This document shows positions 1 to 64,000 of a stretch of DNA of 64,000 nucleotides, piece by piece. The position numbers and the translations under genes were made by a program. Each line of letters starts with the position of its first letter. The stretch's first letter is position 1. This stretch comes from Rhodospirillales bacterium. Lineage in GTDB: Bacteria; Pseudomonadota; Alphaproteobacteria; ATCC43930; CGMCC-115725. The notes under the pieces were generated by a model that searched no databases, was not told the DNA's origin, and saw only the letters and a list, made by a program, of their open reading frames with translations. Location: positions 1 through 64,000 of the forward strand of contig JAQGIC010000120.1 in assembly GCA_028288725.1 (NCBI GenBank), written 5' to 3'.

Positions 1-113
1 TTGCGGCCCGAGGTGAAGGTGAACGGCGCGTCGGGGCTGAAATGCACCGAGTTGGTTTCGAGCAGGATGCTGGCCGCGGCAAGGGCCGCCTGCGTCTCGA
101 AGCTGTCGCTCAT
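1..113 (-). CDS. pyrE: Orotate phosphoribosyltransferase, N-terminal fragment
   Basis: Only the first 37 codons are present; the gene runs off the left edge. The translation begins MSDSFETQAALAAASILLE and continues with a stretch (TNSVHFSPDAPFTFTSGR) that resembles the N-terminus of orotate phosphoribosyltransferases, which convert orotate and PRPP to OMP in pyrimidine synthesis. An AAGGA ribosome site lies 9 nt before the ATG. The catalytic PRPP loop is outside the window, so a related phosphoribosyltransferase cannot be excluded. It lies 34 nt downstream of the coxG-like gene on the same strand and may be read from the same promoter. Confidence 0.7.
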   Translation of the reverse strand, partial: MSDSFETQAALAAASILLETNSVHFSPDAPFTFTSGR

Positions 114-147
114 CGATCGGTTCCTTGGAGGGGATATTCGGGCGTCG

Positions 148-780
148 TCATGTCCGTGCGGACGAGAACAGCCGCCGGATCGAACTCCACAGCACCCGCA
201 GCATCAAGGAGAAGCCGGAGATGGGTTTGGCGGGTTGTGCCTGAAAAGGGCGTGGCGGCGATGGCGGGACCGCCCGCCATGCCGGGATCTCGGACATGAC
301 AGGTGCTTCGGCCGGCGCCGCCGGCATGTCGGCTTCGATCAGGGCGCGCAGCGAGGCGGCGAACTGCTTGATCAGCTGGGCGGAAACCTCCTGGATCATG
401 CCGGCGCCGCGTCCATATTGCGCGACCGCGCCCGACAGGGACAGCTCGGTATGGACGAGAACTTGCGAGCCCGCGCCCGATGGCTCTATGCGAAACGTCA
501 CCTTGGAATTGGCGCCGCCGCGCCCCTTCGCATCCGTGCCCGATGCCGACACGCGCGCCGTGAAATTCGCGTCGTCGATCTCCTCGAACTTCGCCACGCC
601 CGCGAAGCTGAGGGAGACGGGCCCCAGACGCACGCCGACCTTGCCCTTATAGGTCCGGTCGTCGACCTTTTCCGTCAGAGTCGCCCCGGGCATACAAGGG
701 GCCACACGCTCGATATCCATCAGGATGGCCCAAGCAGGTCCGGGCGGCAGCGGGACCTCAAAGGCATTGTCGAATTCCAT
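148..780 (-). CDS. CoxG-like SRPBCC family protein
   Basis: This 210-aa protein starts MEFDNAFEVPLPPGPAWAIL and contains the CoxG pattern of an SRPBCC fold over about residues 1-145 (CMPGATL, then YKGKVGVRLGPVSLSF, then a final amphipathic helix with LIKQFAASL). CoxG proteins accompany molybdenum hydroxylases and are thought to help their assembly, membrane anchoring or electron transfer. The last 65 residues are proline-rich and end in a short hydrophobic, arginine-containing tail (about 190-210) that could tether the protein to the membrane. It is transcribed away from the hydroxylase genes. Its upstream region (781-892) carries an AT-rich motif, TTCCAAATTTG at 866-876, also found in the hydroxylase promoter. 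Confidence 0.85.
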   Translation of the reverse strand: MEFDNAFEVPLPPGPAWAILMDIERVAPCMPGATLTEKVDDRTYKGKVGVRLGPVSLSFAGVAKFEEIDDANFTARVSASGTDAKGRGGANSKVTFRIEPSGAGSQVLVHTELSLSGAVAQYGRGAGMIQEVSAQLIKQFAASLRALIEADMPAAPAEAPVMSEIPAWRAVPPSPPRPFQAQPAKPISGFSLMLRVLWSSIRRLFSSART

Positions 781-892
781 ACGCGCTCTCCATGCCGAAT
801 CGGCCGGCTGCAGAGGCAGCCACCCGATCCATTCAAATGAGCGGTCGTGTAAAAATCAACATAATTTCCAAATTTGATACAAAAAGCAGCGT

Positions 893-1840
893 CTAACCGG
901 CCTTCGAGGGGATGACGCTCAGCCGGCGTTTGGTGCCCCCTCGTTTGGCCGACATATCGATGTCGGTAGCGTCGAGCAGGTCGCGCAGAAAGCGGACGGC
1001 TTCGGTGCCCTTCAGCGACCGCTTCCACATCTCGTTGACGACCTTGTGATGAAGGGCCAGCGCTTCGGGGGCGGAGGTGATCATGGCGACTCCCACCCTC
1101 ACGTTCGGGTGCTCGCCAAGGCGGAACGGGCTCACCGTCAGGATTTGACGATCGGGCTGTCGAAAGATCTGAAACCCGCTATGCGGCAGGGTATCCGGGA
1201 CGATACCGATCTGTATGCCGATGTCCGCCGCCTCGATCACCGAAGCAAAATGAGTGACTTCGGCCCTTGCAAGGGCGCGCCGCTCGCGGCGGATCTCCTC
1301 CGGCAGCGCATAGCTTCCGACCATGCCGTTCCGCACGAACCGGTCGATCTCGAGGGCGGACATCAGGTTCACGATCGACGGCTGGCGCGCGCGGTAGAGC
1401 GCCTTGCGCTGACGCAGAATTTCCATGATCCGCGAAATGTCCTCGAAGACGCGCGACCGTTCTTCCAGATCGGCGGGGACGCTTTCCTGCAGGGTCAGTT
1501 CCAGCGTTTGCTGGAAGGCATCGGAGGCGAGCAGGAACGAAATCGGGCTGGCCAGCACCGTGATATGTTCCGCGGTCTCTTCGATCTGCCGCATGCGCTC
1601 GAAATAGCTGACGGCCGAGGAGATATACTCCATGCCCACGCCGAGCAGCGTGGTAACCGAGACGTTCAGCAGATCCGACAGTTTCTCCAGCGTCTCAATC
1701 TTGACCAATTCGCCTTTTTCAAAACGATAGAGAGCGGTCCTGGAAATACCGGCGCGGCGGGCGATTTCTTCAGCGCTCAGGCCGGAGCCGAGACGAAACG
1801 CCTTCAGTCGGTTGCCGATGTCGTCGTAGCGGAAACCCAA
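893..1840 (-). CDS. XRE-family transcriptional regulator
   Basis: A helix-turn-helix of the XRE/Cro type occupies about residues 5-65 (IGNRLKAFRLGSGLSAEEI, then GISRTALYRFEKGE). It is followed by an alpha-helical domain of about 240 residues with no motif I can name, probably for effector sensing. Two TTG starts are possible: 1858, and 1840, which has GGGAG 8 nt upstream and is preferred here (315 aa). The gene diverges from the molybdenum hydroxylase operon across a 330-nt control region, so it is the obvious candidate regulator of that operon and perhaps of the coxG-like gene downstream. Confidence 0.85.
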   Translation of the reverse strand: MGFRYDDIGNRLKAFRLGSGLSAEEIARRAGISRTALYRFEKGELVKIETLEKLSDLLNVSVTTLLGVGMEYISSAVSYFERMRQIEETAEHITVLASPISFLLASDAFQQTLELTLQESVPADLEERSRVFEDISRIMEILRQRKALYRARQPSIVNLMSALEIDRFVRNGMVGSYALPEEIRRERRALARAEVTHFASVIEAADIGIQIGIVPDTLPHSGFQIFRQPDRQILTVSPFRLGEHPNVRVGVAMITSAPEALALHHKVVNEMWKRSLKGTEAVRFLRDLLDATDIDMSAKRGGTKRRLSVIPSKAG

Positions 1841-1858
1841 GTCGAATGCTCCCTGCAA

Positions 1859-2172
1859 TACAATTCAGGCCTCGGCGGGAGAGGCATGGCCCTGTTGTAC
1901 TGCAATCCCATGTGTCTGTCTTGCGCCAGCATGGGCGCGCGGCTCGTCGAAACTGGGGGTGAGGGCAGGCCGCGCGCGGATCCCGTTGTCCGAATGGGTG
2001 GCGGCGTTACCGCTTGACGCTGTGTTCCAAAATTGGGTTAATGTCAGAATATTAGAACGGTTGGCGGTTCGATCGGCACCGCGTCGTACGGATCGAGAGG
2101 CAGGGCGATGACCGGAAGGTCCGAGGGAGCTAGCTTGCAAAGGGCGCATGCCGCCCGGCCGGACGTGGCTCC
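1859..2172. other. Control region between XRE regulator and hydroxylase operon
   Basis: No convincing gene is visible here. The right part carries the plus-strand promoter and inverted repeat described separately (2014-2058). After the predicted transcription start there is a leader of roughly 120 nt before the GTG of the first hydroxylase subunit, with no clear ribosome site directly in front of that codon. I do not see a recognisable riboswitch. Confidence 0.5.
2014..2058 (+). promoter_or_regulatory. Promoter and candidate operator of the Mo-hydroxylase operon
   Basis: TTGACG (2014-2019) and GTTAAT (2037-2042) are separated by 17 nt, which fits a sigma-70 promoter. Overlapping it is an imperfect inverted repeat, GTTCCAAAAT (2024-2033) and ATATTAGAAC (2049-2058), matching at 8 of 10 positions. 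The left arm includes TTCCAAAATTG (2025-2035), nearly identical to TTCCAAATTTG at 866-876 upstream of the coxG-like gene. Binding by the divergent XRE protein is an inference. Confidence 0.55.
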
Positions 2173-3015
2173 GTGAAACCGGCGGCCTTCGAATATCATA
2201 TGCCGCGGACCGTCGAGGAGGCCGTTGCGATCCTGGCGCGGGTCGCCCCGCTCGACGGCCGGGTTCTTGCCGGCGGACAGACGTTGGTGCCGGCCATGGC
2301 GCTCCGGCTCGCCCGGCCCTCCCATCTCGTCGATATCAATCGTGTCGCCGGATTCGACCGGCTGGACGTGCGGGATGGAATGCTCGAGATCGGCCCCTGC
2401 GTGCGGCATGCGGCGCTCGACCGGTCGGCGGCGCCGGGACCGCTCGGCCGGCTGCTCGGGCTGGTCCAGCCGCATATCGCGCATCATCCGATCCGGACGC
2501 GCGGAACGTTCTGCGGCAGCTTGGCCAATGCCGATGCCGCTTCCGAATGGTGTCTCACCGCCGTTGCGCTCGATGCACGGATCGAGGCGCGCAGCGGGCG
2601 CGGCACGCGAAGCATTCCGGCCGATGCGTTTCTGCTCGGCTATATGACGACATCTCTCGAACCGGACGAATTGCTCGTGAGGGCCCGCCTGCCGCTGCTG
2701 CCCGACGATGCCCGTGTCGGATTTTACGAGTACGCCCGTCGCGCCGGCGATTTTGCCCAGGTCATGGCGCTCGTCACCTATGCCGTTCGCGGCGGCGTGG
2801 TGGCGGCCCCGCGCATCGCGCTGGGCGGCCTCGAATCCCGGCCGCGGCGAATGGCCGGGGCCGAGGCGGCGATTGTCGGGCGCGTACCCGACGCGTTGGC
2901 GTTCCGGTCGGCCGCCGACGCGGCGGCGGACGCACTGGGGCCGACCGAAGATCCCGACTACGCGCGCACGTTGGCGACGACCGCCGTGCTCCGGGCTCTC
3001 GCAGCGGCGGCCTGA
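2173..3015 (+). CDS. Mo hydroxylase FAD-binding (medium) subunit, set 1
   Basis: This 280-aa protein belongs to the CoxM / xanthine dehydrogenase FAD subunit family. It shows the N-terminal FAD loop LAGGQTLVPAM (about residues 35-45) and the second FAD motif TRGTFCGSLANADAASEW (about 110-127). These subunits pass electrons from the iron-sulfur subunit to FAD and on to an acceptor. The start is a GTG with a weak ribosome site. It is the first gene of a run whose subunits follow the order FAD, 2Fe-2S, Mo; the next gene starts 11 nt after its stop. Confidence 0.92.
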   Translation: MKPAAFEYHMPRTVEEAVAILARVAPLDGRVLAGGQTLVPAMALRLARPSHLVDINRVAGFDRLDVRDGMLEIGPCVRHAALDRSAAPGPLGRLLGLVQPHIAHHPIRTRGTFCGSLANADAASEWCLTAVALDARIEARSGRGTRSIPADAFLLGYMTTSLEPDELLVRARLPLLPDDARVGFYEYARRAGDFAQVMALVTYAVRGGVVAAPRIALGGLESRPRRMAGAEAAIVGRVPDALAFRSAADAAADALGPTEDPDYARTLATTAVLRALAAAA

Positions 3016-3026
3016 ATAGGATCTTC

Positions 3027-3494
3027 ATGCACGATATCGCGTTTACCCTCAACGGCCGGCCCTGGAGCCTGCGTGTCGAACCGCGGCGGACCCTGGTCGA
3101 TGCGATCCGCGACGATTGCGGCGCCACCGGCACCCATATCGGCTGCGAGCACGGCGTGTGCGGCGCTTGCACCATCCTGCTCGACGGCGAACCGGTGCGG
3201 TCCTGCCTGATGTTCGCCGTCCAGGCGGATGGCCGCGCGCTGCGAACGGTGGAGGGATTGGAGAAGGACGGCGCGCTGCATCCGCTGCAGCGCGCCTTCA
3301 TCGACCATCATGCGCTGCAATGCGGCTTCTGCACCCCCGGCTTCCTCATGCTCGCCGTGGGCGTGCTCGAGCGGACGCCGAATATCTCCGATGAGGCGCT
3401 GACGGACGTGCTGTCCTCCAATCTGTGCCGCTGTACGGGGTATCAGAACATCGTGCGCGCCGTCCGCGCCGCGGCCGAGGAGATGGCCCCGTGA
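3027..3494 (+). CDS. Mo hydroxylase [2Fe-2S] (small) subunit, set 1
   Basis: This 155-aa protein has the two-domain CoxS architecture. The plant-ferredoxin-like N-terminal domain holds GCEHGVCGACTILLDG plus a further Cys, ligating the first cluster. The C-terminal helical domain holds LQCGFCTPGF and CRCTGYQNIV, ligating the second. It relays electrons from the Mo centre to FAD. ATG at 3027 gives the standard length. Its stop overlaps the GTG of the large subunit (GTGA at 3491), which implies translational coupling. Confidence 0.94.
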   Translation: MHDIAFTLNGRPWSLRVEPRRTLVDAIRDDCGATGTHIGCEHGVCGACTILLDGEPVRSCLMFAVQADGRALRTVEGLEKDGALHPLQRAFIDHHALQCGFCTPGFLMLAVGVLERTPNISDEALTDVLSSNLCRCTGYQNIVRAVRAAAEEMAP

Positions 3495-5833
3495 GTAAGG
3501 CCGTGGCCGACGCGCCGCCGCGCCTCGCACCCGGCAAGGGCCGCGTGCTCGGTCAACCGGTCGCGCGCCTGGAAGACGGCCCGTTGGTGCGGGGGCGGGG
3601 GCTGTTCGCCGCGGATGTCAATTTCCCGCGCCAGCTTGCCATGCGGGTCGTGCGCTCGCAGATCGCGCACGGCCGGCTCGTGTCGTTGGACACGGCAGAG
3701 GCGCGCGCGCTGCCGGGCGTCGTCGCCGTCTGGACGGCGGCGGAGGTGTCGGACATCCCGCCCATCCCGTTTCGGGCCACCAAGGTGCGCGGGCTGGAGC
3801 CCTATTGCCAGCCCATCCTGGCGCGCGAGCGGGTGCGCTATGTCGGCGAACCGATCGCCGTGGTGTTCGCCGAGGACGCCTATATCGCCGAGGACGCCGC
3901 CGATCTCGTCGTCGCCGAGATCGACGAATTGCCCGTCGTGCTCGATGCCGCAGCCGAACCGGCCGAATTCCTGCCGGGAAACAGCACCGAGCCGACAATC
4001 GTCCGCAAGGAATACGGCGATGTCGACGCCGCCTTCCGCGCGGCGCATGCCGTGATCGAACTCGATCTCTCGGTCGGCCGCCATTCCGGGGTGCCGATGG
4101 AGACGCGCGGGGCGATCGCGCGCTACGTGGCCGCCCATGACGTGCTCGAGCTGCACGGCACGGCGAAGAAGCAGCATTGGAACCGGGACGAGATCGCCCG
4201 GCTGCTCGGCCGTCCGCCCACCGGCGTTCACCTGTTCGAGGGGCATGTCGGTGGCGGCTTCGGTGTGCGCGGCGAGCTTTATCCGGAAGATCTGCTCGTC
4301 TGCCTGGCGGCGATGCGGCTCGATCGGCCGGTGAAATGGATCGAGGACCGGCGCGAGCATCTGGTCGCGACCAACCATTCCCGCCAGCAGCGGCATCTGA
4401 TCCGCGGCGCCGTCGATGCGGACGGCCGATTGTTGGCGATCGACGATGTGTTCTTCCATGACCAGGGCGCCTATGTCCGCACCCATGGCGCACGGGTCGC
4501 CGACCTGGCGGCCGGCATGCTGCCGGGCCCCTACCGCCTGCCGGCCTATCGCGTCGCGGGACATTTTCGCCTGACCAACAAGACGCCGGCCGCGACCTAT
4601 CGGGCGCCCGGCCGCTTCGAGACCACGTTCGTCCGCGAGCGGCTGATGGATGCCATCGCGGTTCGGCTCGACCTCGATCCGATCGAGTTGCGTCGGCGCA
4701 ATCTGGTCACGGAGGCGGAAATGCCCCATGTGCGGCCGGTCGATACGCTGGGCGTCGACGTGGTGCTCGATTCGGGCGACTACATCGGACTGATGGACCA
4801 AGCGCTGGCGCAGTTCGGATGGGACGCCGTGCAGCGGGACCTGACGGCCCGCCGGGCGGCCGGCGACTGCGTGGGGGCGGGGCTCGCGTTCTTCGTCGAG
4901 AAGAGCGGCCTGGGCCCCTCCGATGGGGTGCGCATTTCGATCGACGCCACGGGCGGCGTGGAATTGGTCAGCGGTGCCGCCTCGGTCGGCCAAGGGATGG
5001 AAACCGCCTTGGCGCAGATTTGCGCCGAAGCGCTCGGCGTCGATTACCGGCGCATCCGGGTGGTTCGCGGACGGACCGACCGCATCGAATTCGGCAATGG
5101 TGCCCATGCGTCCCGGGTGACGGTGATGTCGGGCTCGGCGACCTATCATGCAGCCCTGGCCGTGCGGGGCATGGCGCTCGATACGGCCGCGCAATTGCTC
5201 CAGGCGCGACCCGAAGATCTGGCGATCGAAGACGGCCAGGTCGTGCGCGCCGCCGCGCCGGGCGTCCCGCTGATCGCCCTGGCCGAGGTGGCGCGCCAGA
5301 TGGGGCCGAACTCGCCGCTGATGCGCGGTCGGACGCCGGGCCTGACGGCAGAACGCTGGTTCTACAGCGAGCACATGACCTACCCTTACGGCGTGCATCT
5401 GGCCCTGGTCCGGATCGACCGCGCGACCGGGGAGGTGCGCGTCGAGAAATATCTGGTCGCGAACGATGTCGGTCGCGCCGTGAACCCGATGATGGTCGAG
5501 GGCCAGATGGTCGGCGGCTTCGCCCAGGGTCTGGGGGGCGCCCTGTTCGAGGAATTCCGCTACGACGAACGCGGCCAGCCGCTCTCGACCACCTTTGCGG
5601 ACTATCTGATCCCGACCTTGAGCGAGATGCCGGCGGTCGACGTGCTGATCGCCGAGGATGCGCCGAGCCCCCTGAACCCTCTCGGCGTCAAAGGGGCGGG
5701 GGAAGGCGGCACCAATGCGGTGGGGGCGGCGATCGCCGCCGCGGTCGACGACGCGCTGCGGCGCCCGGGAGCGATCGTCTCGCTGCCGATCCTGCCTCGA
5801 ACCGTTCGGCGCCATACGGAGGAGCCGACGTGA
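3491..5833 (+). CDS. Mo hydroxylase molybdopterin-binding (large) subunit, set 1
   Basis: This is a 780-aa large subunit of the xanthine oxidase family, starting at the GTG that overlaps the small-subunit stop. It has the family N-terminus (RLEDGPLVRGRGLFAAD), the Moco contact HVGGGFGVRGELYPED, a TYRAPGRFETTF segment and the catalytic-glutamate motif GVKGAGEGG near the C-terminus. The cysteine motif (CSFR) of true CO dehydrogenases is absent, so it should hydroxylate an organic substrate, an N-heterocycle or an aldehyde. The substrate cannot be read from sequence. The next gene starts on an overlapping GTGA. Confidence 0.93.
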   Translation: MSKAVADAPPRLAPGKGRVLGQPVARLEDGPLVRGRGLFAADVNFPRQLAMRVVRSQIAHGRLVSLDTAEARALPGVVAVWTAAEVSDIPPIPFRATKVRGLEPYCQPILARERVRYVGEPIAVVFAEDAYIAEDAADLVVAEIDELPVVLDAAAEPAEFLPGNSTEPTIVRKEYGDVDAAFRAAHAVIELDLSVGRHSGVPMETRGAIARYVAAHDVLELHGTAKKQHWNRDEIARLLGRPPTGVHLFEGHVGGGFGVRGELYPEDLLVCLAAMRLDRPVKWIEDRREHLVATNHSRQQRHLIRGAVDADGRLLAIDDVFFHDQGAYVRTHGARVADLAAGMLPGPYRLPAYRVAGHFRLTNKTPAATYRAPGRFETTFVRERLMDAIAVRLDLDPIELRRRNLVTEAEMPHVRPVDTLGVDVVLDSGDYIGLMDQALAQFGWDAVQRDLTARRAAGDCVGAGLAFFVEKSGLGPSDGVRISIDATGGVELVSGAASVGQGMETALAQICAEALGVDYRRIRVVRGRTDRIEFGNGAHASRVTVMSGSATYHAALAVRGMALDTAAQLLQARPEDLAIEDGQVVRAAAPGVPLIALAEVARQMGPNSPLMRGRTPGLTAERWFYSEHMTYPYGVHLALVRIDRATGEVRVEKYLVANDVGRAVNPMMVEGQMVGGFAQGLGGALFEEFRYDERGQPLSTTFADYLIPTLSEMPAVDVLIAEDAPSPLNPLGVKGAGEGGTNAVGAAIAAAVDDALRRPGAIVSLPILPRTVRRHTEEPT

Positions 5834-6702
5834 AGCCGCCGGTCTTCGCCTACCACGATCCGCGAAGCGTCGAGGAGGCGGTCGGTCTGCTTGGCCGGCT
5901 TGAAAATACGCGGCTGCTCGCCGGCGGCCAATCGCTGATGCCCATGCTGAACATGCGCTTCGTCTTCCCGGATCACGTGATCGATCTGAACCGGATCGAG
6001 ACGCTGGCGGGCATCGTCCAGGACGCCGAGACCATTCGCATCGGGGCGATGACGCGCCAGCGGGACATTGCGGACAGCGCGCTGGTGCGGGACCGGCTGC
6101 CGCTGCTGACGGAGGCTCTGGCCCATGTCGGCCACCGGCAGACGCGCAACCGAGGGACGATCGGGGGCTCGCTCTGTCATCTGGATCCCGCGGCCGAACT
6201 GGTCGCCGCCGCGGCGAACCTGGATGCGACGATCGAGATCGCCGGGCCGGATGGCGTGCGAACATTGTCCATGGCCGCGTTCCCGCGCGGCTTCATGACA
6301 CCGGCGATCGAACCGGACGAGATGGTGACCGCCGTGCGCATGCCGCTACCGCAGCGCGGGCACGGGTTCAGTTTTATGGAATTCGCGCGCCGTCACGGCG
6401 ATTTCGCCATCGTGTCGGTCGCGGTCCTGCTGGTTCTGGCACCGGACCGCCGGATCGCGCGCGCGTCGATCACGCTGGGCGGCGTCGGCGCGGTTCCGCT
6501 GCGCATGGTCGAGGCGGAGGCTCTGCTGGTCGGCCACGAACCCGGCGCTGCCCTGTTCGAGCGGGCCGCCGAAACCTGCCGGGCGATCGATGCCCTGGAG
6601 GATGCCCAGGTGCCGGGCTGGTATCGCCGACAGTTGGCCGGCGTGCTGATGGCCCGAGCCCTCGCGACCGCCCGGGCGCGTGCGGAAGGAGTATCGACAT
6701 GA
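5830..6702 (+). CDS. Mo hydroxylase FAD-binding (medium) subunit, set 2
   Basis: This 290-aa CoxM-type protein carries FAD loops LAGGQSLMPMLNMR (about residues 28-42) and TRNRGTIGGSLCHLDPAAEL (about 105-125). It begins the second complete hydroxylase set. GTG at 5830 overlaps the stop of the previous large subunit, and its own stop overlaps the ATG of the next gene (ATGA at 6699). It is clearly different from the set 1 subunit (for example LMPMLNMRFVFPDHVIDLNR against LVPAMALRLARPSHLVDINR), so the two sets are diverged, not recent copies. Confidence 0.93.
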   Translation: MKPPVFAYHDPRSVEEAVGLLGRLENTRLLAGGQSLMPMLNMRFVFPDHVIDLNRIETLAGIVQDAETIRIGAMTRQRDIADSALVRDRLPLLTEALAHVGHRQTRNRGTIGGSLCHLDPAAELVAAAANLDATIEIAGPDGVRTLSMAAFPRGFMTPAIEPDEMVTAVRMPLPQRGHGFSFMEFARRHGDFAIVSVAVLLVLAPDRRIARASITLGGVGAVPLRMVEAEALLVGHEPGAALFERAAETCRAIDALEDAQVPGWYRRQLAGVLMARALATARARAEGVST

Positions 6703-7208
6703 CGTCCGTCGCGGTTGGTGACGAAACGGCGATGCGCCGGATCGGCGTGACGGTCAACGGCACGCTTCAAGCCGGCGAGGTGTCCGTCCGCCTGACGCTC
6801 GCCGATTTCCTGCGCCAGGATCTTAAACTGACGGGGACGCATCTCGGATGCGAGCATGGCGTGTGCGGCGCCTGCACCATCCTGCTCGATGGGCGGGCCG
6901 TGCGGGCCTGCCTGCTGTTGGCCGTGCAGGTCGACGGGCACAGCGTGACGACGGTCGAGGGGCTGGCGCCATCCGCCACCGTTCTGCATCCGTTGCAGGA
7001 AGCGTTTTGCGCCCATCACGGTCTCCAGTGCGGCTTCTGTACGCCGGGCATGCTGACGACGCTGGTCGAATTCCTGAAGGATTGCCCCGATCCGAGCGCC
7101 GAGGAGGTGCGTGTCGCCATCTCGGGCAACATCTGCCGCTGCACCGGCTATGACAGCATCGTCGAGGCGACGCTGAGCGCCGCGGCTAATATGCGGGACG
7201 GGTCATGA
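6699..7208 (+). CDS. Mo hydroxylase [2Fe-2S] (small) subunit, set 2
   Basis: This 169-aa protein carries both iron-sulfur domains: GCEHGVCGACTILLDGRAV with a downstream Cys for cluster one, and LQCGFCTPGM plus CRCTGYDSIV for cluster two. An N-terminal extension of about 12 residues precedes the ferredoxin domain compared with the set 1 subunit. ATG overlaps the upstream stop and its stop overlaps the ATG of the large subunit (ATGA at 7205). The coupled order FAD, FeS, Mo repeats that of set 1. Confidence 0.94.
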   Translation: MTSVAVGDETAMRRIGVTVNGTLQAGEVSVRLTLADFLRQDLKLTGTHLGCEHGVCGACTILLDGRAVRACLLLAVQVDGHSVTTVEGLAPSATVLHPLQEAFCAHHGLQCGFCTPGMLTTLVEFLKDCPDPSAEEVRVAISGNICRCTGYDSIVEATLSAAANMRDGS

Positions 7209-9553
7209 CCGCGTCGGGATTTCCAAATTCCCGGGTGATCGGGCACGATGTGGCGCGCGTCGAAGACGAGGCGCTGATCCGAGGCGTCGGTCGGTTTGTC
7301 GATGATATCGTCCTGCCCGGCATGCTTCATGTGGCGTTTGTGCGCAGCCCGCACGCCCACGCCGCGATCCTGGGTATCGACCCGTCCGGCGCGCTCGGGA
7401 TGCCGGGGGTCCATGCCGTGCTGACCCTGGCCGATCTCGCGCCGCACTTGACCGATACGCGACTGGTCGTCGCCATGCCGAGCCCGAGCTATCGGCAGCA
7501 GCTGCATCGCCCGGTTCTGGCCGACCGGGAGGTCGTGCACGTGGGCGAGCCGATCGCGGCGGTTCTGGCCGACAGCCGCTATCTGGCCGAAGACGCGGCG
7601 GCGCTGGTCGATGTGGATTATGACGTGCTGCCGGTCGTGGCCGACTGCGTCGCCGCCCTGGAACCTGGCTCCCCGACCGCCCATCGCGACGCCTCGTCGA
7701 ATCTCGTTGCCGAGATGACGGTGGAATACGGCGATGTGGCGGCCGCGTTCGCGGCCGCGCCCCACCGTTTCCGGGAACGGCTCTGGATCCACCGCGGCGG
7801 CTCCCATTCCATGGAGTGCCGGGGGCTCGTCGCCGTCCATGACGTGCTGGAAGATCGCCTGACCGTCTGGAGCTCGACCCAGATGCCGCATGCCGCCCAT
7901 CGCCTGCTGTGCGACATCATGGGGCTGGGCGAGCGGCAGATCCGCGTCGTGACGCCGGATGTCGGCGGCGGCTTCGGCCCCAAGCTCATCTTCTATCCGG
8001 AGGATGTCGTGGTGGCCGTCGCGGCACGGCTGCTCGGCCGTCCGGTGAAATGGATCGAGGACCGGCGCGAGCATTTCGTGGCGACCACGCAGGAACGCGA
8101 CCAATATTGGGACGTGGAGCTGGCGACCGACGACGCGGGGCGGGTTCTGGGCGTGCGCGGCCTGTTGGTCCATGATCACGGCGCCTGGACGGCGCGCGGG
8201 GTCAACGTTCCGCAGGGCGCCGTTGCGGCCATGCCGCTCGCCTATGTGGTGCCGGCCTACAGCATGGCGATCAAGGCGGCCGCCACGAACAAGGTGCCGG
8301 TCACGCCGGTGCGTGGGGCCGGCCAACCGCAAGGCGTGTTCGCGATGGAGCGGCTGCTGGATAGTGCCGCACGCGCACTCGGCCTTGACCGCGCCGAAAT
8401 CCGCCGCCGGAATCTGGTGCCGGCCGAGCGCATGCCCTATGCCACGCCGATGCGGACACGGGGCGGCATTCCCGTGGTGCTGGACAGCGGCGACTACCCG
8501 AGATGCCAGCAAATGGCGCTGGATCGGGCGGATTGGGCGGGTTTCACGGCCCGGCAGCAGGCTGCCCGGGCCGAGGGCCGTTACATCGGCATCGGCCTTG
8601 CCAATTACGTCGAGGGTACCGGCCGCGGACCCTACGAGCACGTCTCCGTCCGCATCGAGCCGTCGGGGCGCATCTTCGTCGCCACGGGGGCAGCGGCCAT
8701 GGGGCAGAGCACCCAGACCATGCTCGCCCAGATCGTGGCCGAACAGCTCGGCGCCGATATGTCGAATATCAGGGTCGTCACCGGGGATACCGCGGCGGCG
8801 CCGCTCGGCATCGGTGGATCGAACAGCCGGCAGGCCGTGCTGGCAGGAAACTCCGCCCATGCGGCTGCCATCCGGGTGCGCGAACGGGTTCTGGAGGCTG
8901 CCAGCCAGATGCTGGAGGTCGCAGCCGCCGATCTCGAGATCGAGGGACAGCGCGTTCGCCTGAAGGGCGCGGAGGAGGTCGGTCTGACCCTGTCGCAGGT
9001 CGCGCGCGCGGCAGCCGGCCAAGCCGGTTTCTCGCTGCCCGGTCAGGCCGGTCCCGGCCTGGCGGCCAGCGAGGAACTCGTCATCGACGCGATGAGCTAT
9101 GCCAATGGCAGCGCGGTCGTCGAGGTCGAGGTCGATATCGGCACCGGCGCCATCACCATCCGCAATCTCGTTTTCGCACATGATTGCGGTCGCGCGCTGC
9201 ACCCGCGCATCGTCGACGGCCAGCTGATGGGCGGCATCGCGCACGGTATCGGCAATGCGCTTTACGAATTCATGGCTTATGACGAAAACGCCCAGCCGGT
9301 GACCACGACCCTGGCCGAATATCTCCTGGTCACGGCGACCGAGATGCCGCCGGTGACCATCCTGCATATGGAAAGCCCGACGCCGCTCAACCCGCTCGGC
9401 ATCAAGGGCGTCGGCGAGGCGGGCGTCATCCCGATCGGGGCCGCCGTCGCATCCGCCGTCGAGCATGCGCTGTCGTCCTTCGGCGTGCGGGTCAACCGCC
9501 TGCCGCTTTCGCCGGTCGATCTGCTTGGGCTGCTGAATGCCGCGACGGCTTGA
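7205..9553 (+). CDS. Mo hydroxylase molybdopterin-binding (large) subunit, set 2
   Basis: This 782-aa xanthine oxidase family large subunit shows VARVEDEALIRGVGRFVDD at the N-terminus, DVGGGFGPKLIFYPEDV for the Moco pocket, VRGAGQPQGVFAMERLLD, and the catalytic-glutamate motif GIKGVGEAGV. The RGAG pocket sequence differs from the APGR of set 1, which suggests a different substrate or ring position. No CO dehydrogenase CSFR motif is present. It closes the six-gene coupled block; a 166-nt gap follows. Confidence 0.93.
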   Translation: MTASGFPNSRVIGHDVARVEDEALIRGVGRFVDDIVLPGMLHVAFVRSPHAHAAILGIDPSGALGMPGVHAVLTLADLAPHLTDTRLVVAMPSPSYRQQLHRPVLADREVVHVGEPIAAVLADSRYLAEDAAALVDVDYDVLPVVADCVAALEPGSPTAHRDASSNLVAEMTVEYGDVAAAFAAAPHRFRERLWIHRGGSHSMECRGLVAVHDVLEDRLTVWSSTQMPHAAHRLLCDIMGLGERQIRVVTPDVGGGFGPKLIFYPEDVVVAVAARLLGRPVKWIEDRREHFVATTQERDQYWDVELATDDAGRVLGVRGLLVHDHGAWTARGVNVPQGAVAAMPLAYVVPAYSMAIKAAATNKVPVTPVRGAGQPQGVFAMERLLDSAARALGLDRAEIRRRNLVPAERMPYATPMRTRGGIPVVLDSGDYPRCQQMALDRADWAGFTARQQAARAEGRYIGIGLANYVEGTGRGPYEHVSVRIEPSGRIFVATGAAAMGQSTQTMLAQIVAEQLGADMSNIRVVTGDTAAAPLGIGGSNSRQAVLAGNSAHAAAIRVRERVLEAASQMLEVAAADLEIEGQRVRLKGAEEVGLTLSQVARAAAGQAGFSLPGQAGPGLAASEELVIDAMSYANGSAVVEVEVDIGTGAITIRNLVFAHDCGRALHPRIVDGQLMGGIAHGIGNALYEFMAYDENAQPVTTTLAEYLLVTATEMPPVTILHMESPTPLNPLGIKGVGEAGVIPIGAAVASAVEHALSSFGVRVNRLPLSPVDLLGLLNAATA

Positions 9554-9588
9554 GGGTCCGCTGCCGTCGCATCGATCAAGAGGAGATC

Positions 9589-9606
9589 CGTACCGGTATT
9601 GGTACG
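9589..9606. promoter_or_regulatory. Short perfect inverted repeat after the six-gene block
   Basis: CGTACC and GGTACG flank a 6-nt centre, 36 nt after the large-subunit stop. There is no T-run, so it is more likely a protein-binding site or weak hairpin than an intrinsic terminator. It lies about 110 nt before the thioesterase gene. Confidence 0.3.
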
Positions 9607-9719
9607 ATATGCCGCATTAATTCCGAAAATGATAAAACATGTTGATTCCTGCCCTGGGGTGCCGTTGACTGGTGGCAGGCTGATCGCCATCAAGCGGCGG
9701 TTGTTCAAGGATCTTCCCG

Positions 9720-10166
9720 ATGGCAACTGCCGTGTCCCAGACCAATCCGACGCGCGACAGCGATCCCCTGGATCGTCTGCGCGACGAACTGGCGCGGCCG
9801 CCCTACCACGCGTTCCTACGCCCGCACGCCGAGCGCGCTGATCCGGAATCCGGCACGGTGGTGATCGCCCTGCCATTCCGGCCCGAATTCCGCCGCGCCC
9901 CCGACGGGCCCGGCTATCATGGCGGGATCATCGCCGCCCTGATCGATCTGGCGGCCCATGCCGCCGTGGCGGTCAAGATCGGGCGGATGGCGCCGACGAT
10001 CGATCTGCGCATCGACTATCTGCGGGTCGCTTCCGACACCGACCTTCGCGCCACGGCCAAGCTGCTGCGGGCCGGCCGATCGATCGGCCTCGCCGATGTC
10101 GAGGTGACGGACGGCGATGGAAGAATGATCGCGGTGGGCAGGGGCACGTTCAGCACGAGGGAATGA
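9720..10166 (+). CDS. PaaI-like hotdog thioesterase
   Basis: This 148-aa protein has the PaaI/YdiI hotdog pattern: GPGYHGGIIAALIDLAAHAAV (family motif with HGG and the central helix) followed by TIDLRIDYLRVA and the closing GRGTFS strand. Such enzymes hydrolyse aromatic or short acyl-CoA thioesters in the cytoplasm. An AAGGA site lies 8 nt before the ATG. Its place between two hydroxylase sets suggests that a CoA thioester intermediate, or its clearance, belongs to the same pathway. Confidence 0.85.
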   Translation: MATAVSQTNPTRDSDPLDRLRDELARPPYHAFLRPHAERADPESGTVVIALPFRPEFRRAPDGPGYHGGIIAALIDLAAHAAVAVKIGRMAPTIDLRIDYLRVASDTDLRATAKLLRAGRSIGLADVEVTDGDGRMIAVGRGTFSTRE

Positions 10167-10209
10167 ATGTCCTTCGCTGCCATCCCGCAGCGCAGACCAA
10201 ACGGAACAA

Positions 10210-10237
10210 GCCTTTCGGACCGCCACCGGCGAAAGGC
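10210..10237. repeat. 8-bp perfect inverted repeat
   Basis: GCCTTTCG and CGAAAGGC surround a 12-nt GC-rich loop, 44 nt after the thioesterase stop and about 70 nt before the next hydroxylase gene. No T-run follows. It could slow transcription between the two parts of the cluster or be a binding site. Confidence 0.35.
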
Positions 10238-10309
10238 GCAGGGTAGCATAGCGTTCACGCCGTCGCCGGTCCTGCCGGTCCGCTCGGCAGAAGAAGGGGG
10301 AAGACCGGC

Positions 10310-10801
10310 ATGCCTCAGATCACCGTCAACGGTAAGAAGCACAAGGTCGCCGCAGCGCCCGACACGCCGTTGCTCTATGTCCTGCGCAACGAACTCGATC
10401 TCCACGGACCGAAATTCGGTTGCGGTCTGGGGCAATGTGGCGCCTGCACCGTCCATCTCGACGGCGACCAGGTGCGCTCGTGCAGCGTTCCCGTCTCGGC
10501 GGCTGCGGGCAAGGCGGTCACGACCCTGGAAGGGCTCGGCGGGGAGTACGCGAAGGCCCGCTCCGTGGCGGTGCTGGAATCGCATCTGCACCCGCTGCAG
10601 CAGAGCTTCATCGACGAGCAGGCGGCCCAGTGCGGGTACTGCACGAACGGCATGATCATGGCCGCCGCCGCCCTGCTCGCGAAAACTCCGCAGCCGACCG
10701 ACGGCGATATTCGCGAAGCCCTGGCCGACAATCTCTGCCGGTGCGGCTCTCATCTCCGAATTCTGCGCGCGATCAAAAGCGCAGCGAAGCATATGGCTTG
10801 A
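10310..10801 (+). CDS. IorA/NicA-like [2Fe-2S] subunit, third Mo hydroxylase
   Basis: This 163-aa protein has two iron-sulfur domains: FGCGLGQCGACTVHLDG with a following CSVP cysteine, and AQCGYCTNGMIM with CRCGSHLRIL. GLGQCGACTVHLDG and CGYCTNGM are typical of the isoquinoline 1-oxidoreductase / nicotinate dehydrogenase small subunits, not of CoxS. A GGGGGAAG ribosome site precedes the ATG. It has no leader peptide of its own; if exported it would travel with the Tat-tagged large subunit encoded 11 nt downstream. Confidence 0.92.
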   Translation: MPQITVNGKKHKVAAAPDTPLLYVLRNELDLHGPKFGCGLGQCGACTVHLDGDQVRSCSVPVSAAAGKAVTTLEGLGGEYAKARSVAVLESHLHPLQQSFIDEQAAQCGYCTNGMIMAAAALLAKTPQPTDGDIREALADNLCRCGSHLRILRAIKSAAKHMA

Positions 10802-10812
10802 GGGGCGACACC

Positions 10813-13137
10813 ATGGACGGCAGGCTCAACGAACCCCATCTCGGACGGCGCCATTTCCTGAAGGGCGCCGGCCTCCTCGCCATCAGCTTCAGCCTGAGCG
10901 GAGCCATGCCGGGCCTTGGCCGCGCGGCGCCGGCCGCGCCCAAGCTCGGCCCCTACGGCCCGGCCGCGGACGAGCTCGATTCCTGGATCGCGATCGATAC
11001 TGCCGGCTTCGCCACGCTCTATACCGGCGTCTGCGAATTAGGAACCGGCAGCCATACGGCGCTGCTCCAGGTCATGGCCGAGGAACTCGACATCGCGTTC
11101 GACCATGCGAAGCTCCAGCCCCCCGACACGAACCGTACCCCCGACCAGTTCGTCTCGTCCGGCAGTCGGTCGATCGCCTATCACGCGGTGCCGATCCGGC
11201 AGGCCGCGGCCGAGGCCCGGCACGCGCTCGTCGCCATGGCTGCCGAGAAGTTCAAGGTTCCGGCGGAACAGCTCGTGGTGGAGAACGGCGTCGTCTCGGT
11301 CACGGGTGCGCCGGGCAAGCATGTCTCTTATGGGCAGCTCATCGGGGGGCGGCAGTTCGACCTCAAAGTGACCGGTGCCGTCAAGCCGAAGGACCCGAGC
11401 CTGCACAAGATCGTCGGTACGCCGGTCCACCGCATCGACATCCCAGGCAAGGTGACCGGCAGCTTCACCTTCGCGCAGGACGTCAAAGTCCCGGGCATGC
11501 TGCACGGGCGGGTGGTCCGGCCGCCGGCGCACGGCGCCTCGGTGATCGAGATCGACGAAAGCTCGATCGCGCATCTGCCGGGCGTGGTGAAGGTCGTGCG
11601 CAAGGCGGACCTGATCGGCGTCGTCTGCCATCGCGAGGAAGAGGCGATCGAGGCCGCTCGTCAGCTGAAGGTGTCGTGGTCGGCCTGGGCCGACCTGCCG
11701 GATATGAAGGATATCCACCAGAAGCTCCGGGAGGTTCCGATCTATGCCCCGGGCATTCCGGCGAAATATCCCGGTGGGGTGATCGCCAAGGACGGGGATG
11801 TCGAAAGCGCCCTGACCGGGGCGGCCAAGGCGATCAAGGCGACCTACGAAAGTCCGTATCATCTGCACGGCTCGATCGGACCGTCCTGCGCCGTTGCCGA
11901 CGTTCGGCCCGATGGCGTCACCATCTGGTCGGCGACGCAGACGGCCTACGGGCTGCGCGAGGCGGCGGCGAAATTCCTCGGGCTGGCCAACGACAAGGTC
12001 CGCCTGATCTTCGCCGAAGGCGCCGGCTGCTACGGGCAGAACGGCGCCGACGACGTGGTGATCGATGCGCTCGTCCTGTCGCAGGCCGTGGGCAAGCCCG
12101 TCCGTGTCCAATGGATGCGGGCGGATGAGACCGGCTGGGAAACCTACAAGACGGCGCGCGTCACCGATGTGCGCGGCGGGCTCGACGCCGATGGCAAGAT
12201 CGTTGCCTGGGAAAGCAATGCCTGGGGCTTCTCCGGCTATTCGCGCCCGGAATATCACGAGCCGAAACAGGGCGGCGAACCGGGCAGCCTGGTGACGGCG
12301 CAACTCGCCGGCTGGACCACGCCCGGCCTCGAGGAGGGCTTCAACGGCATCGCGCTCGAGAGCGCGCCCTATTATACCGTCGGCAGTAAGCACGTCGTGT
12401 TCAACTATCTGGGCCCGGCCTCGCACCGGCAAGGTCCGATCCGGATGCGTGTCGGCTCCATGCGCGGCGTCGGTTCGCCGGATAATGTGTTCATGGTCGA
12501 ATCCTTCATCGACGAGTTGGCCGCCGCCGCCGGGGCCGACCCGGTCGAGTTTCGGCTGAAGCATCTGTCCGACCCCCGCACCATCGCGGTCGTGAAGGCG
12601 GCGACCGAGCGTGCCGGCTGGCAGCCGCGTCCGGCGCATTCCGCTTCGGCCGAGAACGGCGACATCCGCACCGGGCGGGGCATCGCGCTGTTCGGCGGCG
12701 GCAAGGAAACGCGCATCGCCTCGATCTTCGAGGTCGAGGTCAATCGCAAGAGCGGCGCCATTCGCGTCAAGAAGGTCACGGTTGCCCATGATTGCGGGCT
12801 GATCGTGAATCCGGACGGCGTCCGAAACCAGATCGAGGGCGGCGTCATCCAGGGGATCAGCCGCGGTCTCATGGAGGAAGTCACATTCGACCGTTCGCGG
12901 GTGACGAGCCTCGATTGGGCGAGCTATCCGATCATCACTTTCCCCGACGTGCCCGACGAGATCGATATCGTTCTGCTCAATCGTCCGGATCTGCCGGCGG
13001 CCGGCGTCGGCGAAGCCTCGACCAAGAACGTCTGGGCCGGCATCGCCAATGCCGTGTTCGACGCGACCGGGGTCCGCCTGCGCCGCCTGCCGTTCACGCC
13101 GGAACGCTTCAAGGAGGCCCTGGCCAAGCAGGCGTGA
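10813..13137 (+). CDS. IorB/NicB-like molybdopterin subunit with Tat-like leader
   Basis: This 774-aa large subunit begins with a leader containing GRRHFLKGAG, a hydrophobic stretch and an Ala-rich cleavage region (about residues 1-42), consistent with Tat export. The Moco pocket reads GAGCYGQNGADD instead of VGGGFG, and the late motif is GVGEAST with the catalytic Glu. This arrangement is that of IorB and NicB-type enzymes, which hydroxylate N-heteroaromatics and pass electrons to cytochromes, not to FAD. Unlike NicB it ends without any CxxCH haem domain, and no cytochrome gene is adjacent, so the electron acceptor is unknown. Confidence 0.9.
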   Translation: MDGRLNEPHLGRRHFLKGAGLLAISFSLSGAMPGLGRAAPAAPKLGPYGPAADELDSWIAIDTAGFATLYTGVCELGTGSHTALLQVMAEELDIAFDHAKLQPPDTNRTPDQFVSSGSRSIAYHAVPIRQAAAEARHALVAMAAEKFKVPAEQLVVENGVVSVTGAPGKHVSYGQLIGGRQFDLKVTGAVKPKDPSLHKIVGTPVHRIDIPGKVTGSFTFAQDVKVPGMLHGRVVRPPAHGASVIEIDESSIAHLPGVVKVVRKADLIGVVCHREEEAIEAARQLKVSWSAWADLPDMKDIHQKLREVPIYAPGIPAKYPGGVIAKDGDVESALTGAAKAIKATYESPYHLHGSIGPSCAVADVRPDGVTIWSATQTAYGLREAAAKFLGLANDKVRLIFAEGAGCYGQNGADDVVIDALVLSQAVGKPVRVQWMRADETGWETYKTARVTDVRGGLDADGKIVAWESNAWGFSGYSRPEYHEPKQGGEPGSLVTAQLAGWTTPGLEEGFNGIALESAPYYTVGSKHVVFNYLGPASHRQGPIRMRVGSMRGVGSPDNVFMVESFIDELAAAAGADPVEFRLKHLSDPRTIAVVKAATERAGWQPRPAHSASAENGDIRTGRGIALFGGGKETRIASIFEVEVNRKSGAIRVKKVTVAHDCGLIVNPDGVRNQIEGGVIQGISRGLMEEVTFDRSRVTSLDWASYPIITFPDVPDEIDIVLLNRPDLPAAGVGEASTKNVWAGIANAVFDATGVRLRRLPFTPERFKEALAKQA

Positions 13138-13190
13138 CGGCGGCCGGGATGGCCCGGCATTTAAAGGTATTCTGCGACAGAGGGGGCGCG

Positions 13191-14090
13191 ATGAAGCTAG
13201 CGCATCATGATCGTTACGACTATTCGCCCATCACCGAACGGCCGGATTTCGACTGGCCGGGCGGCAAGCGTCTGGCGTTTTATCTGGCACTCAACGTGGA
13301 ACATTTCGGTTTCGGCGGCGGGCTCGGCCATACGCCGACGGCGCTCGGACCGCCGCCGGATCCGCGAAACTACGCTTGGCGCGACTATGGCCTGCGCGTC
13401 GGGATCTGGCGGATCTTCGACCTGGCGGAGCGGCTCGGCCTTCCGCTGTGTCACCTGATCAATTCGTCGATCTACGAGCGCTATCCGCAAATCGTGGCGC
13501 GCATCAAGGCTCGGGGCGACGAGGTGGTCGGGCATGGCCGCACCAACTCGGAACGGCAGGCCGACCTGGACGAGGCCGGCGAGGCCGAACTCATCCGCGA
13601 GGCGACGGCGGTTCTGACCCAGGCCCACGGCACCCCGCCGGGGGGCTGGATGGGGCCGTGGATTTCCGAGAGCCTGGCGACGCCGGATCTGCTGAAGGAG
13701 GCCGGCTACTCCTACCTGCTCGACTGGCCGGCTGACGATCAGCCGTTCTGGATGCGGACGCGGTCGGGGCCGATCTTGTCGGTGCCATATCCGATCGAGA
13801 TCAACGACAGCCCGACGATGCTGAGCCGCATGCAGTCGGCGACCGACTTCGGTCAGATGATCGTGGATCAGTTCGAGACGATGCTGGAACTGTCCGAGGA
13901 GCGGCCGCTCGTGTGCGGGGTGTCGCTGCATACCTTCGTCGTCGGCCAGCCGTTCCGGCTCGCGCAACTCCGCAAGGCGCTTACCCACATCATGGCGCAT
14001 CCGGCGCGCGATCGCGTGTGGTTCACCCGACCGGGCGATATCGCCGCCTTCGCGCGCGGTCTGCCCGCCGGAATCATATCGGGAAGCTAG
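13191..14090 (+). CDS. Polysaccharide-deacetylase-fold hydrolase (PuuE/allantoinase-like)
   Basis: This 299-aa protein has the NodB-like fold seen in PuuE allantoinase and cyclic imide hydrolases: LAFYLALNVEHFGFG replaces the usual TFDD metal motif, EVVGHGRTNSE supplies a metal-ligand His, GWMGPWISES is the third motif, and GVSLHTFVVGQPFR is the final His motif. Enzymes of this branch open lactam or imide rings or release amides, which would suit a product of ring hydroxylation. GAGGGGG lies before the ATG. There is no signal peptide, so it should act in the cytoplasm. Confidence 0.8.
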   Translation: MKLAHHDRYDYSPITERPDFDWPGGKRLAFYLALNVEHFGFGGGLGHTPTALGPPPDPRNYAWRDYGLRVGIWRIFDLAERLGLPLCHLINSSIYERYPQIVARIKARGDEVVGHGRTNSERQADLDEAGEAELIREATAVLTQAHGTPPGGWMGPWISESLATPDLLKEAGYSYLLDWPADDQPFWMRTRSGPILSVPYPIEINDSPTMLSRMQSATDFGQMIVDQFETMLELSEERPLVCGVSLHTFVVGQPFRLAQLRKALTHIMAHPARDRVWFTRPGDIAAFARGLPAGIISGS

Positions 14091-14132
14091 CGTGCCTCCT
14101 GGATATGCGCTTCCTGCTCACGAGGATGAATG

Positions 14133-15122
14133 ATGACGAAGCTGACCGTCAGCCTTGCCGGCTGCGACTACGACCGGACTCGGGCGATCTTCGACGGGCG
14201 CGTGCAGATCAAGGGCTGCGATACGATCCCCGTGGCGATGTCGCCGGAGGAGGCGTTCCATCGGGCGTTCCGCTTCCAGGAGTTCGACATCACCGAGCTG
14301 TCGCTGTCGAACTACATGAACGTCACGGCGAAGGGCATCGGCCATTACGCGGCCATTCCGGTCTTTCCGTCGCGGCTGTTCCGGCATTCGTCGATCTATA
14401 TCCGCGGCGACCGGGGCATCGAGAAGCCGGAAGATCTCAAGGGCAAGGTCATCGGCGTTCCCGAATACCAGATGACCGCCGCCGTCTGGATCCGCGGCAT
14501 CCTGCAGGACGAATACGGCATCCGGCCGTCGGACATGCGCTGGCGTAACGGCGGACTGGAACAGCCCGGGCGCGAGCAGAAGGTGAAGCTCGACCTGCCG
14601 GAGGGTGTCGAGCTCCAGGCGATCCCGAGCACTGAAACGCTGGCGCAGCATCTGGACGACGGCAGGATCGACGCTTTGATCACGGCACTTGCGCCCTCCT
14701 GCTTCAAGAAGAACCCGCAGGTCCGCCGCCTGTTTCCCGATTACCGCGCCGCCGAGGAAGAGTATTACCGGCGAACCGGCATCTTCCCGATCATGCATGT
14801 CGTCGGCATTCGCAAGCGCCTGCTGGAACAGCATCCATGGCTCGCGGTGAATACATACGTCGCCTTTCTCGAGGCGAAGGCCCTCTGCTATCGCGACCAG
14901 GAGAAGATCGGCCATCTCTTCACCACGCTGCCCTGGCCGGTCGACGAACTGGAGCGGGCGCGCAGTCTGATGGGCCCGGATTTCTGGAGCTACGGCGTCC
15001 AGCAGAATACCAGGGAGATCGAGGCGATTACCCGCTACGCCTTCGAGCAGGGCCTGAACGCCCGCCGCCTGACGGCCGAGGACCTGTTCGTTCCTTCGAC
15101 CTTCGATCTTGCGAAGGTCTGA
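14133..15122 (+). CDS. 4,5-dihydroxyphthalate decarboxylase-like protein
   Basis: This 329-aa protein closely follows the 4,5-dihydroxyphthalate decarboxylase (Pht5) pattern: YDRTRAIFDGRVQ near the N-terminus, FDITELSLSNYM, IPVFPSRLFRHSSIYI, GKVIGVPEYQMTAAVWIRG and FPDYRAAEEEYYRRTGIFPIMH. The fold is that of a periplasmic binding protein, but there is no leader peptide, in line with a cytoplasmic enzyme. The second of two adjacent ATG codons (14133) has GAGG at 7 nt. The context suggests decarboxylation of a hydroxylated aromatic or heteroaromatic acid; a non-enzymatic binding role is the alternative. Confidence 0.8.
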   Translation: MTKLTVSLAGCDYDRTRAIFDGRVQIKGCDTIPVAMSPEEAFHRAFRFQEFDITELSLSNYMNVTAKGIGHYAAIPVFPSRLFRHSSIYIRGDRGIEKPEDLKGKVIGVPEYQMTAAVWIRGILQDEYGIRPSDMRWRNGGLEQPGREQKVKLDLPEGVELQAIPSTETLAQHLDDGRIDALITALAPSCFKKNPQVRRLFPDYRAAEEEYYRRTGIFPIMHVVGIRKRLLEQHPWLAVNTYVAFLEAKALCYRDQEKIGHLFTTLPWPVDELERARSLMGPDFWSYGVQQNTREIEAITRYAFEQGLNARRLTAEDLFVPSTFDLAKV

Positions 15123-15236
15123 AGACCGGAGAGATCGACGCCCGAGACCGGGGCAGCGGATGCCTGCCCATGCTGCTTGCCCGAGCGAGGACGAGATGGA
15201 AGACGTGATCGGATATTGCCCGTCGGATCGAGCAGC

Positions 15237-16586
15237 ATGAACGGCCGCCCGCAGATCGACCTGGGCGATCTCATCGAGAGCCAGCGGCTCGGGCGCTTCG
15301 CGATGATCCTGATGGCCTGGGCCTCGATGACCATGTTCATCGAAGGGTTCGAGATGCAGCTGGTCGGCTATGCCGCGCCGGCCATGATCAAAGCGCTGCA
15401 TGTCGACAAGGCGAGCTTCGGCTCGATCTTCGGCGCCGGCAATTTCGGCTATATGCTGGGCGCCCTGTTGCTGAGCAGCCTCGGCGACCGCCTCGGGCGC
15501 CGCCGGCTGATCCTCTTCGGCGTCTTCCTGTTCAGCATCTTCACCTTGGCTGCCGCCTACGGCAGCTCCCTCCTGGAATTGTCGGTCTTGCGCTTCGTCG
15601 CCGGGATCGGACTGGGCGGCGCGGTGCCGAATGCGATCGCGCTGACCGTGGAATATGCCCCGCGCGGCACCAAGGCGACACGCATCGCGCTGCTCTATGT
15701 CGCCTACACGCTCGGCGGCGTCGCGGCCGGCCTGCTGTCCGCGAGACTGCTGTCGGACTATGGCTGGACGATCATCTTCCAGATCGGCGGCTGGGGCGGG
15801 CTGGCGATGGGTGTGCTTCTGCTCGCCTTTCTTCCCGAATCCGCGCGCTTCCTGGCCCAGCGCCGCCCGGACGACCCGGCGTTGCGACGTATCGTCCAGC
15901 GCATGCGACCGGGCTTGGTGCTTCCGGCCGATGCGCAGTTCTCCGTCGCCGAGGAACCGGTACGGCGCGTACCGGTCGCGGCGCTGTTCCAGGACGGGCG
16001 CAGGCCGGTCACGCTGCTGCTCTGGCTCGCCTACATCACCGGCATCATGGCGCTGCAATTTATGACGAGCTGGCTGCCGACCCTGATCGCCGGCACCGGC
16101 ATCTCCGTCTCGCTCGCCGTCTTTACCGCATCGCTGTTTCACGTCGGCGGCACGATCGGCAATGTCTCGGTCGGTTGGTTGACCGATCGCAAGGGCATCC
16201 GAACCATCGCCCTCGGCTTTCTGGTTGCCGTCCCGGTCGTCGCGATCATGGGTCCCGCCAGCACGTCGGTGCCGCTGCTGATGGCAACGGTTCTCACGGC
16301 CGGCTTCTTCATTGTCGGCTCGCATAACGGCCTGAACGCCGTCGCCGGCATCATCTACCCAACCTGGATGCGGTCGACCGGGGCGGGCTGGACGACCGGC
16401 GTCGGCCGAATCGGCTCGATCATCGGTCCGGTCCTGGGCGGCTTCCTGATCTCGCTCGACCTGCCGATCTCGCTGTTGTTTCTCTGCGTGACCGTACCTG
16501 TGGCCATATCTGCCGGCGCCATGGGGCTGCTCTCCCGCCATGCCGCCGGTCGGGCCGTCAGGGAACCGGCGAGCGTCGGCTCGTAG
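15237..16586 (+). CDS. MFS transporter, aromatic acid:H+ symporter type
   Basis: This 449-aa membrane protein has about 12 hydrophobic segments. It shows the acidic TM1 motif FIEGFEMQLVGYAAPAM, SLGDRLGRRRLILFG between TM2 and TM3, and VSVGWLTDRKGIRTIALG in the second half, all as in the AAHS family (PcaK, BenK). ATG at 15237 is chosen since it begins the typical N-terminal helix; the frame is open for 20 more codons upstream. It probably imports the substrate of the upstream enzymes. It ends 4 nt from the convergent GntR gene. Confidence 0.85.
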   Translation: MNGRPQIDLGDLIESQRLGRFAMILMAWASMTMFIEGFEMQLVGYAAPAMIKALHVDKASFGSIFGAGNFGYMLGALLLSSLGDRLGRRRLILFGVFLFSIFTLAAAYGSSLLELSVLRFVAGIGLGGAVPNAIALTVEYAPRGTKATRIALLYVAYTLGGVAAGLLSARLLSDYGWTIIFQIGGWGGLAMGVLLLAFLPESARFLAQRRPDDPALRRIVQRMRPGLVLPADAQFSVAEEPVRRVPVAALFQDGRRPVTLLLWLAYITGIMALQFMTSWLPTLIAGTGISVSLAVFTASLFHVGGTIGNVSVGWLTDRKGIRTIALGFLVAVPVVAIMGPASTSVPLLMATVLTAGFFIVGSHNGLNAVAGIIYPTWMRSTGAGWTTGVGRIGSIIGPVLGGFLISLDLPISLLFLCVTVPVAISAGAMGLLSRHAAGRAVREPASVGS

Positions 16587-16590
16587 CGTG

Positions 16591-17289
16591 TCAGTGCGGT
16601 CCGCTGTCCTGAATCAGCTTCAAGCGGGCGCGCAGGGCTTCCTGGATATGGGTCCGCGCCAGGGCCTCGGCCTGGGCGGCGTCGCGCGCGGCGATCGCCG
16701 CCAAAATCCCGCCATGCTCCCGCCCCGCCGTCGGCGGGCGCCCCGCGACGCTGTAGGTCGTGATGCCGAGCAGGGCGATCGAGTCCTGCAGTTCTTCCAA
16801 CGCATTCTGCAGATAGCGATTGCGGGCGGCTCGGACGATCCCCCGGTGAAACAGGCGGTTGAGCCGCGCCATTTCGGCGGGCCCCCGAGCTTGTTCGAAA
16901 GCCGCTTCCAGATCCGCCAGGGCATCGATCTCGGGCGGCGAGGCATGTTGCGCCGCCAGGCGGGCGGCCGCGCCTTCGAGGATCTCCCGCATCGCATAGA
17001 GTTCCAGGATTTCCGCCATGTCGAGCCGGCGGACGATCAACCCCTTGGCGCCGCCCGGTTCGACGAACCCCTTGGCCTGCAAGCGGCCGAAGGCTTCGCG
17101 GACCGGCGTGCGGCTGACCTTCAGTTCCCGGGCGATTTCTTCCTCGCGCAGCCGATCGCCGGGACGATAGCGCCCGGCCTGCAGCGCCTGCCGCAGCGAG
17201 CGGAAGACCGCCTCGCCCAAGGGCAGGCCTCCCTCGAGCGTCTCCAGTTCCAACTTGGGCGGCGGATCGTTCGGCACGCGTCTTGTCAT
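16591..17289 (-). CDS. GntR-family regulator with FCD domain
   Basis: This 232-aa protein has a winged helix at about residues 25-85 (GDRLREEEIARELKVSRTPV and REAFGRLQAKGFVE) and a helical FCD ligand-binding domain at about 95-225 (AEILELYAMREILEGAAARL, FHRGIVRAARN, HGGILAAIAARDAAQAEAL). FCD regulators usually respond to organic acids. It diverges from tcuA, and a candidate operator lies over the tcuA promoter, so control of tricarballylate use is the simplest reading. It could also act on the convergent hydroxylase cluster. Confidence 0.88.
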   Translation of the reverse strand: MTRRVPNDPPPKLELETLEGGLPLGEAVFRSLRQALQAGRYRPGDRLREEEIARELKVSRTPVREAFGRLQAKGFVEPGGAKGLIVRRLDMAEILELYAMREILEGAAARLAAQHASPPEIDALADLEAAFEQARGPAEMARLNRLFHRGIVRAARNRYLQNALEELQDSIALLGITTYSVAGRPPTAGREHGGILAAIAARDAAQAEALARTHIQEALRARLKLIQDSGPH

Positions 17290-17337
17290 CCCAATCCCGT
17301 CATCTGACCACGGACATCAAGCATGGCACCCGTCAGC

Positions 17338-17373
17338 TTGACAACGGTATTCACCTGTATACAACAGTACACA
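17338..17373 (+). promoter_or_regulatory. tcuA promoter with candidate GntR operator
   Basis: TTGACA (17338-17343) is followed at 16 nt by TACAAC (17360-17365). Over the second hexamer lies an inverted repeat, TGTATAC (17356-17362), AACA, GTACACA (17367-17373), matching at 6 of 7 positions. TGTATAC-type half-sites are usual for FCD-type GntR regulators, and the divergent gene encodes one. Repression by occlusion of the -10 region is inferred. Confidence 0.5.
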
Positions 17374-17432
17374 ATATGGATCACGCGGCGGACGAGGGGC
17401 CTCAACCGGGCGGCCGTAACGGGGGAGGGAGC

Positions 17433-18830
17433 ATGGTCGATCCTATGAAGCGGTGGGACGTGCTGGTCGTCGGCGGCGGCAATGCCGCGCTGTGCGCCGC
17501 CATTTCGGCGCGCCGAACCGGGGCTTCGGTCCTGGTGGTCGAAGCGGCACCGAAATTCTATCGGGGCGGCAATACCCGCCACACACGCAACATGCGCTGC
17601 GCCCATGACAGTGCGACGGGGACCCTGACCGGACCCTATACCGAAGAGGAATTCTGGGACGACCTCCTGCGCGTCACCGGCGGCGAAACCGACGAACAGC
17701 TCGCTCGCTTCATGATCCGCGAGTCCAAGGAGATGCTGATCTGGATCGCCGAGCAGGGGGTACGCTTTCAGCCGTCGCTTGGCGGCACGCTCAGTCTCGG
17801 CCGCACCAACTCGTTCTTCCTGGGCGGCGGCCGGTCGATGCTCAATACGCTCTATCTCACGGCCGAGCGCCTGGGCGTGGAGGTGCTCTACGAGTCGCCG
17901 GTCGTCGATTTCGATATCCAGGACGGCACCTTCCGCTCCGCGACGATCGAGCGGGGCGGCGAAAGGGTGACGATCGCCGCGGCGGCGCTCGTGGCCGCCG
18001 CCGGCGGCTTCGAGGCCAACATCGAATGGCTCAAGGAATATTGGGGCGAGGTGGCCGAGAATTTCCTCATCCGCGGCACCCCGTACAATCGCGGCTCGAT
18101 CCTGAAGCTGCTGCTCGACAACGGCGTCGAACGGATCGGCGATCCGACCCAGTGCCACGCCGTCGCGATCGATGCGCGTGCGCCGAAATTCGACGGCGGG
18201 ATCATAACGCGGCTCGACTGCGTCGTCTTCGGCATCGTCGTCAATAAGCATGCACAGCGTTTCTACGACGAGGGCGAGGATATCTGGCCGAAGCGCTATG
18301 CGATCTGGGGCCGCTTGGTTGCCGCCCAGCCGGATCAGATCGCCTATATCCTGTTCGATGCACCCTCGCTGGAAATGTTCATGCCCTCGCTGTTTCCGCC
18401 GATCGCGGCCGGGAATATCCGCGAACTCGCCGGCAAGCTCGGGCTGGACGCGGAGGCCGTGCAGGCGACGGTCGACAGCTTCAACGCAGCAGTCCGACCG
18501 GGCACCTTCGATCACACGATCCTCGACGATTGCCGCACGGAAGGATTGACGCCGCCCAAGTCTCACTGGGCGCGCCGCCTCGAGACGGCGCCGTTCTATG
18601 CCTATCCGGTGCGCCCCGGCATCACCTTCACCTATCTCGGCACGCGCGTGGACCGGGACGCGAGGATGCTCATGAACACCGGAGCCCCCGCAGGGAACAT
18701 GTTCGCGGCAGGCGAAATCATGGCCGGCAACGTACTGGGGCGCGGTTATGCCGCCGGCATCGGCATGACCATCGGCAGCGTGTTCGGACGTATCGCGGGA
18801 CGGGAGGCGGCGGCAAATGCACGCAACTGA
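17433..18830 (+). CDS. tcuA: Tricarballylate dehydrogenase, FAD-dependent
   Basis: This 465-aa flavoprotein of the fumarate reductase/succinate dehydrogenase flavoprotein family starts at an ATG with GGGAGGGA upstream. The dinucleotide fold VLVVGGGNAALCAAISARR is at about residues 10-28. RGGNTRHTRNMRCAHD and the C-terminal GEIMAGNVLGRGYAAGIG are hallmarks of TcuA. The enzyme oxidises tricarballylate to cis-aconitate and gives its electrons to TcuB, encoded by the next gene with a 14-nt overlap. No tcuC citrate-type transporter is adjacent. Confidence 0.88.
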   Translation: MVDPMKRWDVLVVGGGNAALCAAISARRTGASVLVVEAAPKFYRGGNTRHTRNMRCAHDSATGTLTGPYTEEEFWDDLLRVTGGETDEQLARFMIRESKEMLIWIAEQGVRFQPSLGGTLSLGRTNSFFLGGGRSMLNTLYLTAERLGVEVLYESPVVDFDIQDGTFRSATIERGGERVTIAAAALVAAAGGFEANIEWLKEYWGEVAENFLIRGTPYNRGSILKLLLDNGVERIGDPTQCHAVAIDARAPKFDGGIITRLDCVVFGIVVNKHAQRFYDEGEDIWPKRYAIWGRLVAAQPDQIAYILFDAPSLEMFMPSLFPPIAAGNIRELAGKLGLDAEAVQATVDSFNAAVRPGTFDHTILDDCRTEGLTPPKSHWARRLETAPFYAYPVRPGITFTYLGTRVDRDARMLMNTGAPAGNMFAAGEIMAGNVLGRGYAAGIGMTIGSVFGRIAGREAAANARN

Positions 18831-19914
18831 TACTCTGGCCGAAGCCGACCGCCTGATGACGGTCTGCAATTCCTGCCGCTATTGCGAAGGTCTGTGCGCT
18901 GTGTTTCCGGCGATGGAGGCCCGCCGTTCCTTCCTGGATGGCGACCTCAACTACCTGGCCAATCTCTGCCATGGTTGTGGGGCCTGCTACTACGATTGCC
19001 AGTTCTCGCCACCGCACGAATTCAACGTCAATGTTCCCAAGGTTCTGGCCGAAGTGCGGGCGGAGTCCTACGCGGCTTATGCCTGGCCCCCGGCCGCGGC
19101 CGGCTTGTTCCGGCACAATGGCCCGGTGATTGCCGGCAGCGCGGCGCTCAGCATCGCACTCTTCTTGCTGGGGTTCGTCGGCTGGTCTGATCCGGCCGCC
19201 CTCTGGACGAGCGGGGCTGGGGCCGGCGCTTTCTATCGCCTGATGCCGCATAGCGCGATGGCGGCGCTGTTTGGCGCGGCCTTCCTCTACGCAATCCTTG
19301 CGCTTGCGCTCGGCGTCCGGCGCTTCTGGTCCGACATCGGCGACGCGAATGAGCCGATGCCGGACGCTGTCTCGATCTGGCAGGCGGTAAAGGACGCGGG
19401 ACGCCTGCGCTATCTCGATGGCGGCGGGGCGGGCTGCATGAATGAGGACGACCGGCCCGCCGACGGCCGGCGCCATGCCCATCACATGGTCTTCTACGGC
19501 TTCCTGCTGTGCTTCGCCTCGACGTCGGTCGCGACGCTCTATCATTATGTCGGTCGCGAGGCTCCCTATGCCTGGTATGATTTGCCTGTCCTGCTGGGCA
19601 CGCTCGGCGGGCTCGGCCTGGTCGGCGGTACCGCCGGCCTCTATCGGGCGAAGCGAACGCGCGATCCGGCGGTGCTGGACGCGAAGCGCTTCGGTATGGA
19701 TGTGGCGTTTCTCGCCATGCTGTTCCTGACCGGTCTTTCGGGGCTGGCCCTGCTCGTGCTGCGCGACACGGCCGCGATGGGCATCCTGCTGGCGCTGCAT
19801 CTGGGTATCGTGTTCAGCCTGTTCATCACGATGCCCTACGGCAAGTTCGTGCATGGGATTTACCGCTTCGTGGCGCTGGTCCGCTACGCCTGGGAGCAGC
19901 AGGAGCATCGGTGA
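18817..19914 (+). CDS. tcuB: TcuB/CitB iron-sulfur membrane protein
   Basis: This 365-aa protein has two cysteine clusters near the N-terminus, CNSCRYCEGLCAVFP (about residues 17-31) and CHGCGACYYDCQF (about 50-62), that bind 4Fe-4S centres. About six membrane segments with several His residues follow (HAHHMVFYGFLLC, YHYVGREAPYAWYD), as expected of a haem-bearing quinone-reducing module. In Salmonella TcuB reoxidises FADH2 of TcuA and feeds electrons to the quinone pool. GGGAGG lies upstream of the ATG. Confidence 0.88.
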   Translation: MHATDTLAEADRLMTVCNSCRYCEGLCAVFPAMEARRSFLDGDLNYLANLCHGCGACYYDCQFSPPHEFNVNVPKVLAEVRAESYAAYAWPPAAAGLFRHNGPVIAGSAALSIALFLLGFVGWSDPAALWTSGAGAGAFYRLMPHSAMAALFGAAFLYAILALALGVRRFWSDIGDANEPMPDAVSIWQAVKDAGRLRYLDGGGAGCMNEDDRPADGRRHAHHMVFYGFLLCFASTSVATLYHYVGREAPYAWYDLPVLLGTLGGLGLVGGTAGLYRAKRTRDPAVLDAKRFGMDVAFLAMLFLTGLSGLALLVLRDTAAMGILLALHLGIVFSLFITMPYGKFVHGIYRFVALVRYAWEQQEHR

Positions 19915-19991
19915 GACAAGACGCGGCAACAGGGCACGACGATATCTGATGCGCGCGAGGACGCTTGAGTGGGAACGAGGGTTGCGATCGG

Positions 19992-20007
19992 AACTCACCC
20001 ATGAGTT
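19992..20007. promoter_or_regulatory. Inverted repeat upstream of chemoreceptor gene
   Basis: AACTCA and TGAGTT are perfect arms around CCCA, about 130 nt before the chemoreceptor start in a 220-nt gap. An AT-rich stretch follows (20008-20030). It may be an operator or part of the promoter; no terminator for tcuB is clear. Confidence 0.3.
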
Positions 20008-20134
20008 AACATATTGTTACAACTCTTGGGCGCATTTAGATCTATCTGACGATGTGTCCCCGTCGCCGTCCGTCCTATGCCCGGGGCGTTCCCGTTCGAC
20101 CAGACGTATTTAGCTGTGGCAAAGGATTCAGTCC

Positions 20135-21826
20135 GTGCTCGCGTTTTCCAAGAAGATTTCCATCAGCACCAAAGTGCTCGCCGCCTTCGCCATCGTCCTT
20201 GCCGTCACGATCGGCCTCGGCCTCTTCGCCATCCTGCGGCTTGCCGCGGTCAACGATCAGGCTGCGGTGGTCCGCGACGATTATCTTCCGGGCACGCGTG
20301 CGCTCGGCGACCTCATGGAGCGGACCGAGAGCAGCCGGATCGCGGAGGCGTATTACGTTGGCTCGCCGACCGCGGAAGAGAGGACGGCGGCGGCAAAGAC
20401 CCTGGCCGCCGCCCTGGACGGACGCGATAAGTCCTGGGCCGCATACGAGCCGCTGATCAGCCCGGGTGCCGAGCGGGAACTCGCCGACAGGCTTGTTCGG
20501 GGATGGGCGGCCTATCGCGAAGTCGACAAGAAGTTCCAGGCGATGATGCTGGACGGCAAACGGGACGAGGCGCAGATCTTCTACCTGAAGGACATGCGCG
20601 GCGTGTTCCATGACGTCATAGACCCGCTGGAGAAGGACATGGCCCTCAACGCGGACGAAGGTCGGAAAGCGGCCGACCGCGGTGCCGAGATCTACGGGTC
20701 CGCCCGGCTGACGGTCATTGCGGTCCTCGCAATTGCCGCGGCGATCTGCGTCTTCTGCGGCTTCATGATCGTGCTCGGCGTATCGAAGCCCATCACGGCG
20801 ATGACCGCGGCGATGAAGCGCCTCGCCGCCCGCGACATGCAGGGCGAGATTGTCGGCCTCGGCCGGGGCGACGAGATCGGCCGGATGGCCGAAGCGGTGC
20901 AGATCTTCAAGGACGGCATGATCGAGGCCGACCGCCTTGCGGCCGAGCAGGACGCGGAGCGTCAGACCAAGGAGAGGCGGGCGGTGGCGCTCGAAGCGCT
21001 GACCCGGCAGTTCGAGGCCAAGATCGGCACCCTGGTCTCGTCGCTCTCGTCGGCTGCGACCGAGATGGAGGCAACCGCCGGATCTATGAGCGCTACCGCC
21101 GAAGAGACGAACCAGCAGTCCATGACAGTGGCGTCGGCGGCCGAACAGGCGTCGGCCAATGTCCAGACCGTCGCGGTGGCGGCGGAGGAACTGACCGCCT
21201 CGATCCAGGAGATCGGTCGGCAAGTCGAGCAATCGACCAGGATCGCCGACAATGCGGTCGAAGAGGCGAAGCGCACGGATGCCGTCGTGCAGAGCTTGGC
21301 CACGGGCGCCCAGAAGATAGGCGACGTCGTGAAGCTGATTCAGGACATCGCCGGCCAGACGAACCTGCTCGCCTTGAACGCGACGATCGAGGCTGCGCGG
21401 GCGGGCGACGCGGGCAAAGGCTTCGCGGTCGTCGCGTCGGAGGTCAAGGCGCTCGCGAACCAGACGGGCCGGGCGACCGGCGAGATCTCCGAACAGATCG
21501 GGCAGATCCAGGAGGCGACGAGGCAGGCCGTCGAGGCGATCCAGGGCATCGGCCTCACCATCGTCGAGGTCCGGCAGATTGCGACCACCATCGCCGCCGC
21601 GGTCGAGGAACAGGGCATGGCGACCCGCGAGATCGCGCGCAACGTCCAGCAGGCGGCCCAAGGCACGCACGAGGTGACAAGCAACATTACCGGCATCAAG
21701 GAGGCCGTCTCCAGCACCGGCGCCGCCGCGGCGCAGCTGCTCGGGGCCGCCGGCGGCCTGTCCCGGCAATCCCATGTCCTCTCCACCGAGGTCGACCAGT
21801 TCCTTGTCGACGTCAAGGCGGCGTAA
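20135..21826 (+). CDS. Methyl-accepting chemotaxis protein
   Basis: This 563-aa receptor starts at a GTG with AAAGGA 8 nt upstream. TM1 is at about residues 14-34 and TM2 at about 192-215. Between them lies a roughly 155-residue helical periplasmic sensor of the four-helix-bundle type. A HAMP domain follows (about 216-270), then the coiled-coil signalling domain with the conserved tip around [18 protein letters not shown] and [11 protein letters not shown] (about 407-435). No CheA, CheW or other receptor genes are nearby. Proximity to tcuAB suggests, but does not show, sensing of an organic acid. Confidence 0.93.
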
Positions 21827-21965
21827 CGCACCGCTTCAAGCGCGCCCAAGCGACCACGCAAGAAGGGCGAGAGGCCAGCGCCTTCCCGATGCCGGACTGT
21901 CCAGGCTACGGCGACCTCGGAGCCGGGGCGCTCGGCGCTTCACCTGTTTCGCTGTCGCCGGCGCT

Positions 21966-23000
21966 TTAGACGAGCCATCGCGCGATCGCATCGACGGCCT
22001 CGTCCACACCGGCCCTGTCGACGTCCAGGTGCGTGACGGCGCGCAATCGTGTCTTGCCTTCGACGCCGATGCCGATGCCCTGCTCGGCGAGCGCTTTCGA
22101 GAGCGCGTCGGCGCCTTTCCCGGTCTCTGCCACGTCGAGGAAGACGAGGTTGGTTTCGACGGGATACGGCAGCCGAATCCCTTTGATCTCGGCCAAACGC
22201 CCTGCCAGGTGGTGGGCGAGGTCGTGATCGTCGGACAGGCGCTCGACGTGATGATCGAGCGCATACAGGCCGGCCGCCGCCAGGATCCCGGCTTGGCGCA
22301 TGGCGCCGCCGAGGCGGAATTTCCAGCTGCGCGCGGCCCGGATGAACGTCTTGTCACCCGCGAGGATCGCCCCGACCGGACAGCCGAGCCCCTTCGACAG
22401 ATCGAGCCACAGGCTGTCGAAACAGGCCCCGAACCGGGCCGCGGTCGTGCCCGACGCGGCGACGGCGTTCAACAGCCGGGCGCCGTCCATATGCATGCTG
22501 AGCCCCGCATCGCGTGCGACCTTGGCAACCTGCTCGATCGTCGCGAGCGGCCATACCGCTCCCCCGCCCCGGTTCACGGTCTGCTCGATGTGGACCAGAC
22601 GGGAAACGGGCGCGTTCTGCTTGCGCGAGCGTATCGCGCTCGCCACCTGTTCGGCCGTGAAGATGCCCCGGTCCGCGCCGAGTGGACGGATCTGCGCGCC
22701 TGCGAGCGCCGCCGCACCGGCGGACTCGGAGGAGAGGATATGCGACGCCTCCGCGGCAATGATTTCGTCGCCGGGGCGGCAATGCACCAGAATGGCGATC
22801 TGGTTGCACATGGTCCCCGACGGCAGGAACAGGGCGGCTTCCTTGCCGAGAAGGGCCGCCACCCGCTCGCAGAGCGAATTGACCGACGGATCTTCGTCAG
22901 CCTGCTCGTCTCCGACCTCGGCCTCGGCCATGGCTGCCCGCATGCCGGGCGTCGGCCGGGTCTTCGTGTCGCTGCGTAGATCGATGCGGAGCTTGGTCAT
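21966..23000 (-). CDS. Low-specificity L-threonine aldolase
   Basis: This 344-aa PLP enzyme of the beta-eliminating lyase family carries [13 protein letters not shown] at the N-terminus, [23 protein letters not shown] and [17 protein letters not shown], in which Lys203 should form the aldimine. It cleaves beta-hydroxy amino acids such as threonine, allo-threonine or phenylserine to glycine and an aldehyde. It is the most downstream gene of the minus-strand block, 67 nt after the symporter gene. The ribosome site is weak. The neighbouring symporter could supply its substrate. Confidence 0.9.
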
Positions 23001-23067
23001 GGACGTCGGATTCCGGAGGAGGGTTAAGGGTGAACGCGTGCGACACGCGCGAGATCGCCGGAATGCG

Positions 23068-24360
23068 TCAGGCCGCGGGCTCGCCTTGGGCGCCCTCGGG
23101 CACGGGCAGCGGTTCGTCGCCCTTCACGTTGCCGAATTTGCGAACGAGCAGCACGGCGACGGTATTGCCCATGACGTTCACCGTCGTGCGCCCCATGTCC
23201 ATGAACACATCGATGCCCGCGATGATCGCGATGGCCTCGACCGGCAGCCCCATGGATACGAGAACCGTCGTTGCGGCGATCAACCCGCCACCACCGACAT
23301 TGCCCATGCCCTTGGTCGTGATGAGACCCGCCACGATGATGGTGAGCATGGACGAAAGATCGAGGTGAATATTATGGGCTTCGACCACGAAGGTGACCGC
23401 CAGCGACAGATAGAGCGAGGTCCCATCCTGATTGAAGCTGTAACCGAGCGGGATGACAGTCGAGACGATCTTGTTCGGAACCCCCAGCCGCTCCAGAATC
23501 TCCATATGGATCGGAAGCGTGACCTCCGATGAGCGGGTCGTGAAGGCGAGCAGAAGCGGCTCCGCTATCTTCTTGATGATCACGATGGGATTTTCGCCGA
23601 TGGCGTACAGCACCAGACCCATCAGCAGGATGACGACGCCAAGTCCGACATAGAGCGTGCCGACGAGCTTCGCGAGTGAGTAGAGCGCGCTGGTTCCCTG
23701 GCTGGAAATCAGCCATGCGATCGCACCGGCGACGGCCAATGGTGCCACCGCAATGATCCAGCGCACCATCTTCATCACGGCCGCCTGGACGCCCTGCAGC
23801 ACGCCGAGGACGGGTCGAGCCAGTTCACCGATGGTCGAGAGCGCGCCGCCGAACAGCATGCCGAACAGAAGCACCGGCAGAATCTTCTGGTCGGCCATCG
23901 CGCCTATGAGATTCGCCGGCACGAGATCGAGAAAGAACTGCACCCAATCCACGCCGAGGCCGGCATTTGCCGGCACCTTGCCGCCGGGAATCGTCAGGTC
24001 GGCGCCGATGCCGGGATGGAAGATGCCGTTCATCAGCAGGCCGACGACGATGCACACGCTGGTCGCGAAATAGAACCAGACGAAGGCGATGCCGACAACC
24101 CGCCCGACGGTACCGATCTCCCGTCCCATGTTGTAGACACCAAGCGTGATCGACGAAAAGACGAGCGGAATGACCAGCATCCGCAACGCTTTGACGAAGG
24201 CTTGAGCCAGCGGCAGAAGCTCTTTGCCCCAACCCGGCCATAGGACACCGATGATGCAGCCGACGACCAGGCCGATCAGCATCTGCACCGGCAACGGAAT
24301 TCCAAAAAGCGAGCCGCTCGACCGCGGAAACGAATTCACCGGCAGTGGATTTGACGTCAT
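23068..24360 (-). CDS. Dicarboxylate/amino acid:cation symporter (DAACS family)
   Basis: This membrane protein of 430 aa (from the ATG at 24360, preceded by GAGG) has the GltP/DctA architecture. Signature stretches are [16 protein letters not shown], the [18 protein letters not shown] segment of the binding core, and [20 protein letters not shown] for the hairpin-1 serine-rich region. Family members import C4-dicarboxylates, glutamate, aspartate or small neutral amino acids with Na+ or H+. The frame stays open upstream to 24411. It sits between the aminotransferase and threonine aldolase genes on the same strand. Confidence 0.9.
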
Positions 24361-24465
24361 CGTTCTTGGCCTCGCCTGTCTCGATATCGTCGGGTCGGCC
24401 GGTTTCACCAAACCGATCGACCCTGCGAATGGCCCGGATCCGGGACCGGAAGGAAATATCAGACC

Positions 24466-25698
24466 TTAAGCGACCGATCGCGAACGCGCTGCGGTCCATT
24501 GCCGGACCAGGTCGAGGACTCGCAGGATGTCCGCCTGGTTGTTATAAATATGGAAGGAGAACCGAAGCAGGTCGCGCCGGATACCGAGCCGGACGCCGTT
24601 CGCCGTCAGAAACGCATACAGATCCGACATGTCCTTGTCCGCGGCGGAATCATGATCGAACCCGAGCGATTTTCCGACGGTGACGATGTGCGTGCCGAGC
24701 GGCCCCGGCCGGCCGCCGAAGACGGACAGGCCGGCGTCCACCATGCCGTTGGCAAAATCCCGCGCCAGTCCGCACACGAAGGCTTCGACTTCTTTGCTTC
24801 CCAGTTCGAGCAGCAATTCCAACGAGGCGCCGACGGCGAGAATGGCAGGATAATTGTAGTTTCCGACGTCGAAGCGCCGCGCCCCTTGCGCCAGCTTGTA
24901 GGACGCGGCGGCATCCCCGGCGCTCGCTTCATGCTGTCCTTCGAGATCCACGCCGAAGCGCGACAGGAAGACCGGCGCCAGCGCCTCGGCGACTTCCTTC
25001 CGCACATACAGAAAGCCCATGCCGTAGAGCCCCATGAGGCTCTTCTGTGTCGAAGCCGCCAGGGCGTCGACGTTCAGGGCCTTCACGTCGGTGTCGAGCA
25101 CGCCGATCGACTGCGCGCCATCGACGATCAGCAACACGCCCCGGCGACGGCATTCGGCGCCCAGTTCGGCGACCGGGAAGCGGAATCCCGGCGCGAAGGA
25201 GACCGCGGAGACCGCGACGACCCTGGTTGCATCGTCGATCTGCGCCAGGATGCCGTCGAGCGGGATATGGCCGTTCCGGTGGCCCACGGTCTTGACCGTG
25301 ATGCCGAGCCGCCTGCTGAGGCCGTACCATGGGAAAATATTGGCGGGGTGCTCGAGCGATTCGCAGACCACGACATTGTCGCCGGACTGCCAGGGCAGCG
25401 AGGCTCCGAACGTCGCGATGCCATCCGTCACGTTACGCGTAAAGGCGATCTCGTCCGGTTCCGCACGAACCAAGGATGCGAAGAGCGCGCGGGTCTTTTC
25501 GACACCGGCGAACATCGCGCCCTTGTCGAGCGTCCCGGCGGCGTTCCGGTCGAGGTACGCGTCGAGTGCTTCACGCGCGCCGTCATAGAGCAAGCCGCGC
25601 GCGGAGACATCGAGATAGGGCCCGGTCTTGGCGCCCGGGAACCGGTCGCGAATCCGCGCAAAACGCTGCAGATGGCTGTTGTCGAGCAAGGGGGTCAC
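24466..25698 (-). CDS. Class V aminotransferase / cysteine desulfurase-like PLP enzyme
   Basis: The protein is a fold-type I PLP enzyme: FTRNVTDGIATFGASL (cofactor phosphate loop), ESLEHPANIFPWYGLSRR, VDGAQSIGV (pyridine-binding Asp) and ASTQKSLMGLYGMGFLYV (Schiff-base Lys, residue 219 from the chosen start). These resemble isopenicillin-N epimerase and cysteine desulfurase-like aminotransferases. GTG at 25698 is preferred since GGAG lies 8 nt upstream (410 aa); ATG at 25728 is the alternative. A palindromic candidate operator lies about 110 nt upstream. Substrate is unknown; a role in amino acid or amine breakdown is inferred from the neighbours. Confidence 0.82.
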   Translation of the reverse strand: MTPLLDNSHLQRFARIRDRFPGAKTGPYLDVSARGLLYDGAREALDAYLDRNAAGTLDKGAMFAGVEKTRALFASLVRAEPDEIAFTRNVTDGIATFGASLPWQSGDNVVVCESLEHPANIFPWYGLSRRLGITVKTVGHRNGHIPLDGILAQIDDATRVVAVSAVSFAPGFRFPVAELGAECRRRGVLLIVDGAQSIGVLDTDVKALNVDALAASTQKSLMGLYGMGFLYVRKEVAEALAPVFLSRFGVDLEGQHEASAGDAAASYKLAQGARRFDVGNYNYPAILAVGASLELLLELGSKEVEAFVCGLARDFANGMVDAGLSVFGGRPGPLGTHIVTVGKSLGFDHDSAADKDMSDLYAFLTANGVRLGIRRDLLRFSFHIYNNQADILRVLDLVRQWTAARSRSVA

Positions 25699-25801
25699 TC
25701 CGTGGTCTCCAAGGTATTCGCAAGGCATGCCCGCTGACGCGGAGGCCGGGGCAGCGGCACCGCCGCCGCGGGAAGTCCGGAAGATCACCGGCCGATTCGT
25801 A

Positions 25802-25835
25802 TAATTATGTAATTACTATTTAGGATCTGCGTCAA
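25802..25835 (-). promoter_or_regulatory. Candidate promoter with TAATTA palindrome (GntR operator, site 1)
   Basis: TAATTA-TG-TAATTA at 25802-25815 is a perfect 6-bp palindrome with a 2-nt centre. On the minus strand TTGACG (25835-25830) lies 18 nt before TACATA, which falls inside the palindrome. The same 14-mer, in the opposite orientation, occurs at 33153-33166 in front of the enoyl-CoA hydratase-like gene. Two identical AT-rich palindromes in GC-rich DNA over two candidate promoters of one block point to a shared regulator, most simply the GntR protein encoded next to this site. Confidence 0.65.
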
Positions 25836-25901
25836 CTCTGGCTGGAGCCCGGAGGTCGATCGGTGATTGGGGGGGGCGGGCGCGGACCTCCGCAAGGCGG
25901 A

Positions 25902-26555
25902 TTATGCGAGGCTGGCTCGCACGGTTTCCCAGATGTCGGCGGCGTGCTCCGTCATGATCCGGCGCGTCGCCGCGGCGTCCCGGGCGGTCAAGGCGTTCAG
26001 CATCGCCTCATGATCGAACACCGACTGCGCCCAGGCGGTCCGCTGGAGATTGCTGATGTACCGGATGCGCCGAAGCCGGCGGGTACAGTTCCGATGCGCA
26101 TCGACCAGGTGCCTGTTTCCGGAAGCCGCCACGATGGCGTCGTGGATTTGCTGGTTCAATTTGAAATAAGTCGGCCTGTCGTCTTGATGATAGGCGCGGA
26201 GCATTTCTTCATGCGTTCTCGTCAGAGCTTTCAGCATCTCCTCGCCGCCGTGCCGACAGGCGAGTTCCCCGGCGAACCCTTCGAGCTGTGCCAGGAGTTC
26301 GATCAGTTGCCGGGCGTCTTCGGCCGTGATCTCGGTGACATAGCACCCCTGGTTTGGAAACAGGTCGACCAGCCCCTCGAATGCCAAGACCTTGAGCGCT
26401 TCGCGGACCGGCGTGCGCGAAACCTCAAGTTCCTCGGCCAAGGCCGGTTCATCGACGAAACCGCCCGCCGCCAAGGTGCCTTCGACGATCCGATCGCGGA
26501 TGATGTCCGCGATTTCTTGATACAGAGACGGACGCGGCGTTCGTCGGCTCTTCAT
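25902..26555 (-). CDS. GntR-family regulator with FCD domain
   Basis: This 217-aa protein starts at the ATG at 26555, which has a GGGAGG site; the frame is open to 26615. The winged helix spans about residues 10-75 (VDEPALAEELEVSRTPVREA, LVDLFPNQGCYV) and the FCD helical domain about 85-210 (FKLNQQIHDAIVAASGNRHL, FDHEAMLNALTARDAAATRR). The gene lies after the ABC transporter genes and before the aminotransferase. It is flanked by one copy of the TAATTA palindrome, and the other copy heads the operon. Autoregulation is therefore likely. Confidence 0.88.
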   Translation of the reverse strand: MKSRRTPRPSLYQEIADIIRDRIVEGTLAAGGFVDEPALAEELEVSRTPVREALKVLAFEGLVDLFPNQGCYVTEITAEDARQLIELLAQLEGFAGELACRHGGEEMLKALTRTHEEMLRAYHQDDRPTYFKLNQQIHDAIVAASGNRHLVDAHRNCTRRLRRIRYISNLQRTAWAQSVFDHEAMLNALTARDAAATRRIMTEHAADIWETVRASLA

Positions 26556-26611
26556 TGTCAACCCTCCCCCATGGCCGGTACGCCCCGACCGTGCGACATC
26601 CATACGGCCGT

Positions 26612-27763
26612 TCAAAGGACCGGCGCCATCAGTCGCGGATCGACGTTCAACACAACGTCCTGGCCAACGTCAAAGGTTTCGTTCGGCCGGCTGAGGACAC
26701 GCAGGCTCTGACCTCCCGCGCCGAGCCGCACGACATATTCCCAGTAGTCTCCGAAAAAGGCGGCTTCGACCACTGTCGCCGACAGGCGCAACGCCGCGCC
26801 GCCGCTCGGCGCCGCTTCGACGGCCGTCCGGCCTTCCATGCCGATGCTCTGCGGTCGAAGCGAGAACGTGACGGCCCCCGAGAACTGCTGTTCCGGCAGG
26901 TCGAAATGTTGCCGGGCGATCGAAAATCCGTCGAACGTCACATCCGTGCCGTTGCAGCGGGCTTCGAGGAAATTCGTCCGCCCGATGAAGCTCGCGATGA
27001 AGCGCGTCCTGGGGCGGGCATAGAGCGCGAACGGCCGGTCGACCTGCTCCAGCCTCCCCTTGTTCATGATTGCGATCCGGTCCGACGTCGCCATGGCCTC
27101 CGCCTGATCATGGGTGACGAGGATCGTCGTCATCTTGAATTCGTCGTGGAGCCGCCGGATCTCGACACGCATCTCCTCGCGGAGGTTTGCATCGAGGTTC
27201 GACAGCGGCTCGTCGAGCAGCAGCACGGCGGGGCGCACGACGATCGCGCGCGCCAGCGCCACGCGCTGTTGCTGACCGCCGCTCAACTCCGCCGGATACC
27301 GGCTCGCCAGCGCATCGAGCCTGACCGCCTGCAGCATCTCCGTCACCCGCCGGCGGACGTCGGCATCAGCCACCTTGCGCAATCGCAGACCGAACGCGAC
27401 GTTTTCCGCGACGGTCTTGTGCGGCCACAAGGCATAGCTTTGAAAGATCATGACCATGCCCCGCTTTTCCGGGGGCAGCATCCGCTTGGCGCTCGCGATG
27501 ACCACGCCGTCCTTCTCGATCACCCCGGCGCTGGGCTGAACGAAGCCGGCGATCATGCGAAGGGTCGTGGTCTTGCCGCATCCGGACGGGCCGATCAGCG
27601 AAATGAATTCGCCCTTGGCGATGTCCAGGTTGACATCTTCGACGGCGAGCCCCGCGCCGAAATCGCGGCCGAGCCCGCGCAAGGCGAGGTACGGCACCGT
27701 CTCGGCGGCATGGGCCGCGGGCGCGGCGGCGTGATGGCCCGAGACCTTGTGAACTTCAGACAT
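26612..27763 (-). CDS. ABC transporter ATPase, FbpC/PotA type
   Basis: This 383-aa ATPase shows Walker A GPSGCGKTTTLRMIAG (about residues 58-73), signature LSGGQQQRVALARA, Walker B VLLLDEPLSNLDA and a switch His in TILVTHDQAEAMA. A C-terminal TOBE/OB domain follows (FSLRPQSIGMEGR and after). It is the nucleotide-binding partner of the permease and binding protein encoded upstream. The trio resembles iron(III), 2-aminoethylphosphonate or spermidine/putrescine importers; the actual ligand cannot be told from the ATPase. Confidence 0.92.
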   Translation of the reverse strand: MSEVHKVSGHHAAAPAAHAAETVPYLALRGLGRDFGAGLAVEDVNLDIAKGEFISLIGPSGCGKTTTLRMIAGFVQPSAGVIEKDGVVIASAKRMLPPEKRGMVMIFQSYALWPHKTVAENVAFGLRLRKVADADVRRRVTEMLQAVRLDALASRYPAELSGGQQQRVALARAIVVRPAVLLLDEPLSNLDANLREEMRVEIRRLHDEFKMTTILVTHDQAEAMATSDRIAIMNKGRLEQVDRPFALYARPRTRFIASFIGRTNFLEARCNGTDVTFDGFSIARQHFDLPEQQFSGAVTFSLRPQSIGMEGRTAVEAAPSGGAALRLSATVVEAAFFGDYWEYVVRLGAGGQSLRVLSRPNETFDVGQDVVLNVDPRLMAPVL

Positions 27764-27782
27764 CGTGACGACCCATGTCCTA

Positions 27783-29501
27783 TCAGCTTCGTGACAACAG
27801 ATCGCGGCCGAGCAAACTCTGCCCAGCGACCACCAGGACCAGGGTGATCGCGAGCAAGATCAGGCCCAGGGCCGCCGTCAACTCCAGGTTTCCACCCTCG
27901 CTGTAGTCGAGGAGCAGCATCGAAATCGTGCGGGAGGCGGGGCCGGCCAGGAAGATCACGACGCTCAGTTCGCGAATTGCGGGAATGAACACGAGTACCC
28001 ATCCGCTCAGCAGGTGCTTGCGCAGCAAGGGCGCCACGACGTGCCGGAAGCTCGTCGCCTGCGAGCCGCCGAGGCTGCGGACGGCCTCTTCCAGCTGGGC
28101 ACTGATGGCGGCAAGCCCCGAGGCGCAGCTGCCGTAGGCGATGGGCAAAAAGCGGACCGTGAAAGCCAGTACGATGATCGTGGTCGTTCCGTAGAGCGAG
28201 AAGGGTGCTGCGGAAAAAGCGCTGTAGAAGCCGATGCCCAGCGTGATGCCCGGAATGGCGAGCGTCCCGACGCTGATCGGCCCCAGGGCGCCGCTCATCG
28301 GGAAGGTGCGCCGGACCACCGCGTAGGCGGCGCAGATCCCAAGCGCCATGGCGGCTGTCGCCGCAAGTGCCGCGATCACCAGGCTGTTGGTGATCGCGAG
28401 CCGCGCGTCGTTCGTGGCAAGCAGGTCGGTGAAGTTGCCGATGGTCAGATTTTCCAGGCTGAGCGGTCTTCCCCAGGCGACGCTGAAGGCGGCCTTCGCG
28501 AGGCAGGCGAGCGGCAGCACCACCGCGAGCGCCAGAATCACCATGCCATAGGCAAACAGCCCCCACCGTACGACGGCCGGCGCCGCGCCGACATGGGCGC
28601 TGGTTCTGCCGGTCACGGTGACGTAGGTCCGCCGCCCCCTGAGGACGCGCTGCAGCCACAAGGCGAGGCAGGTGATGGCGATCAGCGGCAGGGAATAGGC
28701 CGCGGCGGCTTCGGGGTGCACCGGATATTCGAAAAACTCGAGGAGCTGCACGGCCGCGACGTTGAAATGCGCCGGCAGGCCGAGGACGGCCGGCGTGCCG
28801 AACAGCGCGATCGTGTCCAGGAACACGATCAGGCAGCCGTTGAAGATGGCGGGAGCGACGAGCGGCAGGGTGACCGTGAGGGCGACGCGGATCGTGCCGG
28901 CGCCCAGCATCCGCGCCGCGTCCTCCATCTCGGATGAAACGGCGCCGAGCCCGTCGCTGACGTAGATGAAGATGTAGGGTATCGCGTAGAGCGCGCTGAT
29001 GAAGACGATCCCGCTGAAGGAATAGATGTTGAACGGGCCTTGTTCGGCACCGCTCAGGAACATCCAGGCTCGATTGATCCAGCCGGCATTGGGCCCGGCC
29101 AGCAAGATCCACGCGACGGCGCCGAGATAGGACGGCGTGACGAATGCCGCGAGCAGTCCTGTGCGGATGATCGACTTGCCCGGCATCCGGATCCGGGCGA
29201 ATCCCCAGGCGAGGGGCAGGGCGAGCAGCGTCGCGACCACCGTCGTGGCTGCGCCGTAAAGAAGCGAATTCCACAAGGCCAGCAGATATCGTACCCGGCC
29301 GAAAGCATGGAGATAATTGTCGAACGTCGGTCCGGCCTTGGAAGAGAAGCTGAACACGAAGAGTTTTACGGTCGGATAGACGACGATCAACGCCAGCGCC
29401 GCGACGACGCCCGCCCACAGGAATCCGGTCGCCAGGCCGTTTCCCATTCCACCGTTGGTGCCGGGCGCCGAACGACGAAATGGGACGTGGAAGAATGCCA
29501 T
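27783..29501 (-). CDS. ABC transporter permease, fused two-domain (FbpB type)
   Basis: The protein of about 572 aa has roughly 12 membrane helices in two homologous halves, each with an inner-membrane EAA-type loop (EDAARMLGAGTIRVALTVTLP and EEAVRSLGGSQATSFRHVVAP). This is the fused permease form seen in FbpB/ThiP-like importers, so one polypeptide replaces two permeases. I choose the ATG at 29501, which has AAAGG 6 nt upstream; ATG 29504 and 29534 are in the same frame. It lies 19 nt before the ATPase gene and 97 nt after the binding protein gene. Confidence 0.9.
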   Translation of the reverse strand: MAFFHVPFRRSAPGTNGGMGNGLATGFLWAGVVAALALIVVYPTVKLFVFSFSSKAGPTFDNYLHAFGRVRYLLALWNSLLYGAATTVVATLLALPLAWGFARIRMPGKSIIRTGLLAAFVTPSYLGAVAWILLAGPNAGWINRAWMFLSGAEQGPFNIYSFSGIVFISALYAIPYIFIYVSDGLGAVSSEMEDAARMLGAGTIRVALTVTLPLVAPAIFNGCLIVFLDTIALFGTPAVLGLPAHFNVAAVQLLEFFEYPVHPEAAAAYSLPLIAITCLALWLQRVLRGRRTYVTVTGRTSAHVGAAPAVVRWGLFAYGMVILALAVVLPLACLAKAAFSVAWGRPLSLENLTIGNFTDLLATNDARLAITNSLVIAALAATAAMALGICAAYAVVRRTFPMSGALGPISVGTLAIPGITLGIGFYSAFSAAPFSLYGTTTIIVLAFTVRFLPIAYGSCASGLAAISAQLEEAVRSLGGSQATSFRHVVAPLLRKHLLSGWVLVFIPAIRELSVVIFLAGPASRTISMLLLDYSEGGNLELTAALGLILLAITLVLVVAGQSLLGRDLLSRS

Positions 29502-29598
29502 CATGTACCTTTGTTCGCAGGCGCCGTAAGTCATCGGCCGATGAGGGCGTACCCGGCCCGCGCCCGCATCGACCGGTCGATGGTAGGAGGTAAGGCGA

Positions 29599-30630
29599 TT
29601 ATTTGCCGAACGTGTCGCGCCACTTGTCGCGCACGTCCTTCAGGTTGCTCGCGACATCTTGGGTAACGACGCGGTTGATCTTGATCTGGTCGAGCGGCTT
29701 GGAGCCGGACGGCGCGACTTCCGGGCGGAGCGACTGTTCGAAGGACTCCGCTTCGATTTTCGCACAGTCGGTGCTGAGCAGAAACTCCATGAACAGGCGT
29801 GCCGCATTCGGATGCTTGGCACCCGCCAGGATCGCGGAGGGCTCGACGACGGCGACGACGCCATCGGTCGGATAGAAGACGGAGAGAGGATTGCCCTTGG
29901 CGGTGCTGCGGAGCGTGGACGCCGGATCGCCGGCCGCGAGCACTCGCTCGCCCGAATTCAGGATGGTGACGGTGTCGTCGATCGACCGGGTGATCAGCGG
30001 CTTGCCGGCACTCAGTCGGGTGAAATAATCCCAGCCGTACATCTTCTGGAGCGTGACCGCCCAGGCGCCCACCATGCCGCTGAAATTCGGGTCGCCGAGT
30101 GCCAGCTTGTTCGACCATTTCGGATCGAGCAGTTCCTGCCAGGACTTCGGAATCTCGGCTTCTGTCAGCTTTTGGTTGTTGTAGGTGATCGCGACGAGAC
30201 TGACGGCGGTCACATGATAGAACCCGGCAGGATCGATATTCCGGAACGCCGGAACGATCTTCGCTTCGTTCTTGGGCTCATAGGATTCCAGCGCCTTGTC
30301 ATGCGCCAGTTCCAGGAACTGGCTCGCGTCCGTAGAGCTGAACACATCGGCCTGCGTGACACCCGCGCCGATGTCCTGCAGCAGGCGCTGATAGTTCACC
30401 TGTGCCGTCGACTTGAGGACATTGACCTTGATGCCGGGATATTTCGCCGTGAAGGCGACGCCGATCTTGCCGGTCATCGCGTTGTCGAAATGCGCCGTGT
30501 ACCAGGTCACCTCTCCCTCCGCCTTCGCCTTTGCGGCGAGATCCGCAAATTCGTCGTCGGCCTGAGCCCCCGTCTGTGCCGAGAAGAGTACGAAGGAAAA
30601 TATAGCTGCTGATGCCCAGAGTGACTTCAT
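29599..30630 (-). CDS. ABC transporter periplasmic binding protein, FbpA-like
   Basis: This 343-aa protein starts at ATG 30630 (GGAG at 7 nt) and has a signal peptide, MKSLWASAAIFSFVLFSAQT followed by an AxA-like cleavage region near residue 24. The mature part follows the family 1 iron/thiamine type: GEVTWYTAHFDNAMTGKIG, QADVFSSTDASQFLEL, WQELLDPKWSNKLALGDP and YPTDGVVAVVEPSAILAGA. It lacks the paired Tyr motif that marks proven ferric-binding proteins as far as I can see, so an organic ligand is at least as likely as iron. Confidence 0.88.
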   Translation of the reverse strand: MKSLWASAAIFSFVLFSAQTGAQADDEFADLAAKAKAEGEVTWYTAHFDNAMTGKIGVAFTAKYPGIKVNVLKSTAQVNYQRLLQDIGAGVTQADVFSSTDASQFLELAHDKALESYEPKNEAKIVPAFRNIDPAGFYHVTAVSLVAITYNNQKLTEAEIPKSWQELLDPKWSNKLALGDPNFSGMVGAWAVTLQKMYGWDYFTRLSAGKPLITRSIDDTVTILNSGERVLAAGDPASTLRSTAKGNPLSVFYPTDGVVAVVEPSAILAGAKHPNAARLFMEFLLSTDCAKIEAESFEQSLRPEVAPSGSKPLDQIKINRVVTQDVASNLKDVRDKWRDTFGK

Positions 30631-30660
30631 TTCCATGCTCCAGAGGGTGGGGATTGGACG

Positions 30661-31095
30661 CTACGTTCGAGCTTGCGCGAGAAGGTCTTCCTTGGCGGCG
30701 AGTGCTGCCGCAAATCGGGTCGCCTCGATGACCATGCGCTCGTGCGTGGCGCGGCCGATCTCATCGACCTCGTCGCGCGCGACGATCGTCCAGACCGAGC
30801 GGCGTTTGTTGACCTCCGTGCAGGTGGCTTCGATGGTCACGCGGATCCCCTCGGGGGTCGGTGCCAGATGCGTGAGATCGATGCCGGTCCCGACGCTCGC
30901 CTCACCCGCGTCGAGGTGCGGCTCGAGCGCCAGGATGCAGGCATGCTCCATCAAGGCGACCAGCCAGGCGGTCGCGAGGACCCGCGGCATCGAGGCGATC
31001 GGCGGGCTGTCGGGAAACAGGGCAGGGACGAGTTGGCGGCCTTCCACCTGTGTCCGCAACAGGTGCGAAATGCCGGGGGCGAGCGACGCTTTCAT
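30661..31095 (-). CDS. FlK-like hotdog thioesterase
   Basis: This 144-aa single-domain hotdog protein starts at ATG 31095 with GGAGA upstream. VLATAWLVALMEHACILALEPHL corresponds to the central helix with the catalytic Glu-His pair of the FlK (fluoroacetyl-CoA thioesterase) family, and GTGIDLTHLAPTPEG and VTIEATCTEVNKRRSVWTI form the sheet. It would hydrolyse a small acyl-CoA. It stands 14 nt after the CoA-transferase gene in the same operon, so CoA activation and release appear to be encoded side by side. Confidence 0.8.
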   Translation of the reverse strand: MKASLAPGISHLLRTQVEGRQLVPALFPDSPPIASMPRVLATAWLVALMEHACILALEPHLDAGEASVGTGIDLTHLAPTPEGIRVTIEATCTEVNKRRSVWTIVARDEVDEIGRATHERMVIEATRFAAALAAKEDLLAQART

Positions 31096-31109
31096 GGGGA
31101 CGGTCTCCT

Positions 31110-32351
31110 TTACCGGGACACAGCTTGCGCGTCGTCGGCTTCGGCGCATTGAATCGCTCCCGCCGCGACGAGTGCCGCGATTTGAGCGGCATCGTAGCCA
31201 TGATCGAGCAATACCTCGCGCGTATGCTCGCCGAGGACCGGCGCCCCGCGGCCGAGTTCGACCGAGCTCTTCGAGAACTTCAACGGATTGCCGAGCGTCT
31301 TCACGCGGCCCAGCACCGAATGTTCAACTTCGGCGATCATGCCGCGGGCGATCGCCTGCGGATCCTTATGCATCTCGCCCACATTCAGCACCGGCGAAAC
31401 CGGCACGCCGGCGGCATCCAGCAGCGCCACCCATTCCTGCGTCGACCGCTTGAGCAGTTCGGGGGAGACCGCGGCGATCAACGCGTCGAAATGGCGCATC
31501 CGTTCCACGTTGTTGCGGAAGCGCGGATCGTCGGCGAGGTCGAATCGGTCGATGGCCCTTACGAACCTCAACCAGTTCGCCTGATTGGCGGCGCCGATCA
31601 CGGCCCAGCCGTCCGAGGTCTGGAACGCCTGGTAGGGCGCATCGAGCGGATGGGCCGATCCCAGCGGTCCAGGCGACGTTCCCGTTGCGAAACAAATGGC
31701 GGATTGCCAAAAGGTGTGGGTGATCGCGGCTTCGAACAACGAGGTCTCGACACGTTGTCCCTCGCCGGTGCGCTGCCGATGGGCCACGGCCGCCACGACG
31801 CCGAGCGCGCCGAGGATACCCGCGGTAATGTCCGCGACGGGGGCACCGGTCTTGACCGGCGGCCGGCCCGGCCCCTCGCCGGTGAAGCTCATGATGCCGC
31901 TCATGGCCTGGGCCATGAGGTCGAATCCCGGCCGGTCGGCATAGGGGCCGGTCCGTCCGTAGCCCGAGATCGAGCACCAGATCAACGACGGGAAGCGTTC
32001 GGAGAGCTGCTCGTAGCCGAGCCCGAGCTTCTCGAGCGTGCCGCCGCGATAGTTCTCCACCAGCACATCGGCAGTCTCGAGCAGCCGCAGCAGCGCTTCG
32101 CGCCCGCTCTCGTGCTTCAGGTTGAGGACGATGCCCCGCTTATGGCGGTTGACGATCAGATAGGCGGCCGATTCCTCGCCGATGTAGGGCGGAGCCATGT
32201 GGCGGGAATCGTCGCCTTCGGGCGGCCGCTCGATCTTGATCACTTCGGCACCGAGATCGGCCAGGAGCAGCGTGCAGACCGGACCGGCCATGACGTGCGT
32301 GAGATCGATGACTTTCAGGCCCGCCAACGGGCCGGCGTTGTTGCGTGCCAC
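31110..32351 (-). CDS. CaiB/BaiF family (class III) CoA-transferase
   Basis: This 413-aa protein starts at a GTG with GAGGGG upstream. Family marks are LKVIDLTHVMAGPVCTLLLADLGAEVIKIE at the N-terminus, DVLVENYRGGTLEKLGL, and PGFDLMAQAMSGIM carrying the catalytic Asp. Such enzymes move CoA between carboxylic acids, activating the substrate at the cost of another acyl-CoA. It begins 3 nt after the stop of the enoyl-CoA hydratase-like gene, and the two are surely cotranscribed. Confidence 0.92.
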   Translation of the reverse strand: MARNNAGPLAGLKVIDLTHVMAGPVCTLLLADLGAEVIKIERPPEGDDSRHMAPPYIGEESAAYLIVNRHKRGIVLNLKHESGREALLRLLETADVLVENYRGGTLEKLGLGYEQLSERFPSLIWCSISGYGRTGPYADRPGFDLMAQAMSGIMSFTGEGPGRPPVKTGAPVADITAGILGALGVVAAVAHRQRTGEGQRVETSLFEAAITHTFWQSAICFATGTSPGPLGSAHPLDAPYQAFQTSDGWAVIGAANQANWLRFVRAIDRFDLADDPRFRNNVERMRHFDALIAAVSPELLKRSTQEWVALLDAAGVPVSPVLNVGEMHKDPQAIARGMIAEVEHSVLGRVKTLGNPLKFSKSSVELGRGAPVLGEHTREVLLDHGYDAAQIAALVAAGAIQCAEADDAQAVSR

Positions 32352-32354
32352 CGA

Positions 32355-33131
32355 TCAGCGCCCCTCGAAAGCGGGATCGCGCTTCTCAAGGAAAGCACGC
32401 GTACCGATACGGTAATCTTCGCTGTCGAACACGGCGAGCGGCTCCCGTCGCTCGGCTTCGGTCACGTGCCCCGCCTCGTCGAGCCGCTTCACCATCCGTT
32501 TATGCCAGCGCGCGACCAGCGGCGCGCCGGAGGCGATGCGCTCGACGGTCGCGGCCAGTTCTTCGCCGAACGCCGCATCGGCGAAGACGCGGTTGACGAG
32601 GCCTTTCTGCAGCGCCTCATCGGCGCCGAAGATGCGGCCCTCGTAGAGGATTTCCAGGGCGTTAGAGGGACCGACCAGGCGCTTCAGTCCGGCCAGCTCA
32701 GGATAGTCCACCGTGAGCCCGAGCCGCTTGATCGGCACGCCGAACCGGCTCGAAACCGTTGCAAGACGCAGATCGCACGCCGCGGCGATCTCGACGCCGC
32801 CACCGACGCAGAGGCCCTCGATCGCGGCGATCGTCGGATGGGGGCAGTTCTGAATGGCCTTCACGCCGTCATGCACGAGTTCGGCATAGGCGATCGCCTG
32901 CATCTTGCCGGCTCTGGTCGCCTCGAACTCGCCTATGTCGGCACCGACGCAGAACGCGCGGCCTCCGGCACCGCGCAGCACGACCGCACGGACCGATCCG
33001 TCGGCAGCCGCCGTTTCGAACGCGGTCTGCAGTCCCTGCCACATCTCGACGGTCAGGGCGTTGTGCTTTTCCGGCCGCGCGATCGTGATCGTTGCCACGT
33101 TTCCGGCTCGTCCGAACTCGATGTTTTTCAT
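32355..33131 (-). CDS. Enoyl-CoA hydratase/isomerase family protein
   Basis: This 258-aa crotonase-fold protein has the oxyanion-hole segments FCVGADIGEFE (about residues 60-70) and IEGLCVGGGVEIAAACDLRL (about 104-123). Glu114 matches the first hydratase glutamate. The second (usually in FGxPE) is replaced: the sequence reads FGVPIKRLGLTVDYPE, with Ile134 where Glu is expected. It may therefore be an isomerase, hydrolase or decarboxylase and not a true hydratase. It is the first gene of the minus-strand operon and carries a palindromic operator at its promoter. Confidence 0.88.
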   Translation of the reverse strand: MKNIEFGRAGNVATITIARPEKHNALTVEMWQGLQTAFETAAADGSVRAVVLRGAGGRAFCVGADIGEFEATRAGKMQAIAYAELVHDGVKAIQNCPHPTIAAIEGLCVGGGVEIAAACDLRLATVSSRFGVPIKRLGLTVDYPELAGLKRLVGPSNALEILYEGRIFGADEALQKGLVNRVFADAAFGEELAATVERIASGAPLVARWHKRMVKRLDEAGHVTEAERREPLAVFDSEDYRIGTRAFLEKRDPAFEGR

Positions 33132-33149
33132 GATCCAGCCTAGGAAATT

Positions 33150-33193
33150 ATATAATTACATAATTATATTCTCCATGTCGCGGGGCGAGTCAA
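33150..33193 (-). promoter_or_regulatory. Operon promoter with TAATTA palindrome (GntR operator, site 2)
   Basis: ATATAATTA (33150-33158), CA, TAATTATAT (33161-33169) is a perfect 9-bp palindrome containing the same 14-mer as 25802-25815. On the minus strand TTGACT (33193-33188) is followed at 19 nt by a perfect TATAAT (33168-33163) lying inside the palindrome. A regulator bound here would block the -10 region. The start codon is 19 nt downstream of the palindrome. Confidence 0.7.
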
Positions 33194-33756
33194 GGCGGTG
33201 TTTGGCCGGCCGTGCGGTGATTTGAGCGTGATACGGTCTGATGTTTCTCGCCGGACTGACCGTCGCTGCGGTAGGCCTGATCCTGTCGCTGCCGCCCTTG
33301 CCCGAGGCGGGCCCCTCCGAATAGTCCGCGGCCAACAAAGCTGGTCGTGGTTGGCGAGGAGCCGCAGACCGCGGATTCGAACGCCTACCCTGCTGAGTTG
33401 AATAGGAATTTCTAGAGTATCTGCAGTTTTCGCTCGTCTGCAGGCGTGCTCTCAACGTCTTCGGCCGCGTCCAAAAGCCGATCTTGACCCATCGTGCCGC
33501 CCCAACGGTGAGGCGGGGAAGGGCTTCGCCGTGGTCGCCTGTGGCGGATTTCGAAATCTGCCGTACATGTGCCTCAATTTCCAACGCATCAGGCTGCGCG
33601 CCCGTTTTGACTCCCGGAGTCCGCGCCCCGATGCGCCTGTTGCGCCTATCGACATCGAGAAATCCGGGCTAGGCTCAACCGATGTTGGGGGCGTCGGTCG
33701 CCTGGACCGGGCATGCCGCCCTCATGGTGCTGCGTGTGTCTCCTAAGGACGACCCC
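33171..33756. other. Gene-poor region with remnants
   Basis: Nearly 590 nt without an intact gene. It contains the upstream part of the minus-strand promoter, a 27-codon ATG frame with a hydrophobic product (33241-33324) but no clear ribosome site, a degraded chemoreceptor fragment (listed separately), and a perfect repeat GACTCC-C-GGAGTC at 33609-33621 shortly before the next gene. The mixture suggests an old deletion or insertion scar. Confidence 0.5.
33490..33569 (+). pseudogene. Fragment of a chemoreceptor signalling domain
   Basis: In one frame, 33507-33539 reads [11 protein letters not shown], which is the strongly conserved chemoreceptor tip sequence, and shortly after comes FRNLP, resembling the EVRNLA that follows it in such proteins. 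Upstream, ATCGTGCCGCCC at 33491-33502 still resembles the coding sequence for IEAAR after a 1-nt loss. No start, no transmembrane region and no further signalling domain remain. I read it as the relic of a deleted chemoreceptor gene. Confidence 0.5.
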
Positions 33757-35280
33757 ATGAAATTTACGATGAGACGATCCGCGCGCATAGGTGGATTGGT
33801 GGTGCTGCTGGTCTTCGGGGCCCAGCTCGCGGCGGCGGCAACCTTGCGCGTCGGGATGTCGGATGATCCCGATACCCTTGATCCCGCGGCGAGCGGCAGC
33901 TTCATCTCGCTGCAGATTACCAGTGCGATGTGCGACAAGCTGATCGATATCGGCCCTCAGTTGGACCCTGTTCCGGGATTGGCCACCGAGTGGCACTGGT
34001 CGGCGGACAACCGGGCGCTCACGATAAACCTCCGCGAGGACGCGGTTTTTCAGGACGGGGAGCCGTTCGACGCAGAGGCCGTCAAGTGGAACATCGACCG
34101 CTATCGGACATCGCCGATGTCGAAGCGGGTTTCGCAATTGAAGCCGATCAAGAGCGTGACGGTGGTCGATCACCATACTGTACGGTTCGACCTCTCCGAG
34201 CCATACGCGCCCCTTCTCATGATGCTCTCGGATCGCCCCGGCATGATGATGGCCCCCAAGGCGACGGAAGCGGCCGGCGATAGCGTCGGGGCGCACCCGG
34301 TCTGTCTCGGCCCCTACGAATTCGTCCGGCGCGTCGTGCAGGAACGTGTCGTCCTCCGGCGCTCGGCGCATTACCGCGACCCGTCGAAGGCCCCCTTTGA
34401 CGAGTTGCAGTTCGTCGACATCCCGGACGCCTCGTTGCGCCTCGCCAATCTGCAGTCCGGCCAGCTCGATCTGATCGAGCGGGTCGCGCCGACCGACCTC
34501 GACACGCTGCGCGGCGATCCGCGCCTGAAGCTGGCGTCGAGCCCGGCGCTCGGCTACCAGCTGATAATCTTCAACCTTGCGCGGGGTCCCATGTCGGACA
34601 GCCCGATCGGCCGGGACCCGCGCGTGCGCGAGGCCTTCGAGGCATCGATCGACCGGGAGACGATCAACCAGGTCGTCTTCGCCGGCCAGTACATCCCCGA
34701 CAATCAGCCGGAACCGGTCGGCGGCACCTATTTCGACCCGGATCGTCCCATCCCGCACCGTGACCTGGCTCGCGCGAAGGCCCTGCTCAAAGAGGCCGGG
34801 CAGACTCGGGTCGCCTTCACGCTGCTCGTCGGGAACGATCCGGTGAGCGCACAGGTGGCGCAGGTCATGCAGTCGATGGCGGCGGAGGCGGGATTCGACA
34901 TCAAGCTGCAGTTGATGGAGGCGGTGTCGATGGTCCAGGCGGCCGATCGCGGCGAGTTCCAGGCGACAATAAACATGTGGAGCGGACGGACGGACCCGGA
35001 CCAGAACATTTCGATCTGGGTAGCCTGCGATGGGTTCCTCAACCGGGGACGCTACTGCAGCCCACCGCTCGACAAGCTCCTCAGCGACGCCACCAGGACC
35101 ACGGACACGGTCGAGCGTGCTGATCTTTACCGGCAGGCGGCGGCGATCTATCTCAAGGACCGGCCCGTCCTGTTTCTGGATCACTATGCTTGGCTGTGGG
35201 GGGCCAGCGCCAGGCTGCAGGGTTTCACGCCATACCCGGACGGTTTGATCCGGGTGAAGGGGATGACCTTGGCGCCCTGA
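33757..35280 (+). CDS. Family 5 periplasmic binding protein (DppA/OppA type)
   Basis: This 507-aa protein starts at ATG 33757 with AAGGA 7 nt upstream. A signal peptide (MKFTMRRSARIGGLVVLLVF, cleavage near AQLAAAA) is followed by the family 5 pattern: LRVGMSDDPDTLDPAASGS, LATEWHWSADNRALTINLRE and VFQDGEPFDAEAVKWNIDRY. Such proteins bind peptides, nickel, glutathione or plant-derived amides. No permease or ATPase of the matching family is adjacent, so it is an orphan that must use a transporter encoded elsewhere, or serve chemotaxis. Confidence 0.9.
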   Translation: MKFTMRRSARIGGLVVLLVFGAQLAAAATLRVGMSDDPDTLDPAASGSFISLQITSAMCDKLIDIGPQLDPVPGLATEWHWSADNRALTINLREDAVFQDGEPFDAEAVKWNIDRYRTSPMSKRVSQLKPIKSVTVVDHHTVRFDLSEPYAPLLMMLSDRPGMMMAPKATEAAGDSVGAHPVCLGPYEFVRRVVQERVVLRRSAHYRDPSKAPFDELQFVDIPDASLRLANLQSGQLDLIERVAPTDLDTLRGDPRLKLASSPALGYQLIIFNLARGPMSDSPIGRDPRVREAFEASIDRETINQVVFAGQYIPDNQPEPVGGTYFDPDRPIPHRDLARAKALLKEAGQTRVAFTLLVGNDPVSAQVAQVMQSMAAEAGFDIKLQLMEAVSMVQAADRGEFQATINMWSGRTDPDQNISIWVACDGFLNRGRYCSPPLDKLLSDATRTTDTVERADLYRQAAAIYLKDRPVLFLDHYAWLWGASARLQGFTPYPDGLIRVKGMTLAP

Positions 35281-35406
35281 CCCCCCGCCTGCTCGCCAAC
35301 GGCGAACCTGGTTCCCGCTAGCGATACCGATTTACGCCACGGCTTCGTGCGGTTCGACAGATGCTACAATGCGGGCATCCGTTATCACGGTTGGGGGAAG
35401 CCGAGA

Positions 35407-36834
35407 ATGGCGCAGATCGATCACGTCGTCGTGCTCATGCTCGAGAACCGGTCCTTCGATTCGATGCTCGGTCGGCTGAAGCCGGGCGATCCGAATTTCC
35501 GCGGACTGACCGGCAATGAGGCCAACCCCCAAGCGGGGCCGGGTCTGCCGCCGGTCGGCGTGTGGAACCAGCCGGGGACGGGTCCGGCAACAATGAGCAT
35601 TCCCAGTCCGGATCCCGGGGAATTATTCTCCCAGGACATGAACGCCCAGCTGTTCGGCGCGGGAAATCCGGCGGCAGGCACGCCGACGATGAACGGATTC
35701 GTCGTGAACTATATGGGCCAAGCGGGCGTCGCCGCGGCGGACGCGAATGCCGTCATGCACTATTTCACGCCGGACCAGGTCCCGGTGATCAGCCAGTTGG
35801 CGACGGCATTCGGTGTCTCGGACTGCTGGCATGCCTCGGCACCGTGCCAGACCTGGCCCAACCGCTTCTTTGTGCACACGGCCACCGCCGGCGGCTACGT
35901 CAATAACTCGCCCGTCCATTTTCCTTACAAGATGAAGTCGGTCTTCGAACTGCTGGACGACGCGAAGAAGGATTGGCGGATCTATTTCCACGACCTGCCC
36001 CAGTCGGCGACGCTCGCGAACATCTGGGAATCCGGACCGATGAATTTCCGACGATTCGAGGCGGATTTCGTCTCGGACGCGATGACCGGCAAGCTGCCGG
36101 CTTACAGCTTTATCGAGCCCAGATATTTTTCGAGCAACCTGCTCCAGCTCGTTCCGAACGACGAGCATCCGCCGCACAACGTGCATTATGGCGAGCAGTT
36201 GATCGCGACGGTCTACAACGCCGTCCGCAATGGGCCGAATTGGGCGCATACCCTGTTCGTCCTTATCTACGACGAGCATGGCGGCTGTTATGACCACGTC
36301 CCACCACCGCCAGCGGCGCCGCCGGGCGGCCCCACGCCGGACGGGTTTGCCTTCGACCGGTATGGCGTCCGGGTGCCGGCCGTCATCGTCTCTCCCTACA
36401 TTCCCGCCGGGACGATCGTCCGTCCGCCGGACGGCACCGGCTATCCCTTCGACCACACCTCGATCATCGCGACCCTGCGGGAGGTGTTCGAACTTGGCGG
36501 GCCATTGACCGGCCGTGACGCCGTTGCACCCAGCCTTCTGAGCGCGCTCAGTTTGGCCGCCCCGACCAATGATGGTCCCGATAAGATCGTGCCGCCGGGA
36601 TCCGCACCGTCGATCGCAGAGGTCGCCTCTGCCGTTCAGCTTCCGCCCAACGATCTTCAGGCCGGCCTGTGCGCGCTGGCCGCGCATCTGCCGCACGCGA
36701 CCACCGACGTCGATGGGCATGTCGCGGCATTGGAGCAAGGCATCATCGCACCGTTCGCACCGGTCTTTGAGGACGTGGGAGCGGCTGCGGCTTATGTCGA
36801 GGCGCGCATGAGATCGTTCATCGGACGGCTTTGA
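35407..36834 (+). CDS. Phosphoesterase family protein (phospholipase C / acid phosphatase type)
   Basis: This 475-aa protein belongs to the PF04185-type phosphoesterases. The N-terminus IDHVVVLMLENRSFDSMLG contains the metal-binding Glu-Asn and nucleophile region; FGVSDCWHASAPCQTWPNRF and LIYDEHGGCYDHVPPP supply further ligands. Relatives are phospholipase C and AcpA acid phosphatases. ATG at 35407 follows GGGGGAAG. There is no signal peptide or Tat motif at this start or in the upstream 20 codons, unlike many relatives, so it may stay in the cytoplasm or leave by another route. Confidence 0.88.
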   Translation: MAQIDHVVVLMLENRSFDSMLGRLKPGDPNFRGLTGNEANPQAGPGLPPVGVWNQPGTGPATMSIPSPDPGELFSQDMNAQLFGAGNPAAGTPTMNGFVVNYMGQAGVAAADANAVMHYFTPDQVPVISQLATAFGVSDCWHASAPCQTWPNRFFVHTATAGGYVNNSPVHFPYKMKSVFELLDDAKKDWRIYFHDLPQSATLANIWESGPMNFRRFEADFVSDAMTGKLPAYSFIEPRYFSSNLLQLVPNDEHPPHNVHYGEQLIATVYNAVRNGPNWAHTLFVLIYDEHGGCYDHVPPPPAAPPGGPTPDGFAFDRYGVRVPAVIVSPYIPAGTIVRPPDGTGYPFDHTSIIATLREVFELGGPLTGRDAVAPSLLSALSLAAPTNDGPDKIVPPGSAPSIAEVASAVQLPPNDLQAGLCALAAHLPHATTDVDGHVAALEQGIIAPFAPVFEDVGAAAAYVEARMRSFIGRL

Positions 36835-36836
36835 TC

Positions 36837-36871
36837 GGGGCTCCATCGGGCTCCTATTTCGAGCCAGCCCC
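36837..36871 (+). terminator. Possible hairpin terminator after the phosphoesterase gene
   Basis: GGGGCT (36837-36842) pairs with AGCCCC (36866-36871) and GGCTC (36849-36853) with GAGCC (36861-36865), leaving a 6-nt bulge on the left. It begins 2 nt after the stop codon. No T-run follows, so termination strength is doubtful. Confidence 0.35.
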
Positions 36872-37011
36872 CTCGCACACTCCTGTGTCCGCATGATGTC
36901 TGCCGCACTGCAAACACGGATAGCGCCCCCGCGCCCAAGCCGCCTAGCAGCGGCCGGCCGCCGCGGCTATCCTGCTCGGACCGCAGCAGCGACCGGGCCG
37001 GAACCGACACC

Positions 37012-37791
37012 ATGATTCTTGATACAGCGCTTTATCTCCTCGGTACCTGGGCCGTCGTCTATGCGCTTTTGATCGCGGTCTATTTCGTCACCGGCCGGCT
37101 GTTCTTCTCGAACGATCCCGCGCGTGCCGACAAGATCCAGCCGGGCCGGGCGCTGCCCGCGGAAAAAGTGCGGCGCGATATTCTGCAGAGCGTGCGGTCG
37201 CTGGCCAGCATCGCGCTGATGTTTTCCATCGGCCATACGCTCTACACCAAATTCCATGTGGGCTTCGCCGAATGGCCGCTGAGCGTCGGCTCGGTCGTGC
37301 TGTCGTTTCTGCTGTCGATGCTGGCCTATGACACCTGGTTCTACTGGATGCACCGGCTGCTTCATACCAAGCCGTTCTATCGCCGGATCCATCGCTGGCA
37401 TCATCTGAGCCTGCCGTCGGTCGCCTGGTCGAACAACAGCGATACGTTGGTCGACAATCTGTTCCTGCAATCCTATTGGCTGGCGGCCCATCTCATTTGC
37501 CCGATCGCGCCGGTCGTGCTGCTGGTCCACAAGCTCTACGACCATGTCAGCGGCATCATCGGCCATTCCGGGGTCGAGCATGGCGGCGGCATCACCTATC
37601 CGCCGTCGCCGTTCAACAGCGTCACCCACCACGACCAGCATCACCGCTTCTTCAATTACAATTATTCCCCGCACTTCACGCTGTGGGACCGGCTGATGGG
37701 CACGCTGCACCCGAGCCATGATGCGGAGGTGAAGGAAAATCTGCGCCGGCGGCGCGTCCCGGCGGTCCAGGAGAAGCCTTCCGACGCGTGA
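37012..37791 (+). CDS. Sterol desaturase / fatty acid hydroxylase family protein
   Basis: This 259-aa membrane protein has about four hydrophobic segments and the histidine clusters of the di-iron hydroxylases: HRLLH, HRWHH and HHDQHH, together with HSGVEHGG. Members insert hydroxyl groups or double bonds into sterols, fatty acids or carotenoids in the cytoplasmic membrane. The C-terminal 25 residues are charged and probably cytoplasmic. The gene has its own 177-nt upstream gap and appears to stand alone ahead of the amino acid transporter operon. Confidence 0.9.
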   Translation: MILDTALYLLGTWAVVYALLIAVYFVTGRLFFSNDPARADKIQPGRALPAEKVRRDILQSVRSLASIALMFSIGHTLYTKFHVGFAEWPLSVGSVVLSFLLSMLAYDTWFYWMHRLLHTKPFYRRIHRWHHLSLPSVAWSNNSDTLVDNLFLQSYWLAAHLICPIAPVVLLVHKLYDHVSGIIGHSGVEHGGGITYPPSPFNSVTHHDQHHRFFNYNYSPHFTLWDRLMGTLHPSHDAEVKENLRRRRVPAVQEKPSDA

Positions 37792-37889
37792 CGGGATCCG
37801 GTCGGAACGAAACTTTCAATCTCCCCAAGGCCGTGCCAGGATCCGGCCCGAAGTTTCCGTCCCGAACATTGCCGCAAAGGAGATCCCCG

Positions 37890-38624
37890 ATGATGCTCAC
37901 CCGCCGCAGCCTGCTCGGCCTCATTGCCGCCGGCATGACCCTGGGGTTGGGCGGCGTCGCCCATGCCGAGGAGGCGCTGCGCGTCGGCACCGACGCGACG
38001 TTTCCGCCGTTCGAATATACCGAGAGCGGCAAGCGCACGGGCTTCGATGTCGAGCTGATCGAGGCGATCGCCAAGGTCCTGAAGCGCCCGGTCGAATGGA
38101 CCGAGATCGATTTTAAGGGATTGGTGCCGGGCCTCATCGCCAATCGCTTCGACGTCGCGGCCTCGGCGATCTACATCACCGACGACCGGCGCAAGGTGGT
38201 CGATTTCACCGATTCCTATTATCCGGGCGGCCTGGTCATCATGACCAAGACCGGCAATGGCGCGATCAAGGGGCCGGACGATCTGGCGGGCAAGAAGGTC
38301 TCGGTCCAGGTCGGCACCAAGTCGGTCGCATTCCTGAAGGACAAGTACCCGAATATCGAGCGGGTCGAGGTCGAGAAGAACCAGGAAATGTTCGAACTGG
38401 TCGAATCCGGCCGGGCGGATGCCGCCATCACCGGCAAGCCGGCGGCCAAGGTCTATGCCAAGACCCGCGGCACGCTCCAGCTCGTCGAGCCGTCGCTGAC
38501 CGTCGAGGAATATGCCTTCGCGCTGCGCAAGGACGAGGGCGAGCTGATCAAGCAGTTCAACGCCGCGCTGAAGCAGCTCAAGGCCGACGGCACTTACGAC
38601 AAGCTGGTCGCCAAGTACCTGTAG
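37890..38624 (+). CDS. Polar amino acid ABC transporter binding protein
   Basis: This 244-aa protein starts at ATG 37890 with a strong AAAGGAG. The leader MMLTRRSLLGLIAAGMTLGL, with a twin Arg, ends near AHAEE. The mature protein follows the HisJ/GlnH family: LRVGTDATFPPFEYTESGKR, GFDVELIEAIAKVLKR, FDVAASAIYITDDRRKVVDF and LAGKKVSVQVGTKSVAFL. The specificity residues alone do not allow a choice between glutamine, histidine/arginine or other polar amino acids. Permease and ATPase genes follow in the same operon. Confidence 0.92.
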   Translation: MMLTRRSLLGLIAAGMTLGLGGVAHAEEALRVGTDATFPPFEYTESGKRTGFDVELIEAIAKVLKRPVEWTEIDFKGLVPGLIANRFDVAASAIYITDDRRKVVDFTDSYYPGGLVIMTKTGNGAIKGPDDLAGKKVSVQVGTKSVAFLKDKYPNIERVEVEKNQEMFELVESGRADAAITGKPAAKVYAKTRGTLQLVEPSLTVEEYAFALRKDEGELIKQFNAALKQLKADGTYDKLVAKYL

Positions 38625-38636
38625 GTCGGCCGGGCG

Positions 38637-39302
38637 ATGGATCTCGACTTCTCACCGGTGTGGGACGGCTGGCGGGATCTGGTCCACGGCGCACTGATCA
38701 CGATCGAGGTGACCGCGGGGGCAATCGTCCTCGGCTGCCTGATCGGGCTCGTGATCGGGTTGGGTCGGCTCGACCCGCGGCGGCGCGTCGTTTACGGCCT
38801 CACGACCGCTTATGTCAGCTTCATCCGCGGCACGCCGCTCCTGGTGCAGCTGTTCATCTGGTTTTTCGGCCTGCCGCATTTCGGCATCAACTTTCCGGCC
38901 TTCTTCTGCGGCATCGTCGGCATGGGCATCTATAGCGGCGCCTATGTCTCGGAAATCGTGCGCGGCGCCATCCAGTCGGTCGACCGCGGCCAGATGGAGG
39001 CCGCTCGCTCGCTGGGCATGCCCTATCGCACGGCGATGCGTGAGATCGTCGTGCCGCAGGCGTTGGTCCGCATGATCCCGCCGCTCGGCAATGAATTCAT
39101 CGCGCTGATCAAGAATTCCTCGCTGGTATCGCTGCTGACCATCGCCGACCTGATGCATGAGGGCCAAAAGATCATCAGCACCTCCTATCGCTCGCTCGAA
39201 GTCTATCTGGCGATCGCGCTGGTCTATTTCGTGCTGACCAACCTCACGGGCCTGGCGCTGCGCACGGTCGAACGCCGGCTCGGCGCCGGCGGGCTGGTCT
39301 GA
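38637..39302 (+). CDS. Polar amino acid ABC transporter permease (HisM type)
   Basis: This 221-aa membrane protein has about five helices and the family loop [21 protein letters not shown] near residue 120, which contacts the ATPase. [15 protein letters not shown] and [16 protein letters not shown] are typical of the HisM/GlnP group. Only one permease gene is present, so the transporter probably works as a homodimer. It starts 12 nt after the binding protein stop and its stop overlaps the start of the ATPase gene (TGATG). Confidence 0.92.
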
Positions 39303-40132
39303 TGATGGTCGCCCCGGACGAACCCATCGTCAGCGTGCGCGGGCTGACCAAGAGTTTCGGGCCGGTCGCCGTCTTGAAGGGTGTCGATTTCGATGTGATG
39401 CCGTCGAAGGTCAGCGTGGTGATCGGTCCCAGCGGGTCCGGCAAGAGCACGCTGCTGCGCTGCTGCAACGGGCTTGAGCTGGCCGACGGCGGCACGATCC
39501 GGATCTGCGGCCAGACGCTGGCCCAAGGCGGGCGGATGCTGCCGGATGCTGCGCTGAACGCGTTGCGCCGGCAGGTCGGCATGGTGTTCCAGGCATTCAA
39601 CCTGTTCCCGCACCTGTCCGTGCTGGGCAATGTCACGATCGCGCCGCGCAAGCTGCTGGGTCTGTCCGTCGCCGAGGCGGAAGCCGCCGGGCGCACGCTG
39701 CTGGGCAAGGTCGGGCTCGCCCACAAGGCCGATGCCTATCCGGCCACGCTGTCGGGCGGGCAGAAGCAGCGGGTGGCGATCGCCCGGGCGCTCGCCATGC
39801 AGCCGCAGGTGATGCTGTTCGACGAACCGACCTCGGCGCTCGATCCCGAACTGGTCGGGGAGGTGCTGCAGGTGATGCGGGAGCTGGCCGCCGAGGGCAT
39901 GAGCATGATGGTCGTGACCCATGAGATGAGCTTCGCCCGCGAGGTCGCCGATAGCGTCTCGGTGATGGATCACGGCGTGGTGCTGGAGCAGGGGCCGCCG
40001 GCGCAAATCTTCGACGCGCCGCGGCATCCGCGCACGCGCGAATTCCTGCAGGCCGTGACGACGCGCGGCGGGCCGCGTCAGCTGCAAGGGCCGACGGGAT
40101 CCGGCACGCCGCTCCTCTCCGGCGACCATTGA
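39302..40132 (+). CDS. Polar amino acid ABC transporter ATPase (GlnQ/HisP type)
   Basis: This 276-aa ATPase has Walker [20 protein letters not shown]-loop [16 protein letters not shown], signature [16 protein letters not shown], Walker [17 protein letters not shown] and switch His in [32 protein letters not shown] is the classical sequence of the polar amino acid group. The C-terminal 25 residues extend beyond the usual end of the family. Two adjacent ATG codons (39302 and 39305) are possible starts. Confidence 0.93.
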
Positions 40133-40195
40133 TGAGCGCATCTCGCCTCGCCGGGCAATTTGCGAGGTGTTGTGCCTAGGGCGCGATGATATGAG

Positions 40196-40221
40196 GCCTG
40201 CTCGGCTTGATCGGATCAGGC
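40196..40221. repeat. Degenerate hairpin repeat after ABC operon
   Basis: GCCTGCTC (40196-40203) and GATCAGGC (40214-40221) pair at 7 of 8 positions around a 10-nt loop, followed by TCTAG. The layout resembles the GAGC(A/C)TGGTTCGA hairpins at 45469 and 58912 but the arms differ, so it may be a distant variant or an independent weak terminator for the amino acid transporter operon. Confidence 0.35.
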
Positions 40222-40233
40222 TCTAGTAAAGGA

Positions 40234-40476
40234 TCAGGCGGATGCCTCATCCGCGCATCGGGTGCCGGTCAGCGCGGCGAACTCGTCGCTCGTGGCACAG
40301 ACGATCGGCGCCGCCCGGCTGTCCGATGCCGCCGTGGCGATCGTCCATTTCAGCGCGTGATAGGCATCTTCGATACGGGCGTAGGCATAGCTGCGCCGCT
40401 GCCCCTCGTCGGGCCGCCAGCTATCGAAGGCGTATCCGTTGCCCTGTCTCAGAATCGGGCCGATCACAAGACGCAT
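40234..40476 (-). CDS. Hypothetical protein, 80 aa
   Basis: I do not recognise a family. ATG at 40476 has GGGAG 8 nt upstream. The product, beginning MRLVIGPILRQGNGYAFDSW, is soluble with one Trp- and Arg-rich stretch (DSWRPDEGQRRSYAYARI) and a helical Ala-rich second half. It lies 21 nt after the stop of another small gene on the same strand, so the two may be expressed together. Confidence 0.55.
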   Translation of the reverse strand: MRLVIGPILRQGNGYAFDSWRPDEGQRRSYAYARIEDAYHALKWTIATAASDSRAAPIVCATSDEFAALTGTRCADEASA

Positions 40477-40497
40477 TGCAAAATCTCCCACCGGCGG

Positions 40498-40671
40498 TCA
40501 GCCCAGGCCCAACGCGATCAGCAGGGGCATCGCGGCCGCCATGCCGCAGCCGAACAGCCCGGCCAGGATTCGCTCGGCCCGCGTCCAGCGCCTCAGATCC
40601 GCCTTCAGATCGGACCAGTCCTGTCGAAGAAGCGCCGAACCCGTGGGCGTAGCGGAGTCATTGGTGAACAT
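40498..40671 (-). CDS. Hypothetical small membrane protein, 57 aa
   Basis: The frame reads MFTNDSATPTGSALLRQDWS at its start, continues with a charged amphipathic stretch (DLKADLRRWTRAER) and ends in one hydrophobic segment of about 22 residues (ILAGLFGCGMAAAMPLLIAL) close to the C-terminus. This is the layout of a small tail-anchored membrane protein. The ribosome site is weak (GGACA). Codon use is GC-rich like its neighbours. The 80-aa gene follows on the same strand. Confidence 0.5.
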   Translation of the reverse strand: MFTNDSATPTGSALLRQDWSDLKADLRRWTRAERILAGLFGCGMAAAMPLLIALGLG

Positions 40672-40996
40672 CGCCTGTGTCCTGTCCCTGAAACGACGGT
40701 TGGAACCTTGACGTCTGTTCTGGCTTCCGCAATCTGCGTGCCATCGGCACGGGTTGCCGGCAAATAAAAGCCCGCTGAAGACTCGGATATTAAAGGCTTC
40801 CTACACCTTTCGTTCGTTCGGACGGCCGCCGGTCGTGGGACTTCCGCCGACGGACAGTCGTTCGTCGTTTCAAGGCCGCAGGTTCGCCGCGGGTTCCCGC
40901 GACGCTGAAATATCGATGTTTCCATTGGGAAGGGCGCCCGTCCCAAGCGGGGCCCGCGCTTGCGCCGCCGCTGATCGATTCGGCGGCAGCGGGGAT
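40672..40996. other. Intergenic region without gene
   Basis: I see no gene in these 325 nt. Near the right end, GCCGCCG (40964-40970) and CGGCGGC (40981-40987) form a hairpin just beyond the stop of the leftward DUF2188-like gene and may end its transcript, though no T-run follows. A small repeat, GTGCC-ATC-GGCAC, lies near 40739-40751, in the likely promoter area of the leftward small-gene pair. Confidence 0.4.
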
Positions 40997-41236
40997 CTAG
41001 CCTTGCACGCTGGTGTCGGGTCGATCGGCGCCCTGGATCAATTCCTCATGCCAGTCGCCGTTGGCGTCCTGGAACGAGACGGCCGCCTCTTCGCCGGACA
41101 GGCGCTGCTCGCCGGCGGCGCGCTCGGCCGCCTGACGCGCGCGATCGTGGGAGCGAAAGGTCTCGGAATAGGCGCCGTCGACCTGATAGGCCCAGCCTCC
41201 GTCATGTTCGACGACCTTATAGACGACCCTGGCCAT
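40997..41236 (-). CDS. DUF2188-like small protein
   Basis: This 79-aa protein begins MARVVYKVVEHDGGWAYQVD and continues YSETFRSHDRARQAAERAAG, which fits the DUF2188 pattern (a short beta hairpin with GGWAY, then F-S-H-D and an Ala-rich helix). The C-terminal part (VSFQDANGDWHEELIQG) repeats a similar strand with a Trp. AAGGA lies before the ATG. Function is unknown. It follows msrA by 80 nt on the same strand and may be cotranscribed with it in a stress response. Confidence 0.72.
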   Translation of the reverse strand: MARVVYKVVEHDGGWAYQVDGAYSETFRSHDRARQAAERAAGEQRLSGEEAAVSFQDANGDWHEELIQGADRPDTSVQG

Positions 41237-41316
41237 TTCGCTTTCCTTCCACTGCTCTGTCCCGTCAACGATGCGCCGGGCGAGGGGTTGCGTGGCCATG
41301 GTGCCGAAGGCCGGTT

Positions 41317-41826
41317 CTACGCCACATCCGCCCGGCGCGGCAATTTCCAGTTGGTCCGCACGAAGTGGCAGGTATAGCCGTTGGGGATCCGCTCCAGATA
41401 ATCCTGGTGCTCGGGTTCGGCTTCCCAGAAGTCGCCGGCGGGCACGACTTCGGTCACAACCTTGCCGGGCCACAGACGGGAGGCATCGACATCGGCGATC
41501 GTGTCGATGGCCACCTTTCTCTGCTCGTCGTTGGTATAGAAGATCGCCGAACGATAGCTGGCGCCCCGGTCGTTGCCCTGGCGGTTGAGCGTGGACGGGT
41601 CGTGAATCTGGAAGAAAAACTCCAGCAGCGTCCGGTAGCTGGTCCGGGCGGGATCGAACACGATTTCGATCGCCTCCGCATGATTGCCATGGTTGCGGTA
41701 TGTCGCGTGCGGGACCTCGCCGCCGGTATAGCCGACGCGGGTGGAAATCACGCCGGGATAGCGGCGCAGCAGATCCTGCATGCCCCAGAAGCAGCCACCG
41801 GCAAGAACGGCACGTTCCTCGGTCAT
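41317..41826 (-). CDS. msrA: Peptide-methionine (S)-S-oxide reductase
   Basis: This 169-aa protein has the catalytic motif GGCFWG with Cys12, and [20 protein letters not shown] with EAIEIVFDP, all diagnostic of MsrA. The enzyme reduces methionine-S-sulfoxide in proteins and free methionine. GGAGG lies 7 nt before the [15 protein letters not shown] near the end holds another Cys that could act in resolving, although many homologues have CxxC-like C-termini that are not seen here. Cytoplasmic; no leader. Confidence 0.95.
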
Positions 41827-41968
41827 CAGATATCCTCCTCTTCCTCAAGGTAAGCCCCATAGCCCGCGGGCTCACCGATTCGCTGACATAAAGGTGGTGA
41901 TTTCCGGCCGGTTTGTCCAATCACAGCGCGGGGAGATTCGGGCTGCGCCCGTCGAGATCGGCCGCTTG

Positions 41969-42991
41969 TCACGTCGTCCCGCGGGTCAACAGGGCGAAGC
42001 CCAGATCGATGACCCGCCCGCTGGCCGACGGGTCCTCCTTCGCCAATCGTGCCAGGATCAGTTCGCCGGCGCGGTGTCCCATGGCGTAGGCCGGAATCTC
42101 GATGGTCGTCAGGGCCGGTTGCATCTGCCGCCCGATCTCCAGATTGCCCAGGCCGGCGATCGCGACGCGGCCGGGCACGTCGATGCCGCGCCGCTGGCAT
42201 TCCAGCAGGCCGCCCACGGCCATGACGTCGGTGGCAAAGAACACCCCGTCGATATCCGGGGCACGGGCGAGAATACGGCCGAACGCCTCGCGACCGGCGG
42301 CGATCGACAGATCGGCCGGGACCTCGGTCTCGGGGGGCGGTGCGCCGGCGGCGGCAAGGGCGGCCGCGAACCCGGCCAGGCGGGCCTCCGCCCGGCTCTC
42401 CAGGCCTCCGACGAAGGCGCAGCGTCCGCGACCGCGCGCGAGCAGGTGGCGCGCGACCGTGGCGCCCGCTTCGAAATTCGAGAAGCCGACGATCATGTCG
42501 ATCGGGTCCGGGCTCAACTCCCAGGTCTCGACCACGGGGGCGGCCTGGCGTCGAAGCGAGGCGCGCACCGCCTCGTCATGGACGGCGCCCACGATGACCA
42601 CGGCGTCCGGCTGCCGCCCGACCAGGGCGCGGACCAGTTTGCGCCGCTTGTCGTCGCTATAGCCGAAATCGCCGATCAGCAGATGCAGGTCCGCCGCCGC
42701 GACGGCGTCGGCCAGACCGCGCACCGTCTCGGAAAAGATGGAATTGCCGATGGTCGGCACCAGCACGGCCAGGATGCCGCTACGCCGCGAGGCAAGGCTG
42801 CTGGCGGAAAGATTGGGCACGTAACCCAGCGCATCGACCGCCGCCATGATGCGGGCCAGCGTCTCCGCCGCGACCTTGCCGGGCTGGCGCAGCGCGCGGG
42901 ACACGGTCATCGCCGAGGTGCCGGCCAGGATCGCCACATCCTCGATGCGCGGCCGCTCGGTCAAAGGTCTCAAAGGGGCGGATTCGTTCAT
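41969..42991 (-). CDS. LacI-family transcriptional regulator
   Basis: This 340-aa protein starts at ATG 42991 (AAGG upstream; frame open to 43072). The helix-turn-helix and hinge occupy about residues 14-70 (RIEDVAILAGTSAMTVSRAL, LGYVPNLSASSLASRRSG), followed by a type I periplasmic-binding-protein-like core (ILAVLVPTIGNSIFSETVRG to the end). It diverges from the PhyH operon, and two LacI-type operators lie in between, one over the operon promoter. The inducer is unknown; a sugar, polyol or hydroxy acid would be usual. Confidence 0.9.
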   Translation of the reverse strand: MNESAPLRPLTERPRIEDVAILAGTSAMTVSRALRQPGKVAAETLARIMAAVDALGYVPNLSASSLASRRSGILAVLVPTIGNSIFSETVRGLADAVAAADLHLLIGDFGYSDDKRRKLVRALVGRQPDAVVIVGAVHDEAVRASLRRQAAPVVETWELSPDPIDMIVGFSNFEAGATVARHLLARGRGRCAFVGGLESRAEARLAGFAAALAAAGAPPPETEVPADLSIAAGREAFGRILARAPDIDGVFFATDVMAVGGLLECQRRGIDVPGRVAIAGLGNLEIGRQMQPALTTIEIPAYAMGHRAGELILARLAKEDPSASGRVIDLGFALLTRGTT

Positions 42992-43043
42992 GACCGAGAC
43001 CTTGAGGCGTAGCGGGCGGGGATTGCAAGCCGGAACCAAACCG

Positions 43044-43093
43044 TTGACGGTCGAAAATGATAGCGCTACCATACGGCAATGTTAGCGCTATCA
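43044..43093 (+). promoter_or_regulatory. PhyH operon promoter with two LacI-type operators
   Basis: TTGACG (43044-43049) and TACCAT (43067-43072) lie 17 nt apart. TGATAGCGCTACCA (43058-43071) and TGTTAGCGCTATCA (43080-43093) are two near-perfect palindromes sharing the core TAGCGCTA, with centres 22 bp apart, that is on the same DNA face. AGCGCT with a central CpG is typical of LacI-family binding. The first covers the -10 region and the second the start of transcription, so repression of both divergent genes is expected. Confidence 0.75.
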
Positions 43094-43120
43094 TAAACAT
43101 CGAACGATCGAGGAAACGCC

Positions 43121-43996
43121 ATGATCTCGGCCCAGGAAGTTGCCGCCTATCATCGGAACGGCGTGCTGGTGGTGCAGGACGTGCTCGATGCCGCCCAGCT
43201 GCGTGAGGCGCGGCGGCTGGTCGACGAGTTCATCCAGAAGGCCGGTGCGGTCGCCAACCATAACGACGTCTACGATCTGGAGCCCGGCCACCGGCCGGAC
43301 GCACCGCGGGTCCGCCGGATCAAGACGCCGCACAAGCATCATCCGTTCTTCTGGGATCTGGCCCGCTCGCCCCGGCTGCTGTCGATCCTGCAGGCGCTGC
43401 TCGGGCCGGCCGTGCGATTGCATGGCTCGAAGATCAATTTGAAGGCGCCGCATTTCGGCTCGCCGGTCGAGTGGCATCAGGACTGGGCGTTCTACCCCCA
43501 CACCAACGACGATATCCTGGCCGTCGGCGTGATGCTCGACGATTGCACGGTCGAGAACGGCGCGATGCTGGTCGTGCCCGATACCCATCGCGGCGTGGTC
43601 CATGACCATCACGCCGACGGCTATTTCTGCGGCGCGATGGATCCGACCGATTGCGACGTCGATTTCGGCGCGGCAGTGCCCGTCACGGGCAAGGCCGGCG
43701 CCATGAGCTTTCATCATGTCCGCGCGGTCCATGGCTCGGCGCAGAACCTGTCGGACAAGCCGCGCGCGCTGTTGCTCTACGAGTTTGCGGCGTCCAATGC
43801 CTGGCCGCTGTCCGGCGTTGCGGATCTGGCCGCGTTCAATGCGCGGATCGTCGCCGGCGAGCCCACCATCATTCCGCGCCTGACCGGCGTTCCGGTCCGC
43901 ATGCCGCTGCCGCCGGCGCCGCATCAGGGCTCGATCTACGAAAACCAGACGAGTGCCAAGAACCGGTATTTCGGCGCCAAGCAGAGCGCCGCCTGA
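43121..43996 (+). CDS. Phytanoyl-CoA dioxygenase family (PhyH) oxygenase
   Basis: This 291-aa protein has the Fe(II)/2-oxoglutarate dioxygenase facial triad: H119 and D121 in PVEWHQDWAFYPHTN, and H204 in VRAVHGSAQN, with R215 (KPR) placed to bind the 2-oxoglutarate carboxylate. The N-terminus (QEVAAYHRNGVLVVQDVLD) is that of the PhyH family, which hydroxylates many small molecules. GAGGAAA precedes the ATG. It opens a LacI-controlled operon with a transporter and a TIM-barrel isomerase, so a catabolic role on an imported compound is likely. Confidence 0.9.
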   Translation: MISAQEVAAYHRNGVLVVQDVLDAAQLREARRLVDEFIQKAGAVANHNDVYDLEPGHRPDAPRVRRIKTPHKHHPFFWDLARSPRLLSILQALLGPAVRLHGSKINLKAPHFGSPVEWHQDWAFYPHTNDDILAVGVMLDDCTVENGAMLVVPDTHRGVVHDHHADGYFCGAMDPTDCDVDFGAAVPVTGKAGAMSFHHVRAVHGSAQNLSDKPRALLLYEFAASNAWPLSGVADLAAFNARIVAGEPTIIPRLTGVPVRMPLPPAPHQGSIYENQTSAKNRYFGAKQSAA

Positions 43997-44092
43997 CCCC
44001 GGCGCCGCGCCCGGACGGAGGTAAGACCCGACGCATATCGCCCAAGAATCACCACAACCGGCCCAAGCCGGAAACAGGGAGGAGACGGCAAA

Positions 44093-45469
44093 ATGGCCCA
44101 TGCAACCGAACAGGTCGCCGGCACCGCGAAACGGTCTTTGACCCCTATCATGCTGGCCGCGGCCGTCGGCTCGGCGCTCGAATGGTACGATTTCTTCATC
44201 TACGGCACGGCGGCGGCGCTGGTGTTCGGCGATCTGTTCTTCCCGAAGTTCGATCCCAGCATGGGCATGCTGCTCTCGTTCACCACCTTCGGCGTCGGTT
44301 TCGTCGCCCGCCCGTTCGGCGGCATCCTGTTCGGCTATCTGGGCGACCGCTGGGGACGCAAGCCGGTGCTGGTAATGACCATCGTCCTGGTCGGCGGTGG
44401 AACCTTCCTGATCGGCCTGCTGCCGACCTACGACCAGATCGGCCTGTGGGCGCCGGCCCTGCTCGCCGTCTTGCGTCTCATTCAGGGGCTGGGTGCCGGT
44501 GCCGAATATGGCGGGGCCGTCATTCTCGCGGTCGAATACGCGCCGGAAGGACGCCGCGGCTTCTTCGGCAGTTTCGCACCGATGGGCGTGACGGTCGGCA
44601 ATCTGCTCGCCGCCGGCGTCTTCGGCCTCGTCACCATGCTGACCAAGGAGCAATTGCTGTCCTGGGGCTGGCGCATCCCGTTCCTGGTCAGTCTGGCGCT
44701 GGTGCTGCTCGGGATCTATATCCGGATGCGGGTGCAGGAAACGCCGGTCTTCACCGACACCGCCAAGCGCCAGCCGCCGGTCAAGATGCCGGCGCTGGCG
44801 GCATTGCGCCGACATCCGCGCAACTTCGCCGTCGTGGTCGGCGCGCGCATGGCGGAAAACGGCCTCGGCTACCTCTTCCCGGTGTTCGGCCTCAGCTACA
44901 TCATCAACACGCTGCACTTGCCCAGAAATGTGGCGCTGCTGGGCGTATTCACCGGCAATTTCGTCGAGATCGCGGGCATCCTGTTCTTCGGCTGGCTGTC
45001 CGACAAGGTCGGGCGCCGGCCGGTCTATATGGGCGGCGCGCTGTTCTCGGCGTTGTTTTCGTTCCCGTTCTTCCTGATGATCAATACCGGCAGCACCAGC
45101 CTGATCGTCATCGCCTTCGCGCTCATCATGGGCATCGGCGGAGGCGCGATGTTCGGGCCGCAGGCGGCATATTTCGCCGAGCTGTTTGGTCCGCGCCTGC
45201 GCTTCAGCGGCTTCGCCTTCGCGCGCGAACTGGGTTCGATCCTCGCCGGCGGCCCGGCCCCGGCCTTGGCGGCCCTGCTGGTGATCTGGCTGGATGGCGC
45301 GCCGTGGGGGGTGGCGCTCTACGTGATCGCCCTGTCGCTGATCACGCTGACCGCGGTCTGGTGGGGGCCGGAGACGAACACCAGCGATCTCAGGGTCGAT
45401 TATTCGACGGCGGTTGACGATTCCGCCCAGGAGGAGCGCGCGGCCATCCCGCTCCGGACGAGCCTTTAG
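44093..45469 (+). CDS. MFS transporter, metabolite:H+ symporter (MHS) type
   Basis: This 458-aa membrane protein has 12 predicted helices. It carries the MHS opening ALEWYDFFIYGTAAALVFGD, FGYLGDRWGRKPVLVMTIV between TM2 and TM3, RLIQGLGAGAEYGGAVILAVEY and FGWLSDKVGRRPVYMGGAL. Relatives import betaine, alpha-ketoglutarate, shikimate or dicarboxylates. GGGAGGAG lies before the ATG. It lies 96 nt after the PhyH gene. Its stop codon is also the first base of a 13-bp hairpin repeat. Confidence 0.92.
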   Translation: MAHATEQVAGTAKRSLTPIMLAAAVGSALEWYDFFIYGTAAALVFGDLFFPKFDPSMGMLLSFTTFGVGFVARPFGGILFGYLGDRWGRKPVLVMTIVLVGGGTFLIGLLPTYDQIGLWAPALLAVLRLIQGLGAGAEYGGAVILAVEYAPEGRRGFFGSFAPMGVTVGNLLAAGVFGLVTMLTKEQLLSWGWRIPFLVSLALVLLGIYIRMRVQETPVFTDTAKRQPPVKMPALAALRRHPRNFAVVVGARMAENGLGYLFPVFGLSYIINTLHLPRNVALLGVFTGNFVEIAGILFFGWLSDKVGRRPVYMGGALFSALFSFPFFLMINTGSTSLIVIAFALIMGIGGGAMFGPQAAYFAELFGPRLRFSGFAFARELGSILAGGPAPALAALLVIWLDGAPWGVALYVIALSLITLTAVWWGPETNTSDLRVDYSTAVDDSAQEERAAIPLRTSL

Positions 45470-45501
45470 AGCATGGTTCGACTCGCAATCGAACCATGCT
45501 C
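45469..45501. repeat. Hairpin repeat, copy 1
   Basis: GAGCATGGTTCGA (45469-45481) and TCGAACCATGCTC (45489-45501) are a perfect 13-bp inverted repeat with a 7-nt loop. GTTAT and then TGGCGCGA follow within about 30 nt. A second copy with the compensated change GAGCCTGGTTCGA ... TCGAACCAGGCTC lies at 58912-58947 and is followed by GTTATTGGCGCGA. Compensatory change in both arms shows that the hairpin itself is kept. It resembles REP-like intergenic elements; a terminator role is not supported by a T-run. Confidence 0.75.
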
Positions 45502-45603
45502 AGACGTTATCGATCTGGCGCGACTTCTTATCGTTCGAATGAGTCCATTCGACCGGTTTGGATCAGTGATCGAAACCGGAAAGCGCGCGAGGGCGGCGCA
45601 CCC

Positions 45604-46446
45604 ATGACCCAACGCCTGCTCGTTCTGCAATCGCTCTGGGCCATGGAGCGCCGACGCCCCGATGGGGCGGAATGGACGCTCGATCGAAAACTCTCGATGA
45701 TCCGCGACGCCGGCTTCGACGGCGCCGGCGTCCGTTTCTTCGACGATGCCTATGCCCGCGCGGTGACCGGCTTCCTCGGCGCCAACGGCCTGGTCTGGCA
45801 GGCGCAATGCTATCCGCAGACGGTGGAGGATCTGGCGCCGATCCTGGACCGGGTCCGAGCGCTGGGCGCCGATCACGTCAATCTGCAGCCGGACGTGCGG
45901 CCCTACCGGCTGGAGGATTGCTACCCCTATATCGAAGGATGGCAGCGTCTGGCCCAAGACGCCGGCATTCCGGTCCATATCGAAACGCACCGCGATCGCA
46001 TGACGACCGACATGCTGACCATGCTGCATCTGCTCGACCGTTTTCCCGACCTGCGCCTGACGGCCGACCTGTCGCATTATGTCGTGGGGCGCGAATTCGC
46101 CTGGCCGGTCAGCCGCGAGAACCACGCGTCGATCCACCGGATTCTGGACAATTGCTGGGGCCTGCACGGCCGCGTGGCCAGCCGCGAGCAGATCCAGGTC
46201 CAGATCAGTTTCCCCCACCAGCGCGACTGGCTCGACCTGTTCATGGGCTGGTGGGACTATGCCATCCGGTCCTGGCGCCGGCGCGCGCCGCCCGATGCGA
46301 CGCTCACCTTCCTGTGCGAGCTCGGACCGAAGGAATATGCGATGACCGGCCCGGACGGTTATGAACTGTCGGACCGCTGGGAAGAGGCGCTGATGCTCAA
46401 GGATCTGATCCGGGCTCTGTGGGATCGGATCGAGGCGGCGGGTTAG
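45604..46446 (+). CDS. Sugar phosphate isomerase/epimerase-like TIM-barrel protein
   Basis: This 280-aa protein starts at ATG 45604. It fits the xylose isomerase-like TIM-barrel superfamily: KLSMIRDAGFDGAGVRFFDD, WQAQCYPQTVEDL, LGADHVNLQPDVRPY, VHIETHRDRMTTDM (metal-ligand Glu and His), LRLTADLSHYVVGREF and FLCELGPKEYAM. Members isomerise or epimerise sugars, inosose or hydroxy acids with a divalent metal. It is the last gene of the operon headed by the PhyH gene, though the hairpin repeat in front of it could lower its expression. Confidence 0.78.
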   Translation: MTQRLLVLQSLWAMERRRPDGAEWTLDRKLSMIRDAGFDGAGVRFFDDAYARAVTGFLGANGLVWQAQCYPQTVEDLAPILDRVRALGADHVNLQPDVRPYRLEDCYPYIEGWQRLAQDAGIPVHIETHRDRMTTDMLTMLHLLDRFPDLRLTADLSHYVVGREFAWPVSRENHASIHRILDNCWGLHGRVASREQIQVQISFPHQRDWLDLFMGWWDYAIRSWRRRAPPDATLTFLCELGPKEYAMTGPDGYELSDRWEEALMLKDLIRALWDRIEAAG

Positions 46447-46586
46447 GCCAGCGGCGTCCGGACCGGGGGCTCGCAAATCCCGTTCCCGCTCTATATATGC
46501 AGAGCCCGGCGCGCCCCGAGCCAAATACGGTCTTTCGTTCCCATGCTGGTCCAGACAGGTTTTCGCCAAATCCCGATACACCGATC

Positions 46587-47399
46587 GTGAGCCGGCCCAT
46601 CGCCGGCTTCCCGATGTATGATTTCGCCCCGCTCCAGGCCGCGAACGACGCCATCTGGCATCTGGTCGCGACCAGGCTGCGCGAGGCGGGACATGGCGCC
46701 GTGCCGGCGGCACTCGACCGCTCGCGGACGATCGACCGGCTCTGGCAGGATCCCGGGCTGGTCCTGGCGCAAAGCTGCGGCTATCCGCTGATGACCTCGC
46801 TGCTGGGACGGGTCCGTCTGGTTGCAACGCCATGCTATCGGGCGGCCGGCTGCAGCGGCGCGTCCTGGGGCAGTGCGCTGGTCGTCCGTGCCGACGAGGC
46901 GGGGCAGGATCTGGCCGGGTTCCGGCGGCGGCGCTGTGCCGCCAACCAGCCGCATTCCAATACCGGCATGAACCTGCTGCGCGCGGCCGTCGCCGAACTG
47001 GCTGACGGCCGGCCGTTCTTCAGCAGCGTTACCTGGACCGGCTCGCACCGCGGCAGCCTGGCGCTGGTCGCCGAAGGTGCCGCCGATCTGGCGGCGATCG
47101 ACGCCGTCACGCTGGCGCATCTGGCCCGCATCGAGCCGGCCCTGGTCGGCCAGACCCGCATCCTGGGCTGGACGGCGGCGACCGCCGGCCTGCCCTTCAT
47201 CGCAGCGGCGGACACCGACGATGCCACGATCGCGCTGCTGCGCCGGGCCCTGGGCGAGATCGTGACCGATCCGGCTCATCGCTGGATCTGCGAAGCGCTG
47301 TTGCTCGACCGGTTCGAGATCCTGCAGGAGGCCGATTACGACGGCGTCATGGCGCTCGAGCGACGGGCGCTCGCGCTGGGATATCCCGAGCTCGCGTGA
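46587..47399 (+). CDS. PhnD-like phosphate/phosphonate-type binding protein
   Basis: This 270-aa protein has the PhnD-like pattern (PF12974 type): IWHLVATRLREAGHGAVPAA, LVLAQSCGYPLMTSLLGRVR, GSALVVRADEAGQDLAGFRR, ANQPHSNTGMNLLRAAVAEL and GQTRILGWTAATAGLPFIAA. No signal peptide is visible from the GTG at 46587 or the ATG at 46614, so it may be cytoplasmic, which is unusual for a transport binding protein. There are no ABC genes beside it. Its stop overlaps the start of a DHA2 efflux gene (TGATG), so the two are translationally coupled. Confidence 0.78.
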   Translation: MSRPIAGFPMYDFAPLQAANDAIWHLVATRLREAGHGAVPAALDRSRTIDRLWQDPGLVLAQSCGYPLMTSLLGRVRLVATPCYRAAGCSGASWGSALVVRADEAGQDLAGFRRRRCAANQPHSNTGMNLLRAAVAELADGRPFFSSVTWTGSHRGSLALVAEGAADLAAIDAVTLAHLARIEPALVGQTRILGWTAATAGLPFIAAADTDDATIALLRRALGEIVTDPAHRWICEALLLDRFEILQEADYDGVMALERRALALGYPELA

Positions 47400-48802
47400 T
47401 GAATGCCTCCCTGCCGGCGCCAGGCGATCGGGCGACACTCGCCGCGGCGCCGGACCGCGCCGCGGCCTATCCCCGGCTGACGCTGTTCGCCACCATCCTC
47501 GCTTCCAGTCTCGCCTTCATCGACGGGTCGGTCGTCAATGTCGCCCTGCCGTCGATCGCCCAGAGCTACGGCGCCGGCGCGGCCGAACTGCAATGGACGG
47601 TCAACGCGTACCTGCTGCCGCTCAGCGCGCTGCTGCTGATGGGCGGGGCGGCAGGCGATCATTTCGGGCGGCGGCGCCTGCTGATCGGCGGGACGGCACT
47701 CTTCTGCCTGGCGTCGGTCTGCTGCGCGCTGGCACCCAGCCTGACCCTGCTGTTGGAGGCCCGCTGCGGCCAGGGCATCGGCGCCGCCCTGCTGATGCCC
47801 AACAGCCTGGCGATTTTGGGCAATGCGTTTTCCGGGGAGGCGCGGGGCCGGGCGATCGGCACCTGGGCCGCGGTCGGCGCCATCGCCGGCGCGGTCGGAC
47901 CGCCGCTGGGCGGCTGGTTGATCGAGGTTGCCGGATGGCGCTCGATTTTTTTCCTGAACGTGCCGGTGGCGCTGGGCGCGATAGCGCTGGCTTGGCGCTA
48001 TGTCGAGGAAAGTGCGGCGGGCGCGCAGCCGCTCGACTGGGCCGGCGCCGTGCTGGCGACCGCGGCGCTTGGCAGCCTGACCTGGGGCCTGACGCTCTGG
48101 TCGGCCCATCACGTTGCGGATAGGGCGGTGGGCGTCGGGCTCCTCGGCGGCGTCGCGATATTGGCGCTGTTCGTGCTGGTGGAACATCGACGCGGCGAGG
48201 GGGCGATGATGCCCCTGGCCCTGTTCGGGGGGCGCGCCTTCGTCGGGCTGTCGCTGCTGACCTTCCAGCTCTATGGCGCGCTGGGCGGTCTTCTGGTCAT
48301 GCTGCCCTATCTTCTGATCGTGGCCGGCGGCTATTCGCCGCTCGAGGCCGGTATGGCGCTGCTGCCGCTGCCTGCGGTGATCGGGCTGGCGTCGCGCCTG
48401 ATGGGGCGGACGACAGAGCGGATGGGCCCGCGCTGGCCGCTGACGCTCGGGCCGCTCGTCACCGGCATCGGTTTCGCCTTGCTGGTCCGGATCGAGCCGC
48501 GGGGTAGCTACTGGGCGAGCGTGCTGCCAGGGCTGATCGTCATCTCGCTGGGCATGGCCGGCGCCGTGGCGCCGCTCACGACCGCCGTGCTGTCCTCGGT
48601 CGACCGGCACCATACCGGCACGGCCTCGGGCTTCAACAGCGCCATCGCGCGGACCGGCGGCATGATCGCGACCGCGCTCACCGGATCGGTCATCGCGCTT
48701 GCGGGAACGGATCTGGTCGAGGCGTTTCGCGCGGCGGCCTGGATCGGCGCGGCCCTGGCCGGCGTCTCGGCGCTGGCGGCCCTGGTCACGCTGGATAAAT
48801 AG
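47399..48802 (+). CDS. DHA2-family MFS efflux transporter
   Basis: This 467-aa membrane protein has about 13-14 helices. It shows the DHA2 opening SSLAFIDGSVVNVALPSIAQ, LQWTVNAYLLPLSALLLMGG, AGDHFGRRRLLIGGTALF and the antiporter motif C GAVGPPLGGWLIEVAGWRSI. Relatives (EmrB, QacA) export drugs or hydrophobic metabolites in exchange for protons. It is coupled to the PhnD-like gene in front. Its TAG stop abuts the stop of the convergent efflux gene with no base between. Confidence 0.9.
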   Translation: MNASLPAPGDRATLAAAPDRAAAYPRLTLFATILASSLAFIDGSVVNVALPSIAQSYGAGAAELQWTVNAYLLPLSALLLMGGAAGDHFGRRRLLIGGTALFCLASVCCALAPSLTLLLEARCGQGIGAALLMPNSLAILGNAFSGEARGRAIGTWAAVGAIAGAVGPPLGGWLIEVAGWRSIFFLNVPVALGAIALAWRYVEESAAGAQPLDWAGAVLATAALGSLTWGLTLWSAHHVADRAVGVGLLGGVAILALFVLVEHRRGEGAMMPLALFGGRAFVGLSLLTFQLYGALGGLLVMLPYLLIVAGGYSPLEAGMALLPLPAVIGLASRLMGRTTERMGPRWPLTLGPLVTGIGFALLVRIEPRGSYWASVLPGLIVISLGMAGAVAPLTTAVLSSVDRHHTGTASGFNSAIARTGGMIATALTGSVIALAGTDLVEAFRAAAWIGAALAGVSALAALVTLDK

Positions 48803-50275
48803 CTATTCCGCCGGCTCCTGCCGCGCGCGGCCGAGCGTGACGGTCGGGACCCGCGTCGCGATCAGCGCGATGACGATCGCCACCAGGAACATCGCCCAGA
48901 ACATCAGATGCAGGGAATGCTGCAACGCCAGCCGCACGAGCGGATCGCCGCCGAGCGTGCCGGCCGGCGACTGCAGCAGTCGCTGGAGCTGGTCGGCGGT
49001 GACCGCGACGCCGTTCATCCCGTGGCTCAGGCTGAAATTGACCACGGCGCCGAACACCGTGGCGCCCACCGTGCTGCCCAGGTTGCGCGCGAACAGGTTC
49101 GAGGCGGTGACGCTGCCGCGCTGGGACCAGTCGACGATCTCCTGGATCAACACGAGCGAGCTTACGCTCAGCAGGCCCATGCCCAGCCCCATCACCAGCG
49201 ATCCGAGTGCCGCGGCGGCGGGCGAGCTGTCCGCGCCCAACGTGAGGAAGCAGAGGGCGCCGATCGGGATCAACCCGCTGCCGATCAGCATGATCCGGCG
49301 CAGACCGACGCGCTGGAACGAGCGGGCCGCGATCGTGGCGCCGACCGGCCAGCCCAGCACCATCATGGTGAGCGCCAGGCCCGCGATGACGGCCGAGCGC
49401 TGCAGCACGACCTGGACATACATCGGCAGGAACGTGGTCAGCCCCATCAGCGCCATGCCGGCCAGCAGCGTGGCGCCGTTGGCGGCCGCGATCGGGCGGC
49501 GGCGCCAAAGCGCGAAGGAGATCATCGGATCGGGTGCCCGGCGCTCCTGCAGCACGAACAGGACCGAGGCGGCGATGAACAGGGCGCCGGCGATGAAGGT
49601 CGCGGCTTCGTTCAGGCTGCCGGCCTCGGTCAGCGCGAACATCAGGGCCGCGATGGCGACGGAGAACAGGGCGGCACCGGCATAGTCGATCGAGCGCTTC
49701 TGGCGCTTGACGTCCTCGCGCAGGAAAAAGACGAAGCCCACGGCGGCGGCGATGCCGATCGGCGCGTTGATCCAGAACACCCAGGCCCAGGACAGATCCT
49801 GGATGATCAGGCTGCCGGCCAGCGGGCCGACCACGGCCGAGAATGCCCACACGCTGGCGAGCCAGCCCTGGACCTTGCCGCGTTCGTTCGCCGGATAGAG
49901 GTCGGCGACGATGGTCAGCGCCATCGGCTGGACCGCGCCGGCGCCCACGCCCTGGATCAGCCGGAACACGATCATGGACGGCATCGACCAGGCGATGCCC
50001 GCGAGCATCGATCCGGCGATGAAGATGGCGATGCCGACCAGCATGACCGGTTTGCGGCCATAGAGATCGCTGAGCTTGCCGAACACGACCGTCATCGCGG
50101 TCTGGGTCAGCAGGAACGAGGAGAACACCCAGCTATAGAGGTCGAGCCCGCCCAGTTCGGCCACGATCTGCGGCATGGCGGTCGAAATGATCGTCGCTTC
50201 GATCGCCACCATGAACATCGACGCCATGACCGCGGCGACGACGAAGCCGCGCGATGATTTCACAGGCTCGGACAC
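48803..50275 (-). CDS. DHA2-family MFS multidrug transporter, 14 TM
   Basis: This 490-aa protein starts at a GTG preceded by GAGGT. It has 14 hydrophobic segments, the TM1 motif MVAIEATIISTAMPQIVAEL, FGKLSDLYGRKPVMLVG, RLIQGVGAGAVQPMALTIVA and motif C GPLAGSLIIQDLSWAWVFW. It is of the EmrB/MdtD drug exporter type but differs clearly from the convergent DHA2 gene (for example, in TM1 and the 14-helix length). Its upstream 196-nt gap holds an 8-bp palindrome (50381-50398) that could be an operator; no regulator gene is adjacent. Confidence 0.9.
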   Translation of the reverse strand: MSEPVKSSRGFVVAAVMASMFMVAIEATIISTAMPQIVAELGGLDLYSWVFSSFLLTQTAMTVVFGKLSDLYGRKPVMLVGIAIFIAGSMLAGIAWSMPSMIVFRLIQGVGAGAVQPMALTIVADLYPANERGKVQGWLASVWAFSAVVGPLAGSLIIQDLSWAWVFWINAPIGIAAAVGFVFFLREDVKRQKRSIDYAGAALFSVAIAALMFALTEAGSLNEAATFIAGALFIAASVLFVLQERRAPDPMISFALWRRRPIAAANGATLLAGMALMGLTTFLPMYVQVVLQRSAVIAGLALTMMVLGWPVGATIAARSFQRVGLRRIMLIGSGLIPIGALCFLTLGADSSPAAAALGSLVMGLGMGLLSVSSLVLIQEIVDWSQRGSVTASNLFARNLGSTVGATVFGAVVNFSLSHGMNGVAVTADQLQRLLQSPAGTLGGDPLVRLALQHSLHLMFWAMFLVAIVIALIATRVPTVTLGRARQEPAE

Positions 50276-50380
50276 GGGCTCGGTACCTCGAACAGTGATG
50301 CGATGCGCCTTGGCCGTCCGTCATCGCGGCGCCGGGGGGCATCGTCGCAACAAAGGTTACGATACTAAGCATTATCTTGG

Positions 50381-50398
50381 CCCGCGATTTCGCGGGCG
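50381..50398. promoter_or_regulatory. 8-bp palindrome upstream of the DHA2 gene
   Basis: GCCCGCGA (50381-50388), TT, TCGCGGGC (50391-50398) is a perfect inverted repeat about 105 nt upstream of the leftward efflux gene and 23 nt before the porin terminator. It might bind a repressor of the pump or be a second hairpin that protects the porin transcript end. Confidence 0.3.
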
Positions 50399-50420
50399 TT
50401 TCGAACAACCCTGAAACGCG

Positions 50421-50450
50421 AAAAGGGGAGAGCGGTTGCCCGCTCTCCCC
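50421..50450 (-). terminator. Rho-independent terminator of the porin gene
   Basis: On the minus strand an 11-bp perfect stem (GGGGAGAGCGG / CCGCTCTCCCC, 50425-50450) with a 4-nt loop is followed by TTTT (50424-50421). It lies 22 nt after the porin stop codon. This is the clearest intrinsic terminator in the window. Confidence 0.88.
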
Positions 50451-50471
50451 AGTCTTGACGATTCGAACCGA

Positions 50472-51869
50472 CTAGAAGCGGATCGCGGTCTCGAAGATCA
50501 ACGCGGTGGAGTTGGAGTTCTTCGCGTAGATGTTCTGAACGCCGCCGGCCAACGGAACGTACTTGCCGTTGGCGTCGTAGAGCGCTTCCTGCAGCATGCC
50601 GATCAGAGCGACGCCCGGTCCGACGGCGTAGGCGCCGCCGACCTGGATTTCGTCCTGGATCGCGGCCCGCTTCACGTTCGGATCACCGGTGATGCCTTCG
50701 AACTCGCCGCGAGACCATTCAGCGCCCAACCGGATCGCGCCCACGGTGTAGGACACGTTCAGATCGACCTGCTTGTTGACCATTTCATTGGTCTTCTGCA
50801 CGAAGGTGGTCGCCTCGCCGGCAGCGTTGAACGCCGTTGCCGTCTGCGCGCCGACGAAGAGGCCGCCCGGCATGCCGACCGACTGCTCGTAGTTGACACC
50901 CAGTTCGAACGGGCCGTAATCGACCTGCATACCCGCGTTATAGACGTGCGGATCGGCATTCTGCGTGCCGTCGGAGCCGAGGATCGAGCACTGCGCCTGG
51001 GTCGCGTTCTGGCCGAGACCGATCGTGACGCCTGAGCTGACGCCGCACTTACGGCTGGCCGACGAGTAACCGAGCGTGCCGACGACCTTCGTCGGGCCGA
51101 AATTCCCGGTCCACTGACCCGCAACCGAGTAGTAGTTATAGGCCGTCTCGTTGTTCAGGTAGCTGGGCGTCAGACCGTTGGTGATCCGGTCGGTCAGGCC
51201 GCTGTTGTCGCCGACGTTGCCCGGGCCGTAGGTGTGGCCGCCGTTCTTGTCAGGCGTGAAGCTGGCGCTCAACTGGAAGCCCATGATCGTCGGGCTGTAG
51301 TAGGCGACCTTGGTGCCGCGACCGTCGAGATTGAGGGTCGTGAAGTTATAGACCGGCGTGTTCAGCCACTGAAGCGAGGCCGAGTTGGCGCCGAGGTAGC
51401 CGTCGCCGTTGGCGGCGCCGGCGTTGTTGCCGACCGCCACATTGCGGCGCACGTCGCTGTCGTCGCCGATGCGGAATTCGCCCCAGACGGCGGTGTTCTT
51501 CAGGTAGAGGTAGGAGTCCTTGATCGTCGTGTTGTTCGACGACTGGAAGCCGCTCGAGGTGTTCGCGGGCGCGTTCGGCGCGCTGAACGCGTTCAGGCGG
51601 GTAAAGACACCGGCGGTGACGCCGTTCGAGAACGTCGTCGACCCGATGAACCGGATCAGGAAGTAATCCTGAAACGAGATCGGGTTGCGCTTATACGCAA
51701 CGTCGCCCGGAGCGTCGTTCTGCTGAACGAACGCCCCGGCACCGGCATAGTACTGGCCGCCGATCTTGAACTGAACCGGCGTATCCGTCGTCGCCGTCTG
51801 AGCGAGGGCGCCGTTCGAAAAGAGACTGGCCGCAACCAGCGCGGACGTCCCCAATAGGAGCTTCTTCAT
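50472..51869 (-). CDS. Outer-membrane porin
   Basis: This 465-aa protein has a signal peptide (MKKLLLGTSALVAASLFSNG, cleaved near ALAQ) and a mature part made of alternating amphipathic strands rich in Gly, Asn, Tyr and Thr (FKIGGQYYAGAGAF, AYKRNPISFQDYFLIRFIG, YNYYSVAGQWTGNFGPTKVV). It ends IFETAIRF with the C-terminal Phe that BamA recognises. It resembles alphaproteobacterial trimeric general porins (Porin_4 type). A strong hairpin terminator follows the stop, which suits a highly expressed single gene. Confidence 0.92.
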   Translation of the reverse strand: MKKLLLGTSALVAASLFSNGALAQTATTDTPVQFKIGGQYYAGAGAFVQQNDAPGDVAYKRNPISFQDYFLIRFIGSTTFSNGVTAGVFTRLNAFSAPNAPANTSSGFQSSNNTTIKDSYLYLKNTAVWGEFRIGDDSDVRRNVAVGNNAGAANGDGYLGANSASLQWLNTPVYNFTTLNLDGRGTKVAYYSPTIMGFQLSASFTPDKNGGHTYGPGNVGDNSGLTDRITNGLTPSYLNNETAYNYYSVAGQWTGNFGPTKVVGTLGYSSASRKCGVSSGVTIGLGQNATQAQCSILGSDGTQNADPHVYNAGMQVDYGPFELGVNYEQSVGMPGGLFVGAQTATAFNAAGEATTFVQKTNEMVNKQVDLNVSYTVGAIRLGAEWSRGEFEGITGDPNVKRAAIQDEIQVGGAYAVGPGVALIGMLQEALYDANGKYVPLAGGVQNIYAKNSNSTALIFETAIRF

Positions 51870-52631
51870 AGTTGGTGGCAGCCTTCTAGCGCCCCGATTC
51901 CCACGAGAAAATCAGGTTGCCACGGCCAGCCCCCATGCCGGCCGCAGCACATATTCACCATCCCGAGCCGAAGGTACAAAATGGGTATGACAGGTCAAGC
52001 GGCCTGCGCTCGAAGGCGATGCCATTTTGAAACGCTGTTGCCCAGATGGCACAATTTCCCCAGTTACCTCTCCAGACTTTTTAAGTCTGATATGTTATCA
52101 AAACGATATTGGCGCCCCGGCCGCGATAGAGCGATACAGAGCCCCAGTTAACGGCGCCCGGCGTTCAATCACTCTCTGGCGCTAAGCTTCGGATATCAGG
52201 GCCGCCACTTGCGTCGCGGTTGTGAAATATCAGGAGCCTCTCGCGGGTTACTCGGGCTGCTCTTTTCAAGAGGGCAGTATCGGGTGCGACATACAGGCGC
52301 GGCGAAACCTCCCACCGCCCTGTCGAACACCCCGTCGCCGGCCATCCGCGCCCCATCGCGGATCGGCGGCGGGGGTTCACCCTTCATGCTTTTCCCTCCG
52401 CCGCATGGCGCCTGCGCCGTAGCCGGTCGGTACCCCAGCAAATCCGCACACGTGGGTCAGCCACGGCGTTCCGTCGGGCGCTGCAGCATTTGTCGCGCGA
52501 CAATCCGGCACCTTTGAGCCGGCGAGCTTCGGCCCTATTTGAGGTCGCAGCTTTTGCGCGTACGGAGACTGGGGAATGACGGCTGCCATGCTTTGGGTCC
52601 AGGTTTCTTACCGCGCCGGTGGTTTCTGAAG
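51870..52631. other. Long intergenic region between porin and LysR genes
   Basis: About 760 nt without a gene I can support. The part next to the porin is relatively AT-rich and probably holds its promoter; TTGACC on the minus strand near 51996-51991 is a possible -35 element. AGACTT-TTT-AAGTCT (52074-52088) is a perfect palindrome. Further right, a 63-codon minus-strand frame with a good GGAGG site begins at 52387, but its composition looks non-coding. A porin of this kind often has regulatory leader sequence or a small RNA in such a gap; I see no clear one. Confidence 0.45.
52074..52088. promoter_or_regulatory. Palindrome upstream of porin gene
   Basis: AGACTT (52074-52079), TTT, AAGTCT (52083-52088) is a perfect 6-bp inverted repeat in an AT-rich patch about 205 nt upstream of the porin start. 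It may bind a regulator of the porin; evidence is limited to symmetry and position. Confidence 0.3.
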
Positions 52632-53543
52632 ATGGAAATCCGGCACCTGCGTTATTTCGTGGCAGTGGCCGAAGAACTGAGCTTCAGCCGGGCCGCCCAG
52701 CGTCTGCACATCGCCCAGCCGCCGCTCAGCCAACAGATCCGGCATCTGGAGGCCGAACTGGGGTTTCAACTCATCGCGCGGGATACCAGGCCGCTGCGCC
52801 TGACCGAGGCCGGTCGATTCTTCAAGAGCGAGGCGCTGGATATTCTGTCCCGGGTCGAGGAAGCCACGGCGGGCGCCCGGCGCATCGGCCGCGGGCAGAG
52901 CGGCTGGCTCGGCGTCGGCTATATCGGCTCGGCGATGAACGAGCTGTTGCCGCCGGTCGTGCGTCGATTCCACCGCGACCATCCTGGCGTCGCGCTCCAG
53001 CTGTTCGAAATGCTGTACGAGGAGCAGGCTTCCGCTCTGCTGGATCGGCGCATTCACCTCGGCCTGTCCCGTGCCTCCCTCGGTGTCGATAGCCTCGTCG
53101 AGGAAGTGCTGTACGAAGAGGCCATGATGGTCGCGGTTCCGACCAGCCATCCGCTCGCCGGCCGGTCCGACGTGCTGGTGGCGGATCTGGCGCCGGAGCC
53201 GATCGTGCACTACGCCGGTCGCCCGTCCCGCGGCGTCGAAAGCGACTATCTGCTGGCGGTGTTCCGGGCCGCCGGTGTCGAGCCCAAGATCGCGGTCGAG
53301 GCCAAGAACGTCGAATCGGCGCTGGGCCTGGTCGCCGCGGGGCTCGGCCTCTCCATCGTGGCCGCCAGTTTCACCCACGGGCAGCGTCCGGGGGTTCGTT
53401 TCCTGGTGCTCGGCGGCGAGAGTCCGTCCGTGCCGATGCGGGCGGTCTATCCGTCGCAGGAGCCGTCTCACCTGCTTCGGGCCTTCCTGGCGATCGTGCG
53501 CGAGGAAGCAGCATCGCTCTCGGGCGTCGCCCACGCCGCGTGA
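52632..53543 (+). CDS. LysR-family transcriptional regulator
   Basis: This 303-aa protein starts MEIRHLRYFVAVAEELSFSR with the winged helix in residues 1-62 (AAQRLHIAQPPLSQQIRHLE) and an effector-binding domain from about 90 (GWLGVGYIGSAMNELLPPVV). The HTH sequence is of the CatR/BenM-like type. ATG at 52632 is fixed by the conserved N-terminus. It diverges from the porin across a 760-nt gap; its other neighbour is a broken cupin gene, so its target is unclear. Confidence 0.92.
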   Translation: MEIRHLRYFVAVAEELSFSRAAQRLHIAQPPLSQQIRHLEAELGFQLIARDTRPLRLTEAGRFFKSEALDILSRVEEATAGARRIGRGQSGWLGVGYIGSAMNELLPPVVRRFHRDHPGVALQLFEMLYEEQASALLDRRIHLGLSRASLGVDSLVEEVLYEEAMMVAVPTSHPLAGRSDVLVADLAPEPIVHYAGRPSRGVESDYLLAVFRAAGVEPKIAVEAKNVESALGLVAAGLGLSIVAASFTHGQRPGVRFLVLGGESPSVPMRAVYPSQEPSHLLRAFLAIVREEAASLSGVAHAA

Positions 53544-53607
53544 CATTGCTCGTCTTCGTGGCATGATCCGGCAAGGGGAATGTCGGCGGCCGGGAGGAGA
53601 CGAGGAA

Positions 53608-53750
53608 ATGCCTGAGACCGTTGCGGTTCGGCAGGCGGGAGCGAGCGTCTATCAGCCGCCCCGCAGCGCCATCGCGAGATCGCCCATTCCGCAGATCTGG
53701 AAATCCTGGAAATCACCGCGCCGACGGAATTTCCGATCATGACCGGCTAG
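53608..53750 (+). pseudogene. Remnant of a cupin-domain gene, truncated and frameshifted
   Basis: A frame with GAGGA upstream starts MPETVAVRQAGASVYQPP, then changes register: the second frame reads RHREIAHSADLEILEITAPT and ends EFPIMTG with TAG at 53748. Together this matches the C-terminal end of small cupins (A-G-x-x-V-x-Q-P-P-x-x-R-H-R-E-I-A-H-S-x-D-L-E-x-L-E-I). About one base has been lost near 53664-53672, and the N-terminal two thirds of the cupin are missing. The 44-aa product of the open frame is unlikely to function. Confidence 0.65.
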
Positions 53751-53810
53751 CGGGGGCAACCAAACGCGCTCCGGACGATTGATCATCCCGATCAGATGCA
53801 GGAATTCGAC

Positions 53811-54617
53811 ATGTCCCAACACGCGACGCCCAGGATCCGCATCGGCATCGGCGGCTGGACCTTCGAACCATGGCGCGGCAGCTTCTATCCGGCCGATCTG
53901 GCCCAGAAGCGCGAGCTGGAATATGCCAGCGGCAAGCTGACCTCGATCGAGGTCAACGGCACCTACTACGGCTCGCAAAAGCCGGAGACCTTCGCCAAAT
54001 GGCATGACGAGACGCCGGACGACTTCGTTTTTTCCCTCAAGGGACCGCGCTTTGCGACCAACCGGCGCGTGCTGGCCGAGGCGGGGGAGTCGATCGAACG
54101 GTTTCTCATGAGCGGCATCGTCGAACTGAGGGCCAAGCTAGGTCCGATCAATTGGCAGTTCATGGCCACCAAGAAATTCGATCAGGACGATTTCGAGGCG
54201 TTCCTGAAGCTGCTGCCGCACACGATCGAGGGCCATCCGATCCGGCATGCGGTCGAGGTGCGGCATGAGAGTTTCAAGGCGCCGGAATTCGTGGCGCTCG
54301 CGCGCCGGCACCAGGTCGCGATAGTGCTCGCCGGCGATAGCGAATTTCCCCAGATCGCCGATCTGACGGCGCCGTTCGTCTATGCGCGCATCATGGGCAC
54401 GACCGAGGCGGAGGAGACCGGCTATTCCTCGGCCGATCTCGATCTCTGGGTCGAGCGCGCGCGGCGACTGGCGGAGGGCAGGATCCCCGACGGGCTGGAA
54501 ACGGTCGAGGGGTCACCGGCCACCGCCGCGGAGCGGGAGGTGTTTCTCTATGTCATCAGCGGCTTCAAGCCCCGCAACCCGGCGGTGGCCATGGCGCTGA
54601 TCGACCGGCTCGGCTGA
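53811..54617 (+). CDS. DUF72 (YecE-like) TIM-barrel protein
   Basis: This 268-aa protein has the DUF72 pattern: RIRIGIGGWTFEPWRGSFYP, ELEYASGKLTSIEVNGTYYG, FVFSLKGPRFATNRR, RHAVEVRHESF and FVYARIMGTTE. The fold is a TIM barrel of unknown biochemical function. ATG at 53811 has AGGA at 6 nt; ATG at 53796 is also in frame. It is followed after 3 nt by the DUF1810 gene, and the two plus the cupin gene form an apparent operon. Confidence 0.88.
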   Translation: MSQHATPRIRIGIGGWTFEPWRGSFYPADLAQKRELEYASGKLTSIEVNGTYYGSQKPETFAKWHDETPDDFVFSLKGPRFATNRRVLAEAGESIERFLMSGIVELRAKLGPINWQFMATKKFDQDDFEAFLKLLPHTIEGHPIRHAVEVRHESFKAPEFVALARRHQVAIVLAGDSEFPQIADLTAPFVYARIMGTTEAEETGYSSADLDLWVERARRLAEGRIPDGLETVEGSPATAAEREVFLYVISGFKPRNPAVAMALIDRLG

Positions 54618-54620
54618 TCG

Positions 54621-55043
54621 ATGCCGTTCGACCTCGATCGTTTCGTCCAGGCGCAGGAGCCGGTCCTGCCGGCGGTTCGGCACGAGTTGGGCGAGGGGCG
54701 GAAGCGGACGCATTGGATGTGGTTCGTGTTCCCGCAGCTGGCCGGCCTCGGCCATAGCGCGATGGCCCGGCGCTACGCGATCGCCTCGCTGGACGAGGCG
54801 CGGGCGTATCTCCGGCATCCGGTCCTGGGGCCGCGGCTGATCGAATGCACCGGCCTGGTCAATCGGGTGGAGGGACGCTCGATCCATCAGATCCTGGGCA
54901 GCCCGGACGATCTGAAGTTCCGGTCCTCGATGACCCTGTTCGCGGCGGCCGACGGCGAGGCGATCTTCCAAGACGCCTTGGCGAAATATTTCGGCGGTGT
55001 GCCCGACGCCTTGACGATCGAAGCGCTGGGCCGGCGGCCATGA
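54621..55043 (+). CDS. DUF1810 family protein
   Basis: This 140-aa protein reads [20 protein letters not shown], then [20 protein letters not shown] and [20 protein letters not shown], the full signature of DUF1810 (once called calpastatin-like). The family is cytoplasmic and all-helical; a role in nucleotide or stress metabolism has been suggested for relatives but none is certain. It overlaps the start of the cupin gene (ATGA at 55040). Confidence 0.88.
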
Positions 55044-55537
55044 CCCCGGAAACCCTGGTGCTCGAATCCAACGATTGGGTGCCGAACAATCCCGCCCTGC
55101 CGGTGCTGCTGTATCGAAGCGTTCTGGCCGGAGCCGATCCGGCCGCCGGTTTCGAGGCGCTGTTCGCCCGGAATGGGTGGCCGGCGCAATGGCGCGACGG
55201 GGTCTATCGCTATCATCACTATCATTCGACCGCGCATGAGGTCCTGGGTGTCGCCGCCGGCTCGGCGCGCCTGATGCTGGGCGGTCCGGGCGGTCACGAA
55301 GTGACGGTCGCGGCCGGCGACGCCCTCCTGCTGCCGGCCGGCACCGGCCATTGCCGGATCGAGGCCACGACGGATTTTCTGGTCGTGGGCGCCTATCCGT
55401 CCGGCCAGAGTTTCGATATCCGTCGCAGCGCGCCGACCCGGCAGATGGTCCGCGCCATCGCCGCGCTGGGCGTCCCCGATACCGATCCGGTCGGCGGCCG
55501 GAATGGGGCGCTGACGCGTCTGTGGCATCGCCACTGA
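55040..55537 (+). CDS. Cupin-domain protein
   Basis: This 165-aa protein has a single cupin barrel with the metal motif [20 protein letters not shown] (about residues 56-75), [20 protein letters not shown] and [19 protein letters not shown] with the fourth ligand His. The opening [20 protein letters not shown] is common to a group of uncharacterised cupins. A dioxygenase or isomerase activity is possible. ATG overlaps the DUF1810 stop. Confidence 0.85.
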
Positions 55538-55624
55538 GATCATCTGGCGGCCGAGGGCTCCGGACGAGGAACTTCGCGCGGGAGCCGGCTGTTTTCCGGG
55601 GAGAATCACAGCCGTGACCGCTCA

Positions 55625-57118
55625 ATGCCCAATTCCGTCGCCCTGAAACAAGATCGCCGGCAGATCCTGGCGCCTCCCCGGAACTGCTGGCGGCTCAGCC
55701 GCGCCGGCCGGGCGGCGCTGCTGACCAACGCCGACTATTTCCGGCGGCTGGCGGATTGCATGCGACGGGCCCGGCATCGCATCCTGCTGATCGGTTGGGA
55801 CCTGGACGCGGCGCTGGTGCTCGACCCGCACGGCTCAGGGCCGGGCGCATTGCCGCTGACGCAGTTCCTGGCGGCGCTGCTGGACCTGCGGCCCGGTCTG
55901 GAAATCCGCTTTCTCCTGTGGGACCGAACCGTTTTCTACGGCGGCAACCGGCGGTCGTCCGCGGCACTCCACGCGTTGAGCAAACGGTATCCGGCATTTC
56001 GATATCATTTCACGCCGGCGCCGCTGGCCTGCTCCCATCACGCCAAACTGGTGGCGATCGATGACGGCCTCGCCTTCGTGGGCGGGATCGATCTGGCCGG
56101 AGATCGATGGGACCGGATCGACCATCCGCCGTCCCATCCGGCCCGGACCACGCCGGACGGGGATGCCTATGGCCCGACCCACGACTTGCAGATGCTGGTC
56201 GCCGGACCGGCCGCCGCCGATTTGAGCGCCTATGCCGCCCAGCGCTGGTCCGAGGCAACCGGCGACCCGGCGCCGCCGGCGGAGCCGGGTCCCGCGGACT
56301 GGCCCGACGATCTTGCGCCGGACTTTACCGACATTCCCGCCGGCATCGCGCGAACCCTGCCGCAGGCGGCGATCCGCGAGGTCGAGACGCTCAATCACGA
56401 CGCCCTGGCGGCGGCGCGCCACTGCATCTATCTGGAGGCGCAATATCTGACGGCGTCGTCGATCGGCGACAGTCTGGTCCGCCAGCTGGAACGGCCCGAC
56501 GGCCCGGAGATCGTCATCGTCGTGACCCGCACGTCCCATGGGATGCTGGAACAGTTCGCCATGGACAACAATCGGGACCGGTTGCTGCGCCGGCTGGCCG
56601 CGGCCGATCGCTGGGGTCGTCTGCGGGTCTATTATCCCATAGTGGAGGACGGCGACAGACGGGTCGAGGTGAAGATCCACGCCAAGCTGGTCGTGATCGA
56701 CGATCGTTTGTTGCGCGTCGGCTCGTCCAACCTCAACAACCGGTCGATGGCAGTCGATAGCGAATGCGATCTCGCGCTCGAGGCCGCAGGCGAGGCGCAT
56801 CGCGAACGGATCCGGGCCCTGCGCAACCGCCTGATCGCCGAACAGCTGCATCAGCCGGCCGCGACGGTGGCGGCGGCCTTCCGTCGAATGACGTCGGTGA
56901 TATCGGTGATCGAGATGCTGAATGGTGCCGGCTATCTCCAGCCGCTGGAAATATCGCCGGACGGACCGGACACGCCCATGCCCGGAACCGCGGTGCTCGA
57001 CCCGAACGAACCGCCGACGCTCGGGCACCTATGGTGCGAGGTGGTTCCGGGCGGGGCGCACGCGCTGCTTCACTTCGGTGCCGGCGAGCAGCAGGCAGCC
57101 GAGGGCGAGCGGGAGTAG
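55625..57118 (+). CDS. Phospholipase D-like protein (cardiolipin synthase-like)
   Basis: This 497-aa protein has two HKD motifs: H139-x-K141-x4-D146 in HHAKLVAIDDGLAFVGGIDL, and H352-x-K354-x4-D359 in HAKLVVIDDRLLRVGSSNLN. The spacing is that of phospholipase D and bacterial cardiolipin synthases. It has no N-terminal membrane helices, unlike classical Cls. The last about 30 codons overlap, on the other strand, the end of the UPF0104-like gene by 90 nt. Its tail after residue 465 is unusual for the family, so the stop may have been moved by read-in to the neighbour. Confidence 0.88.
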   Translation: MPNSVALKQDRRQILAPPRNCWRLSRAGRAALLTNADYFRRLADCMRRARHRILLIGWDLDAALVLDPHGSGPGALPLTQFLAALLDLRPGLEIRFLLWDRTVFYGGNRRSSAALHALSKRYPAFRYHFTPAPLACSHHAKLVAIDDGLAFVGGIDLAGDRWDRIDHPPSHPARTTPDGDAYGPTHDLQMLVAGPAAADLSAYAAQRWSEATGDPAPPAEPGPADWPDDLAPDFTDIPAGIARTLPQAAIREVETLNHDALAAARHCIYLEAQYLTASSIGDSLVRQLERPDGPEIVIVVTRTSHGMLEQFAMDNNRDRLLRRLAAADRWGRLRVYYPIVEDGDRRVEVKIHAKLVVIDDRLLRVGSSNLNNRSMAVDSECDLALEAAGEAHRERIRALRNRLIAEQLHQPAATVAAAFRRMTSVISVIEMLNGAGYLQPLEISPDGPDTPMPGTAVLDPNEPPTLGHLWCEVVPGGAHALLHFGAGEQQAAEGERE

Positions 57119-57973
57119 GTAATAGATGATCCGGAACGCGATCAACGGTCCGATCAGGTTGACGTCGGGCAGCAGGCTCACGATCACCGCTTCGAGCACG
57201 CCCAGCCCGCCGGGCACATGGGTGATGAGCGCCGCCAGATTGCCCAGCACATAGGCCGCGGCCACGCTCTGATAATCGATCGGAGCCGCCGCGCCGAGCA
57301 CGAAATAGAGCGCGCCCGCGACCAGGATATAGTTCAGCAGGCCCAGCCCGATCTGCGCCGCCGCGATGCCGGGCGTCGGCAGGCGGAGGCGGAACGGCCA
57401 GGGGTGGATCTTGAAACTGCCGCGCACTGTCGCCGCCAGGGTCAGGTACGCTGCCGGCGCAGCCAGGCAGCCGATGCCGGCCGCCAGGATGGTCGGCGCG
57501 GACAGGTGCAGCAGCTTTCCGGTCAGGCCCGGCTGCGTCAGCAGCGCCAGTCCGCCGAGCGAGGCCTCTCCCAACGCCACCGTGACCGCCGACAGGACGA
57601 CGACCACGCCGATCTGGCCCGGATCGAGGCCGTTCTCGGCATAATAGCGATAGCGGATCGCCCCGCTGCTCAAGGGCGCGAACCCGACCGTATGGCCGAT
57701 CGACACGCTGAGGAACGAGGCGAGCGCCACGCGCCGATACGGCACGCTGCCGCCGGCATAGGCGACACCCAGCCAGTCGAATCCGGTCAGCACCGCGTAG
57801 CTGGCGGCGGTGCAGAGGCCGGCCGCCGCGAAGCGCCAGGGCCTGATCCCGGCGAGCGACGACGCGATCTGGGCCCAGGTGAACTGCCGCAGCACAAGCG
57901 CGACGATGCCGAGCGCCACCAGCGCCAAAAGACAGGTCGCGATCGTGCTCCAGCGGCGCCAGTTCACCCGCAT
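57029..57973 (-). CDS. UPF0104/lysylphosphatidylglycerol synthase-like membrane protein
   Basis: This 314-aa protein has about eight hydrophobic segments and the family motifs LRQFTWAQIASSLAGIRPWR, FLSVSIGHTVGFAPLSSGAIR, RYRYYAENGLDPGQIGVVVV and HVPGGLGVLEAVIVSLLPDV. It matches the membrane half of MprF-like proteins (YbhN group) without the transferase domain. ATG at 57973 overlaps the stop of the upstream nuclease-like gene (TGATG). Its 3' end overlaps the converging phospholipase D-like gene by 90 nt. Confidence 0.88.
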   Translation of the reverse strand: MRVNWRRWSTIATCLLALVALGIVALVLRQFTWAQIASSLAGIRPWRFAAAGLCTAASYAVLTGFDWLGVAYAGGSVPYRRVALASFLSVSIGHTVGFAPLSSGAIRYRYYAENGLDPGQIGVVVVLSAVTVALGEASLGGLALLTQPGLTGKLLHLSAPTILAAGIGCLAAPAAYLTLAATVRGSFKIHPWPFRLRLPTPGIAAAQIGLGLLNYILVAGALYFVLGAAAPIDYQSVAAAYVLGNLAALITHVPGGLGVLEAVIVSLLPDVNLIGPLIAFRIIYYLLPLALGCLLLAGTEVKQRVRPARNHLAP

Positions 57974-58671
57974 CACGCGGTCTTCCACTGCAGTAGCGCG
58001 CGGACCGGCAGATGGTCGGACGCGATGCGGGCGAGCGGCGATCCGTGCGACCGCACGTCGACCAACGCGGCGGCGCCGGTTGCCAGAATGCGATCGAGCG
58101 CGAAGAGGGGGCTTCGTGCCGGGAAGGTCGGCGGGGCCGGCGCCGGGTGAAACAGTTTGCGCAAGATCCTAAGGTTGCGCGATCCGGGCCGCCATTCGTT
58201 GAAATCGCCGAGCAGCACCGTGGTTTCGCCGGGCTCCGTCGCCAGGATCGTCATCAGCGCGTCGATCTGCCGACGGCGCTCCGGCCCCCGCAGACCCAGA
58301 TGGGTGCTGATCACCCGCAATGGCCGCCGTTCCTCCATCTCGAGATCTATGTCGATCGCGCCGCGCGGTTCGTGCCGATCGACGCTGAGATCGTGCAGGC
58401 GCACATTGATGGCTGGGCGGCGCGACAGCAGCGCATTGCCATAGCTGCGCCGCTGGGTGCGCAGGCTGATGCCCAAGGTGCAAAAATAGCCCAGCGTCTC
58501 GGCCAGATAGGCCCATTGGTCGAGGGCGCCGAAGCGATGTTGCGCCTCCACTTCCTGCAGCGCCAGCACATCGGCGTCGAGTTCGCGGATGACCGCCACG
58601 ATGCGATCTGGTGCCATGATTCGGTCTCGGCCGACGCAGCTATGGATATTGTAGCTGGCGACGATCGCCAT
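57973..58671 (-). CDS. Endonuclease/exonuclease/phosphatase family protein
   Basis: This 232-aa protein has the full set of EEP motifs: VASYNIHSCVGRDRI, DVLALQEVE (metal Glu), RVISTHLGLRGPERR, TVLLGDFNEW and SDHLPVRALL at the C-terminus (catalytic His). In this neighbourhood such proteins are usually phosphodiesterases acting on lipid head groups and not nucleases. It overlaps the UPF0104-like gene by TGATG and lies 2 nt after the 74-aa gene. Confidence 0.9.
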   Translation of the reverse strand: MAIVASYNIHSCVGRDRIMAPDRIVAVIRELDADVLALQEVEAQHRFGALDQWAYLAETLGYFCTLGISLRTQRRSYGNALLSRRPAINVRLHDLSVDRHEPRGAIDIDLEMEERRPLRVISTHLGLRGPERRRQIDALMTILATEPGETTVLLGDFNEWRPGSRNLRILRKLFHPAPAPPTFPARSPLFALDRILATGAAALVDVRSHGSPLARIASDHLPVRALLQWKTA

Positions 58672-58673
58672 CT

Positions 58674-58898
58674 TTATGCGACGCCGCCGGCCTCGCTCGT
58701 CTTCTTGCCCCGGCCGGGGCGAATGCCGCCGACCCGGTCGATATCGGCATCCGCCGGCGATCGGGTCGTCCCGCCGGTCTGGCTCGGTTCGACATTCTCC
58801 GCGCCCGCGCGCGTTCCGCCGAAGCGGTCGGCACCGCCGGCATCCTTGGCGCCCGGCTGCGGGTGATTGCCGGTATGCTGCTGACGCGACTTTTCCAT
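58674..58898 (-). CDS. Hypothetical hydrophilic protein, 74 aa
   Basis: I do not recognise a family. ATG at 58898 has GGAG 7 nt upstream. The product starts MEKSRQQHTGNHPQPGAKDA and is rich in Gly, Arg, Asp and Pro without hydrophobic segments, so it is probably disordered. Close packing before the EEP gene (2 nt) and the good ribosome site support a real gene. It opens a three-gene operon that begins right after the hairpin repeat at 58912-58947. Confidence 0.55.
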   Translation of the reverse strand: MEKSRQQHTGNHPQPGAKDAGGADRFGGTRAGAENVEPSQTGGTTRSPADADIDRVGGIRPGRGKKTSEAGGVA

Positions 58899-58911
58899 GT
58901 CCGATCTCCTA

Positions 58912-58947
58912 GAGCCTGGTTCGACTACGGGTAATCGAACCAGGCTC
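58912..58947. repeat. Hairpin repeat, copy 2
   Basis: GAGCCTGGTTCGA (58912-58924) and TCGAACCAGGCTC (58935-58947) form a perfect 13-bp stem with a 10-nt loop, followed by GTTATTGGCGCGA at about 58951-58963. Compared with copy 1 (45469-45501), one base pair differs in a compensated way (A-T against C-G), and the flank is shared. It sits 14 nt before the 74-aa gene on the leftward side. Confidence 0.75.
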
Positions 58948-59039
58948 GGATGTTATTGGCGCGAACTACCGCCCCGAGGGTGTTGCCTTCGGCGCTGGTC
59001 TCTGACCGGCTCAAACACGGGGCGGGCCCTTTCCGATCC

Positions 59040-59759
59040 TTAAACCGGGGGTGCCGCGTGCGACGACCATTTCAGCGCGACCACGCCCGGCAGGTTCGCC
59101 AGAGCCTCGATCGGCATCGGCGCCTGCTGCTCGTTCGACCGTCCATGCCGGCTCAGCTCGAGGTCGATATGTTGGCGACCGGCCTCGTCGATCTCCATCA
59201 TGTCGATCTTCGATTTATAGCCTGCGCGTTTCAGCTGATCGACGATGGCCGGTATCGACGGCTCGTCGGCCTCCAGCGTCACGGCGAGGGTGGCGTGCTG
59301 TTCCTGGGGCATGCGCGCTTCGGCCCATTTCAGCACCCAGAGGGCGAGCAGGATGAGCACGAGCCCGGTGACGCCCAGAGCGAGCTGCCCGCCGCCGAAA
59401 CACAGGCCGATCACCGTCGTGATCCAGAGCGTCGCCGCGGTCGTGACGCCATGGACCATATCGCCGCGCCGCAGAATCGCGCCGGCGCCGATAAAGCCGA
59501 TGCCGGACAGGATACCGAGGGGCAGGCGCATCGGATCGGCATTGACGAAACTATCCGGCGTCTTGCCGGTCAACCGCAACAGCAGGTTCATCTGGATCAT
59601 CGCGATGGCGGCGGCCAGGGCCACCAGCAAGGTCGTGCGCAGGCCGGCCGCGTGACCGTGTTCTCCGCGATTGAAGCCGATGAGCAGACCGGCGACGACG
59701 GTCAGTCCCAGGCGAAGCGCCAGATCGCGCCAATCCGCCACCAATGGCATCGTGTCCAT
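59040..59759 (-). CDS. MgtC/SapB family membrane protein
   Basis: This 239-aa protein begins MDTMPLVADWRDLALRLGLT, and continues with the MgtC core (VVAGLLIGFNRGEHGHAAGL, RTTLLVALAAAIAMIQMN, LSGIGFIGAGAILRRGD, VHGVTTAATLWITTVIG) in about five helices. The C-terminal 90 residues form an ACT-like soluble domain (ATLAVTLEADEPSIPAIVDQ). MgtC proteins affect magnesium homeostasis and envelope energetics. GGAAG lies before the ATG. It follows the DedA gene on the same strand by 73 nt. Confidence 0.9.
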   Translation of the reverse strand: MDTMPLVADWRDLALRLGLTVVAGLLIGFNRGEHGHAAGLRTTLLVALAAAIAMIQMNLLLRLTGKTPDSFVNADPMRLPLGILSGIGFIGAGAILRRGDMVHGVTTAATLWITTVIGLCFGGGQLALGVTGLVLILLALWVLKWAEARMPQEQHATLAVTLEADEPSIPAIVDQLKRAGYKSKIDMMEIDEAGRQHIDLELSRHGRSNEQQAPMPIEALANLPGVVALKWSSHAAPPV

Positions 59760-59832
59760 GAGCCGGCTTCCGACACTCGAAGGATGGGGTATCAGAACCC
59801 ATCCGAAGCGCCGGGGTTCCAGCCCATTCCCA

Positions 59833-60465
59833 TCAGTCGGGAATGGCCCGCTCCGCCTCCTGCTGCAGCCGGGCTTCGTGGCGGCGCAGCAGGAAGATCG
59901 AGGCGCCGATCGCGCCAGCGGCCACGGCCGCGAACCCGATCGCCAGCGGACCTTCCAATGTGCGAACCTCATGGCCCAGCGCATAGGCGCCGAAGCCATA
60001 GAGCGACGCCCAGAAAATCCCGCCCAGCGCGTTGGCCACCAGGAAGCGCCGCCACTCCATCTGGTTGGCGCCGGCGAGCAGGGCCGTAAAGGTCCGTAGC
60101 ACGGCGACGAAGCGGCCGAAGAAGACGACCTTGCCGCCGTAGCGCTGAAACAGATAGCGGCCGAGTTTGATGCGCGGCGCCGTCAATCCGATCTTGGCGC
60201 CATACCGGCGAAGCAGCCGAAAGCCGAAGCGGCGGCCGATCAGATACCCGATATTGTCGCCGATGATGGCGCCGGCCGCGGCCGAGGCGACCAGCGGGAC
60301 GATGCCGAACTGGTGGGTGGTCGCGGCATAGAGCGCCGCCGCGATGACGGCGCTTTCGCCGGGGGCCGGAATGCCCATGCTTTCGATCATGGTAATGCCG
60401 CCGACCGCCAACACGCCATGCTCGCGGATCAGCGGCATGACATAGTCGTGGAATAGACTGCTCAT
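59833..60465 (-). CDS. DedA family membrane protein
   Basis: This 210-aa protein shows the DedA/SNARE-associated pattern: ESMGIPAPGESAVIAAALYA, GAIIGDNIGYLIGRRFGFRL, FFGRFVAVLRTFTALLAGAN and the last two helices. The family flips phospholipids (C55-P or aminophospholipids) in the cytoplasmic membrane. FVAVLRTFTALLAGANQMEW contains the conserved Arg residues needed for function. It lies in the same direction as the MgtC gene and close to other lipid-related genes. Confidence 0.9.
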   Translation of the reverse strand: MSSLFHDYVMPLIREHGVLAVGGITMIESMGIPAPGESAVIAAALYAATTHQFGIVPLVASAAAGAIIGDNIGYLIGRRFGFRLLRRYGAKIGLTAPRIKLGRYLFQRYGGKVVFFGRFVAVLRTFTALLAGANQMEWRRFLVANALGGIFWASLYGFGAYALGHEVRTLEGPLAIGFAAVAAGAIGASIFLLRRHEARLQQEAERAIPD

Positions 60466-60769
60466 CCGGCCGGAGCCGATGCGTCGAGGGTCCCTGACGT
60501 TCGCATGAGCATGTTTTCCAATCCGGCCGCCCGTTTCAGTCTCAATCAGGAGGGATACCGCTCGGTTCCAAAGGACTTCGCAGCCGTCGGGGGAACTCCC
60601 ATGTGATTTTACGACTTTTGGTGGTGTCAGCCCGCCGCAAGCTAATGATCCGTTTGCGGTTTAGGTGTCATGAGACTAACCTGACGGCCGAATTGTTTAG
60701 ACTGTGCTTCACACGGTAAACGATAGCGATCCTGTGTTTATAGTCGCAGCTAGAACGGGGAGGCACCGC
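60466..60769. other. Intergenic region upstream of the CheB-CheR kinase
   Basis: These 304 nt lie between divergent genes and should contain both promoters. A TATAGT hexamer at 60739-60744 is a possible -10 for the kinase gene, but no matching -35 is clear. GGGGAGG at 60758-60764 is the ribosome site of the GTG start. I see no gene or strong palindrome. Confidence 0.4.
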
Positions 60770-63700
60770 GTGTCCGCTAGCAAGATCTTTCCGATCGCTG
60801 GCGTCGGCGCATCGGCCGGCGGAATCGAAGCACTGGTCGCGCTGTTCGCGCCGATGACGGTCGAGATCGGCATGGCGTTCGTCGTCGTGACCCATCTGCC
60901 CCCCGGTCACGAAAGCATGCTGGGCGAAATTCTCGCGCGCCACACCGCCCTCTCGGTCGCCATCATCGAGGATGGCCAGACGATCGAGCCCAATCGCGTC
61001 TATGTCCTGCCGCATGAAGCGAGCCTGACGATAGAGCAGGGGAGATTGCGCATGGGCGGCCTGCCTCCTGGCGTGCGCGTCCGCAATCCGATCGACACCT
61101 TCTTCAGCGCGCTGGCCGACGATCAGGGCGTGCGGGCGATAGGCATCGTGCTGTCCGGCGGCGGCAGCGACGGCACGCTGGGGGCCAAGGCGATCAAGGA
61201 GTGCGGCGGTTTGACGCTTGCCCAGGGCTCCGATCATACCAGTCCCAGGCATGCAAGCATGCCGCTCAGTGCGATCGGCAGCGGCATGGTCGATCTGGTG
61301 CTGTCGGTCGAAGCCATGGCAGCGAAGCTGGCGACCTACGGCAAGGACCTGCGCGAAGAGAACACCGGCGAGACCATATCGGAGATCGAAACGGCCAAGG
61401 ACGCGATCTACAAGCTTCTGCGCAATCGGCTCGGCCATGATTTCGCCGGGTATAAGGACAAGGCCTTCCTGCGCCGGGTACAGCGGCGCATGCAGGTGCT
61501 TCAGCTGAAGCAGGTCGGTTCCTATGTCGAGCATCTGCGGCAGGATGGGAACGAAGCCCAGATGCTGTTCCGCGACCTGCTGATCAGCGTGACCGATTTC
61601 TTCCGCGATGCCGCAGCCTTCGCAGCACTCTCGGACGAGGTCATCCCGCATCTGTTCGAAGGCAAGGGCGCCGACGACACCGTCCGGGTGTGGGTTCCGG
61701 GCTGCGCCACCGGCGAGGAGGCCTATTCGATCGCGATCCTGATGCGCGAGCATATGGATGGCCTGCCGGGTGTGCCCAAAGTTCAGGTGTTCGGCACCGA
61801 TATCGATGAAACGGCGTTGAGCATCGCCCGCACCGGCCGCTATCCCAACGCTTTGCTGAAGGCGGTGACACCGGAGCGCGCGCGCCGGTTCTTCACCGGC
61901 GATGGGCCGAGCCGGGTGATCGCGAAGGAGGTGCGCGATCTCTGCGTCTTTTCCGCCCACAGCCTGATCCGGGATCCGCCGTTCTCGCGGCTCGACCTGG
62001 TATCCTGCCGCAATCTGCTGATCTATTTCAGCGCGGACCTTCAGAACCAGGTCATCCCGATCTTCCATTATGCGCTGCAGCCAAACGGGTTTCTGTTTTT
62101 CGGCCTGTCCGAAAACGTGACCCAGCATGCCGACCTGTTCGCACCGATCGACAAGAAGCACCGGATCTTTCGGCGCCGCGACCATCTTCCGCGGCGTCCG
62201 CCGCTGCCTCTGCGCATTCCCGGCCTGGCTTCCGTCACCCGGCCGGATCCGCATCGTCATTCGAATGCCGGCAGCCTCAATCTGCGGCAGACCGCCGAGA
62301 ACCATCTGCTGGAGCACCACACGCCGGCCTACGTTGTCGTCAACCGGGACCACGACATCGTCTATTACTCCGCAGGCACCGGAAAATATCTCGAGGCTGC
62401 CGCCGGCATGCCCAACCGGCAGATCCTGGCCGTGGCCCGCAAGGGGCTGCGGCTGGAATTGCGGATGGCGCTCCGCGAGGCGAACGAGACGCGTCGGTCC
62501 GCCATGCGCGAGCGGATTACCGTCGAGATCGATGACCGGCTCCAACTCGTCACGCTCAAGATCGATCCGTTGGTTCGGCCTGATAACGAACTGCTGTTCC
62601 TGGTGCTGTTCGTCGATGTCGGCGCGCCGGTCGCCGCCGAGGCGTTCAAGCCTCAGCGGCCGCCGGAACAGCATGATGTGACGATCACCCGCCTAGAGCG
62701 CGAGCTGAACGAGCATCGCGATCGGCTGCAGGTGACGATCGAGGAATATGAAACGGCGATCGAGGAACTGGTCTCGGGCAACGAGGAGGTCCAGTCGACC
62801 AACGAGGAGCTGGAAAGCTCCAAGGAGGAACTCCAGTCGCTGAATGAGGAAATCCTGACGGTCAACGGAGAGCTCAATCGCAAGATCGAGGCGCTGGACG
62901 AGGCCAACAGCGATCTGAAGAACCTGTTCGAAAGTACGCAGATCGCGACGGTTTTCCTCGACCGGCATCTCGTCATCCGCAGTTTCACACCGGCCGTCAC
63001 CGAGATCTTCAATCTGATCCCGAGCGATTGCGGCCGTCCGCTGACCGACATTGCGAGCCGGCTCGACGCGGTCAATCTGCGTCGGGAATTGCAAGCGGTG
63101 CTGCAGTCGCGCCAGCCCGTGGAGCGCCGCCTGACCGCCGATGACGGCGTGCGGCACTACGTGATGCGCTTGCTGCCCTATCGGGCTTCCGACGATTCGA
63201 TCGATGGGCTGTTGGTGACCTTCATCGACATCACCAGCATCGTTGCCTCCGAAGCGCACCAGCGGCTGCTGATCGCGGAACTGAACCATCGGGTCCGCAA
63301 CATGCTGGCGGTCGTGATCGGCATCGCGACCAAGACCATAGCCCAGACGCCGGAGCTGCAGCCGTTCGCCGAAACCTTCCTCGGGCGATTGCACGCGCTG
63401 GCCGGCGCCTATGAGCCGTTGTCGCGGGTCGATTGGGGGCACGTTCCCTTGCGTGATATCGTCATGCCGCAGATCGAGCCGCATCTGAAAGATCCGGAGC
63501 AGGCCCGGATCGAGGGCCCGCAGATCCTGTTGCACCCCAAGGCGGCCCTGGCGCTGGGGCTGGTCATCCACGAGTTGTCGATCAACGCCGCCAAACACGG
63601 CGCCCTGTCGCTGCCCGACGGGACCGTCGCCGTCGAATGGCGCCGGGATGACGGCGTCATGGTGCTCGAATGGCGGGAGACCGGCGGCCCGCCGGTCAAG

Positions 63701-63868
63701 CAACCTCGTCACAGAGGCTTCGGGTCGGAGCTGATCGAGCGCGCGGTCAATTATGAAATGGATGGAGAGACGTCCATCGAATTCGCCCCGGACGGCGTCA
63801 AGGTTCTGGTCAAGGTGCCGCTTTCGGAGCTGAGCGCCACGGACGCCGGCGAGGCGATCCCATCGTGA
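60770..63868 (+). CDS. CheB-CheR-PAS hybrid HWE histidine kinase
   Basis: The protein of 1032 aa starts at a GTG with GGGGAGG 6 nt upstream; the frame is open to 60704. Order of domains: CheB-like methylesterase (about 7-175, with GASAGG Ser, THLPPGHE His and the SDGT Asp), CheR methyltransferase (about 205-455, [11 protein letters not shown] for SAM), a PAS domain near 500-590, a long coiled coil (about 640-710, [20 protein letters not shown] and on), a second PAS region, then an HWE kinase with phosphoacceptor His840 in [12 protein letters not shown] and ATPase motifs [13 protein letters not shown] and [11 protein letters not shown]. It joins receptor-modification domains to a kinase, and its gene overlaps that of a response regulator. 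Confidence 0.93.
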
Positions 63869-64000
63869 GCGGGCTTGCCGGCTCCCGCATTCTGGTCGTC
63901 GAGGACGAGATGCTGATCGCGATGGTGGTCGAAACCTTGCTCGGCGATGCGAGCTGCGAGGTCGTCGGTCCGTTCGGTCGGCTTGCCCAGGCCCTGAAAT
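63865..64000 (+). CDS. Response regulator, N-terminal fragment
   Basis: Only 45 codons are present before the right edge. The start GTG overlaps the stop of the kinase gene (GTGA). The sequence [20 protein letters not shown] carries the acidic pocket E-D-E of a receiver domain, and continues [20 protein letters not shown], typical of alphaproteobacterial single-domain regulators paired with HWE kinases. The phosphoacceptor Asp and any output domain are outside the window. Confidence 0.88.

Follow-up and report, generated by a model that had tools for sequence, protein, structure and literature searches.

Gene content around adjoining PuuE-like and DHPD-like genes suggests a route from a pyridine-4-carboxylic acid via citrazinate to tricarballylate

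Introduction

Which reactions are served by a PuuE-like gene (13191..14090, + strand; 299 amino acids, ATG start) and a gene of the 4,5-dihydroxyphthalate decarboxylase (DHPD) family (14130..15122, + strand; 330 amino acids, ATG start) that lie 39 bases apart in a 64,000-nucleotide stretch of DNA, hereafter the window? The initial annotation had suggested that the two proteins could work together on a hydroxylated ring, one removing a carboxyl group and the other opening the ring, after three hydroxylases. Both genes are real: at least 535 relatives of the PuuE-like protein were confirmed among the genome contigs searched, and DHPD-like orthologues of 62–66% identity are present in 9 other genomes (385 genomes of the class searched), so that chance does not account for either gene. 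Judged by family comparison, neither protein is the textbook enzyme of its family.

The two proteins

The PuuE-like protein aligns with the PuuE allantoinase 3cl6 (E 3e-30), as claimed from the sequence, and its AlphaFold model (pLDDT 90.9) has 3cl6 as best PDB match (TM 0.81/0.80, 27% identity), indicating a PuuE-type fold. Motif 1 does read NVEHF at residues 35–39, where true PuuE has NYEEG and NodB/CE4 polysaccharide deacetylases have a TFDD-type motif; calling it degenerate, however, is correct only in relation to sugar deacetylases, as N35 and E37 each reach at least 97% conservation across the 78 rows of the subfamily's own alignment. With this motif and a PF01522 score of 20.2 bits, below the gathering score of 23.1, a sugar deacetylase was rejected, and nothing in the analysis points to a polysaccharide role or to periplasmic ligand binding. 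An allantoinase was also rejected, and allantoin is thus an unlikely substrate: the TIGR03212 score is 119.4 bits, below the cut-off of 424.6, whereas a true PuuE elsewhere in the same genome (locus L002) scores 499.6. The PuuE-like protein looks like a ring-opening cyclic-imide hydrolase.

Residues 2–327 of the DHPD-like protein align with the solved DHPD 9jp7 (E 7.3e-97, 327.6 bits), and the N-terminus, judged by eye, begins directly on the aligned domain, in agreement with the reported DHPD similarity and lack of a signal peptide. A periplasmic binding protein was rejected on this full-length match to an enzyme and the absence of a visible signal peptide. In the tree, the protein falls in a supported 10-row clade (100/98), and the phthalate-operon DHPDs (including those of L200, L226, L227, and L230) form a separate supported 5-row clade. 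On contig C86, the same genome carries a phthalate operon with a Rieske oxygenase, a reductase-like frame (by eye), a dihydrodiol dehydrogenase homologue, and its own DHPD, which is 47% identical to the window protein and groups apart from it with plasmid phthalate DHPDs. Because of this operon, dihydroxyphthalate, one of the substrates first suggested, is unlikely.

Gene neighbourhood

The window contig begins inside pyrE (orotate phosphoribosyltransferase), the 5′ end of which (1..113, − strand) is cut by the contig end and is 89% identical to residues 5–41 of PyrE of the sister genome G001. Contig C21, which carries an acyl-CoA ligase and an NADPH-reductase side by side as well as an amidase, also begins inside pyrE, with a 3′ end 95% identical to residues 163–224 of the same protein, and genome G000 gave no pyrE over the cut-off. 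From this split pyrE we infer the junction of the two contigs, which would probably place the ligase, reductase, and amidase genes just beyond the left end of the window. The reductase scores under the cut-off of its best family.

Genes were assigned in positions 1–19914. A CoxG-like protein, a Mo-hydroxylase accessory (148..780, − strand), resembles genes annotated 'carbon monoxide dehydrogenase subunit G' or SRPBCC, and next to it lies an XRE-type helix–turn–helix regulator (893..1858, − strand); neither has an NCBIfam match. Among the best 80 loci of at least 535, the former recurs at ≥44% identity in three and the latter has an orthologue of 59–70% identity in nine, with a further 63% match, annotated helix–turn–helix regulator, on plasmid pDP3. 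Three Mo-hydroxylase sets follow by family, none reaching an equivalog cut-off. Sets A (2173..5833, + strand) and B (5830..9553, + strand) have FAD, [2Fe-2S], and Mo subunits, the Mo subunits assigned by family and the others by position and homologues only. Set C (10310..13137, + strand) has [2Fe-2S] and Mo subunits with no FAD subunit seen, and its Mo subunit bears a twin-arginine-like leader, RRHFLKG (by eye). Between sets B and C lies a PaaI-type hotdog thioesterase (9720..10166, + strand; TIGR00369, 61.7 bits, cut-off 36.6), homologues of which occur with the ligase and reductase in L015, L018, L043, and pDP3.

Beyond the two adjoining genes are an MFS transporter nearest to aromatic acid/H+ symporters (15237..16586, + strand; TIGR00895, 337 bits, under the cut-off of 418.6) and a GntR/FCD regulator (16591..17289, − strand; PF07729 and PF00392 over cut-offs), divergent from tcuAB. 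TcuA, an FAD-dependent tricarballylate dehydrogenase (17433..18830, + strand), scores 708 bits with NF006130 (cut-off 369) and 586 with TIGR02485 (372.6). Its electron-transfer partner TcuB (18817..19914, + strand) scores 454 bits with the equivalog TIGR02484 (cut-off 246.6) and 467 with the subfamily model NF011607, under 524.

Related loci

The best 80 of at least 535 PuuE-like relatives were compared as loci, using simple longest-frame gene calls, which can be wrong, and matches covering 50% of the reference. In 21 of these 80 loci, the PuuE-like gene occurs with parts of one common set: Mo-hydroxylases, acyl-CoA ligase, NADPH-reductase, amidase, TcuA, and one XRE regulator. The other 59 lack all six core pathway groups; among these, 13 are shorter than 8 kb but 35 are at least 15 kb, so many are truly without pathway genes nearby. 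Even at ≥60% identity, any pathway group is present in only 20 of 40 loci among these 80. A TcuA-like flavoprotein (≥33%) is found in 13 of the 80, and a ligase, reductase, or PyrD gene accompanies it in 10 of those 13 compared with 7 of the 67 loci without TcuA (Fisher p 2.5e-6; the loci are not independent). TcuAB of 62–77% identity lies within the PuuE-like locus in L008, L018, L041, and L043, and L026 and L194 encode divergent TcuA-like proteins that pass NF006130 and fail TIGR02485.

A PuuE-like gene of ≥60% identity occurs in 4 of 146 relatives, three with the ligase (≥63%) and the fourth (G145, L039) of the PyrDK type; in G024, G029, and G037 the ligase is present at 65–68% without a PuuE-like gene at ≥60%. 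In L224 and L225, relatives of the ligase and reductase are also paired, within beta-oxidation-like clusters. The Alicycliphilus plasmid pDP3 shows the same order, CoxG–ligase–thioesterase–reductase–PuuE-like–XdhC–amidase–regulator–Mo-hydroxylase, with no TcuA in the 28.9 kb examined.

Some relatives carry a second dihydroorotate dehydrogenase or dihydroorotase in place of the ligase or the PuuE-like gene. PyrD and PyrK genes occur in L023, L039, L041, and L046, the PyrK-like proteins scoring under the cut-offs of their best families, and all four genomes have another, class-2 PyrD. PyrC occurs in L186 and L188, whose genomes each have another PyrC and no PuuE-like match at 1e-40; L186 also has two copies of pyrE, and L188 carries pyrD2 and a coxG gene.

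The side-by-side arrangement in the window is rare. DHPD-family genes are present in only 3 of the best 80 of at least 535 loci, directly 3′ of the PuuE-like gene only in L069, as a fragment cut by the contig end (38% over 124 residues; dropped by the coverage rule and listed separately), and several kilobases away in L009 (37%, outside the window clade) and L022 (58%). Orthologues of the DHPD-like protein, however, do lie near pathway genes elsewhere: in G411 (L194), TcuA, amidase, reductase, ligase, and both sets A and B are lined up with the orthologue; in G420 (L188), its companions are set B, amidase, TcuA, and the regulator; and in L193 and L195, it immediately precedes a Mo subunit resembling that of set B.

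Discussion

Considering gene content, family scores, co-localisation, paralogue controls, and the DHPD clade, we propose, with a probability of roughly 0.6, that the cluster breaks down a pyridine-4-carboxylic acid via citrazinate to tricarballylate, with the DHPD-like protein feeding in a dicarboxylate; the substrates and the step order are those that this gene set would allow. Mo-hydroxylases would convert isonicotinate to citrazinate by hydroxylation at C2 and C6. The acyl-CoA ligase and NADPH-reductase would then activate and dearomatise citrazinate to 2,6-dioxopiperidine-4-carboxyl-CoA, from which the thioesterase would release the free acid. The PuuE-like protein may open this cyclic imide, 2,6-dioxopiperidine-4-carboxylate, to tricarballylate monoamide, the amidase would release ammonia, and TcuA and TcuB would convert tricarballylate to cis-aconitate, leading on to central metabolism. 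In the feeder branch, a Mo-hydroxylase would hydroxylate C6 of cinchomeronate (pyridine-3,4-dicarboxylate), and the DHPD-like protein would remove the carboxyl para to that hydroxyl, yielding 2-hydroxyisonicotinate.

The initial annotation thus judged the class of chemistry correctly, but not the order or the substrate: the Mo-hydroxylase cluster does contain a hydrolase of the ring-amide (imide) type together with a protein of a decarboxylase type. A tandem of the two on a hydroxylated aromatic ring is not supported. In the neighbourhood, hydroxylation and ring opening are separated by the step of a CoA ligase and reductase (or of PyrDK), which would dearomatise the ring; by our own chemical reasoning, reduction is needed between the two. 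Decarboxylation would come earlier than suggested, in the feeder branch, rather than after three hydroxylations.

The probable role of the DHPD-like protein is decarboxylation of a hydroxypyridine dicarboxylate, in the simplest case 6-hydroxycinchomeronate, though cinchomeronate as the feeder is the weakest part of the proposal and is put forward tentatively. Somewhat less probable still is that the feeder is quinolinate or another hydroxypyridine dicarboxylate, with DHPD belonging to a second pathway that merely shares the operon. Orthologues in L189–L192 do lie with apparent nitrile hydratase and aldehyde dehydrogenase genes (named by eye), and a paper title cited in PMC6346535 gives a precedent in quinolinate dehydrogenase and 6-hydroxyquinolinate decarboxylase; 6-hydroxypicolinate, however, cannot reach citrazinate or tricarballylate by the proposed steps, and L188 and L194 have the orthologue within the cluster that contains TcuA and the amidase.

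A pyrimidine carboxylate cluster, in which Mo-hydroxylases make orotate from pyrimidine-4-carboxylate and PyrDK, PyrC (or the PuuE-like protein), and an amidase lead to aspartate, would account for the PyrC, PyrD, PyrK, and PyrE genes that recur in or beside some clusters and for the pyrE bordering this one. It leaves no role for TcuA/TcuB, the acyl-CoA ligase, the reductase, the thioesterase, or the DHPD-like protein, and is improbable. Equally poor are the prospects of an allantoinase or hydantoinase that entered the operon by accident: among solved proteins, PuuE is the closest in both sequence and fold, and relatives of 66–69% identity adjoin hydantoinase A/B-type genes instead (L014, L016, L017, and L021; families checked on L014), but the score falls far short of that of the genome's own PuuE and the genes assigned in 1–19914 include none for urate or ureides. 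An ordinary phthalate-pathway decarboxylase, despite 327.6 bits to the solved DHPD, is very improbable and was rejected, given the operon on C86 with its DHPD of another clade and no Rieske oxygenase among the genes assigned in 1–19914.

Returning to the citrazinate route, the pyrimidine genes may have a different meaning. Citrazinate is 1-deaza-orotate, and phthalate resembles quinolinate. It is possible, if rather doubtful, that breakdown of this orotate look-alike was assembled from differing parts, either ligase, reductase, and PuuE-like protein or a second PyrDK and PyrC, with a DHPD-type decarboxylase opening the route to pyridine-3,4-dicarboxylate. The pyrE beside the cluster may protect pyrimidine synthesis from the look-alike, and nadC, present near DHPD in 4 of 5 plasmid regions, may play a comparable part there.

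To our knowledge, the aerobic pyridine-carboxylate route is known only from enzyme work, described biochemically decades ago. If correct, the proposal would give it genes, would assign functions to a subfamily annotated 'polysaccharide deacetylase' and to DHPD relatives often annotated as ABC substrate-binding proteins, and would show pyrimidine-biosynthesis enzymes recruited to catabolise a look-alike. Our literature search, with subscription journals mostly outside its coverage, found no gene-level papers on isonicotinate or citrazinate breakdown. As isonicotinate is a product of isoniazid hydrolysis (PMC10199920), the route is also relevant to what becomes of this drug.

Compared with known systems, both Tcu proteins pass family cut-offs as in tricarballylate utilisation, but the nearby transporter is closest to aromatic acid symporters, suggesting that tricarballylate is made inside the cell. 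The PuuE-like protein shares with PuuE allantoinase the fold, the motif-1 Glu, and the aligned HG of GHGRTN/SHGYRW, and differs in identity, in family score, and in the presence of a true PuuE elsewhere. With DHPD (9jp7; Polaromonas and Massilia phthalate operons), the DHPD-like protein shares family, length, and the lack of a visible signal peptide, but it belongs to a separate clade and neighbours Mo-hydroxylases and TcuA rather than a phthalate dioxygenase. A literature search on DHPD structure returned no mechanism paper by title; Comamonas DHPD also accepts 4-hydroxyphthalate (PMC13040137). In the UK21 precedent, a vicinal pyridine dicarboxylate is reportedly likewise hydroxylated and then loses a carboxyl (para to the new hydroxyl, by our chemistry), but the product is 6-hydroxypicolinate; the likeness drawn here is one of chemistry.

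Finally, Kretzer, Frunzke and Andreesen reportedly described in 1993 the catabolism of isonicotinate by Mycobacterium sp. INA1, with CoA activation, reduction, and tricarballylate after citrazinate, steps that match the genes found here. The Mo-dependent 2,6-dihydroxylation reported for that strain agrees as well. Additional here are the PuuE-like candidate imide hydrolase, the putative DHPD-like decarboxylase, and, in relatives, the PyrDK/PyrC alternatives.

Results

Both reading frames of the initial annotation are present on the forward strand, at 13191–14090 (299 amino acids) and 14130–15122 (330 amino acids). The first product is PuuE-like, as claimed, by sequence comparison (3cl6, E = 3e-30) and by fold (AlphaFold model, pLDDT 90.9; TM 0.81 to 3cl6), and the second aligns over nearly its full length with the solved 4,5-dihydroxyphthalate decarboxylase (DHPD) 9jp7. 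The motif NVEHF, previously called degenerate, is so relative to sugar deacetylases but is the normal motif of its own subfamily, with N35 and E37 at least 97% conserved in 78 subfamily rows; PuuE has NYEEG at the aligned position. The PuuE-like protein was rejected as a textbook PuuE allantoinase, scoring 119.4 bits with TIGR03212 (cut-off 424.6), while another gene of the same genome, L002, reaches 499.6 bits.

The second protein was rejected as a textbook DHPD: the genome's own phthalate operon on contig C86, with a Rieske oxygenase and a dihydrodiol dehydrogenase homologue (58% identical to the Polaromonas CJ2 counterpart), carries a separate DHPD, 47% identical to the window protein and in a different clade. 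In a tree of 26 DHPD sequences, the window protein and nine orthologues (loci L186–L194) formed a supported clade of 10 (100/98), the C86 DHPD formed another supported clade of five with the phthalate-operon DHPDs of Polaromonas, Massilia and Thalassospira and a Cupriavidus protein from another context, and the Sphingobium DHPD lay outside both.

Upstream of the two genes lie three Mo-hydroxylase sets (A, 2173–5833; B, 5830–9553; C, 10310–13137) and a thioesterase gene, and downstream an MFS transporter gene (nearest to aromatic-acid symporters), a GntR regulator gene and tcuA–tcuB, whose products exceed their cut-offs and suggest tricarballylate.

The PuuE-like protein has at least 535 relatives, of which the best 80 were fetched and all examined, with counts covering the fetched stretches of unequal contigs. 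Among these best 80 of at least 535, orthologues of the cluster's XRE regulator (≥55%) occurred at nine loci, Mo-hydroxylase A or B (≥48%) at 13, TcuA-like genes (≥33%) at 13 (with TcuB at four), acyl-CoA ligase (≥50%) at 12, NADPH-reductase (≥50%) at 13 and PyrD at four; amidase (≥30%) occurred at 14, thioesterase and CoxG at three each, and DHPD (≥35%) at two, plus a fragment in L069. At least one of the first six groups was found at 21 of the 80, namely 20/40 loci at ≥60% identity versus 1/40 below (L046), and none at 59 (13 shorter than 8 kb, 35 of at least 15 kb). Within the same 80, ligase, reductase or PyrD accompanied TcuA at 10/13 loci versus 7/67 without it (p = 2.5e-6), and XRE at 8/9 versus 9/71 (p = 6.7e-6), p-values that serve as guides only because the loci are related and the contigs unequal. 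In the betaproteobacterial L069 (9977–11734), the only other side-by-side case among these best 80, a fragmentary DHPD-family gene (38% over 124 residues, ending at the contig edge) follows the PuuE-like gene (57%). At L014, L016, L017 and L021, PuuE-like genes (66%–69%) adjoin hydantoinase A/B-type genes, which we read as a different use of the subfamily.

DHPD at ≥62% was found in 10 of 385 class genomes, own included; seven of the ten carry a PuuE-like gene at ≥60%, the remaining three being one family, versus, as a loose comparison, 4/146 relatives, own included. All nine non-own DHPD neighbourhoods contain a Mo-hydroxylase, TcuA, PyrC or PyrD gene. In L194 (genome G411), TcuA is followed by DHPD, amidase, reductase, ligase, set A and some of set B; a Rieske oxygenase gene lies at the TcuA end, and a PuuE-like gene (70%) is found 31 kb off on the same contig. 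L189–L192 combine DHPD orthologues (62%–64%) and a Mo-hydroxylase with apparent nitrile hydratase and aldehyde dehydrogenase genes, perhaps a cyanopyridine route.

The own genome's best matches to the L018 ligase (60%) and reductase (61%) lie side by side with an amidase gene on contig C21. The C21 amidase is 64% and 53% identical to those of L008 and L194, respectively; as a match to the L018 amidase, however, it is outscored by a gene on C127 (42%). C21 starts with a pyrE 3′ end (95% to residues 163–224 of the sister genome's PyrE) and the window with a 5′ end (1–113; 89% to residues 5–41). No pyrE over cut-off was found in the own genome, versus 6/6 other genomes searched. Since both contigs open inside pyrE with 121 residues missing, we infer that their ends are probably about 0.36 kb apart.

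Plasmid pDP3 of Alicycliphilus denitrificans (Betaproteobacteria) carries, in order, CoxG, ligase (60%), thioesterase (58%), reductase (58%), PuuE-like (70%), XdhC, amidase (36%), XRE (63%) and Mo-hydroxylase genes, the last with a Mo subunit only 35% identical to that of set B; the 28.9 kb read held no TcuA match. On plasmid pLDW-10 of Arthrobacter crystallopoietes (Actinomycetota), genes for the ligase (56%) and the reductase (56%) occur with a pair of PuuE-like genes (34%, 28%), a Mo-hydroxylase, a gene resembling CoxG, and an asparaginase; no amidase match was found there. Variable hydroxylases above a constant lower part are as expected if different acids enter one trunk. Burkholderia and Aminobacter plasmids (L224, L225) also carry relatives of the ligase and reductase (47%–52%), there within beta-oxidation-like clusters, so that the pair alone is no pathway marker; CoA transferases and a sigma-54 activator are present in these CoA-ester clusters.

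Discussion

The initial annotation proposed that the two proteins remove a carboxyl group and open a hydroxylated ring after the three hydroxylases; the genes are real and the kind of chemistry is right, but the order and substrates are wrong. Judging from gene content, we propose, at a probability of roughly 0.6, a pathway from isonicotinate through citrazinate and 2,6-dioxopiperidine-4-carboxylate to tricarballylate, with the PuuE-like protein as putative imide hydrolase. If the ring of 2,6-dioxopiperidine-4-carboxylate is opened and the product deamidated, the tricarballylate carbon skeleton results. Mycobacterium INA1 reportedly converts isonicotinate via citrazinate and a CoA ester to tricarballylate (work of Kretzer et al., 1993). 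The 2,6-dihydroxylation is credited to Kretzer et al. 1993 in an excerpt of PMC4548258.

Exchanging ring N1 of orotate for CH gives citrazinate, and 2,6-dioxopiperidine-4-carboxylate corresponds likewise to dihydroorotate. Because of this mirroring, the reductive step would fall to PyrDK, and ring opening to either PyrC or the PuuE-like protein. L023, L039, L041 and L046 encode PyrD (over cut-off in L041, the others 77%–85% identical to it) together with a PyrK-like protein that scores below the cut-offs of its models; the ligase accompanies PyrD in L023 and is absent from the fetched stretches of the other three. All four genomes have a second, class-2 PyrD over cut-off, so the cluster copy is extra. 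L186 (genome G345) carries PyrK-like, PyrD (63% to that of L041), PyrE, PyrC, a second PyrE, CoxG and DHPD genes consecutively. L188 (G420) has a set-B-type Mo-hydroxylase (FAD 58%, FeS 65%, Mo 60%), ETF (by eye), DHPD, PyrD2, CoxG, amidase, TcuA, PyrC (417 bits; cut-off 293) and the XRE regulator. Both genomes encode another PyrC over cut-off, and neither has a PuuE-like match at 1e-40. The PyrD2 and PyrE copies may either be part of the pathway or serve pyrimidine synthesis alone.

pyrE borders the window cluster, is present twice in L186 (4465–7030) and adjoins a TcuA-like gene (37%) in L140 (genome G004); by analogy, it may be an antimetabolite guard beside citrazinate clusters. Similarly, nadC, which encodes quinolinate phosphoribosyltransferase, is no more than 6 kb away from the DHPD gene in four of five plasmid regions read (Polaromonas, L226; Massilia, L227; Sphingobium, L228; Thalassospira, L230; not L229), and as phthalate resembles quinolinate, nadC may likewise be a guard.

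Citrazinate has no spare carboxyl, so the DHPD-like enzyme must use a dicarboxylate. By deduction, cinchomeronate is the sole pyridine dicarboxylate with vicinal carboxyls that hydroxylation and a single decarboxylation can turn into citrazinate. The DHPD-like protein has about an even chance of being a hydroxypyridine-dicarboxylate decarboxylase, and cinchomeronate itself is a more doubtful feeder. The third hydroxylase (10813–13137) has a twin-arginine-like, export-type leader and no FAD subunit was seen for it, differing from sets A and B; it could act in the dicarboxylate branch. 4-Hydroxyphthalate is named as a side substrate of the Comamonas DHPD in an excerpt of PMC13040137, and 6-hydroxycinchomeronate is the aza-analogue of 4-hydroxyphthalate.
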